64,000 bases of DNA from contig NZ_JAGQED010000018.1 in the NCBI RefSeq assembly GCF_018304965.1, positions 1 to 64,000 on the forward strand, in the 5' to 3' direction. Positions within the stretch are counted from its first letter, which is position 1; each line of letters begins with the position of its first letter. The translations under genes were made by a program, and so were the position numbers. Shown here in pieces: positions 1 to 64,000 of this stretch. The notes beneath the pieces are model-generated. The model was not told the origin of the DNA and searched no databases. It was given only the letters and a program-made list of their open reading frames with translations. Source of the DNA: Collimonas antrihumi. Lineage in GTDB: Bacteria; Pseudomonadota; Gammaproteobacteria; Burkholderiales; Burkholderiaceae_D.

Positions 1-71
1 AGCCGGATGCCGACGTCATGGACCTGCTGCCGTTCAACTTCCAGCCGCAAAACGCGACAGCCGCTGGCTAA
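1..71 (+). CDS. 3' end of an unidentified CDS running off the left edge
   Basis: An open frame enters from the left edge in the third frame. It reads about 22 residues, ending PDADVMDLLPFNFQ and a short tail, before TAA at 69-71. The codon choice looks like the GC-rich neighbours. It is too short to assign to a family. It could be the end of a real gene or a chance frame. Confidence 0.3.
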   Translation, partial: PDADVMDLLPFNFQPQNATAAG

Positions 72-155
72 CTCGGCCAGCGCCATGTCCACGCCAGTGG
101 CCGTGTGCTTAATTCAGCGCTTACGTTACCTGGGGGCGGCGAGCAGTTTTAATTT

Positions 156-225
156 GTGGGGTGGGCGGTTTTTTTTGCCCACGCTGAAGCGCAACCGTCC
201 GCGTGGGCATAGGTGCCCACCCTAC
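156..225. repeat. GTAGGGTGGGC-family dispersed palindrome, copy 1
   Basis: A GTGGGGTGGGC arm and a GTGCCCACCCTAC arm enclose a second, inner pair of GCCCACG / CGTGGGC arms. The same arms recur near 6092, 43650, 54920, 57631 and 62525, always between genes, as expected of a REP/BIME-type family. In this copy the left arm is degenerate. Confidence 0.75.
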
Positions 226-263
226 AAAAACCGGTCCAGTGGCAGATTAGCCTCTTGACCTAT

Positions 264-761
264 CTATTCCAGAGCAGTCTGATTTGGGGAGCTATGGTCA
301 ATTTCTGCCACCGACTTAATCGATCCTGTTGCATCCCCAACCCGTAGTTGATTAACTTGCTGACATACAATTACCCAGTGAACTATCCAACACATGCTGG
401 CAAACAGTCCGAGAAACATCTTTTGCTGCGGAATAAACGTATATAACAAGCTGACGCTTGCGAAAATAATGCCGGTATCTCGCCCTATATCAATTTTTTG
501 TATCTTGATATTGCGTTGAAGATTTTCGGCGTGCAAGGATTTTGCCATTTTGAACATCAAAATGTAATGCCATAAAAATGCAAATATAGGAACACACGAT
601 AGCCATACCCTCCATGGAGGGAGCGCCCTATTTTCGGGGCTAATTGATTTCAAACACTTGTACAGCGTGAGAATGTAAAGGACTCCAATCACGACTATGC
701 CGAGAAGCATGACAATGACGACTGCAATGTGCGCAAATGCCGGGCCCGCAAATAGACTCAT
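264..761 (-). CDS. Hypothetical four-helix inner membrane protein
   Basis: 165 residues with about four hydrophobic segments: near residues 8-33, 51-70, 93-112 and 115-133. A short basic stretch and a polar loop separate the second and third. The C-terminal 25 residues are polar and probably cytoplasmic. I recognise no family, although the layout resembles small DUF4328-like membrane proteins. GC is visibly lower than in the cyanophycin genes to its right, and there is no strong ribosome binding site before the ATG. It stands alone between a repeat copy and the DUF1854 gene. It may be an accessory or acquired gene. Confidence 0.55.
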   Translation of the reverse strand: MSLFAGPAFAHIAVVIVMLLGIVVIGVLYILTLYKCLKSISPENRALPPWRVWLSCVPIFAFLWHYILMFKMAKSLHAENLQRNIKIQKIDIGRDTGIIFASVSLLYTFIPQQKMFLGLFASMCWIVHWVIVCQQVNQLRVGDATGSIKSVAEIDHSSPNQTALE

Positions 762-850
762 AGAGTGTTGAGAGTAAATTGTCGCTGGTTAGTCGATGAA
801 GCACGTCGTTACGTAACTCTAGGCGCGCGGCCAGCAAGGGCCGTCACCGA

Positions 851-1321
851 CTACAAAAACCGGTCCAGAATCTTGCGGCTAGCCTTATCCAGGGCTTGCG
901 TGTCACGTATCAAAAACTGTACGCCATGGCTGTCGGCGATCAATAAACTAGTCGCCACTATTCGACGGATATCCTCTTCGCCTTTCAGCGTAAAAGAAGC
1001 ATCGCCGCGATTGGTTTCTACGTACCAGGTGCTGGGTGCGGTGAAACTCGACACCCGTTGAATCCGCCGGATTTCCGGCATGAATTCACGGCTCGCCAAT
1101 TCCTTTTCGACGATGACCCGGGTCGCATCCGGCAAATCCGTCAGGCGTGAAATCCAGGCCAGCTCCTGACCATCGGCACTCACCAGGGAAATGCCGTCAT
1201 CCGGCGCGCCGATAGGAAAAGCACGTACCGGCACCACGCCTTCATGCACGTCGCCATTCGCGCTGGTGAATACCAGGCGGCCAAAGGTGTTGCGGCTTAG
1301 TTTGAAATCATGTGTTGTCAT
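851..1321 (-). CDS. DUF1854 protein associated with cyanophycin metabolism
   Basis: 156 residues, soluble, no signal peptide or membrane segment. It matches the DUF1854 family, recognised by its position beside an ABC exporter and cyanophycin synthetases in betaproteobacteria. Its reaction is unknown. Visible features are an N-terminal beta-rich part with the phrase GVVPVRAFPIGAPDDGISLV, a middle region EFMPEIRRI, and a C-terminal RDTQALDKASRKILDRF. Its ATG overlaps the stop of the ABC transporter gene by four bases (ATGA), so the two are probably translationally coupled and work together. A role as accessory or cytoplasmic partner of the transporter is inference from context only. Confidence 0.85.
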   Translation of the reverse strand: MTTHDFKLSRNTFGRLVFTSANGDVHEGVVPVRAFPIGAPDDGISLVSADGQELAWISRLTDLPDATRVIVEKELASREFMPEIRRIQRVSSFTAPSTWYVETNRGDASFTLKGEEDIRRIVATSLLIADSHGVQFLIRDTQALDKASRKILDRFL

Positions 1322-3639
1322 GCGACGCTTTCATCACTGTCTGCACTGTCTTCATCGACCAGCGTCGGCTCGGCGTCGACATTGCGCAACTGCGCCTGAT
1401 AAAGACGATAATAAGCGCCTTCGCGCAGCATCAGCTCGTCATGGCTGCCGACTTCGACAATCTGGCCGCGATCCAGCACCACCAGCCGGTCGGCCTTGCG
1501 CAAGGTCGACAAACGATGGGCAATCGCAATCGTGGTGCGGCCTTGCACCAGGTTGTCGAGTGCTTTCTGGATCTCTTTTTCCGTAGTGGTATCGACCGAC
1601 GAGGTGGCTTCATCCATGATCAGGATGCGCGGATCGATCAACAACGCGCGCGCAATCGAAATACGCTGGCGTTCGCCGCCGGACAACGCCTGGCCACGCT
1701 CGCCGACCAGCGAGTCGTAACCTTGCGGCAAGCGCAAAATGAATTCGTGGGCATGGGCGGCACGCGCGGCGGCAACGATTTCTTCACGCGTAGCTTCCGG
1801 TTTGCCGTAGCAAATATTTTCCGCAATCGTGCCGAAAAACAGGAACGGCTCTTGCAGCACCAGGCCGATATTGCGGCGATATTCCGAGATCGGCATCGAG
1901 CGGATATCGACGCCGTCAATCCGTATCGACCCTTCCGACACATCGTAAAACCGGCAAATCAGATTGACCAGCGTGCTCTTGCCGGAACCGCTATGCCCTA
2001 CCAGGCCAATCATCTCGCCCGGTGCAATCGTCAGGTTGACGTCGCGCATCACGGCCCGGTTACCGTAACGGAAACCGATGTTGCGCAATTCGATGGCGCC
2101 TTTCACGTGCTCCAGATGCACCGGGTTGGCCGGCTCTGGCACACTCGATACATGATCCAGGATTTCGAAAATGCGCTTGGCGCCGACTGCGGCTTTTTGC
2201 GTTACCGAAACGATCCGGCTCATCGAATCAAGACGGGTATAGAAACGGCTGATGTAAGCCAGGAACGAGGCCAGCACACCGACCGTGATTTCATTCTTCG
2301 AGACTTGCCAGATACCGAAAATCCAGACCACCAGCAACCCTACTTCGGTCAGCAAAGTCACCGTCGGCGAGAACAGGGACCAGATTTTATTGACCCGGTC
2401 GTTGACCAGCAGGTTGTGCTGGTTGGCATCGCGGAAACGCGTGGCTTCACGCTTTTCCTGGGCAAACGCCTTGACCACGCGAATCCCCGGAATGGTGTCG
2501 GCCAGCACATTGGTTACCTCGGCCCAGATACGGTCGATCTTTTCAAAACCGTGCTTCAACCGGTCCCGTACCAGATGGATCATCCAGGCAATGAACGGCA
2601 ACGGCACCAGAGTCACCAGCGCCAGCCACGGATTGATCGAGAACAGGATCACGGCGGTCATGACGATCATCAGTACGTCAATCGCAAAGTCCAGCAGATG
2701 CAAGGACAGGAAGACGCAGATACGATCGCTTTCGGAACCGATGCGGGCCATCAGGTCGCCGGTGCGTTTGCCGCCGAAATACTCTTGCGACAGGCGCAGC
2801 AGATGTTCATACGTGGTGGTGCGCAAATTGGCGCCGATGCGCTCGCTGACCAACGCCAGGATGTAGGTACGGGCCCAACCCAGGCTCCAGGCCACCAAGG
2901 CGGAAGCCAGCAAACCGGACAAGTACAACTTGACCAGGTCGTGATTGATCGGCTTGCCGTTTTGATAAGGGATCAGCACGTTGTCCATCAAGGGGCCCAT
3001 CAGATAAGGCGGCACCAGGGTGGCAGCGGTAGAAATCAGCATCAGGATAAAACCCAGCGCCAGCATGCCTTTGTATGGTTTGGCAAACCGCGCCAGCCGG
3101 AACAAGGCCCAGGTTGACGATGGCGCTTCACCTTTTTCGGGACAAATCAGGCATTCATCGCTATCCGGCGGCAACGGCGCTTTGCATTGCGGGCAAGTTG
3201 CCTGCTCCTCGCGTAACGCAGCATGTCCCGCCAGATGATCGTCGCGCTGCTGCTCGAAGACTTTAATCAGGCGCAGCGCTTCCAGGTTGAGACCGAGCGT
3301 GTAGCGCCAGCAAGCCAGCCGCTGTTGTTCATCGTGCAATTCCAGGCTGCCGACGCCGGCATGATCATGATGGCCCAGCGTCAAACCCGGCCGGTAGGCC
3401 CATTCGCTCCAGCTGCTGTCTTCGTCCATTTTTGCCAGCACGCGGCGGTTGGTGAGCAGCACGACGCCGTGCGCAAAATGCAGTGACGCATTGAGGTCGA
3501 CTTCCAACGACGCCAGCACTTCCTCTGCAGGAGCGAGCAACGTTGTCACTTCAGCACGCAGGGAAGCGGTCAAGATATGGGACAAATAAATACCGGTGGT
3601 AGGCACAGGGGATAATGGATTGCTAGGGTTGCTTTTCAT
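1318..3639 (-). CDS. Cyanophycin-associated ABC exporter with PH-like domain and zinc ribbon
   Basis: 773 residues from the ATG at 3639; an upstream in-frame extension to 3717 is possible but looks non-coding. Residues ~25-140 look like a bacterial PH-like domain (GVVLLTNRRVL near 58-68). A four-cysteine zinc ribbon follows: C149-x2-C152-x10-C163-x2-C166. Then comes a type-1 exporter membrane domain with about six helices. The nucleotide-binding domain has Walker A GHSGSGKST near residue 545, signature LSGGERQR near 652 and Walker B ILIMDEATSS near 672. One polypeptide carries one membrane and one ATPase domain, so it should dimerise. It is divergent from the cyanophycin synthetases and overlaps the DUF1854 gene. 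The substrate is unknown. Export of a cyanophycin-related peptide, or a lipid-type substrate, are both open. Confidence 0.87.
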   Translation of the reverse strand: MKSNPSNPLSPVPTTGIYLSHILTASLRAEVTTLLAPAEEVLASLEVDLNASLHFAHGVVLLTNRRVLAKMDEDSSWSEWAYRPGLTLGHHDHAGVGSLELHDEQQRLACWRYTLGLNLEALRLIKVFEQQRDDHLAGHAALREEQATCPQCKAPLPPDSDECLICPEKGEAPSSTWALFRLARFAKPYKGMLALGFILMLISTAATLVPPYLMGPLMDNVLIPYQNGKPINHDLVKLYLSGLLASALVAWSLGWARTYILALVSERIGANLRTTTYEHLLRLSQEYFGGKRTGDLMARIGSESDRICVFLSLHLLDFAIDVLMIVMTAVILFSINPWLALVTLVPLPFIAWMIHLVRDRLKHGFEKIDRIWAEVTNVLADTIPGIRVVKAFAQEKREATRFRDANQHNLLVNDRVNKIWSLFSPTVTLLTEVGLLVVWIFGIWQVSKNEITVGVLASFLAYISRFYTRLDSMSRIVSVTQKAAVGAKRIFEILDHVSSVPEPANPVHLEHVKGAIELRNIGFRYGNRAVMRDVNLTIAPGEMIGLVGHSGSGKSTLVNLICRFYDVSEGSIRIDGVDIRSMPISEYRRNIGLVLQEPFLFFGTIAENICYGKPEATREEIVAAARAAHAHEFILRLPQGYDSLVGERGQALSGGERQRISIARALLIDPRILIMDEATSSVDTTTEKEIQKALDNLVQGRTTIAIAHRLSTLRKADRLVVLDRGQIVEVGSHDELMLREGAYYRLYQAQLRNVDAEPTLVDEDSADSDESVA

Positions 3640-3930
3640 CTGAACGGCATGGTGTGGCCCGTATATTTTTACACGGACCGGATGGAATTTTGTGTGAAAT
3701 CGCCTTAATTGGCGCACATCGTCTGCCGCAAGTATTATATCCTATCGTGTTTTTCAGAAATGTTACTTTTCGTTACCAATTAAACATATCTTTTCACTAT
3801 TTGGTAACTCTCTGTAAACCAATTCACGGTTTAGCGCGTTACAGCTAGCTACAGGGTGTTGAAACCGATATAAGCAAAAATTCAGCATTCACGCTTCATA
3901 AGCCTTATTGCATAGCCTCATTGCTCACTC
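3640..3930. promoter_or_regulatory. Divergent intergenic region between the ABC exporter and cphA genes
   Basis: This 291-base, comparatively AT-rich gap separates the divergent ABC/DUF1854 and cyanophycin synthetase transcription units, so it should hold both promoters. I see no convincing -35/-10 pair, riboswitch or long inverted repeat. The stretch 3735-3830 is the most AT-rich and is the likeliest promoter zone. Confidence 0.4.
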
Positions 3931-6087
3931 ATGAAAAACATTGAAATCCTCCGTATCATGTCGCTGCGCGGACCAAATATCTGGACGTATCGATCAACCC
4001 TTGAGGCGTGGATCGACATCGGCGAACTGGAAGATTTCCCGTCCAATACCCTGCCCGGCTTTAACCAGCGCCTGACCAGCTGGTTGCCTTCCCTGATCGA
4101 GCATCGCTGCAGCTACGGCGAACGCGGCGGTTTTGTCCAGCGGCTGCAAGACGGCACCTGGCCCGGCCACATCCTGGAACACGTCACACTGGAACTGCAA
4201 AACCTGGCTGGCATGCCGGGCGGTTTCGGCAAGGCGCGCAGCACCTCGGTGCGCGGCGTCTACAAAGTGGCAGTCCGCGCGCGCCATGAACAGGTGACCC
4301 GCGCCGCCCTGCACGCTGCCCGCGATCTGGTGATGGCTGCAATTGAAGACAAACCATTCGACGTCCACGCCAGCATCACTGAACTGCGCAGCATGGTGGA
4401 TTCGCGCTGCCTGGGGCCAAGCACGGCCTGCATCGTCGAAGCAGCGGACGAACGGCGCATCCCCTCATTCCGCCTGACTGAAGGCAATCTGGTCCAGCTC
4501 GGCCATGGCGTTCGCCAGCGCCGTATCTGGACCGCGGAAACCGACCAGACCAGCGCCATCGCCGAAAGCATCTCTAGCGACAAAGACTTGACCAAAACCT
4601 TGCTGCAGGCTTGCGGCGTGCCGATTCCTGAAGGCCAGCTAGTGGACAGCGCCGCCGAAGCCTGGGAAGCGGCCGAGGATATCGGCTTGCCGGTGGTCGT
4701 CAAGCCTTCTGACGCCAATCACGGCCGCGGCGTATTCACCGATCTGAAGACCCGCGCCCAAATCGAAACCGCTTACGAGCTCGCATTGCAAGAAGGCAGC
4801 AGCGTGATTGTCGAACGTTTCATTCGCGGCAATGAACATCGGCTATTGATTGTAGGTGGCCGGGTGGCCGCAGCTGCGCGCGGCGAACCGCTATCGGTTA
4901 CCGCTGACGGCACTTCGACAATCCGGCAACTCATCGATGACCAGATCAATTCCGACCCGCGCCGTGGCGAACTTGAAGAGTGCCCGCTTAGCCCGGTGTT
5001 GCTGGACGAAGAGCCTGTGGTACGGGTCGAACTCGAACGGCAAGGCTTTACCGGTGAATCGATTCCTGCGGCAGGCCTGCAAGTATTAATCCAACGTAAC
5101 GGCAATGTCTCCATCGACGTCACCGATCTGGTCCACCCGAGCGTCGCCGCGGCGGCTTCGCTGGCAGCACGCGTGGTTGGCCTGGATATTGCCGGTGTCG
5201 ACCTGGTGGCGGAAGATATTTCTCGGCCGCTGGAAGAACAGCGCGGCGCTATCGTCGAAGTCAATGCCGGCCCTGGCCTGCTGATGCATCTCAAACCGGC
5301 GCAAGGCAGGGCGCGCCCGGTCGGCAGAGCCATCATCGAACACTTGTTTGCGGCAGCTGACAATGGCCGCATCCCGATTGTCGGCGTCACCGGCACGCAT
5401 GGTAAAACCACGGTCTCGCGCCTGATTGCCTGGCAACTCCATTTGAGCGGCCACCATGTCGGCTTGGCTTGCGGCGACGGTTTGTATTTCGCGCAACGGC
5501 AAGTTGAAAAAGGCGACCGCGCCAATTGGGAATCGGCGCAGCGTGTGCTGATCAACCGTGCGGTCGACGCGGCAGTGTTCGAGAACAGCCATGACACCAT
5601 TTTGTCGGAAGGCTTGGTCTACGATCGCTGCCAGGTTGGCGTCGTCACCAACATTGCGGCCGACGACAGCTCGCCGCAGTACTACATCGCCGATGCCGAG
5701 GAAATGGTGAAAGTCACGCGGACCCAGGTCGATGTCGTCTTGCCGAGCGGCGTCGCGGTGCTGAACGCCGCCGATCCGCTGGTGGCAGGCATGGCGCCGC
5801 TGTGCGACGGTGAAGTGATTTTCTTTGGCATCGACGCTACCCTGCCGGTGATTGCAGAGCAGCTTGAACAAAACCGGCGCGCAGTCTTTGTCCGCAATGA
5901 CCAGATCATGCTGGCGATCGGCAAAAACGAAATGCTGCTGGCCGACATCACCACCGTGCCGCTGATTGCGCGCAACAAAGATAGCTTCCAGATTGAAAAT
6001 GTGCTGGCGGCGGTTGCTGCCGCATGGGCGCTGGATATCTCTCACGACTTGATACGTGCAGGGATAGAGACTTTCGAGATGGTTTAA
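3931..6087 (+). CDS. cphA': Cyanophycin synthetase paralogue, C-terminally short (CphA'/CphA2-like)
   Basis: 718 residues. Cyanophycin synthetases join Asp and Arg into multi-L-arginyl-poly-L-aspartate using an ATP-grasp domain and a Mur-ligase-like domain. Here the N-terminal domain (~1-160), the ATP-grasp domain (VVKPSDANHGRG with Lys258; metal-binding IVEVNAGPG near 445) and the central Mur-type P-loop GTHGKTT at 488-494 are present. The protein stops at the point where its neighbour continues into the C-terminal Mur-ligase lobe, so about 140 residues are missing. Many betaproteobacteria have such a short second copy, so it may be a subfamily and not a broken gene. Catalytic differences, or preference for dipeptide units as in cyanobacterial CphA2, are only inference. 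A palindromic repeat starts five bases after the stop, then the full-length gene follows on the same strand. Confidence 0.88.
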   Translation: MKNIEILRIMSLRGPNIWTYRSTLEAWIDIGELEDFPSNTLPGFNQRLTSWLPSLIEHRCSYGERGGFVQRLQDGTWPGHILEHVTLELQNLAGMPGGFGKARSTSVRGVYKVAVRARHEQVTRAALHAARDLVMAAIEDKPFDVHASITELRSMVDSRCLGPSTACIVEAADERRIPSFRLTEGNLVQLGHGVRQRRIWTAETDQTSAIAESISSDKDLTKTLLQACGVPIPEGQLVDSAAEAWEAAEDIGLPVVVKPSDANHGRGVFTDLKTRAQIETAYELALQEGSSVIVERFIRGNEHRLLIVGGRVAAAARGEPLSVTADGTSTIRQLIDDQINSDPRRGELEECPLSPVLLDEEPVVRVELERQGFTGESIPAAGLQVLIQRNGNVSIDVTDLVHPSVAAAASLAARVVGLDIAGVDLVAEDISRPLEEQRGAIVEVNAGPGLLMHLKPAQGRARPVGRAIIEHLFAAADNGRIPIVGVTGTHGKTTVSRLIAWQLHLSGHHVGLACGDGLYFAQRQVEKGDRANWESAQRVLINRAVDAAVFENSHDTILSEGLVYDRCQVGVVTNIAADDSSPQYYIADAEEMVKVTRTQVDVVLPSGVAVLNAADPLVAGMAPLCDGEVIFFGIDATLPVIAEQLEQNRRAVFVRNDQIMLAIGKNEMLLADITTVPLIARNKDSFQIENVLAAVAAAWALDISHDLIRAGIETFEMV

Positions 6088-6091
6088 AAAT

Positions 6092-6123
6092 GTAGGGTGG
6101 GCACAAAAACGTGCCCACCCTAC
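6092..6123. repeat. GTAGGGTGGGC-family dispersed palindrome, copy 2 (perfect)
   Basis: A perfect 13-base inverted repeat, GTAGGGTGGGCAC at 6092-6104 and GTGCCCACCCTAC at 6111-6123, with a six-base AAAAAC loop. It lies between the two cyanophycin synthetase genes. It would form a strong RNA hairpin between the two coding regions and could act as an mRNA stabiliser or attenuator. Confidence 0.85.
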
Positions 6124-6156
6124 TTCTGTCATTAGTATTAATAGGAAAACTTGTTG

Positions 6157-8727
6157 ATGGACGTATCACGTATCCGAGTACTTCGCGGCCCCAATCTGTG
6201 GAGTCGACATACCGCTATCGAAGCCATCGTGTCTTGCGCCGAGGCCGAACGCGCCATTGCAGGCATTACCGGCTTTGAAGCCAAGCTGCGTGAACGGTTT
6301 CCGCAGATGGGTTTTTTGCAAACCAGCGGCAAGAACGAGGTCGTGTCGATGGCGCATGCGCTTGAAATTGCTGCGCTCGGACTGCAATCGGAAGCCGGAT
6401 GCCCTGTGACCTTCAGCCGCACCGTGCCGACCCTGGAAGCCGGCGTCTATCAAGTGATCGTCGAATACACCGAAGAAGAAGTCGGCAAGATGGCGTTCAA
6501 GCTGGCGCAGGAACTATGCCTGGCAGCGCTGCAAGACCAGCCGTTCGATCTCGTCAGCGCCTTGGCTAACCTGAAGGAACTGGACGAAGACATTCGCCTC
6601 GGCCCAAGCACCGGCTCCATCGTGCAAGCGGCTGTCATGCGCGGGATTCCGTTCCGCCGCCTGACCGGCGGCAGCATGGTGCAGTTCGGCTGGGGTAGCC
6701 GGCAACGCCGCATCCAGGCTGCCGAAACCAACCACACCAGCGCCATCGCCGAATCGATCGCGCAGGATAAAGACCTGACTAAAAAATTGTTGAATGCGGC
6801 CGGCGTGCCAGTACCTATGGGCCGGGTTGTCACCAGCGCCGAACAAGCCTGGGAAGCCGCACAGGAAATCGCCGGCGCGGTGGTACTCAAGCCGCGCGAC
6901 GGCAATCAAGGCAAGGGAGTGGCAGTCAATATCACCGCCCGTGAGCAAGTCATGGCGGCCTTTGAAGTCGCCGCCAATATCTGTTCGGAAGTGATCGTCG
7001 AGCGTTATCTGCCCGGTCACGATTTCCGCCTGTTGGTGGTCGGGAATCAGCTGGTGGCCGCGGCCCGCCGCGATCCGCCGCAAGTCATCGGCGATGGCGT
7101 GCGCACTATCGGCCAGCTGGTAGAGCAAGTCAACAGCGACCCGCTGCGCGGCGACGGCCACGCAACCTCCCTGACCAAGATCCGCTTCGATGCGATCGCC
7201 CTGGCAACTTTGGCCAAGCAACATTACACAGCCGACTCGATTCCGCAGCAAGGTGTGCGCGTAGTCTTGCGCAACAACGCCAACCTGAGCACCGGCGGCA
7301 CGGCGACCGACGTCACCGAGGACGTCCATCCTGAAATGGCGGCGCGTGCAGTGGCTGCGGCACAAATGGTGGGACTGGATATCTGCGGTGTCGATGTAGT
7401 CTGCAACAACGTCCATCAACCGCTGGAAGAACAAGAAGGCGGCGTGGTGGAAGTCAACGCCGCACCTGGTTTGCGCATGCACATCAGCCCTTCCTACGGC
7501 AAGGGCCGCGCAGTAGGCGCTGCTATCATGTCGACCATGTTCGCCAGCGGCGATAATGGCCGCATCCCGCTGGTAGCGGTAGCGGGCACCAATGGCAAGA
7601 CGACCACCGTGCGCCTGATCGCCCACCTGTTGGGACGCAAAGGATTACGCGTCGGCATGACCAATTCCGACGGTGTATACATCGAACAGCAACGCATCGA
7701 CACCGGCGACTGCAGTGGTCCGCGCAGCGCCCGTAATGTGTTGATGCATCCAGACGTCGATGCAGCCGTATTTGAAACTGCACGCGGCGGTATCTTGCGT
7801 GAAGGCCTGGGCTTCGATCGCTGCGATGTCGCCGTGGTCACCAATATCGGCATGGGTGATCACCTCGGCTTGAGCTATATCAGCACGGTCGAAGATTTGA
7901 GCGTGGTCAAACGCGTAATCGTCGAAAACGTTTCCCCCGGCGGGCACGCAGTCTTGAACGCGGCCGATCCTATGGTCGCCAGCATGGCCAAATCCTGCCC
8001 TGGGTCGATCACCTATTTCGCCCACGATTTCCATCATCCGCTGATGACTACCCATCGCGCGCAGGGGCATCGGGTGGTGTACCAGGACGGCAATGCCATT
8101 GTCGCTGCCAAGGGTAAGCAAGAATATCGGATAGCGCTGCATGATATCCCGCTGACCCGTAACGGTACGATCGGCTTCCAGATCGAAAACGCCATGGCTG
8201 CCATCGCCGCCGCCTGGGCCCTGGACCTGGATTGGGATGTGGTTCGCGCCGGCCTCGGCACCTTCGTCAACGATGCGGCTACCGCACCCGGCCGCTTCAA
8301 CGTATTCGACTATCGCGGCGCGACCCTGATTGCCGACTACGGCCACAATCCCGATGCGATCCAGGCGCTGGTAAAGGCCATCGACAGCATGCCCGCCAAA
8401 CGCCGCTCGGTAGTCATCAGCGGCGCCGGCGACCGGCGCGATATCGACATCCGTCACCAGACAGAAATTCTGGGCGATGCTTTCGACCAGGTGATCCTGT
8501 ATCAAGATCAATGCCAACGCGGCCGCGCCGACGGCGAAGTGCTCGGCCTGTTGCGCGAAGGCTTGCAAAATGCCCGCCGCACCACGTCGACTGAAGAAAT
8601 CAATGGCGAATTTATTGCTATTGATACCGCGTTATCGCATTTGTCGCCGGGTGATCTTTGCCTGATTCTGGTAGACCAGGTGGAAGAAGCGCTGGCGCAC
8701 ATTGCGAAGCGCATCGCTGAAGTGTGA
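6157..8727 (+). CDS. cphA: Cyanophycin synthetase, full length
   Basis: 856 residues from the ATG at 6157, which has AGGA ten bases upstream; TTG codons at 6151 and 6154 are less likely. The architecture is complete: N-terminal domain, ATP-grasp domain (VVLKPRDGNQGKG; VVEVNAAPG), Mur-ligase central domain with P-loop GTNGKTT at 477-483, and a C-terminal Mur lobe containing ADYGHNPDA and GAGDRRD. It makes cyanophycin, a cytoplasmic nitrogen reserve polymer, by alternate ATP-dependent addition of Asp to the backbone and Arg to the side chain. It is paralogous along its length to the shorter upstream gene and presumably co-transcribed with it. No cyanophycinase or isoaspartyl dipeptidase gene is in this window. 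Confidence 0.95.
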   Translation: MDVSRIRVLRGPNLWSRHTAIEAIVSCAEAERAIAGITGFEAKLRERFPQMGFLQTSGKNEVVSMAHALEIAALGLQSEAGCPVTFSRTVPTLEAGVYQVIVEYTEEEVGKMAFKLAQELCLAALQDQPFDLVSALANLKELDEDIRLGPSTGSIVQAAVMRGIPFRRLTGGSMVQFGWGSRQRRIQAAETNHTSAIAESIAQDKDLTKKLLNAAGVPVPMGRVVTSAEQAWEAAQEIAGAVVLKPRDGNQGKGVAVNITAREQVMAAFEVAANICSEVIVERYLPGHDFRLLVVGNQLVAAARRDPPQVIGDGVRTIGQLVEQVNSDPLRGDGHATSLTKIRFDAIALATLAKQHYTADSIPQQGVRVVLRNNANLSTGGTATDVTEDVHPEMAARAVAAAQMVGLDICGVDVVCNNVHQPLEEQEGGVVEVNAAPGLRMHISPSYGKGRAVGAAIMSTMFASGDNGRIPLVAVAGTNGKTTTVRLIAHLLGRKGLRVGMTNSDGVYIEQQRIDTGDCSGPRSARNVLMHPDVDAAVFETARGGILREGLGFDRCDVAVVTNIGMGDHLGLSYISTVEDLSVVKRVIVENVSPGGHAVLNAADPMVASMAKSCPGSITYFAHDFHHPLMTTHRAQGHRVVYQDGNAIVAAKGKQEYRIALHDIPLTRNGTIGFQIENAMAAIAAAWALDLDWDVVRAGLGTFVNDAATAPGRFNVFDYRGATLIADYGHNPDAIQALVKAIDSMPAKRRSVVISGAGDRRDIDIRHQTEILGDAFDQVILYQDQCQRGRADGEVLGLLREGLQNARRTTSTEEINGEFIAIDTALSHLSPGDLCLILVDQVEEALAHIAKRIAEV

Positions 8728-8799
8728 TTTTAATAGGGGGGGCGCAGGTGCTCGCCGTTCAGTTGTGAACCGACGACGTAGTGATCTGGGGTCAGAGTC

Positions 8800-8977
8800 T
8801 AATGCCGTTAAGTTAAGGTTACCGGTTATAGCGCTTGGCACGTCGTTCCCGCGAACGCGGGAATCCATTTTAACCACCATACTGTGCAACATGGATCCCC
8901 GCGTTCGCGGGGATGACGGAGTGACCGCATTGGTCCATCTAAAGAATACCGTTCGTGGCTTAACTTAACGGCATTAA
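8800..8977. mobile_element. MITE copy 1 (178 bp, 18-bp perfect terminal inverted repeats)
   Basis: The ends TAATGCCGTTAAGTTAAG (8800-8817) and CTTAACTTAACGGCATTA (8959-8976) are perfect inverted repeats. There is no transposase gene inside. The interior carries a palindrome pair, CCCGCGAACGCGGGAATCCA and its mate ATGGATCCCCGCGTTCGCGGGG. GGTCAGAGTC occurs directly on both sides (8790-8799 and 8978-8987), as a 10-base target duplication would. A near-identical copy lies at 15950-16126. TIR type and duplication length suggest mobilisation in trans by an IS4-like transposase (inference). Confidence 0.85.
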
Positions 8978-9025
8978 GGTCAGAGTCAACTTTCGCAGGT
9001 TTTATCGCGAAACTTGACTGTGACC
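8978..9025. repeat. REP-type palindrome GGTCAGAGTCAACTTTCGC interrupted by the MITE
   Basis: GGTCAGAGTCAACTTTCGC (8978-8996) pairs with GCGAAACTTGACTGTGACC (9007-9025) with two mismatches. This resembles GGGTCAGAGT-type REP sequences that RAYT transposases spread. A further copy of its first ten bases lies on the far side of the MITE, so the MITE landed in this palindrome. Confidence 0.65.
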
Positions 9026-9083
9026 GCGGTTAGTTCGTGCTGCTTGTCGCGTAGACCTTAAAAACTCCGGTCTTGCAATTTGC

Positions 9084-10496
9084 CTATGCCGGCTTATGCC
9101 CGGTTAGCGCGGCGCCGGCATTTAGTGGCAGCCGCCGGGTTACCGGAATCGACGCCATCGAAAACAGGCCGATGACTATGAAGGCCGGCCAGAAATCTGC
9201 GGCCACGATGGTCGAATGACCTTGCAGGCGGCTCGACATGTGTACCGCCAGACCGCCGATGGTCACCCCCAGGCCCAAAGAAATCTGCTGTACCACGCTG
9301 GCCAGGCTGGTAGCGCGGCTGACATCGGCGCTATCCAGGTCGGCGTATGCCATGGTGTTGAGGCAGGTGAATTGCATGGAAGGGAAAAACCCGCCCAGCA
9401 GTACCACCGCCATCATCACCAGATACGGCGTGGCCGGGGTAAATAAACCGTACGACGCCAGCGCCAGTCCGGCCAGCACCGCGTTCCAGATCAACACTGA
9501 ACGGAAGCCGTAACGGCGCAGGACCGACGTACCGATGGCTTTCATGAAGATCGCGCCGAAGGCCGACGCGCAAGTGATGGTGCCGGCGTGAAAGGCATTC
9601 ATGCCAAAACCGATCTGCAAAGCCAGCGGCAGCAGGAACGGCACCGCGCCCAGCCCGATCCGGAACAGCGAACCGCCCAGCACGCTGGCGCGGAAGGTCG
9701 GAATCCGCAACAAACGCAGATCCAGCAACGGGAACGGCTCGCGCCGCGCATGCAGCAAATACACGTATAAGGTCGAGCCGCCCAGCACCATCATCGCGAA
9801 TGCCCATTCCGACGCCAGCAACTCGCCATCGATCATCGACAAGCCCAGCATCGTCAGCGTGCTGCCGACTGCCGACAGGACAAAACCCTTCATGTCCAGC
9901 GGCTGCAAATCGTCGGAACGGTAATTCTCGATATAGCGGCTGGCGAGGTACATGCCAAGAATGCTGATAGGTACATTAATCAGGAAAATCCAGCGCCAGT
10001 GGAAATAAGTCGTGATGAAACCGCCCAGCGGCGGACCGATCACCGGCCCCAGTTGCGAGGGGATCGTCAGATAGCTGATGGCTTTGACCAGTTCGGTACG
10101 CGGTACCGAACGGAAAATCACGATGCGCCCGACCGGCACCATCATGGCGCCGCCTATGCCTTGCAAAAAGCGCGCAGCGACAAATGCCGCCAGCGAGCTG
10201 GACGCGGCGCACATCAGCGAACCCGCCAGGAACACCATGATGGCGGAACGGAATACGGTGCGCGCGCCGAAGCGATCGGCAACCCAGCCGCTGATCGGGA
10301 TGAACACGCCGAGCCCGACCACATATGAGGTCAATGCCAGTTTAAGGGTAAGAGGGTCTTGTCCGAGGTCGCGCGCCAGTACTGGCAGCGACGTGGCAAT
10401 CACCGTCGCGTCCATGTTTTCCATGAACAGCGCACAAGCGACAATTAGCGGAATGAGAAGAGTACGTTGCACTGCCGATGATCGTAAGGTAAACAA
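9084..10496 (-). CDS. MFS multidrug exporter, DHA2 (EmrB/QacA) family
   Basis: About 470 residues with roughly 12-14 membrane helices. Family motifs are visible: MDATVIATSLPVLARDL in the first helix region, GWVADRFGARTVF (motif A, loop 2-3), and QLGPVIGPPLGGFI (motif C of drug antiporters, helix 5). It would export small hydrophobic compounds in exchange for protons across the inner membrane. The start is uncertain. The frame opens with TTG at 10494-10496 and has a GTG at 10472; there is no in-frame ATG before the first helix and no clear ribosome binding site. No membrane-fusion EmrA-like partner is adjacent. An inverted repeat lies directly upstream. Confidence 0.85.
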   Translation of the reverse strand: MFTLRSSAVQRTLLIPLIVACALFMENMDATVIATSLPVLARDLGQDPLTLKLALTSYVVGLGVFIPISGWVADRFGARTVFRSAIMVFLAGSLMCAASSSLAAFVAARFLQGIGGAMMVPVGRIVIFRSVPRTELVKAISYLTIPSQLGPVIGPPLGGFITTYFHWRWIFLINVPISILGMYLASRYIENYRSDDLQPLDMKGFVLSAVGSTLTMLGLSMIDGELLASEWAFAMMVLGGSTLYVYLLHARREPFPLLDLRLLRIPTFRASVLGGSLFRIGLGAVPFLLPLALQIGFGMNAFHAGTITCASAFGAIFMKAIGTSVLRRYGFRSVLIWNAVLAGLALASYGLFTPATPYLVMMAVVLLGGFFPSMQFTCLNTMAYADLDSADVSRATSLASVVQQISLGLGVTIGGLAVHMSSRLQGHSTIVAADFWPAFIVIGLFSMASIPVTRRLPLNAGAALTGHKPA

Positions 10497-10500
10497 AAAG

Positions 10501-10526
10501 ACAGATGCACGCAGTGTTGCATCTGT
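10501..10526. promoter_or_regulatory. Inverted repeat abutting the start of the MFS gene
   Basis: ACAGATGCA (10501-10509) and TGCATCTGT (10518-10526) form a perfect 9-base inverted repeat with an 8-base spacer. It lies within 30 bases upstream of the proposed TTG start. It could be a repressor operator (TetR/MarR type) or a leader hairpin covering the ribosome binding region. No regulator gene is adjacent. Confidence 0.4.
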
Positions 10527-10608
10527 CTGGTCAGGAGTTTACACCTATTCGTGAAAGCCGGCAGGATGTACGACAACTACCTGTTCATTATGCAGAAACG
10601 GCATGGCG

Positions 10609-10977
10609 TCAGGCCAGCTTGCGTTGCCCCGGATCGTAGTAAAACTGTTCTTCAACGATCTTGTCCCCGCGCCAAAGCTGCCAGGCAATTTCGTCTTGCC
10701 GGAAACTGCGGCCATCGTGGGCCACTATTTCGAACAGCCAGTTGATGGCCACCCGGTCACCATCGATCAGGAAGGATTTGGCTGCCAGCGTGCGGATTTC
10801 CTTGCAAGCGGCCAGCGCTTTTTCCTCTCCCGCGACTAACAACTGCATTCCTTTGCGCGGCGGCTCCTGGTTTTCCTGCATGGATGCATCTTCGGCATAA
10901 AATTCCCGGATCGCTTCTACATACTTGCCTTGCACAACCAACGCGATGAAGCTTTCAACATGTTCTCGACCTGGCAT
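10609..10977 (-). CDS. SnoaL/NTF2-like fold protein
   Basis: 122 residues from the ATG at 10977, which has AGGA nine bases upstream. The longer open frame to 11334 runs antisense through the cupin gene and is not credible. The sequence fits the nuclear transport factor 2-like (SnoaL-like) fold: an N-terminal helix MPGREHVESFIALVV, FYAEDASMQEN, and later strands INWLFEIV and IAWQLWRGDKIVEEQFYYD. Members are small enzymes or ligand-binding proteins, and the substrate here cannot be told. It lies downstream of a cupin gene on the same strand and may share its transcript. Confidence 0.75.
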   Translation of the reverse strand: MPGREHVESFIALVVQGKYVEAIREFYAEDASMQENQEPPRKGMQLLVAGEEKALAACKEIRTLAAKSFLIDGDRVAINWLFEIVAHDGRSFRQDEIAWQLWRGDKIVEEQFYYDPGQRKLA

Positions 10978-11035
10978 GGGATGGTCCTGTAATGTAATGG
11001 AACGAAGTGGATAGGAATCAAAACTATACCCCGCT

Positions 11036-11554
11036 TCAGAACGGCCCGTTGGACTCGCGTAATTTATCCGGCAAGCCGTCATGCGGACCGAGCGGATCCT
11101 TCGGCGCCCCGGCCCAATACAGATCACCGATTCCTGTATTCCGGTCAGGATGCAAGGGATAATAAACCTGGTTATCGGCAGGCCGGCGTTCCCCCACCAC
11201 CAGCAGTCGGACGTCGCTGTCCGTATTGTTGATAAAGGTATGTGCGATACCTGTACCGGCGGGAAATCCGACGCCGTCGCCCTGCGCCAGCCGATGCAGA
11301 TGGCCGTCCAGCCATACATCCGGATTACCTTCAATGACGTAGACGAATTCTTCTTCCGTCTTCTCGGCGTGCGGCCACGACGTACGGCGCCCGGGCGGCA
11401 GCACTTCGTGATGAATACCGAGGCGATTCAAACCGAATACGCGGCCGAACGGCGAACCTATCGCCATCAGCTCGGCGCTGCCGGGATAGCCCGAGTTATC
11501 CGCATCCTGAATCTCCTGCCAGTGTTTGATGCATTCCGGTCTATTCATTGTCAT
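11036..11554 (-). CDS. Cupin-domain protein
   Basis: 172 residues. A single cupin barrel with motif 1 around HAEKTEEEFVYVIEGNPDVW (His, Glu and Glu candidates for the metal site) and motif 2 around GDGVGFPAGTGIAHTFIN. A C-terminal extension includes VYYPLHPDRNTGIGDLYWAG. Cupins of this kind are sugar isomerase-like or ligand-binding proteins. The reaction cannot be assigned. ATG codons at 11554 and 11548 are both possible starts. The gene follows kdpE by 18 bases on the same strand, so read-through from the kdp regulators is likely. A functional link to potassium control is not evident. Confidence 0.8.
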   Translation of the reverse strand: MTMNRPECIKHWQEIQDADNSGYPGSAELMAIGSPFGRVFGLNRLGIHHEVLPPGRRTSWPHAEKTEEEFVYVIEGNPDVWLDGHLHRLAQGDGVGFPAGTGIAHTFINNTDSDVRLLVVGERRPADNQVYYPLHPDRNTGIGDLYWAGAPKDPLGPHDGLPDKLRESNGPF

Positions 11555-11572
11555 TCCCTAACTGGCTTGTCT

Positions 11573-12274
11573 TTATTGTGAAAGCAGAATCCGATAGCCG
11601 ACCGCGGTTTCAGTCAGCAGATGTTTTGGCTGGGCCGGATCGTCTTCCAGTTTCTGCCGCAAGTGTCCCATATAAATCCGCAGATAGTGGCCGCTCTCCG
11701 AATGCGATGGCCCCCACACTTCTTTCAGCAGCTGCGGATTGGTCACTACCCGTCCGGCGTTGGCTATCAGCACCGTCAACAACCGATACTCGGTCGGCGT
11801 CAGATGTACTTGCTGTTGCGCCTTGGTGACCAGCCGTGCTTGCAGGTCAAGCGTGACGTCGCCGAAACGGATCAGGCCATCGTCACCGGCCAGCGGCTGG
11901 TGTTGGCGCCGCAACGTAGCGCGCACCCGCGCCAGCAATTCGCCGACGCCGAACGGCTTGCTCAGGTAATCGTCGGCGCCGGCATCCAGTGCTTTGATCT
12001 TGTCGGTTTCATTGACCCGTGCCGACAGCACGATGATTGGCACGCGCGACCATTTCCTGACATCCAGGATGAAATCGACGCCGTCGCCGTCCGGCAGGCC
12101 GAGATCGAGAATCACCAGGTTCGGCTTGCGTGTGCCGCAATCGATCAGGCCACGCTGCATGGTCTCTGCTTCAAACACCTGCCAGCCTTCGCTCTCCAGA
12201 GCGGCGCGGACAAAACGCCGGATCTGCGGTTCGTCTTCTACCAGCAGTGCTACGGGTGTCGGTTGCATCGTCAT
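11573..12274 (-). CDS. kdpE: KdpE response regulator (OmpR family)
   Basis: 233 residues. Receiver domain with the acidic pocket in LLVEDEPQ, phospho-acceptor Asp in LVILDLGLPDGDG, and Lys in DDYLSKPFG. The C-terminal winged helix includes LTPTEYRLLTVLI and HYLRIYMGHLRQKLEDDP. KdpE is phosphorylated by KdpD and activates the potassium-uptake operon under potassium limitation or osmotic stress. Its start overlaps the kdpD stop by four bases (ATGA), so the pair is coupled. The likely target is the T-rich site at 21015-21046 upstream of the structural operon. Confidence 0.95.
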   Translation of the reverse strand: MTMQPTPVALLVEDEPQIRRFVRAALESEGWQVFEAETMQRGLIDCGTRKPNLVILDLGLPDGDGVDFILDVRKWSRVPIIVLSARVNETDKIKALDAGADDYLSKPFGVGELLARVRATLRRQHQPLAGDDGLIRFGDVTLDLQARLVTKAQQQVHLTPTEYRLLTVLIANAGRVVTNPQLLKEVWGPSHSESGHYLRIYMGHLRQKLEDDPAQPKHLLTETAVGYRILLSQ

Positions 12275-15072
12275 GCTCTCTCTGTGTCGTCGCCGACGCT
12301 CGGTTTGTGTTCTTCAAGGTCGGGCATGCCGGGAGGTATCCCGAGCGGAATGGTAAAGATGAATTCAGCGCCGCGCTGGCCGCTTTGGCCAAGATGATCG
12401 CTGCGGGCGTGGATGGTGCCGCCGTGGGCCTCGACAATCGCGCGGCAAATCGCCAGCCCTAGCCCGACGCCGGGTTTGGCCGATTCGCGCTCGCCGCGTG
12501 TGAATTTCTCGAATATCGCATCCTCCATACCGGCCGGCAGACCTGGTCCGTCATCTGCCACGGTAACCGCCAGGAAACCGCCGTTGACCACAGCGCCCAA
12601 TACGATGTGCGAGCCGGCCGGCGTGTACTTGGCGGCGTTCTCCAGCAAATTGCACAGCACGCGCTCAATCAATACCGCATCGAAACGAATCAACGGCAGC
12701 TCGTGCGCGACCCGGATTTCCACCTGATGTCCAAGCAACGCAGAGCCACTGGCGCGCAACGCACTGCCGACCACTTCCTCGAACGGCTGCCATTGCAGAT
12801 TCAACTTTACCTCTCCGCTCTGGATTCTGGCCATATCCAACAGATTGGTGACCAATGCGCTCATGCGCAGCATTTCGCTATGCAGCGCGCCGGCCAGCAC
12901 TTGCTGGTGCTGTTGCAATGGCGGTTTGGATAACACCAGCGACTCGGACAAACCAATCAAGGCCGTCAGAGGCGTGCGCAAATCATGCGACAGCGCGGAC
13001 AACAGGGAATTGCGCAAACGCTCGGATTCCATGCGCACCAAGGCATCCTGCGCCACTTCGACATAGTGCACGCGCTCCAACGCAATCGCGGTCAAGGTGG
13101 CGAACGTGTACAGCTGTTGCTGCTGCTCCGGAATCAGGATCCAGCGCCGACTGTGCGGCAAGATCACCAGCACGCCTCGGGTGCGCATCGGCGCCACCAA
13201 GGGCAGATACAGATAGCTGCTGGCCGGCAGCGTGTCGGTGCCGATGCCGGCGCTGCTGGCGTTGTCGAAAGCCCACTGGGCGATACCCATGTCGAGCGCG
13301 GTAGCGACATTCGCCACGTCATCCGGTATCACCGCCGGCATTTGCAGTCTGCCGGCATCATCCGGTATCAGCAGCAAAGTCTTGGCCTGGAAACTGCGTT
13401 GCAGGAACAGCCGGCTGGTTTCAAATATCTGCTCGGTCTGCAGCACGCCGGACAAGGCCCTGGCGAATTCGAACAAGGCGCGCGAGCGTGCTTCACGGTC
13501 TGACGCGATGCGCGCCTGATAGCGCAATCCGGCGGTCAAATGGGTGATCGTCAGGCCTACCGCCAGCATCACGCCGAAGGTCAGCAAGTACTGGAAATCG
13601 CTGACCGCAAACGAAAAACGCGGCGGCACGAAAAAGAAATCGAAAGAAGCGATACTCAGCAACGCGACAAAGATTGCCGGTCCGCGGCCGTAACGGGTGG
13701 CGATCAAGACTTCTGCCAACAGATACAGCATGACGATGTTGGCCAGGTCGAAAAACGGCAGTATCGGCGTCGCCAGCAGGGTTACCAGCACACATGCCGC
13801 AAGCGCCCATGCATAACCCCACCATTCGATCCGACTCTGCATCGGCACGTGGCGCGGCGAGATTTTTCCAGCAGCGTCTCCCTGCTTTTCCGCAGCGCCG
13901 GTCGGCGGCACGCCGATTTCAATCAGGTCGACGTCGCTCGCAAGCGCGGCGATGCGCGCGGATTGGCTAGCCTGCCAGGGAAACTTGCGCTGGCTACGGC
14001 CAATGATGATCTTTGAAAAATTATGGCTGCGGGCATAGCCGGCCATAACGGCAGCTACTTCGTTGCCGGCCAATACGGCGGTTGTCGCTCCCAGATCCTG
14101 CGCCAGCTTGAGCGTCTTCAGGATGCGTTCGCGCTTGGCGGACGGAAAACGCTGCAACCTTGGCGTCTCGACATATACCGCATGCCATTCGGCATTGAGC
14201 TGGGTCGCCAGCCGTGCAGTGCTGCGGATGACATGTTCTGCGCTTGGTGAAGGGCCGACGCAAGCCAGCAAGGCGGCATCGGTCTGCCACACCGCGCCTA
14301 TCGATTTTTCAATCCGGTAGGCTTGGACATCGCCCTGCAAACGATCCGCGGTACGGCGCAATGCCAGTTCACGCAGCGCGATCAGATTGCCTTTGCGAAA
14401 AAAATTACGTGAGGCGCGTTCGGCTTGCGGCAGCTTGTAGACTTTGCCGAGCTTGAGCCGGTTCAGCAATTCATCGGCCGGCAAATCCACCAGCACCACT
14501 TCGTCGGCGGCATCGAACACGGTATCCGGCAAGGTTTCCGCAACCCGGATGCCGGTAATTCCGCCGACCACGTCGTTCAAGCTTTCCAGGTGCTGGACAT
14601 TCAGCGTGGTGAAGACATCGATCCCGGCATTCAGTAATTCTTCAACGTCTTGCCAGCGCTTCGGATGGCGTGAACCGGCGGCATTGGAATGCGCCAGTTC
14701 ATCCACCAGGATCAGCGAAGGCTTGCGCCGCAAGGCGGCGTCCAGATCGAATTCCGGCAGCTGCTTGTCGCGATACGCGACCTGCTTCATGGGCAGCAAT
14801 TCCAGTCCGTTCAACATGGCGGCGGTTTCAGCCCGGCCATGGCTCTCGATCACACCGGCCAACACATCACGGCCTTCACTATGCAATTTATGCGCAGCCC
14901 CGAGCATCGCGTAGGTTTTCCCGACACCTGCCGAGGCGCCGAAATAGATCCGCAATTTTCCTCGTCCGGCCAGACTCTCCTGCACCTGCAGTTGCGCCAG
15001 GAGAGCATCCGGATCGGGACGCAGATCGTCGTTTGAATAGGGTGAAGACACTGATTGCCTTGTAAAAGCCAT
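12271..15072 (-). CDS. kdpD: KdpD sensor histidine kinase
   Basis: 933 residues, close to the family's usual length. The N-terminal KdpD domain has a Walker A-like GASAGVGKTYAML near residue 47 and the RHPKRWQDVEELL stretch. A universal-stress-protein-like domain follows at about 250-380. Then come four closely spaced membrane helices at ~420-510, a GAF-like region, and a histidine kinase with H box ALSHDLRTPLT, N box LLENAAKYTPAG and G boxes VADDGPGLP and GVGLGLAI. It senses low potassium or turgor at the inner membrane and controls KdpE. A 10-base inverted repeat lies upstream, between it and the porin gene, so it may have its own promoter. Confidence 0.96.
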   Translation of the reverse strand: MAFTRQSVSSPYSNDDLRPDPDALLAQLQVQESLAGRGKLRIYFGASAGVGKTYAMLGAAHKLHSEGRDVLAGVIESHGRAETAAMLNGLELLPMKQVAYRDKQLPEFDLDAALRRKPSLILVDELAHSNAAGSRHPKRWQDVEELLNAGIDVFTTLNVQHLESLNDVVGGITGIRVAETLPDTVFDAADEVVLVDLPADELLNRLKLGKVYKLPQAERASRNFFRKGNLIALRELALRRTADRLQGDVQAYRIEKSIGAVWQTDAALLACVGPSPSAEHVIRSTARLATQLNAEWHAVYVETPRLQRFPSAKRERILKTLKLAQDLGATTAVLAGNEVAAVMAGYARSHNFSKIIIGRSQRKFPWQASQSARIAALASDVDLIEIGVPPTGAAEKQGDAAGKISPRHVPMQSRIEWWGYAWALAACVLVTLLATPILPFFDLANIVMLYLLAEVLIATRYGRGPAIFVALLSIASFDFFFVPPRFSFAVSDFQYLLTFGVMLAVGLTITHLTAGLRYQARIASDREARSRALFEFARALSGVLQTEQIFETSRLFLQRSFQAKTLLLIPDDAGRLQMPAVIPDDVANVATALDMGIAQWAFDNASSAGIGTDTLPASSYLYLPLVAPMRTRGVLVILPHSRRWILIPEQQQQLYTFATLTAIALERVHYVEVAQDALVRMESERLRNSLLSALSHDLRTPLTALIGLSESLVLSKPPLQQHQQVLAGALHSEMLRMSALVTNLLDMARIQSGEVKLNLQWQPFEEVVGSALRASGSALLGHQVEIRVAHELPLIRFDAVLIERVLCNLLENAAKYTPAGSHIVLGAVVNGGFLAVTVADDGPGLPAGMEDAIFEKFTRGERESAKPGVGLGLAICRAIVEAHGGTIHARSDHLGQSGQRGAEFIFTIPLGIPPGMPDLEEHKPSVGDDTERA

Positions 15073-15090
15073 CGATATAGCAATATATCA

Positions 15091-15147
15091 ATCGTAGCGC
15101 AAAATGCAGATTGAATTCGGTAGATTGAATCCGTCTGGCGCTACGAT
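15091..15147. promoter_or_regulatory. Inverted and direct repeats between the TorF porin and kdpD
   Basis: ATCGTAGCGC (15091-15100) and GCGCTACGAT (15138-15147) are perfect 10-base arms. They enclose a direct repeat AGATTGAAT (near 15108 and 15122). There is no T-run, so it is more likely an operator or processing site than a terminator. It sits just upstream of kdpD. Confidence 0.4.
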
Positions 15148-15161
15148 ATCCTGAAAGCTAG

Positions 15162-15917
15162 TTAAAACGTTTTCGTCGCCGATACTACCAACGCCGTTTT
15201 ACCCAGGTTTTTGCGATCCGGCGCCGGCCCGACGTAATTATTGGTGTCGGTACCGATCACGGCAACGCTGCCTGACAGGATGCCGAAATCCTTGGTCAGG
15301 CCGATTTTCCAGTCGTTATAGCTTAATGTCGAATTATTTTTGACGGTTTGATGGCCGGCATGCAAATTGACCGTATAACCGTTGCTGACATCGACATTGG
15401 CGCCAAGGTCCAGGTAGCCGCTGTTCTTGCTGTTGGCGGCGCCGAACAGATTGGTCAGCGACTGCGAATATTTGATATATGCGGGACCGTAGCCAAGCTG
15501 TCCATAAAGTTCCGTCGTATCGGCATCAGGATTCAGGTCATTGGATGGGTAGACATACGACAGGACTCCGAAATCGTAGCTCAGGTCTTGTGTGAAATTA
15601 CCTTTCTTTCCGGCATAGATATCCCACTCGATATTGCCGTTGCCGCCACTGTCCTTGACCCATTTAAGCGTCGATAGCCAGGTGCCGGCATACAGGCCGG
15701 TTGGATTATTGCTGTAGTCTGCGCCGCCCTGCAGAGCCGGCTCCAGACGTGTTTGGGAGATACCGCGAAAGCGATAGTCGGAGACGACGCCGACATTGAA
15801 CGTCAAGGAATTATCGGGACCGGCCTTCTCCACCTCCTCCGCCTGCGAGCAGTTTGCAATGAAGGCAGTAACGCCGATGACGGTAACCAGATTAGCAAAA
15901 CAGATAATTTTCTTCAT
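15162..15917 (-). CDS. TorF-family putative outer membrane porin
   Basis: 251 residues from the ATG at 15917; a TTG nine bases further upstream is also possible. An N-terminal signal sequence (MKKIICFANLVTVIG) with a cleavage region near residue 25 precedes a beta-barrel-like protein. The phrase FNVGVVSDYRFRGISQT is typical of the TorF/Gcw_chp family, and the protein ends in a C-terminal Phe after alternating hydrophobic strands, as outer membrane barrels do. The substrate is unknown. The gene lies between kdpC and kdpD on the same strand, an unusual position that suggests it came in as an insertion or serves potassium or ion entry. A MITE sits 32 bases upstream, in its leader. Confidence 0.8.
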   Translation of the reverse strand: MKKIICFANLVTVIGVTAFIANCSQAEEVEKAGPDNSLTFNVGVVSDYRFRGISQTRLEPALQGGADYSNNPTGLYAGTWLSTLKWVKDSGGNGNIEWDIYAGKKGNFTQDLSYDFGVLSYVYPSNDLNPDADTTELYGQLGYGPAYIKYSQSLTNLFGAANSKNSGYLDLGANVDVSNGYTVNLHAGHQTVKNNSTLSYNDWKIGLTKDFGILSGSVAVIGTDTNNYVGPAPDRKNLGKTALVVSATKTF

Positions 15918-15949
15918 GAATTCCAAGTGATAGAAAAATGGGGAGGACT

Positions 15950-16126
15950 TAATACCGTTAAGTCAAGGTTACCGCTTATAGCGCTTGGCACGTCATTCCC
16001 GCGAACGCGGGAATCCATTTTAACCACCATACTGTGCAACATGGATCCCCGCGTTCGCGGGGATGACGGAGTGACAGCATTGGTCCATCTAAAGAATACC
16101 GTTCGGGGCTTAACTTAACGGCATTA
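15950..16126. mobile_element. MITE copy 2 (177 bp) between kdpC and the porin gene
   Basis: Near-identical to the element at 8800-8977. The right end CTTAACTTAACGGCATTA (16109-16126) is exact, and the left end TAATACCGTTAAGTCAAG (15950-15967) differs at two positions. It fills the gap between the kdpC stop and the porin leader, leaving 10 bases to kdpC. Flanks GGGAGGACT and GGGACGGAACT resemble each other but are not a clean target duplication. Its internal palindromes would fold in any kdpC-porin read-through RNA. Confidence 0.85.
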
Positions 16127-16136
16127 GGGACGGAAC

Positions 16137-16793
16137 TTAATTTGAGGCCGGATGCTGCCGGTCCAGAGCCAGATTCAACGCTATGACATTGACGCGTGGC
16201 TCGCCGAGGAAACCAAGGCTGCGCTCCAGCTTTAAACTATCGATCAGACTATGCACGGTATCGACGTTCAATTTGCGTTCACGCGCAATGCGTCCCGCCT
16301 GGTAATAGGCCGCAGCAAGGCTGATTTCCGGATCCAGGCCGCTGCCGGAAGCCGTCACCAGATCGACCGGAATCGGTAGCGTGTTGCCTGGATCGGCGGC
16401 TTTCAAGGCATCGACCCGCCCCTTCACGGCATCTATCAGCGCCGGATTGCCCGGCCCGAAGTTAGAGCCGCCGGAAGACTGGGCGTTGTATGGCATAGGA
16501 CTGGTTGCTGACAGGCGTCCCCAGAAATAGTTGGGCGCGGAAAACTCCTGGCCGATTAGCCGTGAGCCGATCAGCTTGCCGTTTTGCACGATCAGACTGC
16601 CAGACGCCTGGTCGGGAAAAGCCACTTTGCCGATCCCGGTCACGGCCAGCGGATAGATCACGCCGCACAGCACGGTAAGACCGACGAACAGCACCAGTGC
16701 CGGCCGCAATACGCCTTGCGACGTGATTTTCGTGACGTTTGCTGCAGCTGCCGATGGCGCTGTAGACAGTGTTGTTGTAGATGCGGATTTCAT
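16137..16793 (-). CDS. kdpC: KdpC, potassium-transporting ATPase subunit C
   Basis: 218 residues, slightly long for the family because of an Ala/Ser/Thr-rich N-terminal tail of about 25 residues. One N-terminal membrane helix (ALVLFVGLTVLCGVIYPLAV) is followed by a soluble domain with LIGSRLIGQEFSAPNYFWGR, YNAQSSGGSNFGPGNPAL and the conserved VTASGSGLDPEIS. KdpC stabilises the KdpFABC complex and raises its nucleotide affinity. AGGAG lies eight bases before the ATG, and the gene follows kdpB by 14 bases. The MITE begins 10 bases past the stop. Confidence 0.96.
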   Translation of the reverse strand: MKSASTTTLSTAPSAAAANVTKITSQGVLRPALVLFVGLTVLCGVIYPLAVTGIGKVAFPDQASGSLIVQNGKLIGSRLIGQEFSAPNYFWGRLSATSPMPYNAQSSGGSNFGPGNPALIDAVKGRVDALKAADPGNTLPIPVDLVTASGSGLDPEISLAAAYYQAGRIARERKLNVDTVHSLIDSLKLERSLGFLGEPRVNVIALNLALDRQHPASN

Positions 16794-16807
16794 TTCAATA
16801 CTCCTGA

Positions 16808-18898
16808 TTACACCAGATGCATTACCGACAGAATCATGTCGATCAGTTTGATGCCGATAAAGGGCAATACGATACCGCCCAGGCCGTAGATCAGCAGGTT
16901 ACGACGCAATAGCGATGCAGCGCCGACCGCACGATACCTGACGCCTTTCAACGCCAGCGGAATCAATACCACGATGATCAAAGCGTTGAAGATAACCGCA
17001 GACATGATGGCCGACGACGGGCTGGCCAGGCGCATCACGTTAAGCGCTGCAAGCTGCGGATAAGTAGTGATGAACGCCGCCGGGATAATCGCGAAGTACT
17101 TGGCGATATCGTTGGCAATCGAAAAGGTCGACAAGGCGCCGCGCGTCATCAGCATCTGCTTGCCGATTTCGACGATTTCCAGCAACTTGGTCGGATTCGA
17201 ATCGAGATCGACCATATTACCGGCCTCTTTCGCCGCTTGCGTGCCGCTGTTCATCGCCACCGCTACGTCAGCCTGGGCCAGCGCCGGCGCATCGTTGGTG
17301 CCGTCGCCAGTCATCGCTACCAGCCGGCCTTCCGACTGATAGCTGCGGATCAGCTTGAGCTTGTCTTCCGGCGTCGCTTCGGCCAGAAAATCGTCGACCC
17401 CAGCTTCGGCGGCAATCGATGCTGCGGTGAGACGGTTATCGCCGGTGATCATGACAGTCTTGATCCCCATCCGGCGCAGTTCGGCAAAACGCTCCTTGAT
17501 GCCGCCCTTGACGATATCCTTCAGTTCGACCACGCCCATCACCACGCCTTCATCCACCACCACCAGTGGCGTGCTGCCGCGGCGGGCGACGTCGTCGACG
17601 TTGTGGGCGACTTCGGCTGGAAACGGCTGCCCCAGTTCTTGCAGATAGTTCTTGAGCGCTTCCGACGAACCTTTGCGGATTGCACGAATCTTGCCAAATT
17701 CGCCGATATCGATGCCACTCATGCGCGTCTGCGCGGTGAACGGCACGAAGGAGGCATGCAACGTGGTCATCTCGCGTTCACGAATATTGAAGCGCTGTTT
17801 TGCCAGCACCACGATACTGCGCCCTTCCGGCGTTTCATCCGCCAGCGAAGCAAGTTGCGCGACGTCTGCGAGTTGCTGCTCTGTGATGCCAGGTGCAGGA
17901 ATGAACGCCGAAGCCTGACGGTTACCGAGGGTAATGGTGCCAGTCTTGTCCAGCAACAGCACGTCAACGTCGCCGGCAGCTTCCACCGCACGGCCGGAGG
18001 TGGCGATCACATTGGCTTGCATCATGCGGCTCATGCCGGCCACGCCGATAGCGGACAGCAAGGCGCCGATGGTGGTCGGGATCAGACACACCAGCAAGGC
18101 AACCAGTACCGTGATCGTGATCGGCATACCGCTTTTGGCGGCAGTTACGCTAAACAGGGAGAATGGCAACAAGGTCACCGTCACCAGCAAGAACACAATA
18201 GTCAGCGCTACCAGCAAAATGGTGAGGGCGATTTCATTCGGTGTCTTTTGGCGCTTGGCGCTTTCCACCATCGAAATCATGCGGTCGAGGAAAGCTTCGC
18301 CTGGATTGACCGATACCCGTACCACCAGCCAGTCGGACAGCACCCGGGTGCCGCCGGTAACCGCGGAAAAGTCACCACCGGACTCGCGGATCACAGGAGC
18401 AGATTCGCCGGTGATCGCACTTTCGTCGACCGAGGCCACGCCTTCGATGACTTCGCCGTCGACCGGAATCACGTCGCCGGCTTCTACCAGCACGACATCA
18501 CCCTTGCGCAGATTGCTGGCCGGCGTTGCCGACCAGTTGCTGAGCTGGCCCTCAGGCTTGCTGTCGCGCTCCAGCTTTTTGGCTGAAACGGTTTGCTTCA
18601 AGGCGCGCAGCGATTCTGCCTGCGCCTTGCTGCGTCCTTCCGCCAAAGCCTCGGCGAAATTGGCAAACAGAACAGTGAACCAGAGCCATATCGAGATGGC
18701 CAGGATAAAAGCCGGACTGGCTTCACCTTTGCCGGTCAACGCTTGGAAATACAACAGCGTGGTCAGGATACTACCGATATAAACCACAAACATGACCGGG
18801 TTGCGCAATTGCGTTTGCGGCGCCAGCTTTTTAAACGATGCGACGATGGCCGGGCCCACGAGCGCGGAATCGAAGAGCGTCAGATTGGTGCGTGACAT
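16808..18898 (-). CDS. kdpB: KdpB, P-type ATPase catalytic subunit
   Basis: 696 residues from the ATG at 18898, which gives the family N-terminus [10 protein letters not shown]. It has P-type ATPase hallmarks: the actuator-domain TGES in SAITGESAP, the phosphorylated Asp in [12 protein letters not shown] (near residue 316), [10 protein letters not shown] and the hinge [10 protein letters not shown]. Six or seven membrane helices anchor it. It hydrolyses ATP to energise potassium import through KdpA at the inner membrane. Tightly spaced with kdpA (19 bases) and kdpC. Confidence 0.97.
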
Positions 18899-18917
18899 GA
18901 TGTTCCTTCTTCTTATC

Positions 18918-20735
18918 TTATTGTGCAAACATTTGCAGATGTTCGACGACTGGGCCTAACGCCAGAGCCGGTACGTAATTAAGTACGCCCACCAGCACCA
19001 CGACACCGATCAGCAACGCGATGAACAGCGGGCCATGGGTCGGCATCGTGCCGGAGTTAGGTTCCAGCCGCTTTTTGGCAGCGAACGAACCAGCCATGGC
19101 CAGGATCGTGACGATGATGATGAAACGTCCGAACCACATTGCTATCGCCAACATGACGTTATAGAACGGCGTGTTGGCGGTTAAGCCGGCGAAGGCGCTG
19201 CCGTTGTTGTTGGCGGCAGACGAGAAGGCGTAAAGTATTTCGCTGAAGCCGTGGGCGCCCGGGTTAAGGATGCCCGCCACGCCAGCCGTCGCCATCACCG
19301 CAATCGCCGTACCGCCCAACACCAGCATTGGTGTCGCCAGGATGGCGATCGAAGTCATTTTCATTTCGAACGACTGGATCTTCTTACCCAGATATTCCGG
19401 CGTGCGGCCGATCATCAGGCCGGCGATGAATACCGCCATGATCGCAAACACCAGCATGCCGTACAGGCCGGAACCGACGCCGCCGAACACCACTTCGCCC
19501 ATTTGAATCAACGCCATCGGCACCATGCCGCCCAATGCCGTAAATGAATCGTGCATGGCGTTCACCGCACCGCAAGACGCAGCCGTGGTAACCGCGGCAA
19601 ACAAGGCCGAAGCGCTGATGCCGAAACGGCTTTCCTTGCCTTCCATGTTGCCGCCCGATTGCAGCAGGCTATGCGCCTGGTCGATGCCTAATGCGCTAAG
19701 GCCGGGATGCGATTGCTGCTCGGCGTACATCACCACGGCCGTCATGATCACGAAAATGATGGTCATCGCCGCCAGCACCGCCCAGCCCTGGCGGATATCG
19801 CCAACCATGAAACCGAAGGTGAAACACAGCGCCGCCGGGATCAGGAAGATGGCCAGCATCTCCATGAAATTCGACAACGGCGTCGGGTTTTCATATGGAT
19901 GGGCAGAGTTGGCGTTGAAGAAACCGCCGCCGTTGGTGCCGATCATCTTGATCGCCTCTTGCGAAGCCACCGGGCCCATGGCCAAGGTTTGCACCTTGGT
20001 ATTCATGGTCTCCGGCACCGGCTTGCCCGCGGCATCATTGACCAACTGACCGTCAGCGCCGACTTTGGGCTGCTGATAAGTCAGCGGCTGCACGATGGTG
20101 GCGTCTTTATATGAATCGAAATTCTGGATCACGCCTTGACTGATCAGGAACACCGAGAAAATCACCGATAACGGTAACAACAGGTACACGGTAGTGCGGG
20201 TGATGTCGGTCCAGAAATTACCGATCGACTGTGCAGAGTGACGCGAGAAACCACGGATCAGTGCGAAGGCAACCGCGATACCGGTAGCTGCGGAGAAGAA
20301 GTTCTGCACTGCCAGCACCAGCATCTGGGTCAGGTAACTCATCGCGCTTTCACCCGAATAACCTTGCCAGTTGGTGTTGGTGATAAAGCTGACCGCAGTG
20401 TTGAATGCAGAATCGGAACTGAGATTCACAAAATGCTGCGGATTCAGCGGCAACCAGAGTTGGAAACGTTGCAAGGCGTAAGTCGCCAGCGCGCCGATGG
20501 TATTAAACAGCAGCAATGCCAGTGCATAGGTCTTCCAGTTCATCTCGGACCTGGCCTGGATGCCGGCGCAACGATACAGCCATTGCTCGATCCGACTGAA
20601 CCAGCCGAAACCGGTTACCGGCGCATGATCGGACGATCCGGCGGCCACTTGCACGATAAATTTCCCGAGCGGGTAGCTCAGCACCAGCAGCACCGCCAGG
20701 AAAGCTATCAATAACATGGTGGATTGGGAGGTCAT
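18918..20735 (-). CDS. kdpA: KdpA, potassium-binding channel-like subunit
   Basis: 605 residues with about ten membrane helices. The family's four pore loops are visible, including [21 protein letters not shown], split here as a selectivity-filter GGGFF motif, and [11 protein letters not shown]. KdpA binds and conducts potassium in the KdpFABC complex. The ATG at 20735 lies just past the kdpF stop, and its GGAGG ribosome binding site sits inside the kdpF coding region, so translation is probably coupled. Confidence 0.97.
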
Positions 20736-20736
20736 G

Positions 20737-20826
20737 TCAGAAGTCCTCCGCTTTGATCAAGGCCACGACCAGATACACCAGCAGCGCGACAGTAACCACC
20801 GCGCCAAGCACATAAAACGGGTTCAT
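20737..20826 (-). CDS. kdpF: KdpF, small stabilising subunit
   Basis: 29 residues, reading [16 protein letters not shown] and onward to AEDF. It is a single hydrophobic helix with the family length and the usual short charged tail. KdpF is a membrane peptide that stabilises the KdpABC complex. It overlaps the upstream 38-codon ORF by four bases (ATGA), and its stop is one base from the kdpA start codon. Size, position and sequence make the call firm despite the gene being very short. Confidence 0.93.
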
Positions 20827-20939
20827 TGCCGGCTCTCCAATTTTTTGCATCCCACCGCCAGCGCCCAGGTGACGACAAACATCGCCACGATTGCGCCAAC
20901 ATAAATTCCGTCCATCGCCAGATCCTTCAGCTCCATCAT
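20823..20939 (-). CDS. 38-residue single-helix membrane protein leading the kdp operon
   Basis: Starts at 20939 (or the adjacent ATG at 20936) behind a GAGGG ribosome binding site. The N-terminus is MMELKDLAMDGIYV, followed by one hydrophobic helix (GAIVAMFVVTWALAVG) and the polar tail CKKLESRQ. The stop overlaps the kdpF start as ATGA, so it is translationally coupled to the operon. Short membrane ORFs in this place are known in other kdp operons of proteobacteria, but I know of no assigned function. It could be an additional small subunit or a leader that couples translation of kdpF. There are no homologous features with KdpF beyond the helix. Confidence 0.75.
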   Translation of the reverse strand: MMELKDLAMDGIYVGAIVAMFVVTWALAVGCKKLESRQ

Positions 20940-21014
20940 TACCCTCATCACAGATTAGTTGCGGTATCGTCAGGCTATAGAGAAGCTTCTAAAAATGTCG
21001 TAAAGAGTCTGGAT

Positions 21015-21046
21015 CGGGGTGTAAACAAAGTGTAAAAAAACCGTAA
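21015..21046 (-). promoter_or_regulatory. Candidate KdpE operator upstream of the kdp operon
   Basis: Read on the minus strand, the segment contains TTTTTTTACA followed by CTTTGTTTACACCCCG. This closely resembles the T-rich KdpE box of the E. coli kdpFABC promoter (a T-run followed by TTTACACCCCG). Two TTTACA units lie about 13 bases apart, which could suit a KdpE dimer or tandem sites. It is about 75-105 bases upstream of the first small ORF. Confidence 0.55.
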
Positions 21047-21175
21047 AAGCCCCGAGGGAAAGCCCGTTATCTGAAGGACAAACAGGTTCCATGCCTTTTT
21101 TGCACCTTCCGGCTCAATTTTTGCTGGCAAACGCGGTACACTTTCAGCCTCGCCAGCTAACGCCATGACACCTAC

Positions 21176-23347
21176 ATGCACTACGCTCTAGATCTGCGCA
21201 CCTTTATTTTTAGTCATTATTTCTATACTGGTTTGCGGATCGCCACGGGTGTGGTGGGGCTGACCATGCTGGTGCTGCAGTTCAGCGACCTGCCGACTGC
21301 GATGACGGTTTGTATCGGCGCCTTGTCGACCAGCCTGATGGATTTGCCGAGTTCGCTGCGCCACAAATTCAACGAAATGCTGTCGAGCGTGCTGTTGTGC
21401 ACCGTGGTCACCCTGATCATCAGCTTGTGCGCGCCGTTTCACTGGCTGCTGAGCTTCATGCTGGTGGTAGTGACTTTCCTCGCCAGCATGATGGTGGTGT
21501 ACGGTAAAAAGGCTATGCCCTTGCAATTTGCCGCCTTGTTCGTGATGACTTTGTCGATGGAAAACGCCATGAACGTGGAGCAGGCGTTTTTCCATACCGG
21601 CTTGTTCCTGGCGGGCGGCCTGTCTTATCTGGCCTACTCGATGGTGGTCTCCTGGTTCCTGCGCAGCCGCATCAAGCAGCAGGTGCTGGCCGAAGCCTTG
21701 TTTGAACTGGCGCGCTATATCAATATCAAAGCCGATTTCTACGATATGCATGTCGACCTGAACAGCCAGTTCAATCTCCTGGTGCGCCAGCAGATCGTGC
21801 TGGCGGAAAAGCAGCAGGCATCGCGCGACCTGATCCTGCGCGATCCCAGGAACCAGGAAGATGCGATCCTGGTGCAGGTTCATTTCGGCATGTTCGATCT
21901 GTATGAACACATTCTCTCGACCCACACCGACTACGCCATCCTGCGCCAGCATCTGGCCGATGCCGAAGTCCTGACTTATCTGCGCGACCTGGTCGACAAG
22001 GCGGCCAAGGATATCGAAACGATTGCCTACGCAGTCACCCGCAAGCGCGCCTCATTCGCCAGCATCAGCTACAAGGCGGAGCGGCGTTCGATCGAAAGCG
22101 AACTGCAGCAATTGCAGCAGGACAGCCTGGCCGGCAAGGTGTCAGAGGATGCGCTGGACATCCTGCGCACCACCTACGGCAAAATTTGCGATGCGATCGA
22201 TATGATCGGCCAGCTGCACCACGCCACGCAAAGCGTGCAAGGACCGTTGCCGGTACTGCTGGGCAAAGACATGACGCCGTTCCTGACGCAGCAAAAATAC
22301 CAGTTGGGCGTGCTGGTTGCCAATCTGCGCTGGCACTCGCCGACATTCCGCTTTGCGGTGCGTGCCGCGCTGGCGATTTCCTGCGGCCTGCTGGCGGCCG
22401 ATGCCCTGCCCTACGCCGGCCACGGTTACTGGATCGTGCTGACGATTGCCATCATTTTGAAGCCCAGCTTCAGCCAGACCAAGCAGCGCCGCAGCGACCG
22501 CCTGATCGGTACCCTGATAGGGTGCGTGGCGACTGCGCTGATCTTGCGCTTCGTGCACGAGCCGATTGCATTGCTCGGCTTTTTATTCATGGCCACAGTG
22601 GCGGCGCCGGCATTCATCTACGTCAAGTATCGCTACACAGCAATCGCCGCCAGTATGCAGATACTGCTGCAAATCAATCTGGTGATCCCGAGTAGCGGCC
22701 ATGTCATCGGCGAACGCCTGATCGACACGCTGATCGGCGCGGCCATCGCTACCGCATTCAGCTTCGTCTTGCCAAGCTGGGAATATCGCACGCTGCCGCA
22801 GTTGATCCGGAATGTCCTGAAGAGCAACCAGCGTTTTCTGGACGCCAGCAACCAGCTCATGCAAGGCAAGGCGCGGGACGACTTCATCTACCGTATCTGC
22901 CGCAAGCGTTTTCTCGACAGCATGTCCGAACTGGTATCGACGCTGGTGCGCATGCTCGACGAGCCGGTCAGCAAGCATCGCGCGGTGGAAAACCTGAATC
23001 AGTTCATTGTCCAGAATTATCTTGTCATGGCGCATGTGGCGGCCCTGCGCATGCTGTTGCGCCGCAACGCTGAAGGCATGCCGCATGAAGCGGTCAATCT
23101 GGAACTGGATGCGGCGACTGCACGGGTCGGCAAGACCTTGGGGCTGGCGGAACTTGTACTTAATCCGAACGCCCCCTTGCCACCCTCCGATGGCGTGCCG
23201 ATCGCCTCGCAAGAGATCGATGCCGGCGCCCAGGCGGAAAGCTGGCCATCGTGGCACCCGCTGCTGCAGCGGGTAGAGTTACTCTGTCAGGACAGCGAAA
23301 AAATCGCCGTCAACAGTGCGGCGATCGGGCGGATTCTGGCGGCATGA
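21176..23347 (+). CDS. FUSC-family inner membrane transporter
   Basis: 723 residues with the FUSC/YccS layout. A first block of about six helices (residues ~15-165) is followed by a long cytoplasmic helical region (~170-390), then a second block of helices (~390-535, including GLLAADALPYAGHGYWIVLTI and QTKQRRSDRLIGTLIG, a conserved FUSC signature) and a C-terminal cytoplasmic domain. Family members are thought to export aromatic acids such as p-hydroxybenzoate or fusaric acid. No periplasmic adaptor or outer membrane channel is adjacent, so a YccS-like stand-alone role is likelier. It is divergent from the kdp operon and shares its intergenic region. Confidence 0.85.
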   Translation: MHYALDLRTFIFSHYFYTGLRIATGVVGLTMLVLQFSDLPTAMTVCIGALSTSLMDLPSSLRHKFNEMLSSVLLCTVVTLIISLCAPFHWLLSFMLVVVTFLASMMVVYGKKAMPLQFAALFVMTLSMENAMNVEQAFFHTGLFLAGGLSYLAYSMVVSWFLRSRIKQQVLAEALFELARYINIKADFYDMHVDLNSQFNLLVRQQIVLAEKQQASRDLILRDPRNQEDAILVQVHFGMFDLYEHILSTHTDYAILRQHLADAEVLTYLRDLVDKAAKDIETIAYAVTRKRASFASISYKAERRSIESELQQLQQDSLAGKVSEDALDILRTTYGKICDAIDMIGQLHHATQSVQGPLPVLLGKDMTPFLTQQKYQLGVLVANLRWHSPTFRFAVRAALAISCGLLAADALPYAGHGYWIVLTIAIILKPSFSQTKQRRSDRLIGTLIGCVATALILRFVHEPIALLGFLFMATVAAPAFIYVKYRYTAIAASMQILLQINLVIPSSGHVIGERLIDTLIGAAIATAFSFVLPSWEYRTLPQLIRNVLKSNQRFLDASNQLMQGKARDDFIYRICRKRFLDSMSELVSTLVRMLDEPVSKHRAVENLNQFIVQNYLVMAHVAALRMLLRRNAEGMPHEAVNLELDAATARVGKTLGLAELVLNPNAPLPPSDGVPIASQEIDAGAQAESWPSWHPLLQRVELLCQDSEKIAVNSAAIGRILAA

Positions 23348-23400
23348 CGGCGATATGCAACGCGAGCGGTCAAGTTAGGTCGTTTAGTTTTAGTCTGAAG

Positions 23401-23733
23401 CTACAGGTTTTTGTCTACGTCGTCGTGTTCGCCGCAAATCCTCATGTACGCCGTTTCTTCTTCATAAGTAAAACTAGCTTTGTACGTATCATTTGTTGTC
23501 AAATGAATAGAGTACACAGGAACTTTTTTATTTTGATCTAAGGCGGATAAAACTTGTTTGTTGGTTAGAGCGTGTAGATGTAACTTCGCTGGCGCGTTGT
23601 CAATATCAAGCAAGATGAGTTCACTCAAGGCACGCTTAGCTTCCTTTAATACGTCTGGCTTGAGTTTCCTGAATGTTTTTTGAAATATAGGGTTGCCATA
23701 ATTTACTGCGCGAATCTGCCTTACCTTGCTCAT
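23401..23733 (-). CDS. RelE/ParE-superfamily toxin-like protein
   Basis: 110 residues, basic at the N-terminus. The pattern fits the RelE/ParE fold: a helical hairpin FQKTFRKLKPDVLKEAKRAL, strands KLHLHALTNKQV and VYSIHLTTNDTYKASFTYEE, and a final strand with AYMRICGEHDDVDKNL. That last stretch matches the RIGxHDxxY-type end of RelE/YafQ toxins, although the usual terminal Tyr or His is replaced by Asp/Lys. Such toxins cleave mRNA on ribosomes or inhibit gyrase. The start overlaps the upstream partner's stop by four bases (ATGA). GC is well below the flanking genes, suggesting acquisition. The toxin function is inferred from sequence pattern and gene pairing. Confidence 0.6.
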   Translation of the reverse strand: MSKVRQIRAVNYGNPIFQKTFRKLKPDVLKEAKRALSELILLDIDNAPAKLHLHALTNKQVLSALDQNKKVPVYSIHLTTNDTYKASFTYEEETAYMRICGEHDDVDKNL

Positions 23734-24263
23734 GCAGAAGCAATAATTTTATCTAACAGGCGATCAGATTCCTCTTTTGAATGGGCGGTATAGTCATTCA
23801 GTCTTTTGGCATAATTTGCGTCGTGCTCAGCAATTGCCCATTGCAGTTGATTTGCTTCATCATATTGCTCACTCATCAATTCCAGGATCGTGTTTAGTTC
23901 AAGATGGATTTTTTCCACAGCATCGCCAAATCGGGCCATTTCGGTAGCGGCTTTCAGGATTTGGCCACGGTCAGCATGTAAAACCTGCTTCAAATCCTCT
24001 ATCTTGCCCCGCAATATCATTTCAGGATCAATAGGTTCGGGATCTGTATTTTGTCGCACTTCCAATACGGAAATTTTTAATTTCCCACAAACGTCCGCCG
24101 CGATAGAAGATGCTTTCTTCAATCTTGGCAAAAGAAAATAGTTTCCAACGAAAGCGATAGATCGGGGAAGGCCGAGGAGAGTCTTAGGTGAGGACATTCG
24201 TTCAACGCGCTTTGCAGATTCCAGAGCGTCACGAATGGCTATATTCATCGATGCAATTTGCAT
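23730..24263 (-). CDS. Coiled-coil partner protein of the toxin-like gene
   Basis: 177 residues of no recognised family, behind a good GAGGAAAGC ribosome binding site. The N-terminal ~60 residues include a mildly hydrophobic stretch (LLGLPRSIAFVGNYFLL). From about 85 onward it is almost entirely helical and charged, with coiled-coil character. The C-terminus (AHSKEESDRLLDKIIASA) could wrap a toxin. There is no visible helix-turn-helix, AbrB or ribbon-helix-helix domain. The toxin-like gene overlaps its end, in antitoxin-toxin order. At twice the usual antitoxin length it may be an atypical antitoxin or a phage-defence style partner. The region is AT-rich. Confidence 0.55.
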   Translation of the reverse strand: MQIASMNIAIRDALESAKRVERMSSPKTLLGLPRSIAFVGNYFLLPRLKKASSIAADVCGKLKISVLEVRQNTDPEPIDPEMILRGKIEDLKQVLHADRGQILKAATEMARFGDAVEKIHLELNTILELMSEQYDEANQLQWAIAEHDANYAKRLNDYTAHSKEESDRLLDKIIASA

Positions 24264-24530
24264 GCTTTCCTCTCGGCTTCCAAATGGGCTGTACGTTTCA
24301 CAACGTTCGATTGAAAATCATACTACAGATTCAAATTTTTCCAGCTGTGCGTTCATCCAGCTTCCCTGTATCACTTCCCTGTATCACATGAGGTAGGCGA
24401 CTTTTAAGAAAAAACTTATTCAGTTTCTCCCGATTAAGACGACCAAAGCATATGCATCTGAAATTTCCATGTAGTATTATTTTCATGTGGAAATTCATTT
24501 GCGAATTTCCCCGTCTTTAATGGAGTAAAA

Positions 24531-24920
24531 ATGAAAATCTCCCTATCAAAACTCGCGGTCGCATCTGCCCTGTTAGCTCTGGCTTCAAGCGCCATGGCCA
24601 GCGCCAACGGCGGCACCATCCAATTCTCCGGCCGCATTGTCGCGCCGCCGTGCAGCACCGGCAGCTTCAATGCCGGACAGTTGAATCTCCAATGCGACAA
24701 TCTCAGCGCCTTCGCTGTCTCGTTTCAGCGCGTTGGCAGCAATGCAAACCCTGCCGCTACGACAATCACCTTGACGCGCGATGGCAAACCGTTGGGAACA
24801 GAGGAAGCGACCTCTTACCAGATGGTCCTGCGGGGACATACCCAGCTGGGCCTGTCTGCCAAGGCTCCGGCTGCAGGCGCCACTCTTAGCCCGGTCATGA
24901 TGACTGTCACCTATCTATAG
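24531..24920 (+). CDS. Chaperone-usher type pilin subunit (orphan)
   Basis: 129 residues. A signal peptide (MKISLSKLAVASALLALASS, cut near AMA-SA) precedes a short mature pilin starting GGTIQFSGRIVAPPC. Two cysteines about 28 residues apart would form the disulphide typical of fimbrial subunits. The end MTVTYL, with a penultimate-type Tyr, matches the pilin donor-strand groove pattern. No chaperone, usher or adhesin gene is adjacent, so it depends on a machinery elsewhere or is a stand-alone secreted protein. The 267 bases upstream are AT-rich with no other gene. GGAG precedes the ATG. Confidence 0.75.
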   Translation: MKISLSKLAVASALLALASSAMASANGGTIQFSGRIVAPPCSTGSFNAGQLNLQCDNLSAFAVSFQRVGSNANPAATTITLTRDGKPLGTEEATSYQMVLRGHTQLGLSAKAPAAGATLSPVMMTVTYL

Positions 24921-24956
24921 ACAACGCAAAACAGTGCAATAAATTGATGGATCAAT

Positions 24957-24991
24957 CCAGCCGCAGCGTTTCCGCCACGCTTTGCGGCTGG
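24957..24991. terminator. Bidirectional terminator-like hairpin after the pilin gene
   Basis: A perfect 9-base stem, CCAGCCGCA (24957-24965) and TGCGGCTGG (24983-24991). It sits between the convergent pilin gene and the truncated lactonase, touching the latter's stop. There is no strong T-run on either side, so termination is probable but not certain. Confidence 0.5.
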
Positions 24992-25594
24992 TCAGTCTCG
25001 GAACCGGGCTTCCGGCAAACCACGCACATCAGGCAGGCGTAACTGGAGCACTCCCCCTGCTGCCGGCTCGGCCAGCAAGGCAGCATCCGATAGCGATTCA
25101 CGCGCGCTGGTTATGTACAACGTATCCAAAGCCGCCCCGCCAAACGCCACGCAACTAGGCTGCGCTACCGGCACCTGGACGATGCGCTCAATGCTGCCGT
25201 CCGGCGCGTAACGCAGCACACGATGACCGCCCCACCGGGCATTCCACAGATAACCAGCGCTGTCGATAGTTGAGCCATCCGGTTCGCCCGGCTGCTCCTG
25301 CAAGTCGGCAAACAGGCGATCGTTGCCGATCGTGCCGGCATCGGTGTCGTAGTCGCAGCAACGAATCGTCCTGGTGGGCGAATCGCAGTAATACATGGTG
25401 TGTCCATCCGGACTAAAGCAGATGCTGTTACGTCTCCTTGAAATTATTATGAATTCATCCACTGCAGGACCGCACGCGGTAACCAGGTAAGCATGACGAC
25501 GCTGGACCAGCGTGAATGTGGGCTCATAGCAAGGATTGCTGCGATATCGATCCAATGAATTTTTACGCCACATCAATACTGTATTTGGTATCAT
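24992..25594 (-). pseudogene. 5'-truncated SMP-30/gluconolactonase (sugar lactonase)
   Basis: The frame encodes 200 residues, but only the part from about residue 55 looks like the SMP-30 family: NSICFSPDGHTMYYCDSPTR, EPDGSTIDSAGYLWNARWGG and LYITSARESLS. Intact members are near 290-310 residues, so roughly the first 130 family residues, including the N-terminal metal-binding Glu, are gone. Residues 1-54 (LDRYRSNPCYEPTFTLVQ and onward) match nothing I recognise and probably come from joined foreign sequence. The retained metal-site Asp (PDGST) cannot act alone. In intact pentose pathways this enzyme opens the aldonolactone produced by the SDR dehydrogenase, whose operon now lies 15 kb away. 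It is divergent from the LysR gene. Confidence 0.75.
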
Positions 25595-25692
25595 TTTGAG
25601 AGCTTCACCGTGGCGGCAAAGCCGGTGGAGCGAAGTGGATCAAAGGTGGATCCAATAAATGGCGTACAAAAAAATCAACTAATAAGACGACA

Positions 25693-26634
25693 ATGCCTAC
25701 CAACGACACCAACTGGTTTCTGCGCGCACGCCTGAAAACCCGGCAGCTGCTTTTGCTGATAGCACTGGATGATGAGCGCAATATCCATCGTGCGGCGGAG
25801 GCGCTCAACATGACGCAGCCGGCCGCCTCCAAGCAACTCAAGGATCTGGAAGACATGCTGGATGTGCAGCTGTTCGAGCGGCTGCCGCGCGGCATGCGGC
25901 CGACCATCTATGGCGAAGCGATGATCCGCCATTCGCGCATGGCGCTGACCAGTTTGTCGCATGCGCACGACGACATCACGGCGCTGAAGTCCGGCCTGTC
26001 CGGGCAAGTGAATGTCGGCGCGATCCTGTCGCCCGGCATGGTGCTGCTGCCGCCGGCGATTGCACGGCTAAAGCAGCAGGCGCCGATGCTGCGGATCGGG
26101 GTCGAGGTGGAGAGCAGCAATATCTTGCTGGAGCGGCTTCAGCGCGGCTCGCTGGATTTCCTGGTGGCGCGCATCATGGATCAGGATGACAACCACAATC
26201 TCGACTATGAAGAGTTATCGGACGAACCGGTATGCGCAGTGGCGCGAGTCGATCATCCCTTGCGCCATGTCACCAACCTGCAGTTGAAGGATATCGCCGA
26301 TGCCGGCTGGATCCTGCCGCCCAAGGGCAGCATCTTGCGCCATCGGGTCGACATGATGTTTCACAAGGACGGCCTGGCGCCGCCCGCCAACGTGGTCGAC
26401 ACCACCGCGATCCTGGTCATCAGCAGCCTGTTGCAGCAAACCGATTTCCTGCACGTGATGCCGGCCGAGGTGGCGCGCTTTTATGCGCAGGTGAACGTAC
26501 TGGCGATACTGCCGATCGAGTTGCCGTGCAAGATGGATGGCTTCGGCATCATCACCCGGCGTCTGCAGATACTTTCCCCGGGCGCGAAAATCCTGCAACA
26601 AACGATTCGTGACGTCGCGGCGCAAATCTACTAG
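25693..26634 (+). CDS. LysR-family regulator, GbpR-like
   Basis: 313 residues. N-terminal winged helix at ~15-75 (LLIALDDERNIHRAAEALNMTQPAASKQLKDLEDML), then a substrate-binding domain with GVEVESSNILLERLQRGSLDF and WILPPKGS. The sequence style matches the GbpR group that controls galactose/arabinose-binding-protein operons. It is divergent from the truncated sugar lactonase. That makes it the likely regulator of the pentose operon at 40.1-49.6 kb, which the type VI block has moved away. The regulatory link is inferred from family and original neighbourhood. Confidence 0.82.
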   Translation: MPTNDTNWFLRARLKTRQLLLLIALDDERNIHRAAEALNMTQPAASKQLKDLEDMLDVQLFERLPRGMRPTIYGEAMIRHSRMALTSLSHAHDDITALKSGLSGQVNVGAILSPGMVLLPPAIARLKQQAPMLRIGVEVESSNILLERLQRGSLDFLVARIMDQDDNHNLDYEELSDEPVCAVARVDHPLRHVTNLQLKDIADAGWILPPKGSILRHRVDMMFHKDGLAPPANVVDTTAILVISSLLQQTDFLHVMPAEVARFYAQVNVLAILPIELPCKMDGFGIITRRLQILSPGAKILQQTIRDVAAQIY

Positions 26635-26717
26635 AGTAGAGACGTTAGCCCCGACGGCGACGGCAAACATCATGATCCGGGGCGGTCAATAAAAAATCAG
26701 AAAAAAGGGGATGGTCG

Positions 26718-27545
26718 ATGTTAACCAAATTAGCAAAATACCGATTTCCGGCTTTAATTGCAGCCGCCTTCTTTGTTTGTAATGCTGGCGCACAAACGTC
26801 CGTGACTGAGGTACGTGCGCCAGCGGAATCAAGCATTCCAGCCGGCCCCAGGGGAGCCGCGATTCAGGAAGGCCGGAAACTGATGAACGAGACCCATCAG
26901 CGCCTGCCCAAAAATGTCGGGAACGGCCTCAATTGCACCAATTGTCATCTGGCTGGCGGCGCCACGGCGAACGCATCGCCGTGGGTCGGTATCTGGGGAG
27001 TTTTTCCGGAATACCGCGCGCGTAGCGGCAAGCTGATCTCCTTGCAGGAAAGGATCAACGATTGCTTCGAGCGTTCGATGAATGGCAAGCCGCTGCCATA
27101 TACGTCGACGGAAATGACGAATATCCTGGCTTACATGCAGTGGTTGTCGACCGGCGTGCCGACTGGCGTAAGCGTGGCGGGAAGAGGTTTCGGAGCGATC
27201 GACCAGAAACTCAAGGCGGATCCGAACCACGGCAAGCAGGTGTATGCAGACAAATGCGCGAGCTGCCATGGTGCAGACGGAGCAGGCATGAAAAACGGCG
27301 AACACGGCTATACCTTCCCGCCGCTATGGGGAGCAGACTCCTTCAACGACGGCGCCGGCATGGCCCGCACCTACACGGCGGCGGCGTTCGTCAAACACAA
27401 TATGCCGCTGGGCCAGGGTGGCACCTTGACGGACCAGGAGGCGGTGGATGTATCGGAATTCTTCACCCATCAGCCGCGACCGGTCTATCCCGGAAAATCA
27501 CATGACTGGCCGCTGGGTGATAAGCCGAAAGATGCGCGCAGCTGA
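26718..27545 (+). CDS. TsdA-like dihaem cytochrome c
   Basis: 275 residues. A Sec signal peptide (LIAAAFFVCNAGAQT, cut near AGA-QT) places it in the periplasm. Two haem c sites are present: C73-x2-C76-H77 (LNCTNCHL) and C180-x2-C183-H184 (KCASCHGADG). Between them, WVGIWGVFPEYRARSG and RINDCFERSMNGKPLP are typical of the thiosulfate dehydrogenase/TsdA and SoxA-like dihaem group. It may oxidise thiosulfate to tetrathionate, or act as an electron carrier. No partner cytochrome (TsdB) or sox genes are adjacent. The stop lies four bases from an SDR gene remnant on the opposite strand. Confidence 0.8.
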   Translation: MLTKLAKYRFPALIAAAFFVCNAGAQTSVTEVRAPAESSIPAGPRGAAIQEGRKLMNETHQRLPKNVGNGLNCTNCHLAGGATANASPWVGIWGVFPEYRARSGKLISLQERINDCFERSMNGKPLPYTSTEMTNILAYMQWLSTGVPTGVSVAGRGFGAIDQKLKADPNHGKQVYADKCASCHGADGAGMKNGEHGYTFPPLWGADSFNDGAGMARTYTAAAFVKHNMPLGQGGTLTDQEAVDVSEFFTHQPRPVYPGKSHDWPLGDKPKDARS

Positions 27546-27549
27546 GCGC

Positions 27550-27606
27550 TCAAGCCCAACCTGCATCTACGATGAATTCCTGCGCGGTGCACATCGCGCT
27601 ATCATC
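27550..27606 (-). pseudogene. Remnant: last 19 codons of an SDR dehydrogenase gene
   Basis: Read on the minus strand, the segment encodes DDSAMCTAQEFIVDAGWA and a stop. This is the exact C-terminus of the intact SDR at 40163-40954. The DNA is 51/57 identical to 40163-40219 and all six differences are synonymous, so the copy descends from a gene that was under protein-level selection. Homology stops abruptly at 27606. With the intact gene it brackets the type VI block as a direct repeat. Confidence 0.85.
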
Positions 27607-27808
27607 TCCGTTCGACAAATCACGGATTTACCAAGCCGACGTGTCGGCTATCTTCAATGACTTAACAACAATGGTCGCCAAGAAATCCATGTTCTAAATT
27701 TTATTAAAAAAATAACTATACTTACCAAAAAAACCATACATGCGGCAGGGGAAGTTGACGTATTATTAATTTTAATAATTTGTCATCCTACCTGGAGTTG
27801 CCGCCACT
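27607..27808 (+). promoter_or_regulatory. AT-rich leader of the type VI block
   Basis: About 200 bases, strongly AT-rich from 27690. It contains the inverted repeat ATTATTAA-TT-TTAATAAT (27762-27779) and a possible -35 TTGACG at 27755-27760. This is a plausible promoter for vgrG and a likely target of H-NS-type silencing. No gene is seen in it. Confidence 0.35.
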
Positions 27809-30370
27809 ATGTTTACTTCCCCACGAACACTGAGTGTAAAAAGCGCAGCCATCCCAAAAATAATGGGACAACCGGCGTTAGTCGCTGTGAGCATCAAGGG
27901 CACTGAGGCGCTCAATAATCTCTTCATTTATAAGATTCTGCTTAAAACCCCAGATGATATGCTCAATTTCGGCCCGGCAGCCGATCATGATCTCGCCGCA
28001 TTTGAACGGCAAGAACTGACGGTAGAAATACAGTTGGATGGCGCGGGCAGCTTTATCCCGGGCATGCCCGGTAGCAGCGGTTCGGCGAACGTAGGCGCCG
28101 GCATCCGCGAAATTTCCGGGATCATTACGCGTGCCACAATGCTGCGGCAAGTCGGGCGCCATGCGTTTTATGAACTTACGCTGGAACCTTGGCTGAGACT
28201 AGCTGATGACAACGCCGATTGCCGGATTTTCCAAGACAAATCCGTTGTCGACATTCTGGATGAAGTGTTATCCAAATACACCTTCTCGGTCGACAAGCGT
28301 CTTTTTGACGACTACCCCAAGAGAGATTACGTTACCCAATATTCGGAATCGGATTTCACTTTCTTCAGCAGATTATGCCAGGACGCCGGCATAAATTATT
28401 GCTTCGAACATACAGACGGTAAGCATCGCCTAGTGCTATCAGACAGCAATTCATCGCATCGACCGTTTCACAGCGAGGCCTATCACGCACTTAACTACTT
28501 TGACGAAAAGCCGCGCATCGACCAGGAATACATCCATACATTCTCACCGTCGCAACGCTTGACACCCGGCCGCTACACTACACGCGATTACGATTACACC
28601 CGGCCGAGAAGCACACTTGAAGTAACCGACAATGACCCGCGCGCGTCCGACCATAATGCCGAGGTCTACGAATACCATACCGATGCACATTATGTGCAAC
28701 CGAAAGCCGGCCCTCAGCAGGCAACAAATGATCCTTTGGACGAGGGCAGGAAAAATGCCCGCATACGGATGGAACGTTTACGCAACGACGTTCAGCGCGC
28801 CAGCGGTTCTGGCCACTTGCGTGCCGTGGTGCCTGGTTGCACCTTCAAGCTGGGCCGTCATCCGTCGACTCAAGCCAACATTGAATATTTAATCGTCGCC
28901 ACGCACTTCGAAATGGAGGAAGTCGGACAAGCGACCCAACCTCAGGATAGCGGTTCACAACAGTTCCGTGTCAATGTCGATTTTGAAGTGGTGCCGTTGC
29001 GTGGCGGACAATATCGCCCCGAACGGGTCACACCAAGACCGGCCATGCACATCCTCACCGCCATCGTCGTCGGGCCGGAGAATGAACCGCTCTGGACCGA
29101 CAATCTAGGCCGGATCAAGGTGCAATTCCAATGGGATCGTCTGGGGCAAAGCGATCAAAACAGCAGTTGCTGGGTGCGGGTTTCCAGTCCATGGGCGGGC
29201 AATCAACTGGGCGCCATCCACATTCCCCGCATCAACCAGGAAGTCTTGATCGATTTCATCAGCGGGAATCCGGATTTGCCGATCTGCACCGGGCGCGTAC
29301 ACAATACGCTCAATACGCCGCCCTGGTCGTTGCCCGGCCAAAGCGCACTATCCGGCTGGCGCTCACGCGAGCTCAGCAAAGACGGCGGCAACAGCGCCGG
29401 CGGCCGAAGCAATCATCTGATCCTGGACGACACTGAAGACAAGATACAAACACAACTCAAGAGCGATCATCAGCACAGCCAGCTCAGTCTCGGCAATATC
29501 ACCCGCATTGAAGACAACGCTGGTCGCAAAGATCCGCGGGGTGAAGGTTTTGAGTTGCGCACCGACGGCCATGGCGCGATACGCGCCAAGGATGGTTTGA
29601 TCATCACTACCGAAGCGCGGAACAAGGCGCAAAGCCATATCAAGGACATTGATGAACCGGTGCAGCGGCTGACGCAAGCACGTGAACAACAGGAAAGCCA
29701 GGCTGATCTCGCTCAGCAACATCAAGCGCAAGAAAACGGCGTCGATCAGAGTGATGTCTGCAAGGCTATCAAGGCGCAGAACGATGCGATCAAAGGTAGC
29801 GGCGGTGATGCGAAAGCTGGGAATTTCCCGGAACTGACAGAACCACATCTGGTTCTTGCCAGTCCTGCCGGAATTGAAACCACGACGCCGAAATCGACCC
29901 ATATCGCCAGCGGCGAGCATATTGCGTTGACCAGCGGCTGGCATCTATCGATGGCTGTGGGTAAATCGCTGTATGCCAGCATTGCCGATAAGTTGTCGGT
30001 ATTTGTCCATAAACTTGGTATCAAACTGATTGCCGCCAGTGGCAAAGTGCAGATACAGGCGCAGAACGACGACATGGAACTGATCGCCAAGAAGGTCATG
30101 GACATTATCAGCGCCACCGACTGGATCAATCTGAAAGCCAGGAAAGGGATTCGCCTGCAAGGCGGTCACAGCGAGTTTGTCATCGGTGGCGACGATGACG
30201 GGATCATCGGCCGCACGCCTGGCGTGTTCCACGTGTGGTCGGCAGATACGCAGACGTTTGGACCGAAGAGCGTTCCTCTTGCCTTACCTACATTTCCACA
30301 GTCCGTATGCAAAGAGTGCATGAGCGCAGCCATGGCAGCGCGTTCGGTCGCTGGCTCCCCTACTCTTTGA
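27809..30370 (+). CDS. vgrG: Type VI secretion spike protein VgrG (TssI) with DUF2345 domain
   Basis: 853 residues. The N-terminal gp27-like domain (~1-380) includes SVVDILDEVLSKYTF and QYSESDFTFFSRLCQDAGINY. The gp5/OB-fold region (~420-500) includes DNLGRIKVQFQWDRLG, WVRVSSPWAGNQLGAIHIPR and GNPDLPICTGRVHN. A long C-terminal DUF2345 extension (~680-850) follows. VgrG trimers form the tip of the contractile tube and carry effectors. No enzymatic C-terminal domain is evident, so cargo is probably loaded through the adjacent DUF4123 adaptor. First gene of an eight-gene block; 24 bases separate it from the adaptor gene. Confidence 0.95.
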   Translation: MFTSPRTLSVKSAAIPKIMGQPALVAVSIKGTEALNNLFIYKILLKTPDDMLNFGPAADHDLAAFERQELTVEIQLDGAGSFIPGMPGSSGSANVGAGIREISGIITRATMLRQVGRHAFYELTLEPWLRLADDNADCRIFQDKSVVDILDEVLSKYTFSVDKRLFDDYPKRDYVTQYSESDFTFFSRLCQDAGINYCFEHTDGKHRLVLSDSNSSHRPFHSEAYHALNYFDEKPRIDQEYIHTFSPSQRLTPGRYTTRDYDYTRPRSTLEVTDNDPRASDHNAEVYEYHTDAHYVQPKAGPQQATNDPLDEGRKNARIRMERLRNDVQRASGSGHLRAVVPGCTFKLGRHPSTQANIEYLIVATHFEMEEVGQATQPQDSGSQQFRVNVDFEVVPLRGGQYRPERVTPRPAMHILTAIVVGPENEPLWTDNLGRIKVQFQWDRLGQSDQNSSCWVRVSSPWAGNQLGAIHIPRINQEVLIDFISGNPDLPICTGRVHNTLNTPPWSLPGQSALSGWRSRELSKDGGNSAGGRSNHLILDDTEDKIQTQLKSDHQHSQLSLGNITRIEDNAGRKDPRGEGFELRTDGHGAIRAKDGLIITTEARNKAQSHIKDIDEPVQRLTQAREQQESQADLAQQHQAQENGVDQSDVCKAIKAQNDAIKGSGGDAKAGNFPELTEPHLVLASPAGIETTTPKSTHIASGEHIALTSGWHLSMAVGKSLYASIADKLSVFVHKLGIKLIAASGKVQIQAQNDDMELIAKKVMDIISATDWINLKARKGIRLQGGHSEFVIGGDDDGIIGRTPGVFHVWSADTQTFGPKSVPLALPTFPQSVCKECMSAAMAARSVAGSPTL

Positions 30371-30394
30371 CGACTTACCTGAAAGAATAACCCT

Positions 30395-31282
30395 ATGTAT
30401 TTCGGCGTAGATCCACACCACCCTGAATTAAACAGCCTGATCCAGACAACTATCAGCGCGACCATTGAAAGGCACGGCAAGCTCCGCGTGTATGCGCTGG
30501 TCGACGGCGTCTTTGACGATAATCTAGGCCGCCAACTTTGGGCGCTCAGCAATCAAACCGATACCGGTGTCGTCTCGCTGTATGACAACACGGTGTTAAG
30601 CGGGTATGAAGAATGCGCACCGTTTCTGATGAATCTGTCGCCGGAGAATCTACCAAAGTTACTCAAGTTCAGTGTCGACAAACCGATGCTGAGCGTTCTG
30701 CAAAGCCCGTTGTCCCTCGGGGCGATGCAACAGCACTTTGCAGGTTTTTTACAGATACGCACAACTTCCGATGGCGTGCGCATGCCGCTGCGGTTTGCCG
30801 ATGTCATGTGCAGTCAGAATGCGCTAAAGATGTTCAATGATGCACAACACAGTGCGTTCTGTTCCGGCTTCACGGCATGGCATTTGATTAATCGCAAAGG
30901 CACGCTTACCAGCGTCGACGGCACTTGTCTGGACGCTGCTACCTATATCCGGCCCGCTGTCGGCGAAGGTAATGCCATCGATATCACCGACAGACAGTAC
31001 GTTGACCTAATCAATGGTGGCGAGGCGGATTTCATCCTCTGCGATCTCGCCAAGAAAGCGTTCCCCGTGGTCGCGGAACGCACTCCTTCAGTCCTGTACA
31101 GCATGATCAGTGCGCTATTGAAACAGTTGACCGTGTACCGCATTAACAATGATGCGGAGAGATATGCGTTGGTTACACAAGCCATCATGCTTCCCGAACG
31201 GGAACAGGCATTGACCTTGTTGGAGGACGCGAAAAAATATGGCGTGGAGATCGCGTTGCAACGTGCTGCTTCAGCACAGTGA
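30395..31282 (+). CDS. DUF4123 effector-loading adaptor (Tap/TEC)
   Basis: 295 residues, soluble. The N-terminal ~130 residues match DUF4123 (LRVYALVDGVFDD, a central block ending MPLRFADV). DUF4123 proteins (Tap-1/TEC) bind VgrG and a cognate effector and load the effector on the spike without being secreted. Position between vgrG and the lipase gene fits this. The C-terminal half carries DITDRQYVDLINGGEADFI and a helical tail, probably the effector-specific part. Confidence 0.88.
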   Translation: MYFGVDPHHPELNSLIQTTISATIERHGKLRVYALVDGVFDDNLGRQLWALSNQTDTGVVSLYDNTVLSGYEECAPFLMNLSPENLPKLLKFSVDKPMLSVLQSPLSLGAMQQHFAGFLQIRTTSDGVRMPLRFADVMCSQNALKMFNDAQHSAFCSGFTAWHLINRKGTLTSVDGTCLDAATYIRPAVGEGNAIDITDRQYVDLINGGEADFILCDLAKKAFPVVAERTPSVLYSMISALLKQLTVYRINNDAERYALVTQAIMLPEREQALTLLEDAKKYGVEIALQRAASAQ

Positions 31283-31311
31283 TCGAAAAAATATTGAAAC
31301 GAAGGAAATTC

Positions 31312-31800
31312 ATGCACATCAGATATTCACACTTACTCGCCGCGACGCTGGCACTCAGCGGCTGTACGACTACAACACAGAACACGGGGCCGGAAGCGAT
31401 CTCCAAGCCATCCATGGTTGTCAATATTCCGATGACCCCCGTGTCTATCGGATGTTTGAGCCATGACGGCGCTCCTCCCATTACTTCATTTTACGTTCAA
31501 GAACCATTTAGCAAGCAAATGCTAGGGGGACTCAGTTGCGGCGGAAGTGGTGCTTTTGGCTACATGCTCCCCTTGACATGGCAACCCGGCATGAAAGTTA
31601 AGGTGCGCTGGAAACCGAATGCACGCGATTGGATAGAAAAAAACACCACGATTCGGCGCTATAACGAAGCCGGAGATATTTTTGTTCATTTTTTTGCAAA
31701 CGATGAGGTACGTATAGTCTCAGCTGCCCGTTATGGTGCCCAAAATCCAAACCATCCAATTCTTAAGAGTCTGACAATCGCCCCACCGGAGGAAGAGTAA
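31312..31800 (+). CDS. DUF3304 lipoprotein, probable immunity protein (Tli-like)
   Basis: 162 residues from the ATG at 31312, behind GAAGGAA; an upstream in-frame start at 31279 overlaps the adaptor gene and is unlikely. The N-terminus MHIRYSHLLAATLALSGC has a lipobox (LSGC), so it should be a lipoprotein. The remainder fits DUF3304 (HDGAPPITSFYV, LSCGGSGAFGYMLPLTWQPG). DUF3304 lipoproteins accompany Tle phospholipase effectors and are taken as immunity proteins held in the periplasm. The next gene starts directly after its stop, supporting an effector/immunity pair. Confidence 0.8.
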   Translation: MHIRYSHLLAATLALSGCTTTTQNTGPEAISKPSMVVNIPMTPVSIGCLSHDGAPPITSFYVQEPFSKQMLGGLSCGGSGAFGYMLPLTWQPGMKVKVRWKPNARDWIEKNTTIRRYNEAGDIFVHFFANDEVRIVSAARYGAQNPNHPILKSLTIAPPEEE

Positions 31801-33867
31801 ATGAGCGAACCGATTCTCTCCGCGCCACCGCGCATTTCAAGTTCCGCAACAGAAGAAATGACGCCAAAAACTGTCAACGTGGCTAGTCGCATTCTTAAAG
31901 ACCAACAGCCCACCGTCAACGCTCCCCCTTGCCAAAAATTGATCAATATTGGTTTGTTTTTCGATGGCACCAATAACAACATGATTCGCGACATGCCGCA
32001 ACAATGTCATACCAACGTCGTCAAAATGTTTAATGCACATAAAGATGTCAATGAAAAAGGAGCGCTACAAGAACCAGGGCACTACAAGTTTTATGTCCCC
32101 GGTCTCGGTACACGTTTTCCTGAAAACCTCGAGTGGCGCGAAACCACAGATGGGAAAGCCTTTGGTAAAGGTGGCCAGGCTAGAATTTTATTTGCGCTAC
32201 TTGAAGTCTATAACGCGATTTACCGGGCATTTAGCGAAGATGCCTTTATGTTCAGCCGACAGGAAATTACCGCCAAAATCCAGCAATACGCTAAAGACAT
32301 CGAAACCAACGACCCCTTGGGTGATCCAAAAACTCCGCGTCCAACTCGCCGAAGTTGGTTTGACGAACTCAGCAAAATACTCGACGAAAAATTAAGCAAG
32401 GCACGTCAAGACAGGCAGCAACCAGTTATTCCAAAAATTACACTGAACGTATTCGGCTTTTCTCGCGGCGCAGTCGAAGCCCGGGCTTTTTGTTACTGGT
32501 TTTCTGATGTTCTGAAAGACGGAAAACTTGCCAGCATGCGTGCCGAAATTAATTTCTTAGGCTTGTTCGACAGTGTGGCGTCAATTGGCCCAGCGAATTC
32601 CGCATCAGAAACGACACCGCTTTTCTTTGCTGACGGTCACTTTAGCTGGGCCAAGGAAATCCGAAAACCTTTACCTGGCTGTGTCAAAAAAACTGTGCAC
32701 TACGTCGCGGCCCACGAACAACGTCGCAACTTTCCGCTCACCCGCGTCAAAGGTAATGATGTCACCGAATATATGTATCCAGGCGTGCACAGCGATGTCG
32801 GCGGCGGTTACAGTCCGGGTGATCAGGGCCGGGGGATGACAATGGGCACAATGCTCTCGCAGATACCGCTGCTACATATGCATCGAGCAGCGACTACGGC
32901 TGGAGTACCCTTGCTGTCCCATGCACAAATGCCGTCGGATTTAACTGCCGATTACGATCTTAGTTCCGATCTGAGCGAAGCCTGGAATTTCTACATGAAA
33001 GCTCTCGATTTCAAACCCGAAGCAGATTTCAAGATCGAACCGAACGGAACTGTAATGGGAAGTTATCACGCCATGGTACGAGAGCATATGCGCCTGTTTT
33101 ATAGTTTCCGACGCAGATATCTGAACGAGTACCAGAACATTCCTTCGTTTTCCAAAGCCAGCAAGCAGGACCAGGAAGACCTGAATAGTTACAACGAATT
33201 GTTAAAAGGCGACCTGGCGGTCTTGCGCGGGCGAGAAAAAAATGCAACGCGGTACGTTAGTGGCATTTCTGATCGTCACATCACTCACGCCTCGAAAGAA
33301 GCCCAGTTCGCGAATGCCTGGCAACGGCTGCTCGCGGGTACCAGCGTCCCGCCGGGCAAGAACGAGATATGGGCATTGAAACAATTCGATCAAGCGACGG
33401 ACTCGACCGAGCCGCACTATATGTCGCTATTGATCAATCAAGTGCACGACTCGCTGGCATCGTTTTATCTGGCCGGTTACTCGTCTGATGAAGACAAGGC
33501 AGAAAAGCTACTAACGCTGGCACGGAAATACAGTAAGCCGGGGCAAGCGCCTTCCGGGTCTTACGACAGGCAAGTGTGGGATGCGTATCAACAAGACCCG
33601 GTGGCCATGGATATCGTAAAACAACGGATTGATGCGTACAACGACGTCGACAAAACTGGCGGCCTCCGCCTGGAAAAATTCCAGGCGCTGAATTCCGCCA
33701 ATCAGCAGACACCTTTCACCCAAGAGGAACAAGCCGTGCTGGCTAAATGTTTTCCGCTACAAACCGACGCTGATACCGGGCAATTGCTCAATCCTTTCAT
33801 GAGAACCCAAACCGGAACCCGACGCGAAGGCAGCGGATTTTTGCGGCAACGTGTTGTATTTGAATAA
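31801..33867 (+). CDS. Tle1-like type VI phospholipase effector (DUF2235)
   Basis: 688 residues with the alpha/beta-hydrolase DUF2235 fold. The nucleophile motif is GFSRG with Ser221 (VFGFSRGAVEARAF). The probable acid is Asp257 in LGLFDSVASIG, and the probable histidine is His330 in GVHSDVGGGY. The N-terminal phrase INIGLFFDGTNNN is diagnostic of the family. The C-terminal ~250 residues are helical and of unknown role, probably membrane or adaptor binding. Tle1 enzymes hydrolyse phospholipids (PLA2/PLA1 activity) in the target's envelope. The gene sits between the adaptor and its lipoprotein immunity partner, upstream of tssL. Confidence 0.92.
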   Translation: MSEPILSAPPRISSSATEEMTPKTVNVASRILKDQQPTVNAPPCQKLINIGLFFDGTNNNMIRDMPQQCHTNVVKMFNAHKDVNEKGALQEPGHYKFYVPGLGTRFPENLEWRETTDGKAFGKGGQARILFALLEVYNAIYRAFSEDAFMFSRQEITAKIQQYAKDIETNDPLGDPKTPRPTRRSWFDELSKILDEKLSKARQDRQQPVIPKITLNVFGFSRGAVEARAFCYWFSDVLKDGKLASMRAEINFLGLFDSVASIGPANSASETTPLFFADGHFSWAKEIRKPLPGCVKKTVHYVAAHEQRRNFPLTRVKGNDVTEYMYPGVHSDVGGGYSPGDQGRGMTMGTMLSQIPLLHMHRAATTAGVPLLSHAQMPSDLTADYDLSSDLSEAWNFYMKALDFKPEADFKIEPNGTVMGSYHAMVREHMRLFYSFRRRYLNEYQNIPSFSKASKQDQEDLNSYNELLKGDLAVLRGREKNATRYVSGISDRHITHASKEAQFANAWQRLLAGTSVPPGKNEIWALKQFDQATDSTEPHYMSLLINQVHDSLASFYLAGYSSDEDKAEKLLTLARKYSKPGQAPSGSYDRQVWDAYQQDPVAMDIVKQRIDAYNDVDKTGGLRLEKFQALNSANQQTPFTQEEQAVLAKCFPLQTDADTGQLLNPFMRTQTGTRREGSGFLRQRVVFE

Positions 33868-33929
33868 TAGAACACGCCTGAGCCTTGGCTCAGGCAATTC
33901 GCAGTGACAACCTTGAGCAGAAACCTTTG

Positions 33930-34904
33930 ATGACAGACACTACATCGGACTCCACATTGTATGCGGGCATTAATCATGACGACGCCAGCTATGACGAATT
34001 TGCATGGGAAACCAGTATTGCATCTCGGGCGTCGGCGCATGCTTCGGTCGAAGCCCCCTCACAAGCAATCAGGGATGCCGGCGTAACTGAAGCAAAGATC
34101 AACGCCATCGCCAGCGAGGCTATGGAAACGACCGAGCAGCTACATTATAGGCAGGAGAAGATCATTGCCGCCCGCAATCCCTTATATCAAGCGGCCAAGC
34201 CATTATTGCGCACACTGGCGGATTTACCGGACACACATTTTGACAGCCGCATCCGAATCGAAACCTTCCGTCGTATCATCCAGTGCGAGGTAAGCAATTT
34301 TGAGATGCTATGCACCCGGGCGAACATCGATCCCAAACATGTAAAGACGGCGAGTTATTGCCTATGTACCGCCATCGATGAGGCTGCCAACAGCACGCCT
34401 TGGGGTGGCGGTACAAACGGTGAACTCGGCCCGTGGGCGTCAGGCATGCTGGCGCAATCCCAGCACAGCGATAGCGAAGGCGGTCGGAAATTCTTCTTGC
34501 TGATCGGAAGGCTGTCAACGGCACAGCCGGAACAGCATTGCGATTTGCTGGAAGTGATGTATCACATCCTTTGCCTGGGTTTCCAGGGTCAATATCGCAG
34601 CGATCCAGATGGCCCGCGCCATCTCGTCGCAATACGCAAGCATCTGGATACGCTGATTACAGCTGGCCGCGAGCCAATTCCATCGGCGTTGTCACCTCAC
34701 TTGCAGGGCGTGGCACCGGACCGTTTTCAGGCCTTCCGCAGCATTCCAGTGCGGGTCTCGGCCACCGTGATGACGCTGGTGGTACTGGTGACATGCGGGT
34801 ATTACAAATACCAGTTAGTGGAAATGACCAACAAGGTGGTCGACAACATCGTTGCCATCAGCGCGATGTCAGCACCACCGGCAACACCTTCCCCAACCAG
34901 GTAA
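33930..34904 (+). CDS. tssL: TssL (IcmH/DotU) type VI membrane complex subunit
   Basis: 324 residues from the ATG at 33930; an earlier in-frame start at 33885 adds a non-conserved stretch. The DotU domain is clear: NPLYQAAKPLLRTLADLP, RRIIQCEVSNFEMLCTRANI and AIDEAANSTPWGG. One C-terminal membrane helix (~273-297) anchors it. There is no OmpA-like peptidoglycan-binding domain. TssL joins TssM and TssJ to hold the type VI baseplate to the envelope. It lies apart from any tssK or tssJ gene. Confidence 0.92.
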   Translation: MTDTTSDSTLYAGINHDDASYDEFAWETSIASRASAHASVEAPSQAIRDAGVTEAKINAIASEAMETTEQLHYRQEKIIAARNPLYQAAKPLLRTLADLPDTHFDSRIRIETFRRIIQCEVSNFEMLCTRANIDPKHVKTASYCLCTAIDEAANSTPWGGGTNGELGPWASGMLAQSQHSDSEGGRKFFLLIGRLSTAQPEQHCDLLEVMYHILCLGFQGQYRSDPDGPRHLVAIRKHLDTLITAGREPIPSALSPHLQGVAPDRFQAFRSIPVRVSATVMTLVVLVTCGYYKYQLVEMTNKVVDNIVAISAMSAPPATPSPTR

Positions 34905-34986
34905 TAAAAAAAACGACCACAAAACCGCAGACGGAAAATGCCTGAATTAAAAACCGAGAACACGAATTTTCTGGGACGACTGAAAA

Positions 34987-36123
34987 ATGACTAACGTAAA
35001 TACACCGATGAAAAAAGCCAAAAAAATCTTATTCGCAACAATCACCGTACTTGGCATAACTCAATTAGCCATGAGTCGCGACCTACCTGCTACTGACGAT
35101 TCGGAATTGCAGCACCTAACTACTCCAATTGCCGCTGCTGGCTTTACAGAAGCGCGAGCAATTAGCGCGAATGGCAAGGTTGTAGTTGGCAGTGCTGATT
35201 TTAAGGGAGCGGAATGTCGTTGTGATTCTGATGCTTTCGCATGGTCGAGCACAACTGGCATGATCGATATCAATCAAGGTGCAGTTCCTTGGTCATGGGC
35301 AACTGCCGTAAATGCCGATGGATCCGTTATTGTTGGATTATTGCAATACGCGGTGGAAGAACGTTCGCGCCCGTTTAGATGGACCGCCGAAACCGGTCTC
35401 GTTGATTTGACAAAAGCCAATCCGCAATTAGAAAACTTTTATCCTGTAGCGCTCAGTGCCGACGGAACGATCATGGCGGGTAGAGTGCGCCTATTAAATC
35501 AAGGTGCTCGCACACGAGCCGCCATCGTGTCGAATGGAGTGCTCACCTATCTGGGATCACCGCAAAATACAAGGGAAGATTCCGATGTTACCGCAATGAC
35601 ACCGAATGGTGACATTGTGGTCGGCCATATAAATGCGGATGGTACGAGTAATCGAGCTTTTCTATGGAAAAAAAATGAAGGAATGAAAGACATCACCACA
35701 ATCAAAGGCCATTTTTTATCAAGTTACGCAACTAACGTAAGCGCAGACGGTTCTACCGTCGTCGGATCGGTGTTTGCCGATGGAGTTAATCACGCATTCC
35801 AGTGGACAGAAAAGAATGGCATGAAAGACTTAGGAGCACTTACTAATGATGAAGACGAAAAATTGGAAGCCATAGCTGTCAGTGGAAACGGCGCACTTGT
35901 CTTTGGAATATCTTCGAGACGTAGTGTCAGCGAAAGACGTTTATTTCAATGGAGTGTAAACAAAGGCATGGTGGACTTAGGGCCGGCACCCGGCAACATT
36001 GACACGTCATATATCGCAGGAACGTCATCTGACGGCAGTATTTTGACTGGAACGATTTCTCGCGGCGGGTTAAAAAATGCTTTTGTGCTTGATTTGAGCA
36101 AAATTGGCAAGTCGCAGGAATAA
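34987..36123 (+). CDS. HAF-repeat secreted protein
   Basis: 378 residues. A basic N-terminus (MKKAKKILFATITVLGI from residue 8) suggests Sec export. Five or six copies of a ~45-residue repeat follow, each with an HAF/RAF-type phrase: SDAFAWSS, SRPFRWTAETG, NRAFLWKKNEG, NHAFQWTEKNG and LFQWSVNKG. Each is followed by a VSADGSTVVG-type segment, as in HAF/beta-propeller-like repeat proteins. Function is unknown. It lies between tssL and PAAR, more AT-rich than its neighbours, so it may be a late addition to the block. Starts at 34987 or 35008 are possible, with weak ribosome binding sites in both cases. Confidence 0.65.
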   Translation: MTNVNTPMKKAKKILFATITVLGITQLAMSRDLPATDDSELQHLTTPIAAAGFTEARAISANGKVVVGSADFKGAECRCDSDAFAWSSTTGMIDINQGAVPWSWATAVNADGSVIVGLLQYAVEERSRPFRWTAETGLVDLTKANPQLENFYPVALSADGTIMAGRVRLLNQGARTRAAIVSNGVLTYLGSPQNTREDSDVTAMTPNGDIVVGHINADGTSNRAFLWKKNEGMKDITTIKGHFLSSYATNVSADGSTVVGSVFADGVNHAFQWTEKNGMKDLGALTNDEDEKLEAIAVSGNGALVFGISSRRSVSERRLFQWSVNKGMVDLGPAPGNIDTSYIAGTSSDGSILTGTISRGGLKNAFVLDLSKIGKSQE

Positions 36124-36161
36124 CAATATCTATCAAGACCAAGCAATCAAGGGAAACGACC

Positions 36162-36416
36162 ATGAAAAACGCAGAAGGCAAGTCAGTAATCCGGCTGGGC
36201 GATAAAACCGATCACGGCGGCGAAGTGATCAGCGCGTCCACGATGAAGGCCATGGGTATCGCCGTGGCGCAAGAGAGTGACATGACACGCTGTCCCAAAT
36301 GTAAGGGAAATTTTCCGATTCTGCCCAAGGGTAACGGCCGCAGACATATGGGGAAACTGGTGGCGCATGATGGCGACGAAACGGGCTGTGGCGCAAAACT
36401 GATCGCCTCTTTTTAA
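36162..36416 (+). CDS. PAAR-domain spike tip protein
   Basis: 84 residues, a complete small PAAR protein (VIRLGDKTDHGGEVISAS, ending HDGDETGCGAKLIASF). PAAR caps the VgrG tip and can carry effectors. An insert with two Cys-x2-Cys-type cysteines (RCPKCKGNF) and a final GCGA could help bind the zinc ion of the cone. No toxin extension is fused. The gene is just upstream of tssM. Confidence 0.9.
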   Translation: MKNAEGKSVIRLGDKTDHGGEVISASTMKAMGIAVAQESDMTRCPKCKGNFPILPKGNGRRHMGKLVAHDGDETGCGAKLIASF

Positions 36417-36473
36417 TAGTGGTAAATATTGTTGCTGCATAAGCGCAATGAACTGGAATAGTTAAAAGCACGC

Positions 36474-39400
36474 ATGACGAATCAATCCCGAGACATTGCC
36501 TCACCCGTACCGCCGCCATCCGACACAGCAACCCCGATACCGGACAAATCATCTGACGACGCCATCCTTAAACAAAAAAAGACTCCCAAAAAGAAAGCCA
36601 ACTCCGATACGCTCGATCCCGCTCTCAAGAGTGCTCTCGACAAATTGGATGGGGCATTCCAGCGCTCTTTGATGCGGCTTAGAAGCATGCGTGGCGCCCG
36701 TGGTTTGCGACGTCTGTGGGAAGGAAATCGCCACGTGTACGCGGGACCTTGGTACCTGGTGATAGGTAAACACGGCGTTGGAAAAACGAGTGCTCTGCTC
36801 AATTCCAGTCTGACATTTCCGCCGTCTGGCCGCATATCGATCGCTTCCGATTCATCGAGCGCGCAAAACCATGCCGGTCATGCCGATTGGTGGTTGTCCG
36901 ATTCTATTGTGCTGATCAACGCCCCCGAACGATACGTCGTACAGCAAGTTGCTGCTGCGAGGGACAATGCAGAATGGCTTGGCTTTCTGGGCCTGCTGCG
37001 CAAATACCGCAGGCGCACGCCGATCAACGGTGCATTGGTGATGCTCGATGTCGGTGAGTTACTAACTCAGAGCGAGTCTGACCGCCTGGCCTACGCGGAT
37101 CAGCTGCGCGCACGGCTGCATGAACTGCGCATCGAATTGGGTATCCGCTTTCCAGTCTATGTGATCGTCACCAAGATGGATCTGCTGAAAGGCTTTACCG
37201 ATTACTTTCATTCGCTCACGGCCGAAAACCGGGCGCAGGCATGGGGCTTCACTTTGCCTTACGTTAAGACCGGGGGCAAATACACCGCCAGGACTTCGCC
37301 GCTGGAAAACGAGCTGCAAAGTGAGTTGCAAACCCTGAGCCGGCGTCTTGACGACGGTTTGCAACGGCAACAGCGGGATGAACTGGATCATGCCCGGCGC
37401 CGGGCCTTATCAGCGTTGCCGCAGGAATTCGACAGCTTGACGTCCCTACTGACATCCATCCTTGGCGCGATATTTTGTGATAGCAGCTTTGACAATACGC
37501 AAACGCGTCACTCGCTACGTGGAATCTACTTCACCAGCGCTGCACAAGGAGAACACCGCATTCCAGCGGATCAGCTGACGCCGTTGCAACGTCAACTCAC
37601 AGCTGAAAACGACGAAAAAGATAAGACAAACTCCGCAACACACGACGCGCACCGGGCTAATCCAGAAGCGAGTCCGACAAGCGGCAATCGCGGCTATTTT
37701 CTGAGCGACATGTTCAACAAGGTCATTATTCCGGAAGCGCATTTGGCACGCCCCAACTTGCGCAGAGTATTTCGCTTACGTCTGTTGCGTTGGATCGGCC
37801 ATGCCAGCGCCGTAGTCATCGGATTTTGGTTGGTGACAGGACTGATCCTATCGTTCGGCAATAACTCTGCATATTTGCACGCAATCGCCGATAAGACCAC
37901 CGATCTCATGCAACGCATGAACAAGCTGTTTGCTTTGCCAGATACCGAACGAATGTCAGTGGTGCCAGACGCATTGACGGCGGCACAGGAGTTGCCGCTA
38001 TATCGTGGGTTGGATATCAAAGCGCCGTCAACCGGATTTGCTTACGGCTTGTACAGCGCGCCGCCTGTCGCCGCAGCAGCGCACGACAATTACGCAGCGT
38101 TGGGAGATCGCCTGCTGTTGCCGCAGATAATCAAACGCATGGAAGCGACCTTGGCGACAGCTGTCATCAACAAGGATGCCGAAACCGCGTATGACACCTT
38201 ACGCGTGTATTTACAGTTGCACGACAAAGCCTACTTCAGCGCAGCCGATGTACAAGGATGGGTGGAAAAAGATTGGTCCTCGCCAGATAGCGTGGCTACG
38301 TTTGGCGGCCGAGCGTCCATGGCCGGCCATGTCAAACAATTATTTTCAGGGGAGCGCGTAGTGCAAGCAACTACGCCGCAAAATGCCGCCCTGGTCCAGC
38401 AAGCACGTGAGCTTTTGAATGGCAGCCCATCGACGCTACGTTTGTACGAACGTGCCAAAGCCGCCATGATGCAGGAAGCGCCGCGGGATTTTACATTGAC
38501 GCGCGCGGTTGGGCCTGGGGCAAGCACAGTGTTCTTACGCATTTCAGGTGCGCCTTTAGATAAGGGGATTCCGGGCCTGTTTACCTATGACGGCTACCAC
38601 CGGCTGTTCGATGTACGCTTATCCGAATTTGTGGCTAAAGCACAGGCCGACGATGCATGGGTAATGGGCCATCGCCATGCTGAACAAAAGCCGGCCGATG
38701 TCGCCAGATCCATGCGTGAAGATGATCCAGTGACACAAGCTATCCGACGTCAATACCTGGAAGACTATACCCGACACTGGACTACATATCTGGATGATAT
38801 CGACGCTGTCAGCGGGAAGGATCTGAAAGCAGATATGGACGTCTTGCACACTTTGTCTGCGCAGGATTCTCCATTGGCGCGTTTAGCAAGAGCGGCAGCG
38901 CAGGAAACCACCCTGTCGCGGCCATTAGATATGCAGAGCGACAACAGAAACCTGCTTGATAAAGCCACTGAAGCTCTCAAGAAAAAAAGCCGGGGCGCAT
39001 TGGGTATCAGCCCACAGGAACGACAAGAGAAAGAACTGGTCGATAACCATTTCACAATCCTGCGCGAAGTCGTCACAGGACAGCCTGAGATCGGGCAAGC
39101 AAAAACCGTGACCCTGCCCGCTCTGGCCAATGTCATGGCATTGCTGAACGAATATTACACGGTGCTGACGGTCGCCGACACCGCACTGGCGACCAACAGC
39201 GCTCCTCCCGCCAGAATCGACACTGCGATCAAGTTGGAACAGGCTAGCGTGCAATTGCCGGCGCCTTTCAAGCGCGTTCTGACAACATTGGAAGATAGCG
39301 GCAGCAAAAAGATATCGGATGGTACCTCCAGCATCTTCCGGGTTCAGGCACAACGCCAGGTCGACCGGATCAATGCGTTGATGACGAGCCAGGTCAGCGA

Positions 39401-40145
39401 CCTATGCAAGCGCAGCATCGAAGGACATTATCCCTTTGCAGCGAGCGTCAATGAAGTATCGATTGAGAATTTTAGCCGCATGTTCGCCGCTGGCGGGGCA
39501 GCCGACGAATTTTTTCAGAACCAGCTAGCGTCGTTTGTCGATACCAGCAGCCGGCCATGGAAGTACAAAATTCCGGTACCGGCGAATCTTGGCGGGGCAA
39601 TAGCCGTGGGAATGCAAGACGCAAACTTGACTGGCTCGGCGGCTCACAACGAATTACTCAAAGTACTAGCGCAGCAAGGCCCGAATCCCGATGCGTTTGC
39701 ACGGATTCGTACCATCAGAGAGGCATTTTTCCGTGAGCCAGGCAGCAAACAGGTGGCGTGGAAAGTTGATGTCAAAGCTATGGACGTAGCTCCCACCATC
39801 ACCACCTTGCTGATCAATCTCGACGGTCAGGTGCAGCGTTATTCACATGGCCCGGTACAGGCGCTGACCGTCAACTGGCCCGGTCCGCGTGGTGGAGTAA
39901 TGGCGGAACTTACCGCGTCCCCACGCATTAGCGCGGAAACATCGACCATCGCCACGCAAGGGCCGTGGGCTTTATTGCGCTTGCTTGAACGCGGCACGCA
40001 GATCGGTTCGTCTGCAGATGGCCGGACGACGATGGAATTTCAGTTCGATACGCGCAAAGTGGTACTGGAAATGAATGCCGGTGCCACGTCGAATCCTTTC
40101 ACACCCGATGTTTTGAAAGGATTCTCTTGCCCGGGAAGTCCTTAA
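36474..40145 (+). CDS. tssM: TssM (IcmF/VasK) type VI inner membrane subunit, no N-terminal helices
   Basis: 1223 residues. P-loop GKHGVGKT at 98-105 (WYLVIGKHGVGKTSAL), NTPase domain to ~330, then one membrane helix near 445-461 (SAVVIGFWLVTGLILSF) and a long periplasmic part to the C-terminus (EFQFDTRKVVLEMNAG). Usual TssM proteins have two further helices near the N-terminus. Here residues 1-92 are polar, Pro/Lys-rich and contain none. TssM spans the envelope and connects TssL to TssJ and the outer membrane. It would still be inner-membrane anchored with the N-terminus inside. The gene ends 17 bases from the convergent SDR gene. Confidence 0.93.
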   Translation: MTNQSRDIASPVPPPSDTATPIPDKSSDDAILKQKKTPKKKANSDTLDPALKSALDKLDGAFQRSLMRLRSMRGARGLRRLWEGNRHVYAGPWYLVIGKHGVGKTSALLNSSLTFPPSGRISIASDSSSAQNHAGHADWWLSDSIVLINAPERYVVQQVAAARDNAEWLGFLGLLRKYRRRTPINGALVMLDVGELLTQSESDRLAYADQLRARLHELRIELGIRFPVYVIVTKMDLLKGFTDYFHSLTAENRAQAWGFTLPYVKTGGKYTARTSPLENELQSELQTLSRRLDDGLQRQQRDELDHARRRALSALPQEFDSLTSLLTSILGAIFCDSSFDNTQTRHSLRGIYFTSAAQGEHRIPADQLTPLQRQLTAENDEKDKTNSATHDAHRANPEASPTSGNRGYFLSDMFNKVIIPEAHLARPNLRRVFRLRLLRWIGHASAVVIGFWLVTGLILSFGNNSAYLHAIADKTTDLMQRMNKLFALPDTERMSVVPDALTAAQELPLYRGLDIKAPSTGFAYGLYSAPPVAAAAHDNYAALGDRLLLPQIIKRMEATLATAVINKDAETAYDTLRVYLQLHDKAYFSAADVQGWVEKDWSSPDSVATFGGRASMAGHVKQLFSGERVVQATTPQNAALVQQARELLNGSPSTLRLYERAKAAMMQEAPRDFTLTRAVGPGASTVFLRISGAPLDKGIPGLFTYDGYHRLFDVRLSEFVAKAQADDAWVMGHRHAEQKPADVARSMREDDPVTQAIRRQYLEDYTRHWTTYLDDIDAVSGKDLKADMDVLHTLSAQDSPLARLARAAAQETTLSRPLDMQSDNRNLLDKATEALKKKSRGALGISPQERQEKELVDNHFTILREVVTGQPEIGQAKTVTLPALANVMALLNEYYTVLTVADTALATNSAPPARIDTAIKLEQASVQLPAPFKRVLTTLEDSGSKKISDGTSSIFRVQAQRQVDRINALMTSQVSDLCKRSIEGHYPFAASVNEVSIENFSRMFAAGGAADEFFQNQLASFVDTSSRPWKYKIPVPANLGGAIAVGMQDANLTGSAAHNELLKVLAQQGPNPDAFARIRTIREAFFREPGSKQVAWKVDVKAMDVAPTITTLLINLDGQVQRYSHGPVQALTVNWPGPRGGVMAELTASPRISAETSTIATQGPWALLRLLERGTQIGSSADGRTTMEFQFDTRKVVLEMNAGATSNPFTPDVLKGFSCPGSP

Positions 40146-40162
40146 TGAGGTTCAAGCGACAC

Positions 40163-40954
40163 TCAAGCCCAACCCGCATCGACAATGAATTCCTGGGCAG
40201 TGCACATCGCACTATCATCCGCCGCCAGGAACAAGACCATGCGCGCCAGATGCCACGGTTGCAACTTACCGGGTAGGCACTGGTTGCGCTTGATGTCTTC
40301 CTCTCCCGCCGCATCCAGCCACAACGCGACCTGCCTTTCAGTCATCACCCATCCCGGCGACACGGTATTGACGCGGATATTGTACGGCCCGAGGTCGCGC
40401 GCCAAGCCGCGTGTCAGGCCGACCACAGCCGCCTTGGCCGTGGTGTACACCGGATAACCGCCGTTCGACAGATGCCAGCTGATCGAGCTGAGATTGATGA
40501 TCGATCCGCCGCCCTTTTTTTGCATGCCCGGTGCGATCGCCTGGCAGGTAAAGAACATCGGGCGCTGATTGATGGCGATCCGGTCATCCCAATAATCGAC
40601 GGTTACTTTCGCCAGTTGATGGCGCTGGTCGTTGGCGGCATTGTTGACCAGCACATCGAATGTGCCTATCTCTTGCGCCAATCCCTGTATGGTCGTCTGC
40701 AATGCCGCAATATCGCGGATGTCGCAATGACGAAATAGCGGCTTGACCAGACCTGCTGCTGCCAGGCTTTCACACAAAGCCTCGCTGGCCTCCTTCTCGA
40801 TATCGACGAAACCTACGCGCGCGCCCTGTTCCGCAAATGCGCTGACAATCGCCGCGCCGATACCGCTGCCGCCGCCGGTGATGAATACGTTCTTGTCTTT
40901 CAGGCTGGGGAAACGCGCCAGCTGTGCTTGTGCCATGTCGTTTACTGCCGGCAT
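40163..40954 (-). CDS. SDR sugar dehydrogenase (probable pentose/galactose 1-dehydrogenase)
   Basis: 263 residues of the classical short-chain dehydrogenase family. NAD(P)-binding TGGGSGIG near 27-34, NNAA, and active-site Ser/Tyr/Lys (NLSSISWHL; YPVYTTAK). It probably oxidises L-arabinose or a similar aldose to the lactone, as the first step of the non-phosphorylative route encoded by the operon. The substrate is inferred from neighbours. Its last 19 codons recur at 27550-27606. It is the last gene of the chvE operon and is convergent with tssM. Confidence 0.85.
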   Translation of the reverse strand: MPAVNDMAQAQLARFPSLKDKNVFITGGGSGIGAAIVSAFAEQGARVGFVDIEKEASEALCESLAAAGLVKPLFRHCDIRDIAALQTTIQGLAQEIGTFDVLVNNAANDQRHQLAKVTVDYWDDRIAINQRPMFFTCQAIAPGMQKKGGGSIINLSSISWHLSNGGYPVYTTAKAAVVGLTRGLARDLGPYNIRVNTVSPGWVMTERQVALWLDAAGEEDIKRNQCLPGKLQPWHLARMVLFLAADDSAMCTAQEFIVDAGWA

Positions 40955-41011
40955 ATCAACTCCTGTTCAATGTGGTGCCTGGAAAATCCGCTTACCTTAC
41001 CTTACTTCAGT

Positions 41012-42592
41012 TTACTTGCCGCTCAACTGGCCATTGATACGCTGCCCGATCGCCAGCGGATTACTATCCTGAATCGCTGCCGGCAACAGGTCCTGCGGTA
41101 TGTTTTGATATGAAACCGGCCTTAAAAAGCGCTGGATCGCAGCCGTGCCCACTGACGTCGTGCGGCTGTCCGAGGTGGCCGGGAACGGCCCGCCGTGAAC
41201 CATGGAATAGGACACTTCGACTCCGGTCGGAAAGCCATTCGCCAGAATCCGGCCGGCCTTGCGCTCCAGGATCGGCAGCAGTCCGCGCACTGCCTGGTGA
41301 TCGCCGTCGGTCATCTGCAAAGTTGCGGTCAGTTGCCCTTCCAGGTTCTCCGCCACCGCAAGCATCTCGGCCATATCGCGGCATGCGACCAGCAGCGACG
41401 CCGGTCCGAATATTTCTTCCGACAACTGCGGATCGGTCAGGAAATCCTGGGCGCTGGTGCTGAACAATGCCGGTACGCCGCTGCCTGCCGCGTCGCTGGC
41501 GACGCCTTGGCTGAGCTGACGTACGCGAGAGTTGGCGGCAAGACGGCCAACACCTTTTTGATATGCGTGATGAATGCCAGCCGTCAGCATGGCCGCGGCA
41601 TTGCGCTGCGCCAGTTGCGTCGCGGCAGCCGTACTGAAGCGTTCCAGATCCGGTCCTTGCAATGCCAGCACCAGGCCAGGATTGGTACAGAACTGGCCGA
41701 CGCCCAGCACCAGCGAATCGACAAAAGCAGCGGCCAGCGGTTCGGCCTTGTCGGCCAGCGCCTGCGGTAACAGGAATACCGGATTGATACTACTCATTTC
41801 GGCATACACTGGAATCGGCTGAGGACGCGCGGCAGCAGCCGACATCAACACCAGGCCACCTTGACGCGAGCCGGTGAAGCCGACCGCCTGTATCGCCGGA
41901 TGCTGCACCAGTTCGATGCCGAGATCGTTGCCGATACCGGTCAATAGCGAAAATACGCCTTCCGGAAAGCCCGCTGCCGATACCGCTTTCTGCAGTGCCC
42001 GCCCGACCAGCTCTGAGGTGCCGGGATGGGCAGGATGGGCTTTCACCACCACCGGGCAACCCGCCGCCAATGCAGCTGCGGTATCACCGCCGGCGACTGA
42101 AAACGCCAAAGGAAAATTACTGGCGCCGAACACCGCAACCGGCCCCAATGCAATCATGCGCAGACGTAAATCGACCCGCGGAAAAGGTTGGCGATCCGGT
42201 AGCGCCGGATCGATCCGCGCATCCTGCCATGAACCTTCACGCAGTACTTCGGCAAACAATCTGAGCTGGCCCACGGTGCGGCCGCGTTCGCCTTCCAGCC
42301 TGGCGCGCGGCAAGCCGCTTTCACTCATCGCACGCTCTATCAGCTGATCGCCGAGAGCCAGGATATTTTCAGCGATGCTTTCCAGTAAGCGGGCGCGCGT
42401 CTCCGGATCGGTATTCCGGTAAGGATCAAAAGCGATCCGCGCCAATTCGCAGGCGCAGTCGACCTCGGCTTTGCCGGCGGTATGGAATGCTGGTTGAAGT
42501 TCGCTGGCGGTGGCGGGATTGAATGCAAAAAAGGCAGTTCCTCCGCCTTTGATATGAGAAGCGCCGATCAGCGATTCGCCTGTGATGTCCAT
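41012..42592 (-). CDS. 2-oxoglutarate semialdehyde (2,5-dioxovalerate) dehydrogenase
   Basis: 526 residues from the ATG at 42592; the open frame extends upstream but that part is not family-like. Aldehyde dehydrogenase fold with the catalytic Cys in [14 protein letters not shown] near residue 301 and the general-base Glu region in [16 protein letters not shown]. This is the 2,5-dioxovalerate dehydrogenase group that converts 2-oxoglutarate semialdehyde to 2-oxoglutarate using NAD(P)+. This is the last step of oxidative pentose or hexarate breakdown, linking it to the TCA cycle. It lies between araD1 and the SDR in the operon. Confidence 0.88.
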
Positions 42593-42635
42593 GCTTTTCC
42601 TAACAATAAAATGGCTGTGGTTCAGAGATTCCGAA

Positions 42636-43631
42636 TCACAGCGGGCGAATCCGCGGTGTCGCCAAAGTCTCGACTGCGAGCCGGTTACGCAACGGCGGCC
42701 CGAAGGCAGCCACGTCAATCTCGAATGTTTCTCCGGGTGCGACCTGGATGCCATCCGAGCAACTCAAGGTCGCCGTGCCGAAGAAATGGATATGGACATC
42801 GCCGGGGCGGCGGAACAGCGGGTATTTGAAGTGGTGATACTCCAGGTTGGCAACAGTATGCGACATATTCTCTTCGCCGCTGACAAACGGCTTTTCCCAA
42901 CGCACCTGGCCATTGACACTGCGAATACGCGACATGCCTTCCACATGCGATGGCAAATCACCTATCAGCAAGGCGGGACCGACAGCGCAAACCCGCAGTT
43001 TGGAATGCGCCAGATACAGATAGTTCTGACGTTCGGTGACATGATCGGAAAACTCGTTGCCAATCGCAAAGCCGAGCCGGCATGGCGTGCCATCCGCAGC
43101 AATCACATACAGCGCTGCAATCTCTGGTTCTTCCCCGCCGTCCAGCGCAAATTGCGGCATCGTCAACGGTTGCTCGCCAGCGCAGACAATGCTGCCGTCG
43201 CCTTTGTAAAACCATTCCGGTTGCACCCCGGTCTGGCCGGGCTGCGGCTTGCCGCCTTCCAGGCCCATGCGGAACATTTTCATGCTGTCGGTCAGGGTAT
43301 CGACATCGTTGATTTTCTTGTGCATGGCGTCGCGGCCGTCAGCGCTGCCCAGATGGGTAAGGCCGGTGCCGGTGACGTAACAATGGGCGCTGTCGCTGTG
43401 ATCCAGCGGTGGCAGCAAGCGACCGGCCTTCGCAACTTCAGCGTAATCCAGAACAACAGCTCCCAACCCGGCGCTGGCCACGCTTTGCAACGAACTATTG
43501 CTTTCGATCGCTGCTTGCGCCAACTCGTAGGTTGAGGCATAACCATCCACTACATGGATTTTCCGGCCTTCATCTTCCAGTACCCCGATCCGACGCTGTC
43601 CGTCGGCCAGTTTGAATTGAACCAACAACAT
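42636..43631 (-). CDS. araD1: AraD1/GguC family protein (FAH fold, 2-keto-3-deoxypentonate dehydratase-like)
   Basis: 331 residues of the AraD1/GguC branch of the fumarylacetoacetate hydrolase superfamily: [40 protein letters not shown] (a family signature) and [16 protein letters not shown] near the metal site. It probably dehydrates L-2-keto-3-deoxyarabonate to 2-oxoglutarate semialdehyde. The gene name GguC comes from its usual place beside gguAB. A repeat copy lies in the 93-base gap between it and the upstream dehydratase. Confidence 0.87.
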
Positions 43632-43646
43632 GTATTTCCCCGTTCT

Positions 43647-43717
43647 TGTAGGGTGGGCAAGATTTTTTGCCCACGCGGATTATCAAACATCGACGGCACA
43701 AAAACGTGCCCCCCACG
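43647..43717. repeat. GTAGGGTGGGC-family dispersed palindrome, copy 3
   Basis: TGTAGGGTGGGCA at 43647-43659 and an inner GCCCACG, with the far arm GTGCCCCCCACG degraded. It lies between araD1 and the dehydratase inside the pentose operon, so it would be transcribed. Confidence 0.65.
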
Positions 43718-43724
43718 ATTGCAA

Positions 43725-45488
43725 TTAGTGAGAATGTTTAGGCACAGCCGAACCGCGGCAACCAACCAGGAAATCGAAATCGCAGCCTTCGTCGGCCTGC
43801 AAAACCCGGTCGATATACAAGCGCTGGTACCCGCTATGTGCAGTCACGGTTTCCGCGTTCACTATGGCTCTTGCAGTCTGGCGCTGCGCCATTTCGGCAT
43901 CGCTGATATCCAGATGCAAACGCCCTGCTTCGCAATCCAGCTCGATCCAGTCGCCGTCTTGCACAATGCCCAGCGGTCCGCCGGCGGCGGCTTCCGGCGC
44001 CACGTGCAGGACCACAGTACCGTAAGCAGTGCCGCTCATGCGGGCATCGGAAATCCGCACCATGTCTTTGATGCCCTTCGCCAGCAGCTTCGGCGGCAAA
44101 CCCATGTTGCCAACCTCGGCCATGCCGGGATAGCCTTTCGGTCCGCAATTCTTCATCACCAGCACCGAGCTGGCATCGACATCCAGTTCCGGATCGTTGA
44201 TACGCGTCTTGTAGTGTGCAAAATCTTCGAACACCACCGCCTTGCCGCGATGCTTCATCAGTTCCGGCGAGGCAGCGGATGGCTTCAGTACCGCACCGCG
44301 CGGCGCCAGGTTACCGCGCAAGATGCAAATGCCGCCGTCGGCAATCAATGGCTTGTCGATGACGCGGATCACTTCATCGTTGTAGATGGGTGCGTCCCGG
44401 TTATTCTCCCAAAGCGATTTGCCGTTCACCGTCAGGGCGTCCTTGTGCGGCAACAACCCGGCTTCGCCCAGACGGCGCAGCACGCCGGGCAGACCACCGG
44501 CGTAGTAAAACTCTTCCATCAGGAAGCGGCCGGACGGCTGCAAATCAACCAACGTCGGCGTGCCACGCCCAATTGTCGTCCAGTCTTCCAATTCAAGCGG
44601 TACGCCGATACGGGCGGCGATCGCCTTCAAATGAATCACAGCATTAGTCGAACCACCGATCGCGGCATTGACCCGGATCGCATTTTCGAACGCAGCACGA
44701 GTCAGTATTTTCGACAGCCGCAAGTCTTCCCACACCATATCGACAATCCGCATGCCCGACATGTGCGCCAGCACATAACGGCGCGCATCGACTGCAGGAA
44801 TCGCGGCATTGTGCGGCAAGGAAGTGCCAAGCGCCTCGGCCATGCAAGCCATGGTGGAAGCCGTGCCCATGGTGTTGCAGGTGCCGGCCGAGCGCGACAT
44901 GCCGGATTCCGCCGCCAGGAATTGATGCATGGTGATCTGGCCGCCTTTGACTGCTTCGCTCAGTTGCCAGACAGCGGTGCCGGAACCCAGATCCTTGCCT
45001 TCGTGTTTACCGTTCAGCATCGGGCCGCCGGTGACAACAATCGCCGGGATGTCGCAGCTGGCCGCGCCCATCAGCAACGCCGGCGTAGTCTTGTCGCAGC
45101 CGACCAGCAGCACTACGGCGTCCATCGGATTGCCGCGTATCGATTCTTCTACATCCATGCTGGCGAGATTACGGGTCAGCATGGCGGTTGGCCGCAGATT
45201 CGATTCGCCGTTGGAGAACACCGGGAACTCCACCGGGAATCCGCCCGCTTCATAAATGCCGCGTTTGACGTGTTCCGCAATCTTGCGGAAGTGCGCGTTG
45301 CATGGTGTCAGTTCAGACCAGGTATTACAGATGCCGATGATCGGCTTGCCCTGGAATTCATGATCGGGAATCCCCTGGTTCTTCATCCAGCTGCGGTACA
45401 TCATGCCGTTCTTGTCGTTGCTGCCAAACCATTCGGCCGAGCGCAGCGGGCGTGTATTTTGGAGCGGGCTCTTTTTATCGACAGTCAT
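43725..45488 (-). CDS. IlvD/Edd-family sugar-acid dehydratase (probable L-arabinonate dehydratase)
   Basis: 587 residues. The iron-sulfur cluster cysteines are C54 (IIGICNTWSE), C131 (LLVGCDKTTP) and C204 (SAGTCNTMGT). The FeS/Mg dehydratase signature GCDKTTPALLMGA and a C-terminal MSGTAYGTVVLHVAPE are present. The pentonate-dehydratase branch of IlvD/Edd removes water from L-arabinonate (or D-xylonate/L-fuconate) to give the 2-keto-3-deoxy acid that AraD1 uses. The exact sugar acid cannot be told from sequence alone. Confidence 0.92.
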   Translation of the reverse strand: MTVDKKSPLQNTRPLRSAEWFGSNDKNGMMYRSWMKNQGIPDHEFQGKPIIGICNTWSELTPCNAHFRKIAEHVKRGIYEAGGFPVEFPVFSNGESNLRPTAMLTRNLASMDVEESIRGNPMDAVVLLVGCDKTTPALLMGAASCDIPAIVVTGGPMLNGKHEGKDLGSGTAVWQLSEAVKGGQITMHQFLAAESGMSRSAGTCNTMGTASTMACMAEALGTSLPHNAAIPAVDARRYVLAHMSGMRIVDMVWEDLRLSKILTRAAFENAIRVNAAIGGSTNAVIHLKAIAARIGVPLELEDWTTIGRGTPTLVDLQPSGRFLMEEFYYAGGLPGVLRRLGEAGLLPHKDALTVNGKSLWENNRDAPIYNDEVIRVIDKPLIADGGICILRGNLAPRGAVLKPSAASPELMKHRGKAVVFEDFAHYKTRINDPELDVDASSVLVMKNCGPKGYPGMAEVGNMGLPPKLLAKGIKDMVRISDARMSGTAYGTVVLHVAPEAAAGGPLGIVQDGDWIELDCEAGRLHLDISDAEMAQRQTARAIVNAETVTAHSGYQRLYIDRVLQADEGCDFDFLVGCRGSAVPKHSH

Positions 45489-45611
45489 CTTTGGCTTCCT
45501 TTTGAATTTTCAGGACGGCATCTCTCCGCACCGAGGTTGATGCCGCTATAAAATGAAATCTGGAAAATCGCCAGCTGCGGATCAATCATCCGCAACGGCA
45601 TTGCAGTTGTT

Positions 45612-46829
45612 CTATTTGTTCTTGTTGTAGACGTCGACAAATACTGCGGCCAGCAATACCAGGCCTTTGATTACCTGCTGATAATCGATGCCGATGCCCA
45701 TGATCGACATGCCATTGTTCATCACGCCCATCACGAAAGCGCCGATCACCGCTCCCATGACCTTGCCGACGCCGCCGGATGCCGAGGCGCCGCCGATGAA
45801 GCAAGCTGCAATGACATCCAATTCAAAGCCGGTTCCGGCTTTTGGCGTGGCTGTATTGAGACGGGCTGCAAAAATCAAACCCGCCAGCGCTGCCAGCATG
45901 CCCATGTTGATGAAGGTGTAGAACGATACGCGCGAGGTCTTGATGCCGGACAGTTTGGCAGCCTTCTCGTTACCGCCGACTGCATAGATGCGGCGGCCGA
46001 TGGTGGTGCGGTTGGCGATAAACGTGTACACCACCATCAGCAGGAACATGATGATCAGTACGTTCGGCATGCCCTTATAAGAAGCCAGCAGATAACTGAA
46101 GAAGATGATAACCGCGGCAAACACCGCGTTCTTCACGATGAAGAACAGATAAGGCTCATCCTCCATGCCGTGCCTGGTCTGCTTGTTGCGGGCGCGGACT
46201 TTGACGAAAATCATGATGGCGGCGACGACGACGCCTACCAGCAAGGAAGTGATGCGCACATCGGCGGCGCTGAAGATATCAGGGATGAAGCCCGAGCTCA
46301 GCATCTGGAAATCGTCAGGGAACGGCCCTATCGATTGCCCTTGCAGCAGCGCCAGCGTCAATCCCTTGAACACCAGCATGCCGGCCAGGGTGACGATGAA
46401 TGAAGGAATCTTGAAAAACGCCACCCAATATCCCTGGGCCGCGCCGATCACGCCCCCAGCCAGGATGCAAAGGATGCTGGCCAGTACGAAATTCATGTGC
46501 AGGTTGACGATCAGCACTGCCGCCAGCGCACCGATGAAACCGACCACCGATCCCACCGACAAGTCGATATGGCCAGCCACGATAACCATCAGCATGCCCA
46601 GCGCCATGATGACGATGTAGCTGTTCTGCAGCACCAGGTTGGTCAGGTTCAGCGGCTGCATCAGGGTGCCGTTAGTCATGTACTGGAAAAACGCCATGAT
46701 CGCGATCAACGACATGAGCATGCCGTATTCGCGCATATTGTTTTTCAGGAAGCCGCTGTATTCCTTCTTTTCGGCTGCGGGCTGGGGCCGGTTCTCATTG
46801 GCTGTCGGCGCTAGAATATCGTGGTTCAT
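45612..46829 (-). CDS. gguB: Multiple-monosaccharide ABC transporter permease
   Basis: 405 residues with about ten membrane helices. It belongs to the ribose/galactose/xylose permease group: GHIDLSVGSVVGFIGALAAV, the loop GNEKAAKLSGIKTSRV, and IGGASASGGVGKVMGAVIGA. It forms the channel of the ChvE-GguA-GguB importer in the inner membrane. The start codon is one base from the gguA stop, so translation is coupled. Confidence 0.93.
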   Translation of the reverse strand: MNHDILAPTANENRPQPAAEKKEYSGFLKNNMREYGMLMSLIAIMAFFQYMTNGTLMQPLNLTNLVLQNSYIVIMALGMLMVIVAGHIDLSVGSVVGFIGALAAVLIVNLHMNFVLASILCILAGGVIGAAQGYWVAFFKIPSFIVTLAGMLVFKGLTLALLQGQSIGPFPDDFQMLSSGFIPDIFSAADVRITSLLVGVVVAAIMIFVKVRARNKQTRHGMEDEPYLFFIVKNAVFAAVIIFFSYLLASYKGMPNVLIIMFLLMVVYTFIANRTTIGRRIYAVGGNEKAAKLSGIKTSRVSFYTFINMGMLAALAGLIFAARLNTATPKAGTGFELDVIAACFIGGASASGGVGKVMGAVIGAFVMGVMNNGMSIMGIGIDYQQVIKGLVLLAAVFVDVYNKNK

Positions 46830-46830
46830 T

Positions 46831-48369
46831 TCAGTTGTCTCCGTTCTTCACATTCCGTACTATTGCGCGCATGATTTTTTCCTGGGATGCTTCTGCCGCC
46901 GTCAGTTCGCCGACAAATTTCCCCTCGTTCATGACATAGATACGGTCACACATGCCCAGCAGCTCCGGCATTTCCGATGAAATCATGATGATGCATTTTC
47001 CTTCCCTGGCCAGCTGGTCGATGATGGTATAGATCTCGTACTTGGCGCCGACGTCGATGCCGCGCGTCGGTTCATCCAGGATCAGCACATCGGGGTTGGA
47101 AAACAGCCATTTGCTGAGCACCACTTTTTGCTGGTTGCCGCCGGACAGGTTCAGCACTTTCTGGAACACGTTCGAGCAGCGTATCTTCAGCTGGCGCCGG
47201 TAATCGGCTGCGACCGAATACTCGCGCCCTTCGTCGATCACGGTCTTGTCGGCTACGCCGTCGAGGTTGGCCAGCGTAATATTCTTCTTGATGTCCTGGT
47301 CCAGGATCAGGCCGTAGCCTTTCCGGTCTTCGGTGACATAGGCGATGCCGTTGTCGATGGCTTTTTGCACCGTGCTGACGTCGATCTCCTTGCCGCGCAA
47401 AAACACCTTGCCACTGATGCGCTGGCCGTAGGCGCGGCCGAAAATGCTCATCGCCAGTTCGGTGCGGCCGGCGCCCATCAAACCGGCGATGCCGACGATC
47501 TCGCCTTTCCTGACACTGAAATCAACACCCTTGATGACCTGCCGTTCCGGATGTATCGGGTGATGCACTTGCCATTGCCTGACTTCGAAAATGATCTCGC
47601 CTATGTCCGGGGTGCGCTTGGGGTAGCGGTCCGCCATCTCGCGTCCGACCATATTCTGGATGATGCGGTCTTCGCTGATCACTTCTTTGTGGCAGTCCAG
47701 GGTATCGACCGTGGAACCGTCGCGCAGGATCGTGATCGAATCCGCGACTTTGGAAATTTCGTTGAGCTTGTGCGAAATCAGGATAGAGGAAATGCCCTGC
47801 GCCTTGAGCTCCAGCAGCAAATCCAGCAAGGCGTCGCTGTCGCTTTCGTTCAGGCTCGCGGTAGGCTCGTCGAGGATCAGCAGCTTGACCTGTTTCGACA
47901 GCGCCTTGGCGATTTCAATCAACTGCTGCTTGCCGACGCCCAGGTTGGTGATCAACGTGCTTGGCGATTCTTTCAGGCCGACTTTAGCCAGCAATTCCTT
48001 GGTCTTGGCGTACGAAAGTTCCCAATCGATCACGCCGTTCGTTGCTTGCTCGTTGCCGAGGAAAATATTCTCTGTGATCGACAGCAGCGGCACCAGCGCC
48101 AGTTCCTGGTGGATGATGATGATGCCGATTTCTTCGCTGTCGGCGATGCCGTCGAACTGCCGCGCCTTCCCTTCGAAATGGATCTCGCCGGTGTAGGAGC
48201 CGTGCGGATAAACTCCGCTCAGCACTTTCATCAAGGTGGATTTTCCGGCGCCGTTTTCGCCGACCACGGCGTGGATTTCGCCGTTACGGACCGCCAGATT
48301 GACATTGTCTAATGCTTTAACTCCCGGGAATGTCTTCCCGATCCCGCGCATTTCCAGGATGGTTTCCAT
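46831..48369 (-). CDS. gguA: Multiple-monosaccharide ABC transporter ATPase (duplicated)
   Basis: 512 residues with two ATPase domains. The first has Walker [10 protein letters not shown] near residue 38 and signature LGVGKQQ; the second has a degenerate P-loop ([10 protein letters not shown]) and signature LSGGNQQK, with Walker [12 protein letters not shown]. This matches sugar importers of the RbsA/XylG/GguA kind. It drives uptake of the sugar bound by ChvE. Confidence 0.94.
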
Positions 48370-48522
48370 CTGTTGTTACCTCGCTTACCTCAAACCTTCG
48401 CCAGCGCCTGACTCCGAGACCTCGCAATGCACTCATGCACATTGCAAGGTCCGGCCAAACAAGACTCTTTATCGCTACCTAGCAATACGTATCACACCAT
48501 ATTGCTACGCCCTGGCCGATGC

Positions 48523-49587
48523 TTATTTGATCTGCGTTTCGGTGTAATAGCCGCTGCCGACCAGCACTGGCTTCCAGTTGGCGACATCGACGCTGACTGG
48601 TTTCAGCAGGTAGGAAGGCACCACCTTGACGCCGTTGTTATAAGTCTTGGTATCGTTGATGGCAGGTGCTTTGCCGCTCAGCATGGCGTCGACCATGCCG
48701 ACCGTCACCTTGGCCAGTTCACGCGTGTCCTTGAACACGGTCTGGCGCTGCTCGCCGCGCACGATGGATTTCACTGAGGGGACTTCGGCGTCCTGGCCGG
48801 TCACCACTGGCATCGGCGACTTAGGCGTGCCGTAGCCTACCCCTTTGAGCGACGACAGGATACCGATGCTGATGCCGTCATACGGCGACAGCACTGCATC
48901 CACATGGGCGTTGCCGTAGTAGGCGCTGAGCAGGTTATCCATGCGCGCCTGGGCTACCGCGCCATCCCAGCGCAAGGTCGAGACCTTGTCCATGCCAGTC
49001 TGTTTGCTGCGCACCACCAGCTTGCCTTTATCGATATACGGCTGCAGTACCGACATCGCGCCGTTGTAGAAGAAGAAGGCGTTGTTATCGTCAGCCGAAC
49101 CGCCGAACAGTTCGATATTGAACGGACCCTTGCCGCCCTTCAGGTCCAGCGCTTTTTCGATATAGCTGGCTTGCAGGACACCGACCTGGAAGTTGTCGAA
49201 AGTAGCGTAGTAATCGACGTTCCTGGAGCCACGGATCAGGCGGTCGTAGGCAATGACCTTGACGCCTTTGTCGGCGGCTTTTTGCAGGGCGTTGGATAAT
49301 GTCGTGCCGTCAATCGCGGCGATCACCAGCACCTTGACGCCTTTGGTGATCATGTTTTCGATCTGCGCCAACTGATTCGGGATGTCATCTTCGGCATACT
49401 GCAGATCGGTCTTGTAACCTTTTTCCTTGAATACCTTGACCATGTTGTCGCCGTCGGCGATCCAGCGCGCGGATGATTTAGTCGGCATCGAAATACCGAT
49501 CGGGCCCTTCTCTTGCGCACCAGCCTGGGACACCAGGCCGAACACGCCAATCATCAATCCAACAATCGTCGATTTAATCATTTTCAC
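48523..49587 (-). CDS. chvE: ChvE-like periplasmic sugar-binding protein
   Basis: 354 residues. A signal peptide ([16 protein letters not shown]) is followed by a mature sequence close to Chv[39 protein letters not shown] and [20 protein letters not shown]. It binds arabinose, galactose, xylose or glucose-like sugars for GguAB; in Agrobacterium it also serves sugar sensing. The GTG at 49587 has AGGAG seven bases upstream and is preferred over the ATG at 49581. First gene of the pentose operon, preceded by an 11-base tandem repeat and a set of ATTTCGATAT motifs. Confidence 0.95.
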
Positions 49588-49660
49588 AGCTTGTCTCCTT
49601 AGTTATTTTGATCTTGCGTCAGAACATTGTGAGGCGCTTGCTTTAGCTATCCGATTAACT

Positions 49661-49712
49661 AACTACTTAATAACTACTTAATAACTACTTAATAACTACT
49701 TAATAACTACTA
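49661..49712. repeat. 11-bp tandem repeat upstream of chvE
   Basis: Four exact copies of AACTACTTAAT (49661-49671, 49672-49682, 49683-49693, 49694-49704) plus a partial fifth. It lies about 75-125 bases upstream of the chvE start, in the promoter region. A period of 11 bases is close to one helical turn. Confidence 0.9.
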
Positions 49713-49867
49713 ATCATGTGGCCCGTTGCAGGATGGCTGGCGACTGCAGACTACCGGTATTGCAAAAATATATTGCAGTCATGCAACCATCAATATGGAC
49801 CTTTCCCGCTGAATCTCCTCGTCATCTTACGAACATCATTGATATCAAACAAATGAATTTTTTCGTG

Positions 49868-50026
49868 ATTTCGATATCTTTTTCAATATCGAAATGGTGA
49901 AGGGAAAAATTCTGTGAAAGGCTTTCAGCCATCAATCACAAGAGAATAAATACCGAAGCCAGTGTAAAAACACTTGGCAAGTCTTACTAATCACTTTTTT
50001 ATCACGATTGATATCCATTTCGATAT
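49868..50026. promoter_or_regulatory. ATTTCGATAT operator-like motifs between chvE and a LysR gene
   Basis: ATTTCGATAT occurs at 49868-49877 and 50017-50026 on the plus strand and at 49886-49895 on the minus strand. The first pair forms a perfect 10-base inverted repeat with an 8-base spacer. The 464-base gap 49588-50051 holds these motifs and the tandem repeat, and no gene. A regulator binding site for the sugar operon is likely. Confidence 0.5.
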
Positions 50027-50051
50027 CAGTCGTATTCGGACGGACTGCTGT

Positions 50052-50942
50052 TCAAGACCAACTGCGGCAGTAAGCCAGAAACTGCATCAGCCGCAGCGAC
50101 AGGATTTTGTGTTTGCTGTGGATCAGGTAGAAGTGCCTGTGCAGGCGCGGCAACGATGTTCTCAACTCAACCAGCCTTCCGCTTTGCAGGAAATCCGCCA
50201 CCACCGCATGCGACAGGCAACTGACGCCAAGACCGGCGGCAGTGGCGTGTTTAATGGCTTCCGAATTGCCGAATTCATAGCTTTGCCGTAAATAATGCAG
50301 ATGCGGCAACAAGACTTGCTCGACCGCTTCACGCGTGCCCGAGCCCGGTTCGCGCAGCAGCCATTCAGCCTCGCGCAACTGCGCCACGCCGACTTTCTTT
50401 TCGCCGCCGGCCAAAGGATGCTGCGGCGAGGCGACAATCAGCAACTCATCGACCATCCATGGCTCAACTTGCAGGTCCGCAGCATGGGTGGGGCCTTCGA
50501 TCAGGCCGACATCGACTTCAAAATTAACCACCGCGGCGACGATGTCAGCCGTGTTGGCAATCGTCACTCGCACTTGCAGCTCACTGTGCTGCTGGCGGTA
50601 GGCGGCGATCATCGATGGCAGCAGATAACTGCCGATCGTGGTGCTGGAGCCGATTTGCAAGCCTCCGCCCTGCGCCATGTCCGGCGTCAGGAACTGCTGT
50701 TCTATGGTCTTGGCGGCATCCACCACCTGCCCCGCCTGCGGCAATAAGAGGCGGCCGTTATCGTTGAGGATCAGGCGCTTGCCGACGCGGTCGAATAAAC
50801 GGCAATCCAGCAGGTTCTCAAGCTCGTTCAAGGCGGCGCTGGTGGCCGATTGCGAGAGCGCGACTTGTTCGGCAGCCGCGGTCGTGCTGCCGGAATGGGC
50901 GACAGCAAGGAATATCTGTAATTGTCTGATGGTGAGACGCAT
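50052..50942 (-). CDS. LysR-family regulator (YeiE/CysB-like branch)
   Basis: 296 residues from the ATG at 50942, preferred over an extended frame to 50981. N-terminal winged helix (RLTIRQLQIFLAVAHSGSTTAAAE, SQSATSAALNELENLL), then a periplasmic-binding-fold domain (GSSTTIGSYLLPSMIAAYRQ). It is divergent from a YeiH transporter gene, the arrangement of yeiE-yeiH, so it probably controls that gene. The inducer is unknown. Separate from the GbpR-like LysR at 25.7 kb. Confidence 0.85.
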   Translation of the reverse strand: MRLTIRQLQIFLAVAHSGSTTAAAEQVALSQSATSAALNELENLLDCRLFDRVGKRLILNDNGRLLLPQAGQVVDAAKTIEQQFLTPDMAQGGGLQIGSSTTIGSYLLPSMIAAYRQQHSELQVRVTIANTADIVAAVVNFEVDVGLIEGPTHAADLQVEPWMVDELLIVASPQHPLAGGEKKVGVAQLREAEWLLREPGSGTREAVEQVLLPHLHYLRQSYEFGNSEAIKHATAAGLGVSCLSHAVVADFLQSGRLVELRTSLPRLHRHFYLIHSKHKILSLRLMQFLAYCRSWS

Positions 50943-51130
50943 CGTGGACCGGCCTCCGTATAGGGTAGCAACAACAAACAACAGCGAAAATTTCTGCGGG
51001 CGGAAACGCCCTCGAAACCTACCTGCATAATAGGTTGATTATACAAAATTAATCCGTTTTTCTTTTAGATCCCAAGTCGTTATAGTGACTTCCATAGCGG
51101 CATCGCGCCACATCACAATTGGAAGTCTTT

Positions 51131-52255
51131 GTGAATACCTCGACACTAACAACCACAACAACTGCAGTTCGTCCCTCCCCAGCCCGGTCCCCACGGCTGG
51201 CCGGATTGGCCTTGAGCGCATTGATTGCCGCGGCAGCGATTGCGGCCGCCAGGACAGACTGGCTGCAAGCGCACGGTTTCAGCGCGTTGACGCTCGCCAT
51301 CGTGATCGGCATGCTGGCCGGTAACCTCGGTTATCGGCGGATCGCCCCTTCCTGTGCGCCCGGCGTCAATTTCTCCAAACAAAACCTGCTTCGGCTGGGG
51401 ATAATCTTGTACGGCTTCCGGCTGACATTCCAGGATATCGGCCACGTCGGACTGAGCGGCGTATTAATCGATGCCCTGGTCTTGAGCTCCACCTTTGGCA
51501 TTGCGCTGCTGGTCGGCACGCGCGTATTCAAGCTGGATCGCGAGACCGCCATGCTGATTGGTGCCGGCAGCTCGATCTGCGGCGCTGCTGCAGTGATGGC
51601 TACCGAACCGGTGCTGCGGGCACAGCCGGCGCAAGTTACAGTAGCGGTGGCGACCGTAGTGGTATTCGGTTCGCTGGCGATATTTCTTTATCCGCTGCTG
51701 TACCACCTCAATCTGCACTGGCACTTTCTGGCGGCCTCGCCGCTGGCCTTTGGCATCTATACCGGATCCACCGTGCATGAAGTTGCGCAAGTGGTGGCGG
51801 CAGCCCGCGCCATCAGCGCCGATGCAGCCAATACCGCAGTGATTGCCAAGATGGTGAGGGTGATGATGCTGGCGCCGTTCCTGATGCTTCTCTCCGCCTA
51901 TGTCGCGAAGAAAGCCGCGAAGAAAACGGCCGGCACCAGGCAAGAGCATGAGAAATCGGACAGCACTGCCAAGCCCGGCGCCGGCGGCCTGGCCATTCCA
52001 TGGTTTGCGTTTGGTTTTGTCGCCGTGGTGGCGTTCAATTCGATGAACCTGTTGCCGGGCCCGCTGGTGTCGCACATCAACGATGCCGACAACGTGTTGC
52101 TGGCAATGGCGATGGCCGCGCTAGGAATATCCACCCATTTCTCTTCGCTGCGTACTGCGGGAATCAAACCATTGATGTTTGCGGCAGTATTGTTCGGCTG
52201 GCTGATCGTCGGCGGCGCCTTGATCAATACGCTGGTGTTGCGCTTGTTCGCCTGA
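51131..52255 (+). CDS. yeiH: YeiH-family putative sulfate/anion exporter
   Basis: 374 residues from the GTG at 51131, which has GGAAG six bases upstream; a TTG at 51119 is the alternative. Around ten membrane helices. The family signatures are FSKQNLLRLGIILYGFRLTF, GAGSSICGAAAVMATEPVLRA and TGSTVHEVAQVVAA. Usually described as a putative sulfate or small-anion exporter of the UPF0324 family; the true substrate is not settled. Divergent from its LysR regulator. A GC-rich hairpin follows the stop. Confidence 0.87.
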   Translation: MNTSTLTTTTTAVRPSPARSPRLAGLALSALIAAAAIAAARTDWLQAHGFSALTLAIVIGMLAGNLGYRRIAPSCAPGVNFSKQNLLRLGIILYGFRLTFQDIGHVGLSGVLIDALVLSSTFGIALLVGTRVFKLDRETAMLIGAGSSICGAAAVMATEPVLRAQPAQVTVAVATVVVFGSLAIFLYPLLYHLNLHWHFLAASPLAFGIYTGSTVHEVAQVVAAARAISADAANTAVIAKMVRVMMLAPFLMLLSAYVAKKAAKKTAGTRQEHEKSDSTAKPGAGGLAIPWFAFGFVAVVAFNSMNLLPGPLVSHINDADNVLLAMAMAALGISTHFSSLRTAGIKPLMFAAVLFGWLIVGGALINTLVLRLFA

Positions 52256-52279
52256 AAGCAGTCACCGGCTTAGTGACTG

Positions 52280-52310
52280 ACGGGGCGGGGAAACACGGTC
52301 CCCCGCCCGT
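52280..52310. terminator. GC-rich hairpin between convergent yeiH and porin genes
   Basis: ACGGGGCGGGG and CCCCCGCCCGT can pair almost completely around AAACACGGT. It lies in the 95-base gap between two convergent genes and would terminate both transcripts. Neither side has a long T-run. Confidence 0.55.
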
Positions 52311-52350
52311 ATTACTACTTGTCGTTACTACTGACCAGCTTTTACTGCAA

Positions 52351-53463
52351 TCAGAACTTGTGACGCAGGCCTACGCGCAATACGTTCTGGCTGCTGTCAT
52401 CCGCTGGCGAGTTGGTGTATGCACCGTTGATCACACCTGGATTGTTGACGTTGTTAGCGCGCTGATTGCTGTACATCGCGTACACGTCAGTGCGTTTCGA
52501 CAGGTAGTAATCCACACCGAGGTTCAACTGAGTCGTCTTGCCCTTGGTCGAGCCCAGCGTTTTACGGCTGATATCGGCACGGTCATAAATCACGCTTGCC
52601 AGCAAATGCAGGTTACCCGAAACCGTATAATCCACACCCAGATCGAAGATGTTGGCTTTGGTGGCGGTAGTGATATTAACCAGGCCGGTTGCTGCCAATG
52701 CCGTCGCCAATGGACGCTTTGTTTGCGACCATGCACCGTAGATCTTGGCCGAGCCGGCTTGGTAACTGGCGCCGAGGGTGAAAGTTTTCAGGTCGGTGTC
52801 GCCAGCTTTGGCCGGCAGTGCATCTGCAGCCAGTTTGGTCTGGAAGTAACCCAGGCCGATACCGAATGGGCCATTAGCATAGTTGGCGCCCAGGCCGAAA
52901 GCCTGGCCAGCAGAGGTTTGACCTGCAACTTCGCCGAAACCGTAGAACAGGCTGCCGTTGAAACCGCTGTAATTGGCGCTGTCGTAGCGGATCGAGTTAT
53001 TGGTGCGGGCGCCGGAGATGCGGTCCAGGTTGTTGAAGTGGCCGCCTTTGACGCCGTTGCCGCCGAATGTCTGCACCGACGTATACTTGTTGCCGATGTC
53101 TTCCAGATAATCGGTTTGACGGCCGATGGTGACAGTACCGAAGCTGCCGGACAGGCCGACTACCGATTTACGATCAAACAATGTGTTGGCGGTGCCTAAC
53201 GAGCCATCGTCTGCATTGAAACCGTTTTCAAGTTGGAAAATTGCTTTCAAACCGCCGCCCAGATCTTCCGATCCCTTGAAGCCGATACGGGAAGTCGACA
53301 AATCGCCTGAATCCACGCTGAAGCGGCTATCGTTTTTCGGGCCTACTTTGCTGGTGTATGTCAGGCCAGCGTCAACCACGCCATAAATGGTGACATTGGT
53401 TTGTGCTTGTGCATTAGCGCCGATCAGGCCGAGGGCGGCTAGTGCGAATACAGTCTTTTTCAT
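52351..53463 (-). CDS. General porin (Burkholderia/Omp-C type)
   Basis: 370 residues. Signal peptide MKKTVFALAALGLIGANAQA precedes a 16-strand barrel starting QTNVTIYGVVDAGL, with the loop-3 region containing SFGTVTIGRQTDYLEDIG and the C-terminal strand ending LRVGLRHKF with the terminal Phe used for outer membrane insertion. Trimeric diffusion pore for small hydrophilic solutes. High similarity in style to gram-negative porins of Burkholderiales. The 380-base region upstream (53464-53845) is AT-rich, has no gene, and should hold the porin promoter. Confidence 0.93.
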   Translation of the reverse strand: MKKTVFALAALGLIGANAQAQTNVTIYGVVDAGLTYTSKVGPKNDSRFSVDSGDLSTSRIGFKGSEDLGGGLKAIFQLENGFNADDGSLGTANTLFDRKSVVGLSGSFGTVTIGRQTDYLEDIGNKYTSVQTFGGNGVKGGHFNNLDRISGARTNNSIRYDSANYSGFNGSLFYGFGEVAGQTSAGQAFGLGANYANGPFGIGLGYFQTKLAADALPAKAGDTDLKTFTLGASYQAGSAKIYGAWSQTKRPLATALAATGLVNITTATKANIFDLGVDYTVSGNLHLLASVIYDRADISRKTLGSTKGKTTQLNLGVDYYLSKRTDVYAMYSNQRANNVNNPGVINGAYTNSPADDSSQNVLRVGLRHKF

Positions 53464-53784
53464 TTCTTCCCTTTGTTAATGTGTAAATATTCCTGGTGTC
53501 CGGCCTGGAGACCCTGGCAACATCTATTTCGAATGTTACGAATTGTTACAAGCTGAACGGCCTAGATATTACCAATTAACAAGAATATTGCATTGATTTT
53601 TGATGCTTCATTAAAAAGAAATGAAAATTTAATAGACGTTGCTGATTTATGTTGTTTTTTAACAGTAGTTTATGACATTTATGACTTGGCATAGTCATTA
53701 TTCAACTAAGCGTATAGTGAAAGGTGTCGGCAGCACGCACCGATCGGGCATCGCCGAAAGATCCTCCATCCCAGCATTTGCATC

Positions 53785-53804
53785 GATCAATCAGCTGATT
53801 GATC
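53785..53804. promoter_or_regulatory. Perfect 20-base palindrome upstream of the alcohol dehydrogenase gene
   Basis: GATCAATCAG followed directly by its exact reverse complement CTGATTGATC. It ends 41 bases before the ATG of the dehydrogenase gene. A gapless perfect palindrome of this length is a good operator candidate. Confidence 0.5.
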
Positions 53805-53845
53805 AATATCGGTTTGTCGTCTCACCGCATACGAAGGGAAATGTC

Positions 53846-54919
53846 ATGCTTAAAGCCGTTGGATATGCCGCGCAGACTGCGCAAACACCTCTTGCCCCGT
53901 TCAGTTTCGATCGCCGCCAGCCGGGACCCCACGATGTCCAGATCGAGATTCTGTTTTGCGGGGTATGCCATTCCGATCTGCATACCGCCCGCAACGAGTG
54001 GCACAACACCGTATACCCGGTGGTGCCGGGGCACGAAATTGTCGGCCGGGTGACCAAGGTCGGCGAGCACGTCAAGCAATTCAAGGCGGGCGATCTGGCC
54101 GGCGTCGGCTGCATGGTCGACTCTTGCCAGCACTGTCCGAGTTGCGCTGACGGGCTGGAGCAGTATTGCGAAAATGGCTTCACCGGCACTTATAGCGCTC
54201 CCGATAAGCATAATGGTGGCGTGACTTATGGTGGTTATGCCAACAATATCGTAGTCGACGAAAAATTTGTCTTGCGTATTTCAGACAAACTTGATCCAGC
54301 TGGCGCGGCGCCGCTGCTGTGCGCCGGCATCACCACTTATTCACCGTTGCGGCATTGGAAAGTCGGCAAAGGACACAAGGTCGGCATCGTCGGATTGGGT
54401 GGGCTGGGCCACATGGGCGTGAAGATCGCCCACGCGATGGGCGCGCATGTGGTGTTGTTTACTACGTCGCAGAACAAGATCGAAGATGCGCTGCGCCTGG
54501 GCGCCGACGAAGTCGTGATTTCGAAGGATCCAACGCAGATGAGGGCCCACGCCAACAGTGTTGACTTCATCCTCAATACCGTGGCGGCTCCGCATAACCT
54601 GGATGCGTTCCTGGCTCTGCTGAAGCGCGACGGCGCCATGACGCTGGTAGGCGCGCCGGCCGAATCGCATCCGTCGCCCAACGTGTTCAACCTGATCATG
54701 AAGCGGCGCACCCTGGCCGGATCGCTGATCGGCGGCATCAGGGAAACCCAGGAAATGCTGGATTTCTGCGCCGAACACGGGATCGTCTCGGATATCGAAA
54801 TGATCGCCATCCAGGATATCAACCAGGCTTATGAGCGGATGTTGAAGAGCGATGTCAAATATCGCTTTGTGATTGATATGGCGTCATTGCAGCGCGAGCG
54901 CGATATGGCTGCAGCCTAA
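53846..54919 (+). CDS. Zinc-dependent NAD(P) alcohol dehydrogenase (CAD/YahK type)
   Basis: 357 residues from the ATG at 53846, with GAAGGGAA upstream. The frame is open to 53672, but that stretch is the leader and holds a palindrome. Medium-chain dehydrogenase: catalytic zinc ligands in FCGVCHSDLH and VPGHEIVG, structural zinc cysteines in GCMVDSCQHCPSC and QYCENG, and a Rossmann motif GLGGLGHMGVKI. It reduces aldehydes or oxidises primary alcohols, in the cytoplasm. A long repeat copy follows the stop. Confidence 0.9.
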   Translation: MLKAVGYAAQTAQTPLAPFSFDRRQPGPHDVQIEILFCGVCHSDLHTARNEWHNTVYPVVPGHEIVGRVTKVGEHVKQFKAGDLAGVGCMVDSCQHCPSCADGLEQYCENGFTGTYSAPDKHNGGVTYGGYANNIVVDEKFVLRISDKLDPAGAAPLLCAGITTYSPLRHWKVGKGHKVGIVGLGGLGHMGVKIAHAMGAHVVLFTTSQNKIEDALRLGADEVVISKDPTQMRAHANSVDFILNTVAAPHNLDAFLALLKRDGAMTLVGAPAESHPSPNVFNLIMKRRTLAGSLIGGIRETQEMLDFCAEHGIVSDIEMIAIQDINQAYERMLKSDVKYRFVIDMASLQRERDMAAA

Positions 54920-55036
54920 GGAGGGTGGGCACGTTGCCCACGTGGAACTCACTTCACGCACATGCGCCTATTTCAGTGCTGTGAGGGTCTGTACTCCGGT
55001 TATCGCGGTCACGCGTGGGCAACGTGCCCACCCTAC
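54920..55036. repeat. GTAGGGTGGGC-family dispersed repeat, copy 4 (long form)
   Basis: GAGGGTGGGCAC/GTTGCCCACG at the left and CGTGGGCAACGTGCCCACCCTAC at the right enclose about 70 bases. The inner CTCCGGTTATCGCGGTCACGCG occurs almost exactly, in the opposite orientation, in the copy at 57631-57759. The copy fills the gap between the convergent dehydrogenase and rpiA genes. It is a candidate BIME-type element. Confidence 0.8.
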
Positions 55037-55041
55037 GACAA

Positions 55042-55722
55042 TCAGAAGGTCAGGGTCTTTACGCCGTCTGGCGTTCCTAACAGACAAATGTCAGCGCCCT
55101 TCTCCGCAAACAAACCGACCGTGACGACGCCGGTGATCTGGTTGATTTGCCGTTCCAGTTCGACCGGATCGGTGATTCTCAGGTCGACCATATCGATAAT
55201 CACGCAACCGTTATCGGTAATCAGCGGCTTGCCATCCTTGAAGCGCAAACGCGGCTCGCCGCCTAGTTTGATCAGCTTGCGCGCCACCACCGCCTGCGCC
55301 ATCGGGATCACTTCGACCGGCAACGGAAATTTGCCGAGCACCTTGACCAGCTTGGAGCCGTCGGCGATACAGATGAATTTCTCGGCTACCGAGGCGACGA
55401 TCTTTTCGCGCGTCAGAGCGGCGCCGCCGCCTTTGATCATCGCGCCCTGCTCCGTGATTTCATCGGCGCCGTCAATATAGACCGGCATGGTCGCGACCTG
55501 GTTCAGGTCGTAGACTTCGATGTCATGCGCCCGCAGGCGCGCCGCAGTCGCTTCCGATGAAGCCACGGCGCCCTTGATGCGGTGCTTGATCCTGGCTAGT
55601 TCATCGATGAAGAAATTAGCGGTAGAGCCGGTGCCGACGCCGACAATCTGGCCATCCACCACGTATTTAATTGCTTCACGGGCAACAGCTTGTTTGAGTT
55701 CGTCCTGGGTCATGGCAGTCAT
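55042..55722 (-). CDS. rpiA: Ribose-5-phosphate isomerase A
   Basis: 226 residues from the ATG at 55722 (55713 is an alternative). Family motifs: [38 protein letters not shown] and the closing [20 protein letters not shown]. It interconverts ribose-5-phosphate and ribulose-5-phosphate in the cytoplasmic pentose phosphate pathway. It is monocistronic between two repeat copies and the antiporter gene. Confidence 0.96.
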
Positions 55723-55825
55723 GGCTTTGTCTTGAAAAAGAGGTAAAGACGCTATTTTAACCAAATGGCGGGATGAATTTGAAAAACAAAGCCGTCACTT
55801 AAGCATCTTAACCATCTTAAGCATC

Positions 55826-57592
55826 CTAATGACTTTCGTCAGGTTGCTGTTCCATCGTTTCACGCAGCGCGATTTGCAACTTGGAATGCAATTTCACAAA
55901 ACGTTGCCACAACACCAACACCAGCGTGGCTGCGCCGACCAGCACCAGGATCAGCAGATTGGTCGGCGGCAGAATCCGGCTGCTGAGCGCGGCGATCATC
56001 AACATGATGCCTATGATGGACACCACCGGAATCACCTCGGCGATCACGCGCCGCACCGCATGGCTATAGGAACCAGCCCAATCCGGCTTGACGCTCATCT
56101 CTGCCAGCAACATGCTTAGCGCGTGCAATTTGCGATAAGTTGCGATCAGGAAAGGCAATGAAATCAGCAACGCCCCGCCCCACACTATCGCATTCTGAAT
56201 CTGCGCATCCGCCACCCACGCCGACATGCTGTTGCCGAGCGTCTGGGCAAAATAGCCGCCGATGATGAAAATCGCCACCACCAGCGCCAGGTTCACCACC
56301 ACCTGCATCAGGATGCGGCGAATAATGCGCGACAACTCAGCGCGGTCGCCCTGCGGTTGCAAGCTGTCGAGCCAGGTTGAGTACATGCCGAATACCGACA
56401 CCAGTTTCTCCGGCATGGCCTGCGCCAGGCGGCTTGAGAGCGGATCGGCCAGCTTGATCAGGTACGGTGTCAGCAAAGTGGTCACGGCGGATACCGCTAC
56501 CACGGTCGGGTACAGGAAATCGCTGGTCACTTTCAGGCTGACACCAAGCGCCGCAATGATGAAAGAGAATTCACCGATCTGCGACAGGCCCATGCCGACC
56601 CGCATTGAAGTGCGGCCGTCATGGCCGGACAGGAAAGTCGCCAGGCCGCAGCTGATGACCTTGCCCAGCACCACCGCCAGCGTAATCACACCGATCGGCA
56701 GCCAGTATTGGGCCAGGATGGAGGGATTGAACAACAGGCCGATGGCCACGAAAAAGATGGCGCTGAACATGTCGCGCACCGGTTCGATCAGGCGTTCGAT
56801 CTGATGCAGGTGGCGTGACTCGGCCATCACGGCGCCGATAATGAAGGCGCCCAACGCCACGCTGTATTGCATTTTCATGACCAGCAAACAGAAGCCGAAG
56901 CACAAGCCAAGCACCGTCACCAGCAACATTTCCTTGCTCTTGAATTTGGCTACATAGTCGAGCAGGCGCGGGATGATAAGGATGCCTGCCACCAGCGAAA
57001 CAATCATGAACAGCACCAGCTTGCCGATGGTAACCGCGGCATCGCCGGCGTCCACCGAACCGCTGGTCGCCACGCCTGACAGCAAAGCGATCATGCCGAT
57101 CGCCAGCACATCCTCGACAATCAGGATGCCGAAAATCAGTTGCGCGAATTTCTCGCGTTTCATGCCCAGTTCGTTGAGCGCCTTGACGATGATGGTGGTG
57201 GACGATACCGACAGCATGGCGCCGAGGAATACCGCATCCATCTGCTTCCAGCCGAAATAAATACCGATCTCGTAGCCGACCCACAGCATCAGCGTAATCT
57301 CCGCCAGGGCCGCCACAAAGGCCGTGGCGCCGACCTTGCCGAGTTTCTTCAGGCTGAATTCCAGGCCCAGCGAAAACAACAGGAAGATCACGCCCAGTTC
57401 CGCCAGGATCTGGATTGTGCGCTCATCCGTGATCAGCGAAAACGGCGGCGTATGCGGTCCGATGATGACCCCGGCGACGATATAACCAAGCACCACCGGC
57501 TGCTTGAAACGGTTGAACAGCACCGTGACGACACCGGCGATCAGCATGATCACGGCCAGATCCTGGATAAACATTTCTACCGCATGGTGCAT
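55826..57592 (-). CDS. Monovalent cation:proton antiporter, CPA2 (Kef/YbaL-like)
   Basis: 588 residues from the ATG at 57592. Two blocks of membrane helices cover the CPA2 core (FLLFSLGLEFSLKKLG; ILIVEDVLAIGMIALL, the core Asp pair region; VGMGLSQIGEFSFII). A second C-terminal group of helices follows at ~430-550. There is no TrkA-N/RCK domain, unlike KefB/C and YbaL, so it lacks the nucleotide-gating part. It would exchange K+ or Na+ for protons and help pH or potassium balance. Ends 104 bases before rpiA on the same strand. Confidence 0.86.
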   Translation of the reverse strand: MHHAVEMFIQDLAVIMLIAGVVTVLFNRFKQPVVLGYIVAGVIIGPHTPPFSLITDERTIQILAELGVIFLLFSLGLEFSLKKLGKVGATAFVAALAEITLMLWVGYEIGIYFGWKQMDAVFLGAMLSVSSTTIIVKALNELGMKREKFAQLIFGILIVEDVLAIGMIALLSGVATSGSVDAGDAAVTIGKLVLFMIVSLVAGILIIPRLLDYVAKFKSKEMLLVTVLGLCFGFCLLVMKMQYSVALGAFIIGAVMAESRHLHQIERLIEPVRDMFSAIFFVAIGLLFNPSILAQYWLPIGVITLAVVLGKVISCGLATFLSGHDGRTSMRVGMGLSQIGEFSFIIAALGVSLKVTSDFLYPTVVAVSAVTTLLTPYLIKLADPLSSRLAQAMPEKLVSVFGMYSTWLDSLQPQGDRAELSRIIRRILMQVVVNLALVVAIFIIGGYFAQTLGNSMSAWVADAQIQNAIVWGGALLISLPFLIATYRKLHALSMLLAEMSVKPDWAGSYSHAVRRVIAEVIPVVSIIGIMLMIAALSSRILPPTNLLILVLVGAATLVLVLWQRFVKLHSKLQIALRETMEQQPDESH

Positions 57593-57630
57593 TGGCAAGT
57601 TTCCGAAGTAAGCAAATTGGGGGGATGCCG

Positions 57631-57759
57631 CAGGGTGGGCAGGCCTTTATGCCCACGCGTGACCGCGATAACCGGAGTACAAACAGGCCGGGCGCGGAAT
57701 TGCGCATGCACATGGAACGAGTTCATTCACGCGTGGGCACAAAGGCGTGCCCACCCTAC
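57631..57759. repeat. GTAGGGTGGGC-family dispersed repeat, copy 5 (long form, inverted relative to copy 4)
   Basis: Arms CAGGGTGGGC and GTGCCCACCCTAC with the inner GCCCACGCGTGACCGCGATA and ACCGGAGTAC, the reverse complement of the matching part of copy 4. With copy 4 it flanks rpiA and the antiporter as inverted repeats 2.6 kb apart. Confidence 0.8.
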
Positions 57760-57832
57760 GCAGCTTGGTTATTTTGCAATTATATAGTGTGCCGACCCGT
57801 GCCAACCCGGTCGCGTGCCCACACCACGCAAC

Positions 57833-58369
57833 TCAATCGTCGTGATTAGGATCCAGCTCGGGAAACAGCACTTCGGTAAAACCAAAGCGGGTGAAATCCT
57901 TGATCCGCATCGGATACAGGATGCCATTCAGGTGATCGGTTTCATGCTGCACCACACGCGCATGGAAATCGTCGACGTCGCGGCTGATGCGCGCACCAGA
58001 CTGATCGAAACCTTCATAATGCACACGGCTCCAGCGCGGCACCACGCCACGCATGCCGGGCACCGACAGGCAACCCTCCCAGCCATCTTCAATTTCTTCC
58101 GATAACGGCGTCAATACCGGATTGATCAGCACGGTCTCGGGCACCGCCGGCGCATCCGGGTAACGCACGTTATTCTTGAAACCGAAGATCACTACCTGCA
58201 GGTTGACGCCGATCTGCGGCGCCGCCAGACCGGCGCCGTTGGCTGCATGCATCGTATCGAACATGTCAGCGATCAGCGCCTCCAGTTCCGGCGTATTGAA
58301 CGCGGTGACAGGTTCTGCTTGGCGCAACAGGCGGGGATCGCCCATCTTCAGGATTTCACGAACGGTCAT
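57833..58369 (-). CDS. def: Peptide deformylase
   Basis: 178 residues. The three family motifs are present: [18 protein letters not shown] (metal-binding Cys) and QHETDHLNG (HExxH-type zinc/iron site). It removes the formyl group from nascent proteins. This is probably a second def copy rather than the fmt-linked one, because no fmt gene is adjacent. It lies 21 bases downstream of galU on the same strand. Confidence 0.93.
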
Positions 58370-58390
58370 GGCGTCGGCTTTACGGTGGGA

Positions 58391-62482
<4,092 letters not shown>

Positions 62483-62524
62483 TCTGCTGATGCCTTAATA
62501 AGGAAAAAACACTTCTAAATTTGC

Positions 62525-62566
62525 GTAGGGTGGACACCGCGTGGGCAAAAAACCTGCCCACCCTAC
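62525..62566. repeat. GTAGGGTGGGC-family dispersed palindrome, copy 6
   Basis: GTAGGGTGGAC at 62525-62535 pairs with the arm TGCCCACCCTAC (62555-62566), with GTGGGC inside. The 277-base gap 62483-62759 upstream of zipA contains this copy and an AT-rich stretch, and no gene. Confidence 0.75.
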
Positions 62567-62759
62567 AACTGCACACGCAGCCAACGTCCGCGATTAACGT
62601 TTGCAATTAACGTCCGCAATTACGTCAATTATCGCGCCAATTTTTACAACATATTGTAATAAAACCAGAAAATCAGCCTAGTGTCATCATAAAAAGTTAT
62701 CAAGCTGGAATTGAAGCGGGTTAAAGCCGATTTCAGCTAATCAAACTGCCGTTTTAGCA

Positions 62760-64000
62760 TTAAGCCGGCACCGTGTCACTGGCAAAACTTCTGGCCGCTT
62801 CCATATCGACCGCAACAATCCGCGACACGCCCTGCTCCTGCATCGTCACCCCGATCAACTGCTGCGCCATTTCCATAGCAATCTTGTTATGCGAGATGAA
62901 CAGGAACTGGGTATGTGCCGACATCCGCTTTACCATATTGCAGAAACGTTCGGTATTGGCGTCGTCCAGCGGCGCATCAACCTCATCCAGCAAACAGAAC
63001 GGCGCCGGATTCAGCTGGAACATCGAAAACACCAGGGCGGTCGCAGTGAGTGCTTTTTCACCGCCTGACAGCAAGTGAATCGTGGCATTCTTCTTGCCCG
63101 GCGGTTGCGCCATGACTTGCACGCCGGAATCGAGGATTTCGTCGCCGGTCATGATCAGCTTGGCCTGGCCGCCGCCGAACAGGATCGGGAACAGTTCGGC
63201 AAAATGCAGGTTGACCTTGTCGAAAGTGTCTTGCAACAGGTCACGGGTTTCCTTGTCGATCTTGTGAATCGCATCCTGCAAGGTATTGATGGCCTCGGTC
63301 AGGTCGGCGTTTTGCGCATCCAGGAAATTCTTGCGTTCGGACGCCTGCGCCAGTTCATCCAGCGCCGCCAGATTGACTGCACCCAGCGCGCCGATCGCAT
63401 TGGTCAGGCGCGTCACTTCGCCTTGCAGATAGGATGGCCGCATGTCGGCAGTCAGTTTCTCGCTCAGGGCGGCCTCATCGGCCTGCGCTTCGAGCAGCTG
63501 CTGCACGTATTGTTCCTGGTTCAGGCGCGCCGCCTGCTCTTTCAGTTGCAATTCCATGATGCGGTCGCGCTGCGGCTGCAGGCTGCGCTCGGCTTGCAGG
63601 CGGGTTTCTTCGTGCTGGCGCAAATTCTGCGATACCTGGTCCAGTTCGTGGCGGGTATCGGCCAGTGCGCGTTCTTGCTCGCTGCGCTTGTCCAGCAAGT
63701 CTTGCAAACCGGCTTGCGCGGCCTGGTCATCCAGGCTCTCCAGCTCGAGATGGCCCTGCTGCATGTTGGCGAACAATTGTGCCGCCTGCTCCAGCGCGGT
63801 AGCGATGCTGCGCTTGAGTTCTTCGATCTTGTTGCGATGGGATTTCTCGGCAAATTCCGCTTCTTGCGCAGCGCGCTCCATCTCGCGCAGACGCTGGCGG
63901 GCATCGTTGAGCTGTTGTTCCTTGCCCAGGTAATCGGTTTGTCCGTCTTCGTGCTTCTCTTGCAGTTCGGCCAACTCCATGTCGAGTTGTTCGAACTTGG
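62760..64000 (-). CDS. smc: Chromosome segregation protein SMC, C-terminal part
   Basis: The frame continues past the right edge. The visible ~413 residues hold the C-terminal coiled coil and the ATPase head: signature [14 protein letters not shown] and Walker [20 protein letters not shown], followed by D-loop and ITVMQEQG. SMC dimers compact chromosomal DNA with ScpAB. The Walker A and hinge lie beyond the edge. First gene of the smc-zipA-ligA-galU set. Confidence 0.94.

Follow-up and report, generated by a model that had tools for sequence, protein, structure and literature searches.

The Aux3 island of Vibrio cholerae has the gene content of an auxiliary type VI cluster. It is described as being flanked by att sites that lie in intergenic DNA, as encoding a P4-like integrase, and as missing from naive strains (PMC7721734). 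For the Aux1 and Aux2 clusters of the same species, horizontal acquisition is described for part of VgrG together with the adaptor, effector and immunity genes (PMC5527308). Gene ends serve as targets in other elements: prophage e14 of Escherichia coli is reported to use the 3' end of icd, to supply this gene with a new end and to keep the old one at its far side (PMC6379469). Partial gene-end duplications around inserted DNA are also reported to arise without an integrase, namely by single crossovers of re-circularised plasmids in E. coli laboratory constructs, where they measured 109–950 bp (PMC3240628). Within the genus Collimonas, the type VI genes of C. fungivorans Ter331 are described as patchily distributed and partly located on an island, and the available part of that report does not describe a gene-end repeat (PMC4690342).

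Here we describe a type VI block in Collimonas antrihumi, located in a contiguous stretch of 64,000 nucleotides (the window), which probably was acquired once in the lineage of the window and was inserted at the 3' end of an SDR oxidoreductase gene by a single crossover. The locus resembles each of the systems above and differs from each. The duplicated end comprises 163 bp in e14, which is a prophage, as opposed to 57 bp here, and the present block lacks an integrase and carries only type VI genes and a HAF-repeat gene as cargo. Unlike Aux3, it targets a gene end, is devoid of an integrase and includes TssL and TssM. Whereas Aux1 and Aux2 are alleles swapped between conserved flanks, the block appears to have been added at a new site together with a duplicated gene end. 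In contrast to the E. coli plasmid constructs, it is a natural case with a shorter repeat and diverged alleles; with the Ter331 island it shares the genus. The case is a clean one: filled and empty sites occur within one genus, and type VI genes apparently were added where a metabolic gene ends, leaving this gene unbroken. Since the block lacks an integrase and its two SDR ends have diverged synonymously, the locus offers a way to study how islands without an integrase come to enter chromosomes. Moreover, owing to the second TssL–TssM pair in the block, it can be tested whether auxiliary islands supply membrane-complex parts.

Gene Content of the Block

The coding content of the block (Table 1) comprises seven ORFs of at least 173 aa and one 84-aa PAAR ORF. 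The initial annotation had placed eight type VI genes between the repeats; eight genes are indeed present, but one of them, the HAF-repeat gene, matches no type VI family. VgrG is accompanied by an adaptor, an effector, an immunity protein and PAAR, and genes for sheath or baseplate are absent among the eight genes according to Pfam and NCBIfam (PAAR by Pfam only), the composition by which auxiliary clusters are recognized. Judged by its predicted gene products, the block is an auxiliary type VI cluster plus two membrane-complex subunits, TssL and TssM. Genes of the core machine are located elsewhere in the genome: TssA-like (ImpA_N), TssE, TssF, TssG, TssL and TssM are encoded on contig C31, and TssC on contigs C7 and C11. 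The block would thus provide an extra VgrG/PAAR spike and a Tle1-like lipase with a putative immunity protein, and its second TssL–TssM pair might be used with the type VI machinery encoded off the block. The GC content of the block is 0.522 versus 0.569 and 0.568 in the remaining window. The adjacent SDR gene is an uninterrupted ORF of 263 aa, and its alignment with nine relatives extends to the last residue.

Table 1. Coordinates of the type VI block, the two SDR gene ends and the flanking genes in the window.
Feature	Position	Strand	Basis
Cytochrome c gene (with SoxA/TsdA-type and cytochrome c domains), flanking the ancestral site on the left	26718..27545	+	Pfam; adjoins the SDR end in G002, G007, G009, G014
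Left copy (L), displaced 58-nt SDR gene end	27549..27606	-	Repeat search, alignment
Left end of the block, non-coding (GC 0.376)	27607..27808	.	Sequence
VgrG spike protein	27809..30370	+	Pfam; NCBIfam TIGR03361 above cut-off
DUF4123 adaptor, Tla1-like	30395..31282	+	Pfam above cut-off (DUF4123); NCBIfam below cut-off (Tla1)
DUF3304 protein, Tli1a-like putative immunity protein	31279..31800	+	Pfam above cut-off (DUF3304); NCBIfam below cut-off (Tli1a)
Tle1-like phospholipase effector	31801..33867	+	PF09994, 92.2 bits, above cut-off
TssL/DotU, OmpA domain not reported	33885..34904	+	Pfam, NCBIfam
HAF-repeat protein, not known as type VI component	34987..36123	+	NCBIfam
PAAR tip protein, 84 aa	36162..36416	+	PF05488 (Pfam only)
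TssM/IcmF	36474..40145	+	TIGR03348, 848 bits, above cut-off
Right end of the block, 17 bases from TssM stop to SDR stop	40146..40162	.	Sequence
Right copy (R), current SDR 3' end	40162..40219	-	Repeat search, alignment
SDR oxidoreductase gene, intact	40163..40954	-	Top NCBIfam model D-xylose 1-dehydrogenase, 341.7 bits, below cut-off 400

Two Copies of the SDR Gene End

A BLAST search within the genome of the window detects the block-flanking copies L and R as a 58-nt direct repeat (52/58 identical, E 2.3e-15). In the coding part 51 of 57 bases are identical and both copies translate to DDSAMCTAQEFIVDAGWA-stop, as the six mismatches (codon-sense positions 9, 21, 24, 36, 39, and 45) are all synonymous third-position changes. 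The stop codon of L is located 4 bases from the stop of the cytochrome c gene (27545). BLAST and alignment thereby confirm the repeat and its six synonymous differences as initially annotated, and the displaced end does lie four bases from the cytochrome c gene, counted from stop to stop. That the repeat reflects chance similarity or faulty assembly is hardly conceivable: the assembly is a draft of 83 contigs, but the E value and the flanks, which are collinear with those of four related genomes, contradict such an origin, and the longest exact run common to the copies is only 13 nt, which makes a misjoin on the repeat unlikely. A transposon target-site duplication would be short and identical and does not fit the 57-nt length and the 10.5% divergence, all of it synonymous.

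If changes were random, 21.5% would be expected to be synonymous, so that six of six have a P value of 9.9e-5 and the three assigned to L one of 0.0099 (assuming unconstrained change, transitions weighted by 2 and the same rate at every site). Both copies therefore look like ends of functional alleles. The same observation suits an origin from two complete SDR genes that once flanked the block, one of which later lost all but its last 57 bases by deletion, because both ends would then derive from functional genes; the two alleles could, however, equally have been those of a donor and the resident. Such a deletion would also have had to leave the exact gene end beside the cytochrome c gene, at the very spacing found in strains G002 and G014, and two SDR copies were seen in no relative among the best candidates scored, which renders this history very unlikely. 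Recombination between two once-functional copies, considered in the initial annotation, thus retains its premise that both ends stem from working alleles but lacks a relative with two copies.

A crossover within the repeat should leave a mosaic of resident and incoming bases, of which there are but weak signs. R matches the empty-site strains described below at positions 9 and 21 (4/4), and L at positions 24, 36, and 45 (3/4 each), but position 39 (R 2/4, L 0/4) breaks the apparent split between 21 and 24, and only six positions are informative. The T at position 6 is common to L and R and occurs in none of the 14 relatives listed. Over the 57 bases, L shares 52, 52, and 50 identities with G014, G007, and G002, respectively, and R 54, 52, and 51; L is hence no closer to the relatives than R.

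Empty Sites in Related Genomes

For comparison, 13 other genomes of the genus Collimonas contain the SDR gene, four of which (G002, G007, G009, and G014) also match the adjoining cytochrome c gene. In all four the block is absent and a single SDR end lies beside the cytochrome c gene, with a stop-to-stop spacing of 4 bases in G014 and G002, as in the window, and of 14 bases in G007 and G009. Both flanks of the window are approximately 90–93% identical to the three nearest strains. A second SDR end was found in none of the 13 genomes, nor was a second full SDR copy together with the block (best 2 to 8 candidates scored per genome in either case); the same searches, which as a rule scored 8, 7 or 2 candidates per genome, each recovered the second end in the genome of the window. 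The initial annotation had predicted that block-free strains carry one SDR end abutting the cytochrome c gene, as all four do, and had named two contrary states, two SDR ends without the block or a full second SDR gene with an ancestral block, neither of which was seen in the 13 genomes. The empty sites and the single SDR ends of the relatives support the proposed insertion of the block at the SDR 3' end.

In the right-flank tree, G002 and G014 form the sister group of the window and G007 and G009 branch outside (supports 96/97 and 100/100), whereas the left-flank tree does not resolve the window and G007. With the window nested among empty-site strains in the former tree, one insertion in its lineage is the simplest reading. 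Direct repeats would also permit precise loss of the block, and the four empty strains could accordingly have excised an ancestral island. This is highly improbable, because empty strains are found on both sides of the window, so that several losses would be required, and in three of the four neither TssM nor TssC was found at all.

Origin of the Block and Proposed Route of Insertion

The DNA most similar to TssL, PAAR, and TssM of the block is found in Collimonas genome G011 (74–78% identity), on a contig other than that of its SDR gene, and the HAF-repeat gene is missing there between TssL and PAAR. Bases 27607–27751, the initial 145 of the block, have no match in the 59 other genomes searched, and the remainder of the leader matches two VgrG leaders of G011. 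TssM as the sole query against the genome contigs gave no confirmed match. Next to TssL-PAAR-TssM of G011 lies a 451-bp repeat of 88% identity; it was not regarded as the same event, as it represents the end of a response-regulator gene in a signalling operon.

In the single-crossover route that we propose, the incoming DNA would have contributed the block plus an SDR end of its own, i.e., the last 57 bases with about 10% synonymous divergence. One crossover within these bases, for which a circular molecule is the simplest partner, would have restored a functional SDR gene at the right side and shifted the former end to the left, along with the adjoining cytochrome c gene; both the circular intermediate and the position of the crossover are inferred. 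Against this route stand the weakness of the mosaic, the absence of an integrase from the block genes, and the failure to find an attP-like sequence or a donor in which an SDR gene adjoins the block. The catalyst may have been an integrase that has since been lost or acted in trans, or else a fragment may have re-circularised and undergone RecA-type recombination. The latter is possible, and we suggest it with reservation. Somewhat more doubtful is the full scenario of a natural, integrase-free entry, in which foreign type VI DNA re-circularised together with a 57-base SDR end and recombined by a single RecA-type crossover at the diverged gene end, leaving a gene end that is synonymous and functional. 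If this applied generally, islands that lack an integrase and lie at gene ends would go back to RecA-type crossovers and not to integrases that were lost.

Alternatively, linear donor DNA carrying the block beside a full SDR gene could have entered by one homologous crossover in this gene and an illegitimate join located 57 bases short of its end. The convergent orientation of TssM and SDR and their spacing of only 17 bases would suit genes that were native neighbours in a donor, the block contains no mobility gene, and type VI clusters of Vibrio are described as moving by natural transformation and homologous recombination (PMC5527308). This route nevertheless predicts a purely resident L, at odds with the identities given above, and TssM beside SDR was seen in no genus genome searched. 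Furthermore, homology-facilitated illegitimate events are predicted, in the analysis of the E. coli constructs, to delete and not to duplicate (PMC3240628). Entry of linear DNA is therefore unlikely.

Search for an Integrase and Attachment Sites

Several features of att-flanked islands are present: repeats at both ends, a gene 3' end as target with the gene left intact, and an empty site in relatives. A site-specific island whose attP contained the SDR 3' end, moved by a tyrosine recombinase that was lost or acted in trans, is a tentative candidate for the catalyst. It would reproduce the anatomy described for e14 in icd, where the element brings the 3' end of the gene and the displaced piece stays (PMC6379469), and for Vibrio Aux3 a circularisation independent of the integrase has been reported (PMC7721734). 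On the other hand, none of the eight block genes encodes an integrase in profile searches, in agreement with the initial annotation; in a genome-wide search restricted to PF00589 there are 18 matches, none of them on contig C9, which carries the block. The 17 bases at the right end, moreover, leave little room for attachment-site arms.

Nor were signs of an insertion hotspot seen, within the reach of the searches, in SDR loci or in genomes of the family. None of the 80 named SDR loci that ranked best out of 338 shows a displaced end (searched up to 10 kb downstream, a reach that misses islands as long as this one), and, apart from that of the window, neither does any of 392 family genomes, 168 of which had a match (two candidates scored each). 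Nine family genomes other than that of the window yielded more than one SDR-end match, but the extra matches, including a third one in G210, belong to further SDR-type genes; the same holds for the second member of a pair 12.4 kb apart in G199, which was rejected as a displaced end. No attP-like sequence was found in phages or plasmids, whose matches to the core are all at most 52 nt long: two phage records match over 25 nt and three plasmid records over 43–52 nt, two of the latter in annotated SDR genes and one in a single-feature record. A degenerate SDR-end pattern had no match in viral contigs.

Direct Repeats at Other VgrG Loci

Forty VgrG loci were fetched, 37 of which had a VgrG match (L331–L333 had none), and surveyed to about 10 kb from VgrG. 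Some direct repeat is present in 11/40 fetched loci versus 22/62 control loci (SDR loci from the set of 80 that span 19 kb or more), and since controls have repeats too, their mere presence means nothing. Repeats bracket VgrG in 4 of the 37 loci, which would be in line with site-specific islands elsewhere in the genus. At L298 the repeat measures 56 bp and is not a tRNA; the neighbouring gene has a match in its own genome only, among 15. L310 contains a 58–60 bp repeat resembling the 3' part of a tRNA, the full tRNA not being found, and L305 a 168-bp repeat beside tRNA-Arg. L317 carries, downstream of a tRNA-Met gene, four further copies of the end of this gene, 65–76 bp in length.

Probable Insertion at the SDR Gene End

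The 3′ end of the SDR gene, an intact oxidoreductase gene, is present a second time in direct orientation beside the cytochrome c gene (52 of 58 nt identical; E 2.3e-15 in a search of the window's own genome), and all six differences between the copies are synonymous, as the initial annotation had stated. Under unconstrained change, a substitution here would be synonymous in only 21.5% of cases; this model gives P 9.9e-5 for six out of six and P 0.0099 for the three assigned to the left copy. Because such a pattern is improbable under unconstrained change, the differences most likely accumulated in two SDR alleles whose ends were both still translated, prior to displacement of the left end. 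Such an origin counts against a transposon-like target duplication with later decay.

The genome of the window, 4.72 Mb in 83 contigs, belongs to the same genus as the Collimonas strains compared. The SDR gene was found in 13 of 14 other genus genomes searched, with no match in G001 (1.7 Mb). In four of the 13 (G002, G007, G009, G014), cytochrome c gene and SDR end were matched as one unbroken stretch, where window positions 27606 and 40160–40167 meet with an overlap of 53–60 bases. The distance between the stop codons of the two genes is 4 bases in the window, G002 and G014, but 14 bases in G007 and G009. All four strains thus have what had been predicted for strains without the block, a single SDR gene whose end adjoins the cytochrome c gene. 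The remaining nine SDR-bearing genomes matched the SDR end alone, and therefore have a different downstream neighbor. A second SDR end was seen in none of the 13 when the best candidates per genome were scored; the same searches did recover it in the window's genome.

In the tree of the right flank (40220–43640, six genomes) the window is nested inside: G007 branches outside the window and G002/G014 (96/97), the latter two form a pair (100/100), and G009 and G011 lie farther out. The left-flank tree (five genomes) did not separate the order of window and G007. Since the right-flank tree nests the window among empty-site strains, one insertion in its lineage would be the simplest history; empty sites, single SDR ends and this tree together support the proposed insertion at a gene's 3′ end. 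TssM and TssC had no match in G002, G007, G014, and G010, and both are present in G009. The window's genome itself has TssC at two loci and two copies of TssM; its contrast with the four genomes lacking matches points to gain or loss of type VI genes within the genus.

Coordinates of features in the window and, where a locus is named, in other VgrG or TssM loci
Feature	Coordinates	Strand	Length
Cytochrome c gene	26718–27545	+	
SDR end, left copy (L)	27549–27606		
SDR end, right copy (R)	40162–40219		
SDR gene	40163–40954	−	
HAF-repeat gene	34987–36123		
PAAR protein	36162–36416		84 aa
Repeat flanking HAF-repeat gene	~34911–34937; ~36153–36180		~27 nt
L305 direct repeats	1174–1341; 14667–14832		168 bp
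L317 repeats	5730–5805; 13954; 16329; 17309; 19825		
L310 repeats	4274–4331; 16090–16149		58–60 bp
L298 repeats	1260–1315; 13760–13815		56 bp
L086 direct repeats	4530–4980; 8861–9311		451 bp

Possible Modes of Integration

Given two SDR alleles, deduced from the synonymous differences, the incoming DNA probably carried its own SDR end. A circle bearing the block and such an end would yield the observed anatomy directly by a single crossover inside the repeat, which predicts a mosaic with R resident in the gene-proximal part and L resident toward the cytochrome c gene. At codon-sense positions 9 and 21 of the repeat, R has the base of all four empty-site strains; at 24, 36, and 45, L matches three of them; and at 39, R is shared with two and L with none. 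The pattern at most leans the predicted way, with one exception and few informative sites. Position 6 is T in both copies and in none of the 14 relatives aligned, a hint of a close donor or of subsequent exchange. A crossover of the RecA type is a tentative explanation; in E. coli, according to the results described in PMC3240628, re-circularized molecules duplicated 109–950 bp of a gene end by single crossover. A linear, one-sided event is unlikely.

Integration by an integrase at an att site is possible and about as likely as the RecA-type crossover, as some VgrG clusters of the genus sit between tRNA-end repeats: when about 10 kb to either side of VgrG was inspected, direct repeats enclosed 4 of 37 VgrG loci. 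However, Pfam and NCBIfam revealed no integrase among the eight block genes, and the block is therefore not classed as an att island. Likewise, none of the genome's 18 Phage_integrase matches lies on the window's contig, in line with the earlier impression that no integrase was visible. The stop codons of TssM and the SDR gene are separated by 17 bases. No displaced SDR end was detected downstream in 80 named SDR loci (best 80 of 338; 71 with at least 3 kb downstream, none with more than 10 kb, a reach shorter than this island), four of which gave short matches (15–27 nt). By whole-genome search, 168 of 392 family genomes matched the SDR end; nine besides the window's had more than one match, the extra ones all in further SDR-type genes, and these candidates were rejected. 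No convincing attP candidate emerged from the phages, plasmids, or viral contigs searched.

The anatomy equals that of e14 in icd, as outlined in PMC6379469. Aux3 shares type VI auxiliary cargo with the block, but possesses an integrase that the block lacks (PMC7721734). Aux1/Aux2 have similar cargo and move by transformation, according to PMC5527308. In PMC4690342, Collimonas type VI clusters are reported for C. fungivorans and C. pratensis, not C. arenae, and partly on a genomic island. A literature search at listing level found no published mention of this very insertion, whose interest, a moderate one, lies in a gene-end insertion without integrase and with clear empty sites.

Other loci also showed repeats. 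The VgrG stretch of L305, beside tRNA-Arg(acg), has direct repeats of 94.6% identity and contains an AAA ATPase gene with a sub-cut-off OLD-like TOPRIM match; none of eight inner ORFs scanned encodes an integrase. In L317 (genome G006), a tRNA-Met 3′ end, together with a hairpin-like stretch that follows it, is repeated at four downstream places. VgrG separates the first copy from the second, and the arrangement resembles islands lined up in tandem at a tRNA gene. The L310 repeats enclosing VgrG resemble a tRNA 3′ part, although ARAGORN found no full tRNA in them; AbiH and HEPN/Toprim genes lie within the bracketed stretch, and immediately beyond it is an integrase gene. In L298, a VasX-like, VgrG, Hcp, PAAR cluster lies between repeats (87.5%), one of them located toward the 3′ end of an ORF of 451 aa that, among 15 genomes, had a match in its own genome only. 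L086 (contig C23 of G011) has a direct repeat (88%) of a response-regulator 3′ end, which encloses genes for a CHASE2 kinase and a FecR-LysM protein and adjoins the closest relative of TssM.

Auxiliary Type VI Cluster

Between the copies lie eight genes, the number initially annotated for the type VI block: VgrG, a DUF4123 adaptor, a DUF3304 immunity-like protein, a Tle1-like phospholipase, TssL, a HAF-repeat protein, PAAR, and TssM. Seven stem from the ORF list (at least 100 aa), to which the short PAAR protein was added; the names Tla1 and Tli1a derive from NCBIfam scores under cut-off. Among the core genes checked, TssA-like, TssE, F, G, L, and TssM genes are located on contig C31 and TssC on C7 and C11. 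Because type VI core genes sit elsewhere in the genome, the block is an auxiliary type VI cluster with an extra TssL-TssM pair. Its TssL has no OmpA domain, whereas the genome's other TssL, on C31, has one. The GC content is 0.522 in the block versus 0.569 and 0.568 in the rest of the window. The HAF-repeat gene, between TssL and PAAR, does not occur at that place in G011 and is flanked by an imperfect repeat (82%); judging from this arrangement, it is possibly a nested insertion.
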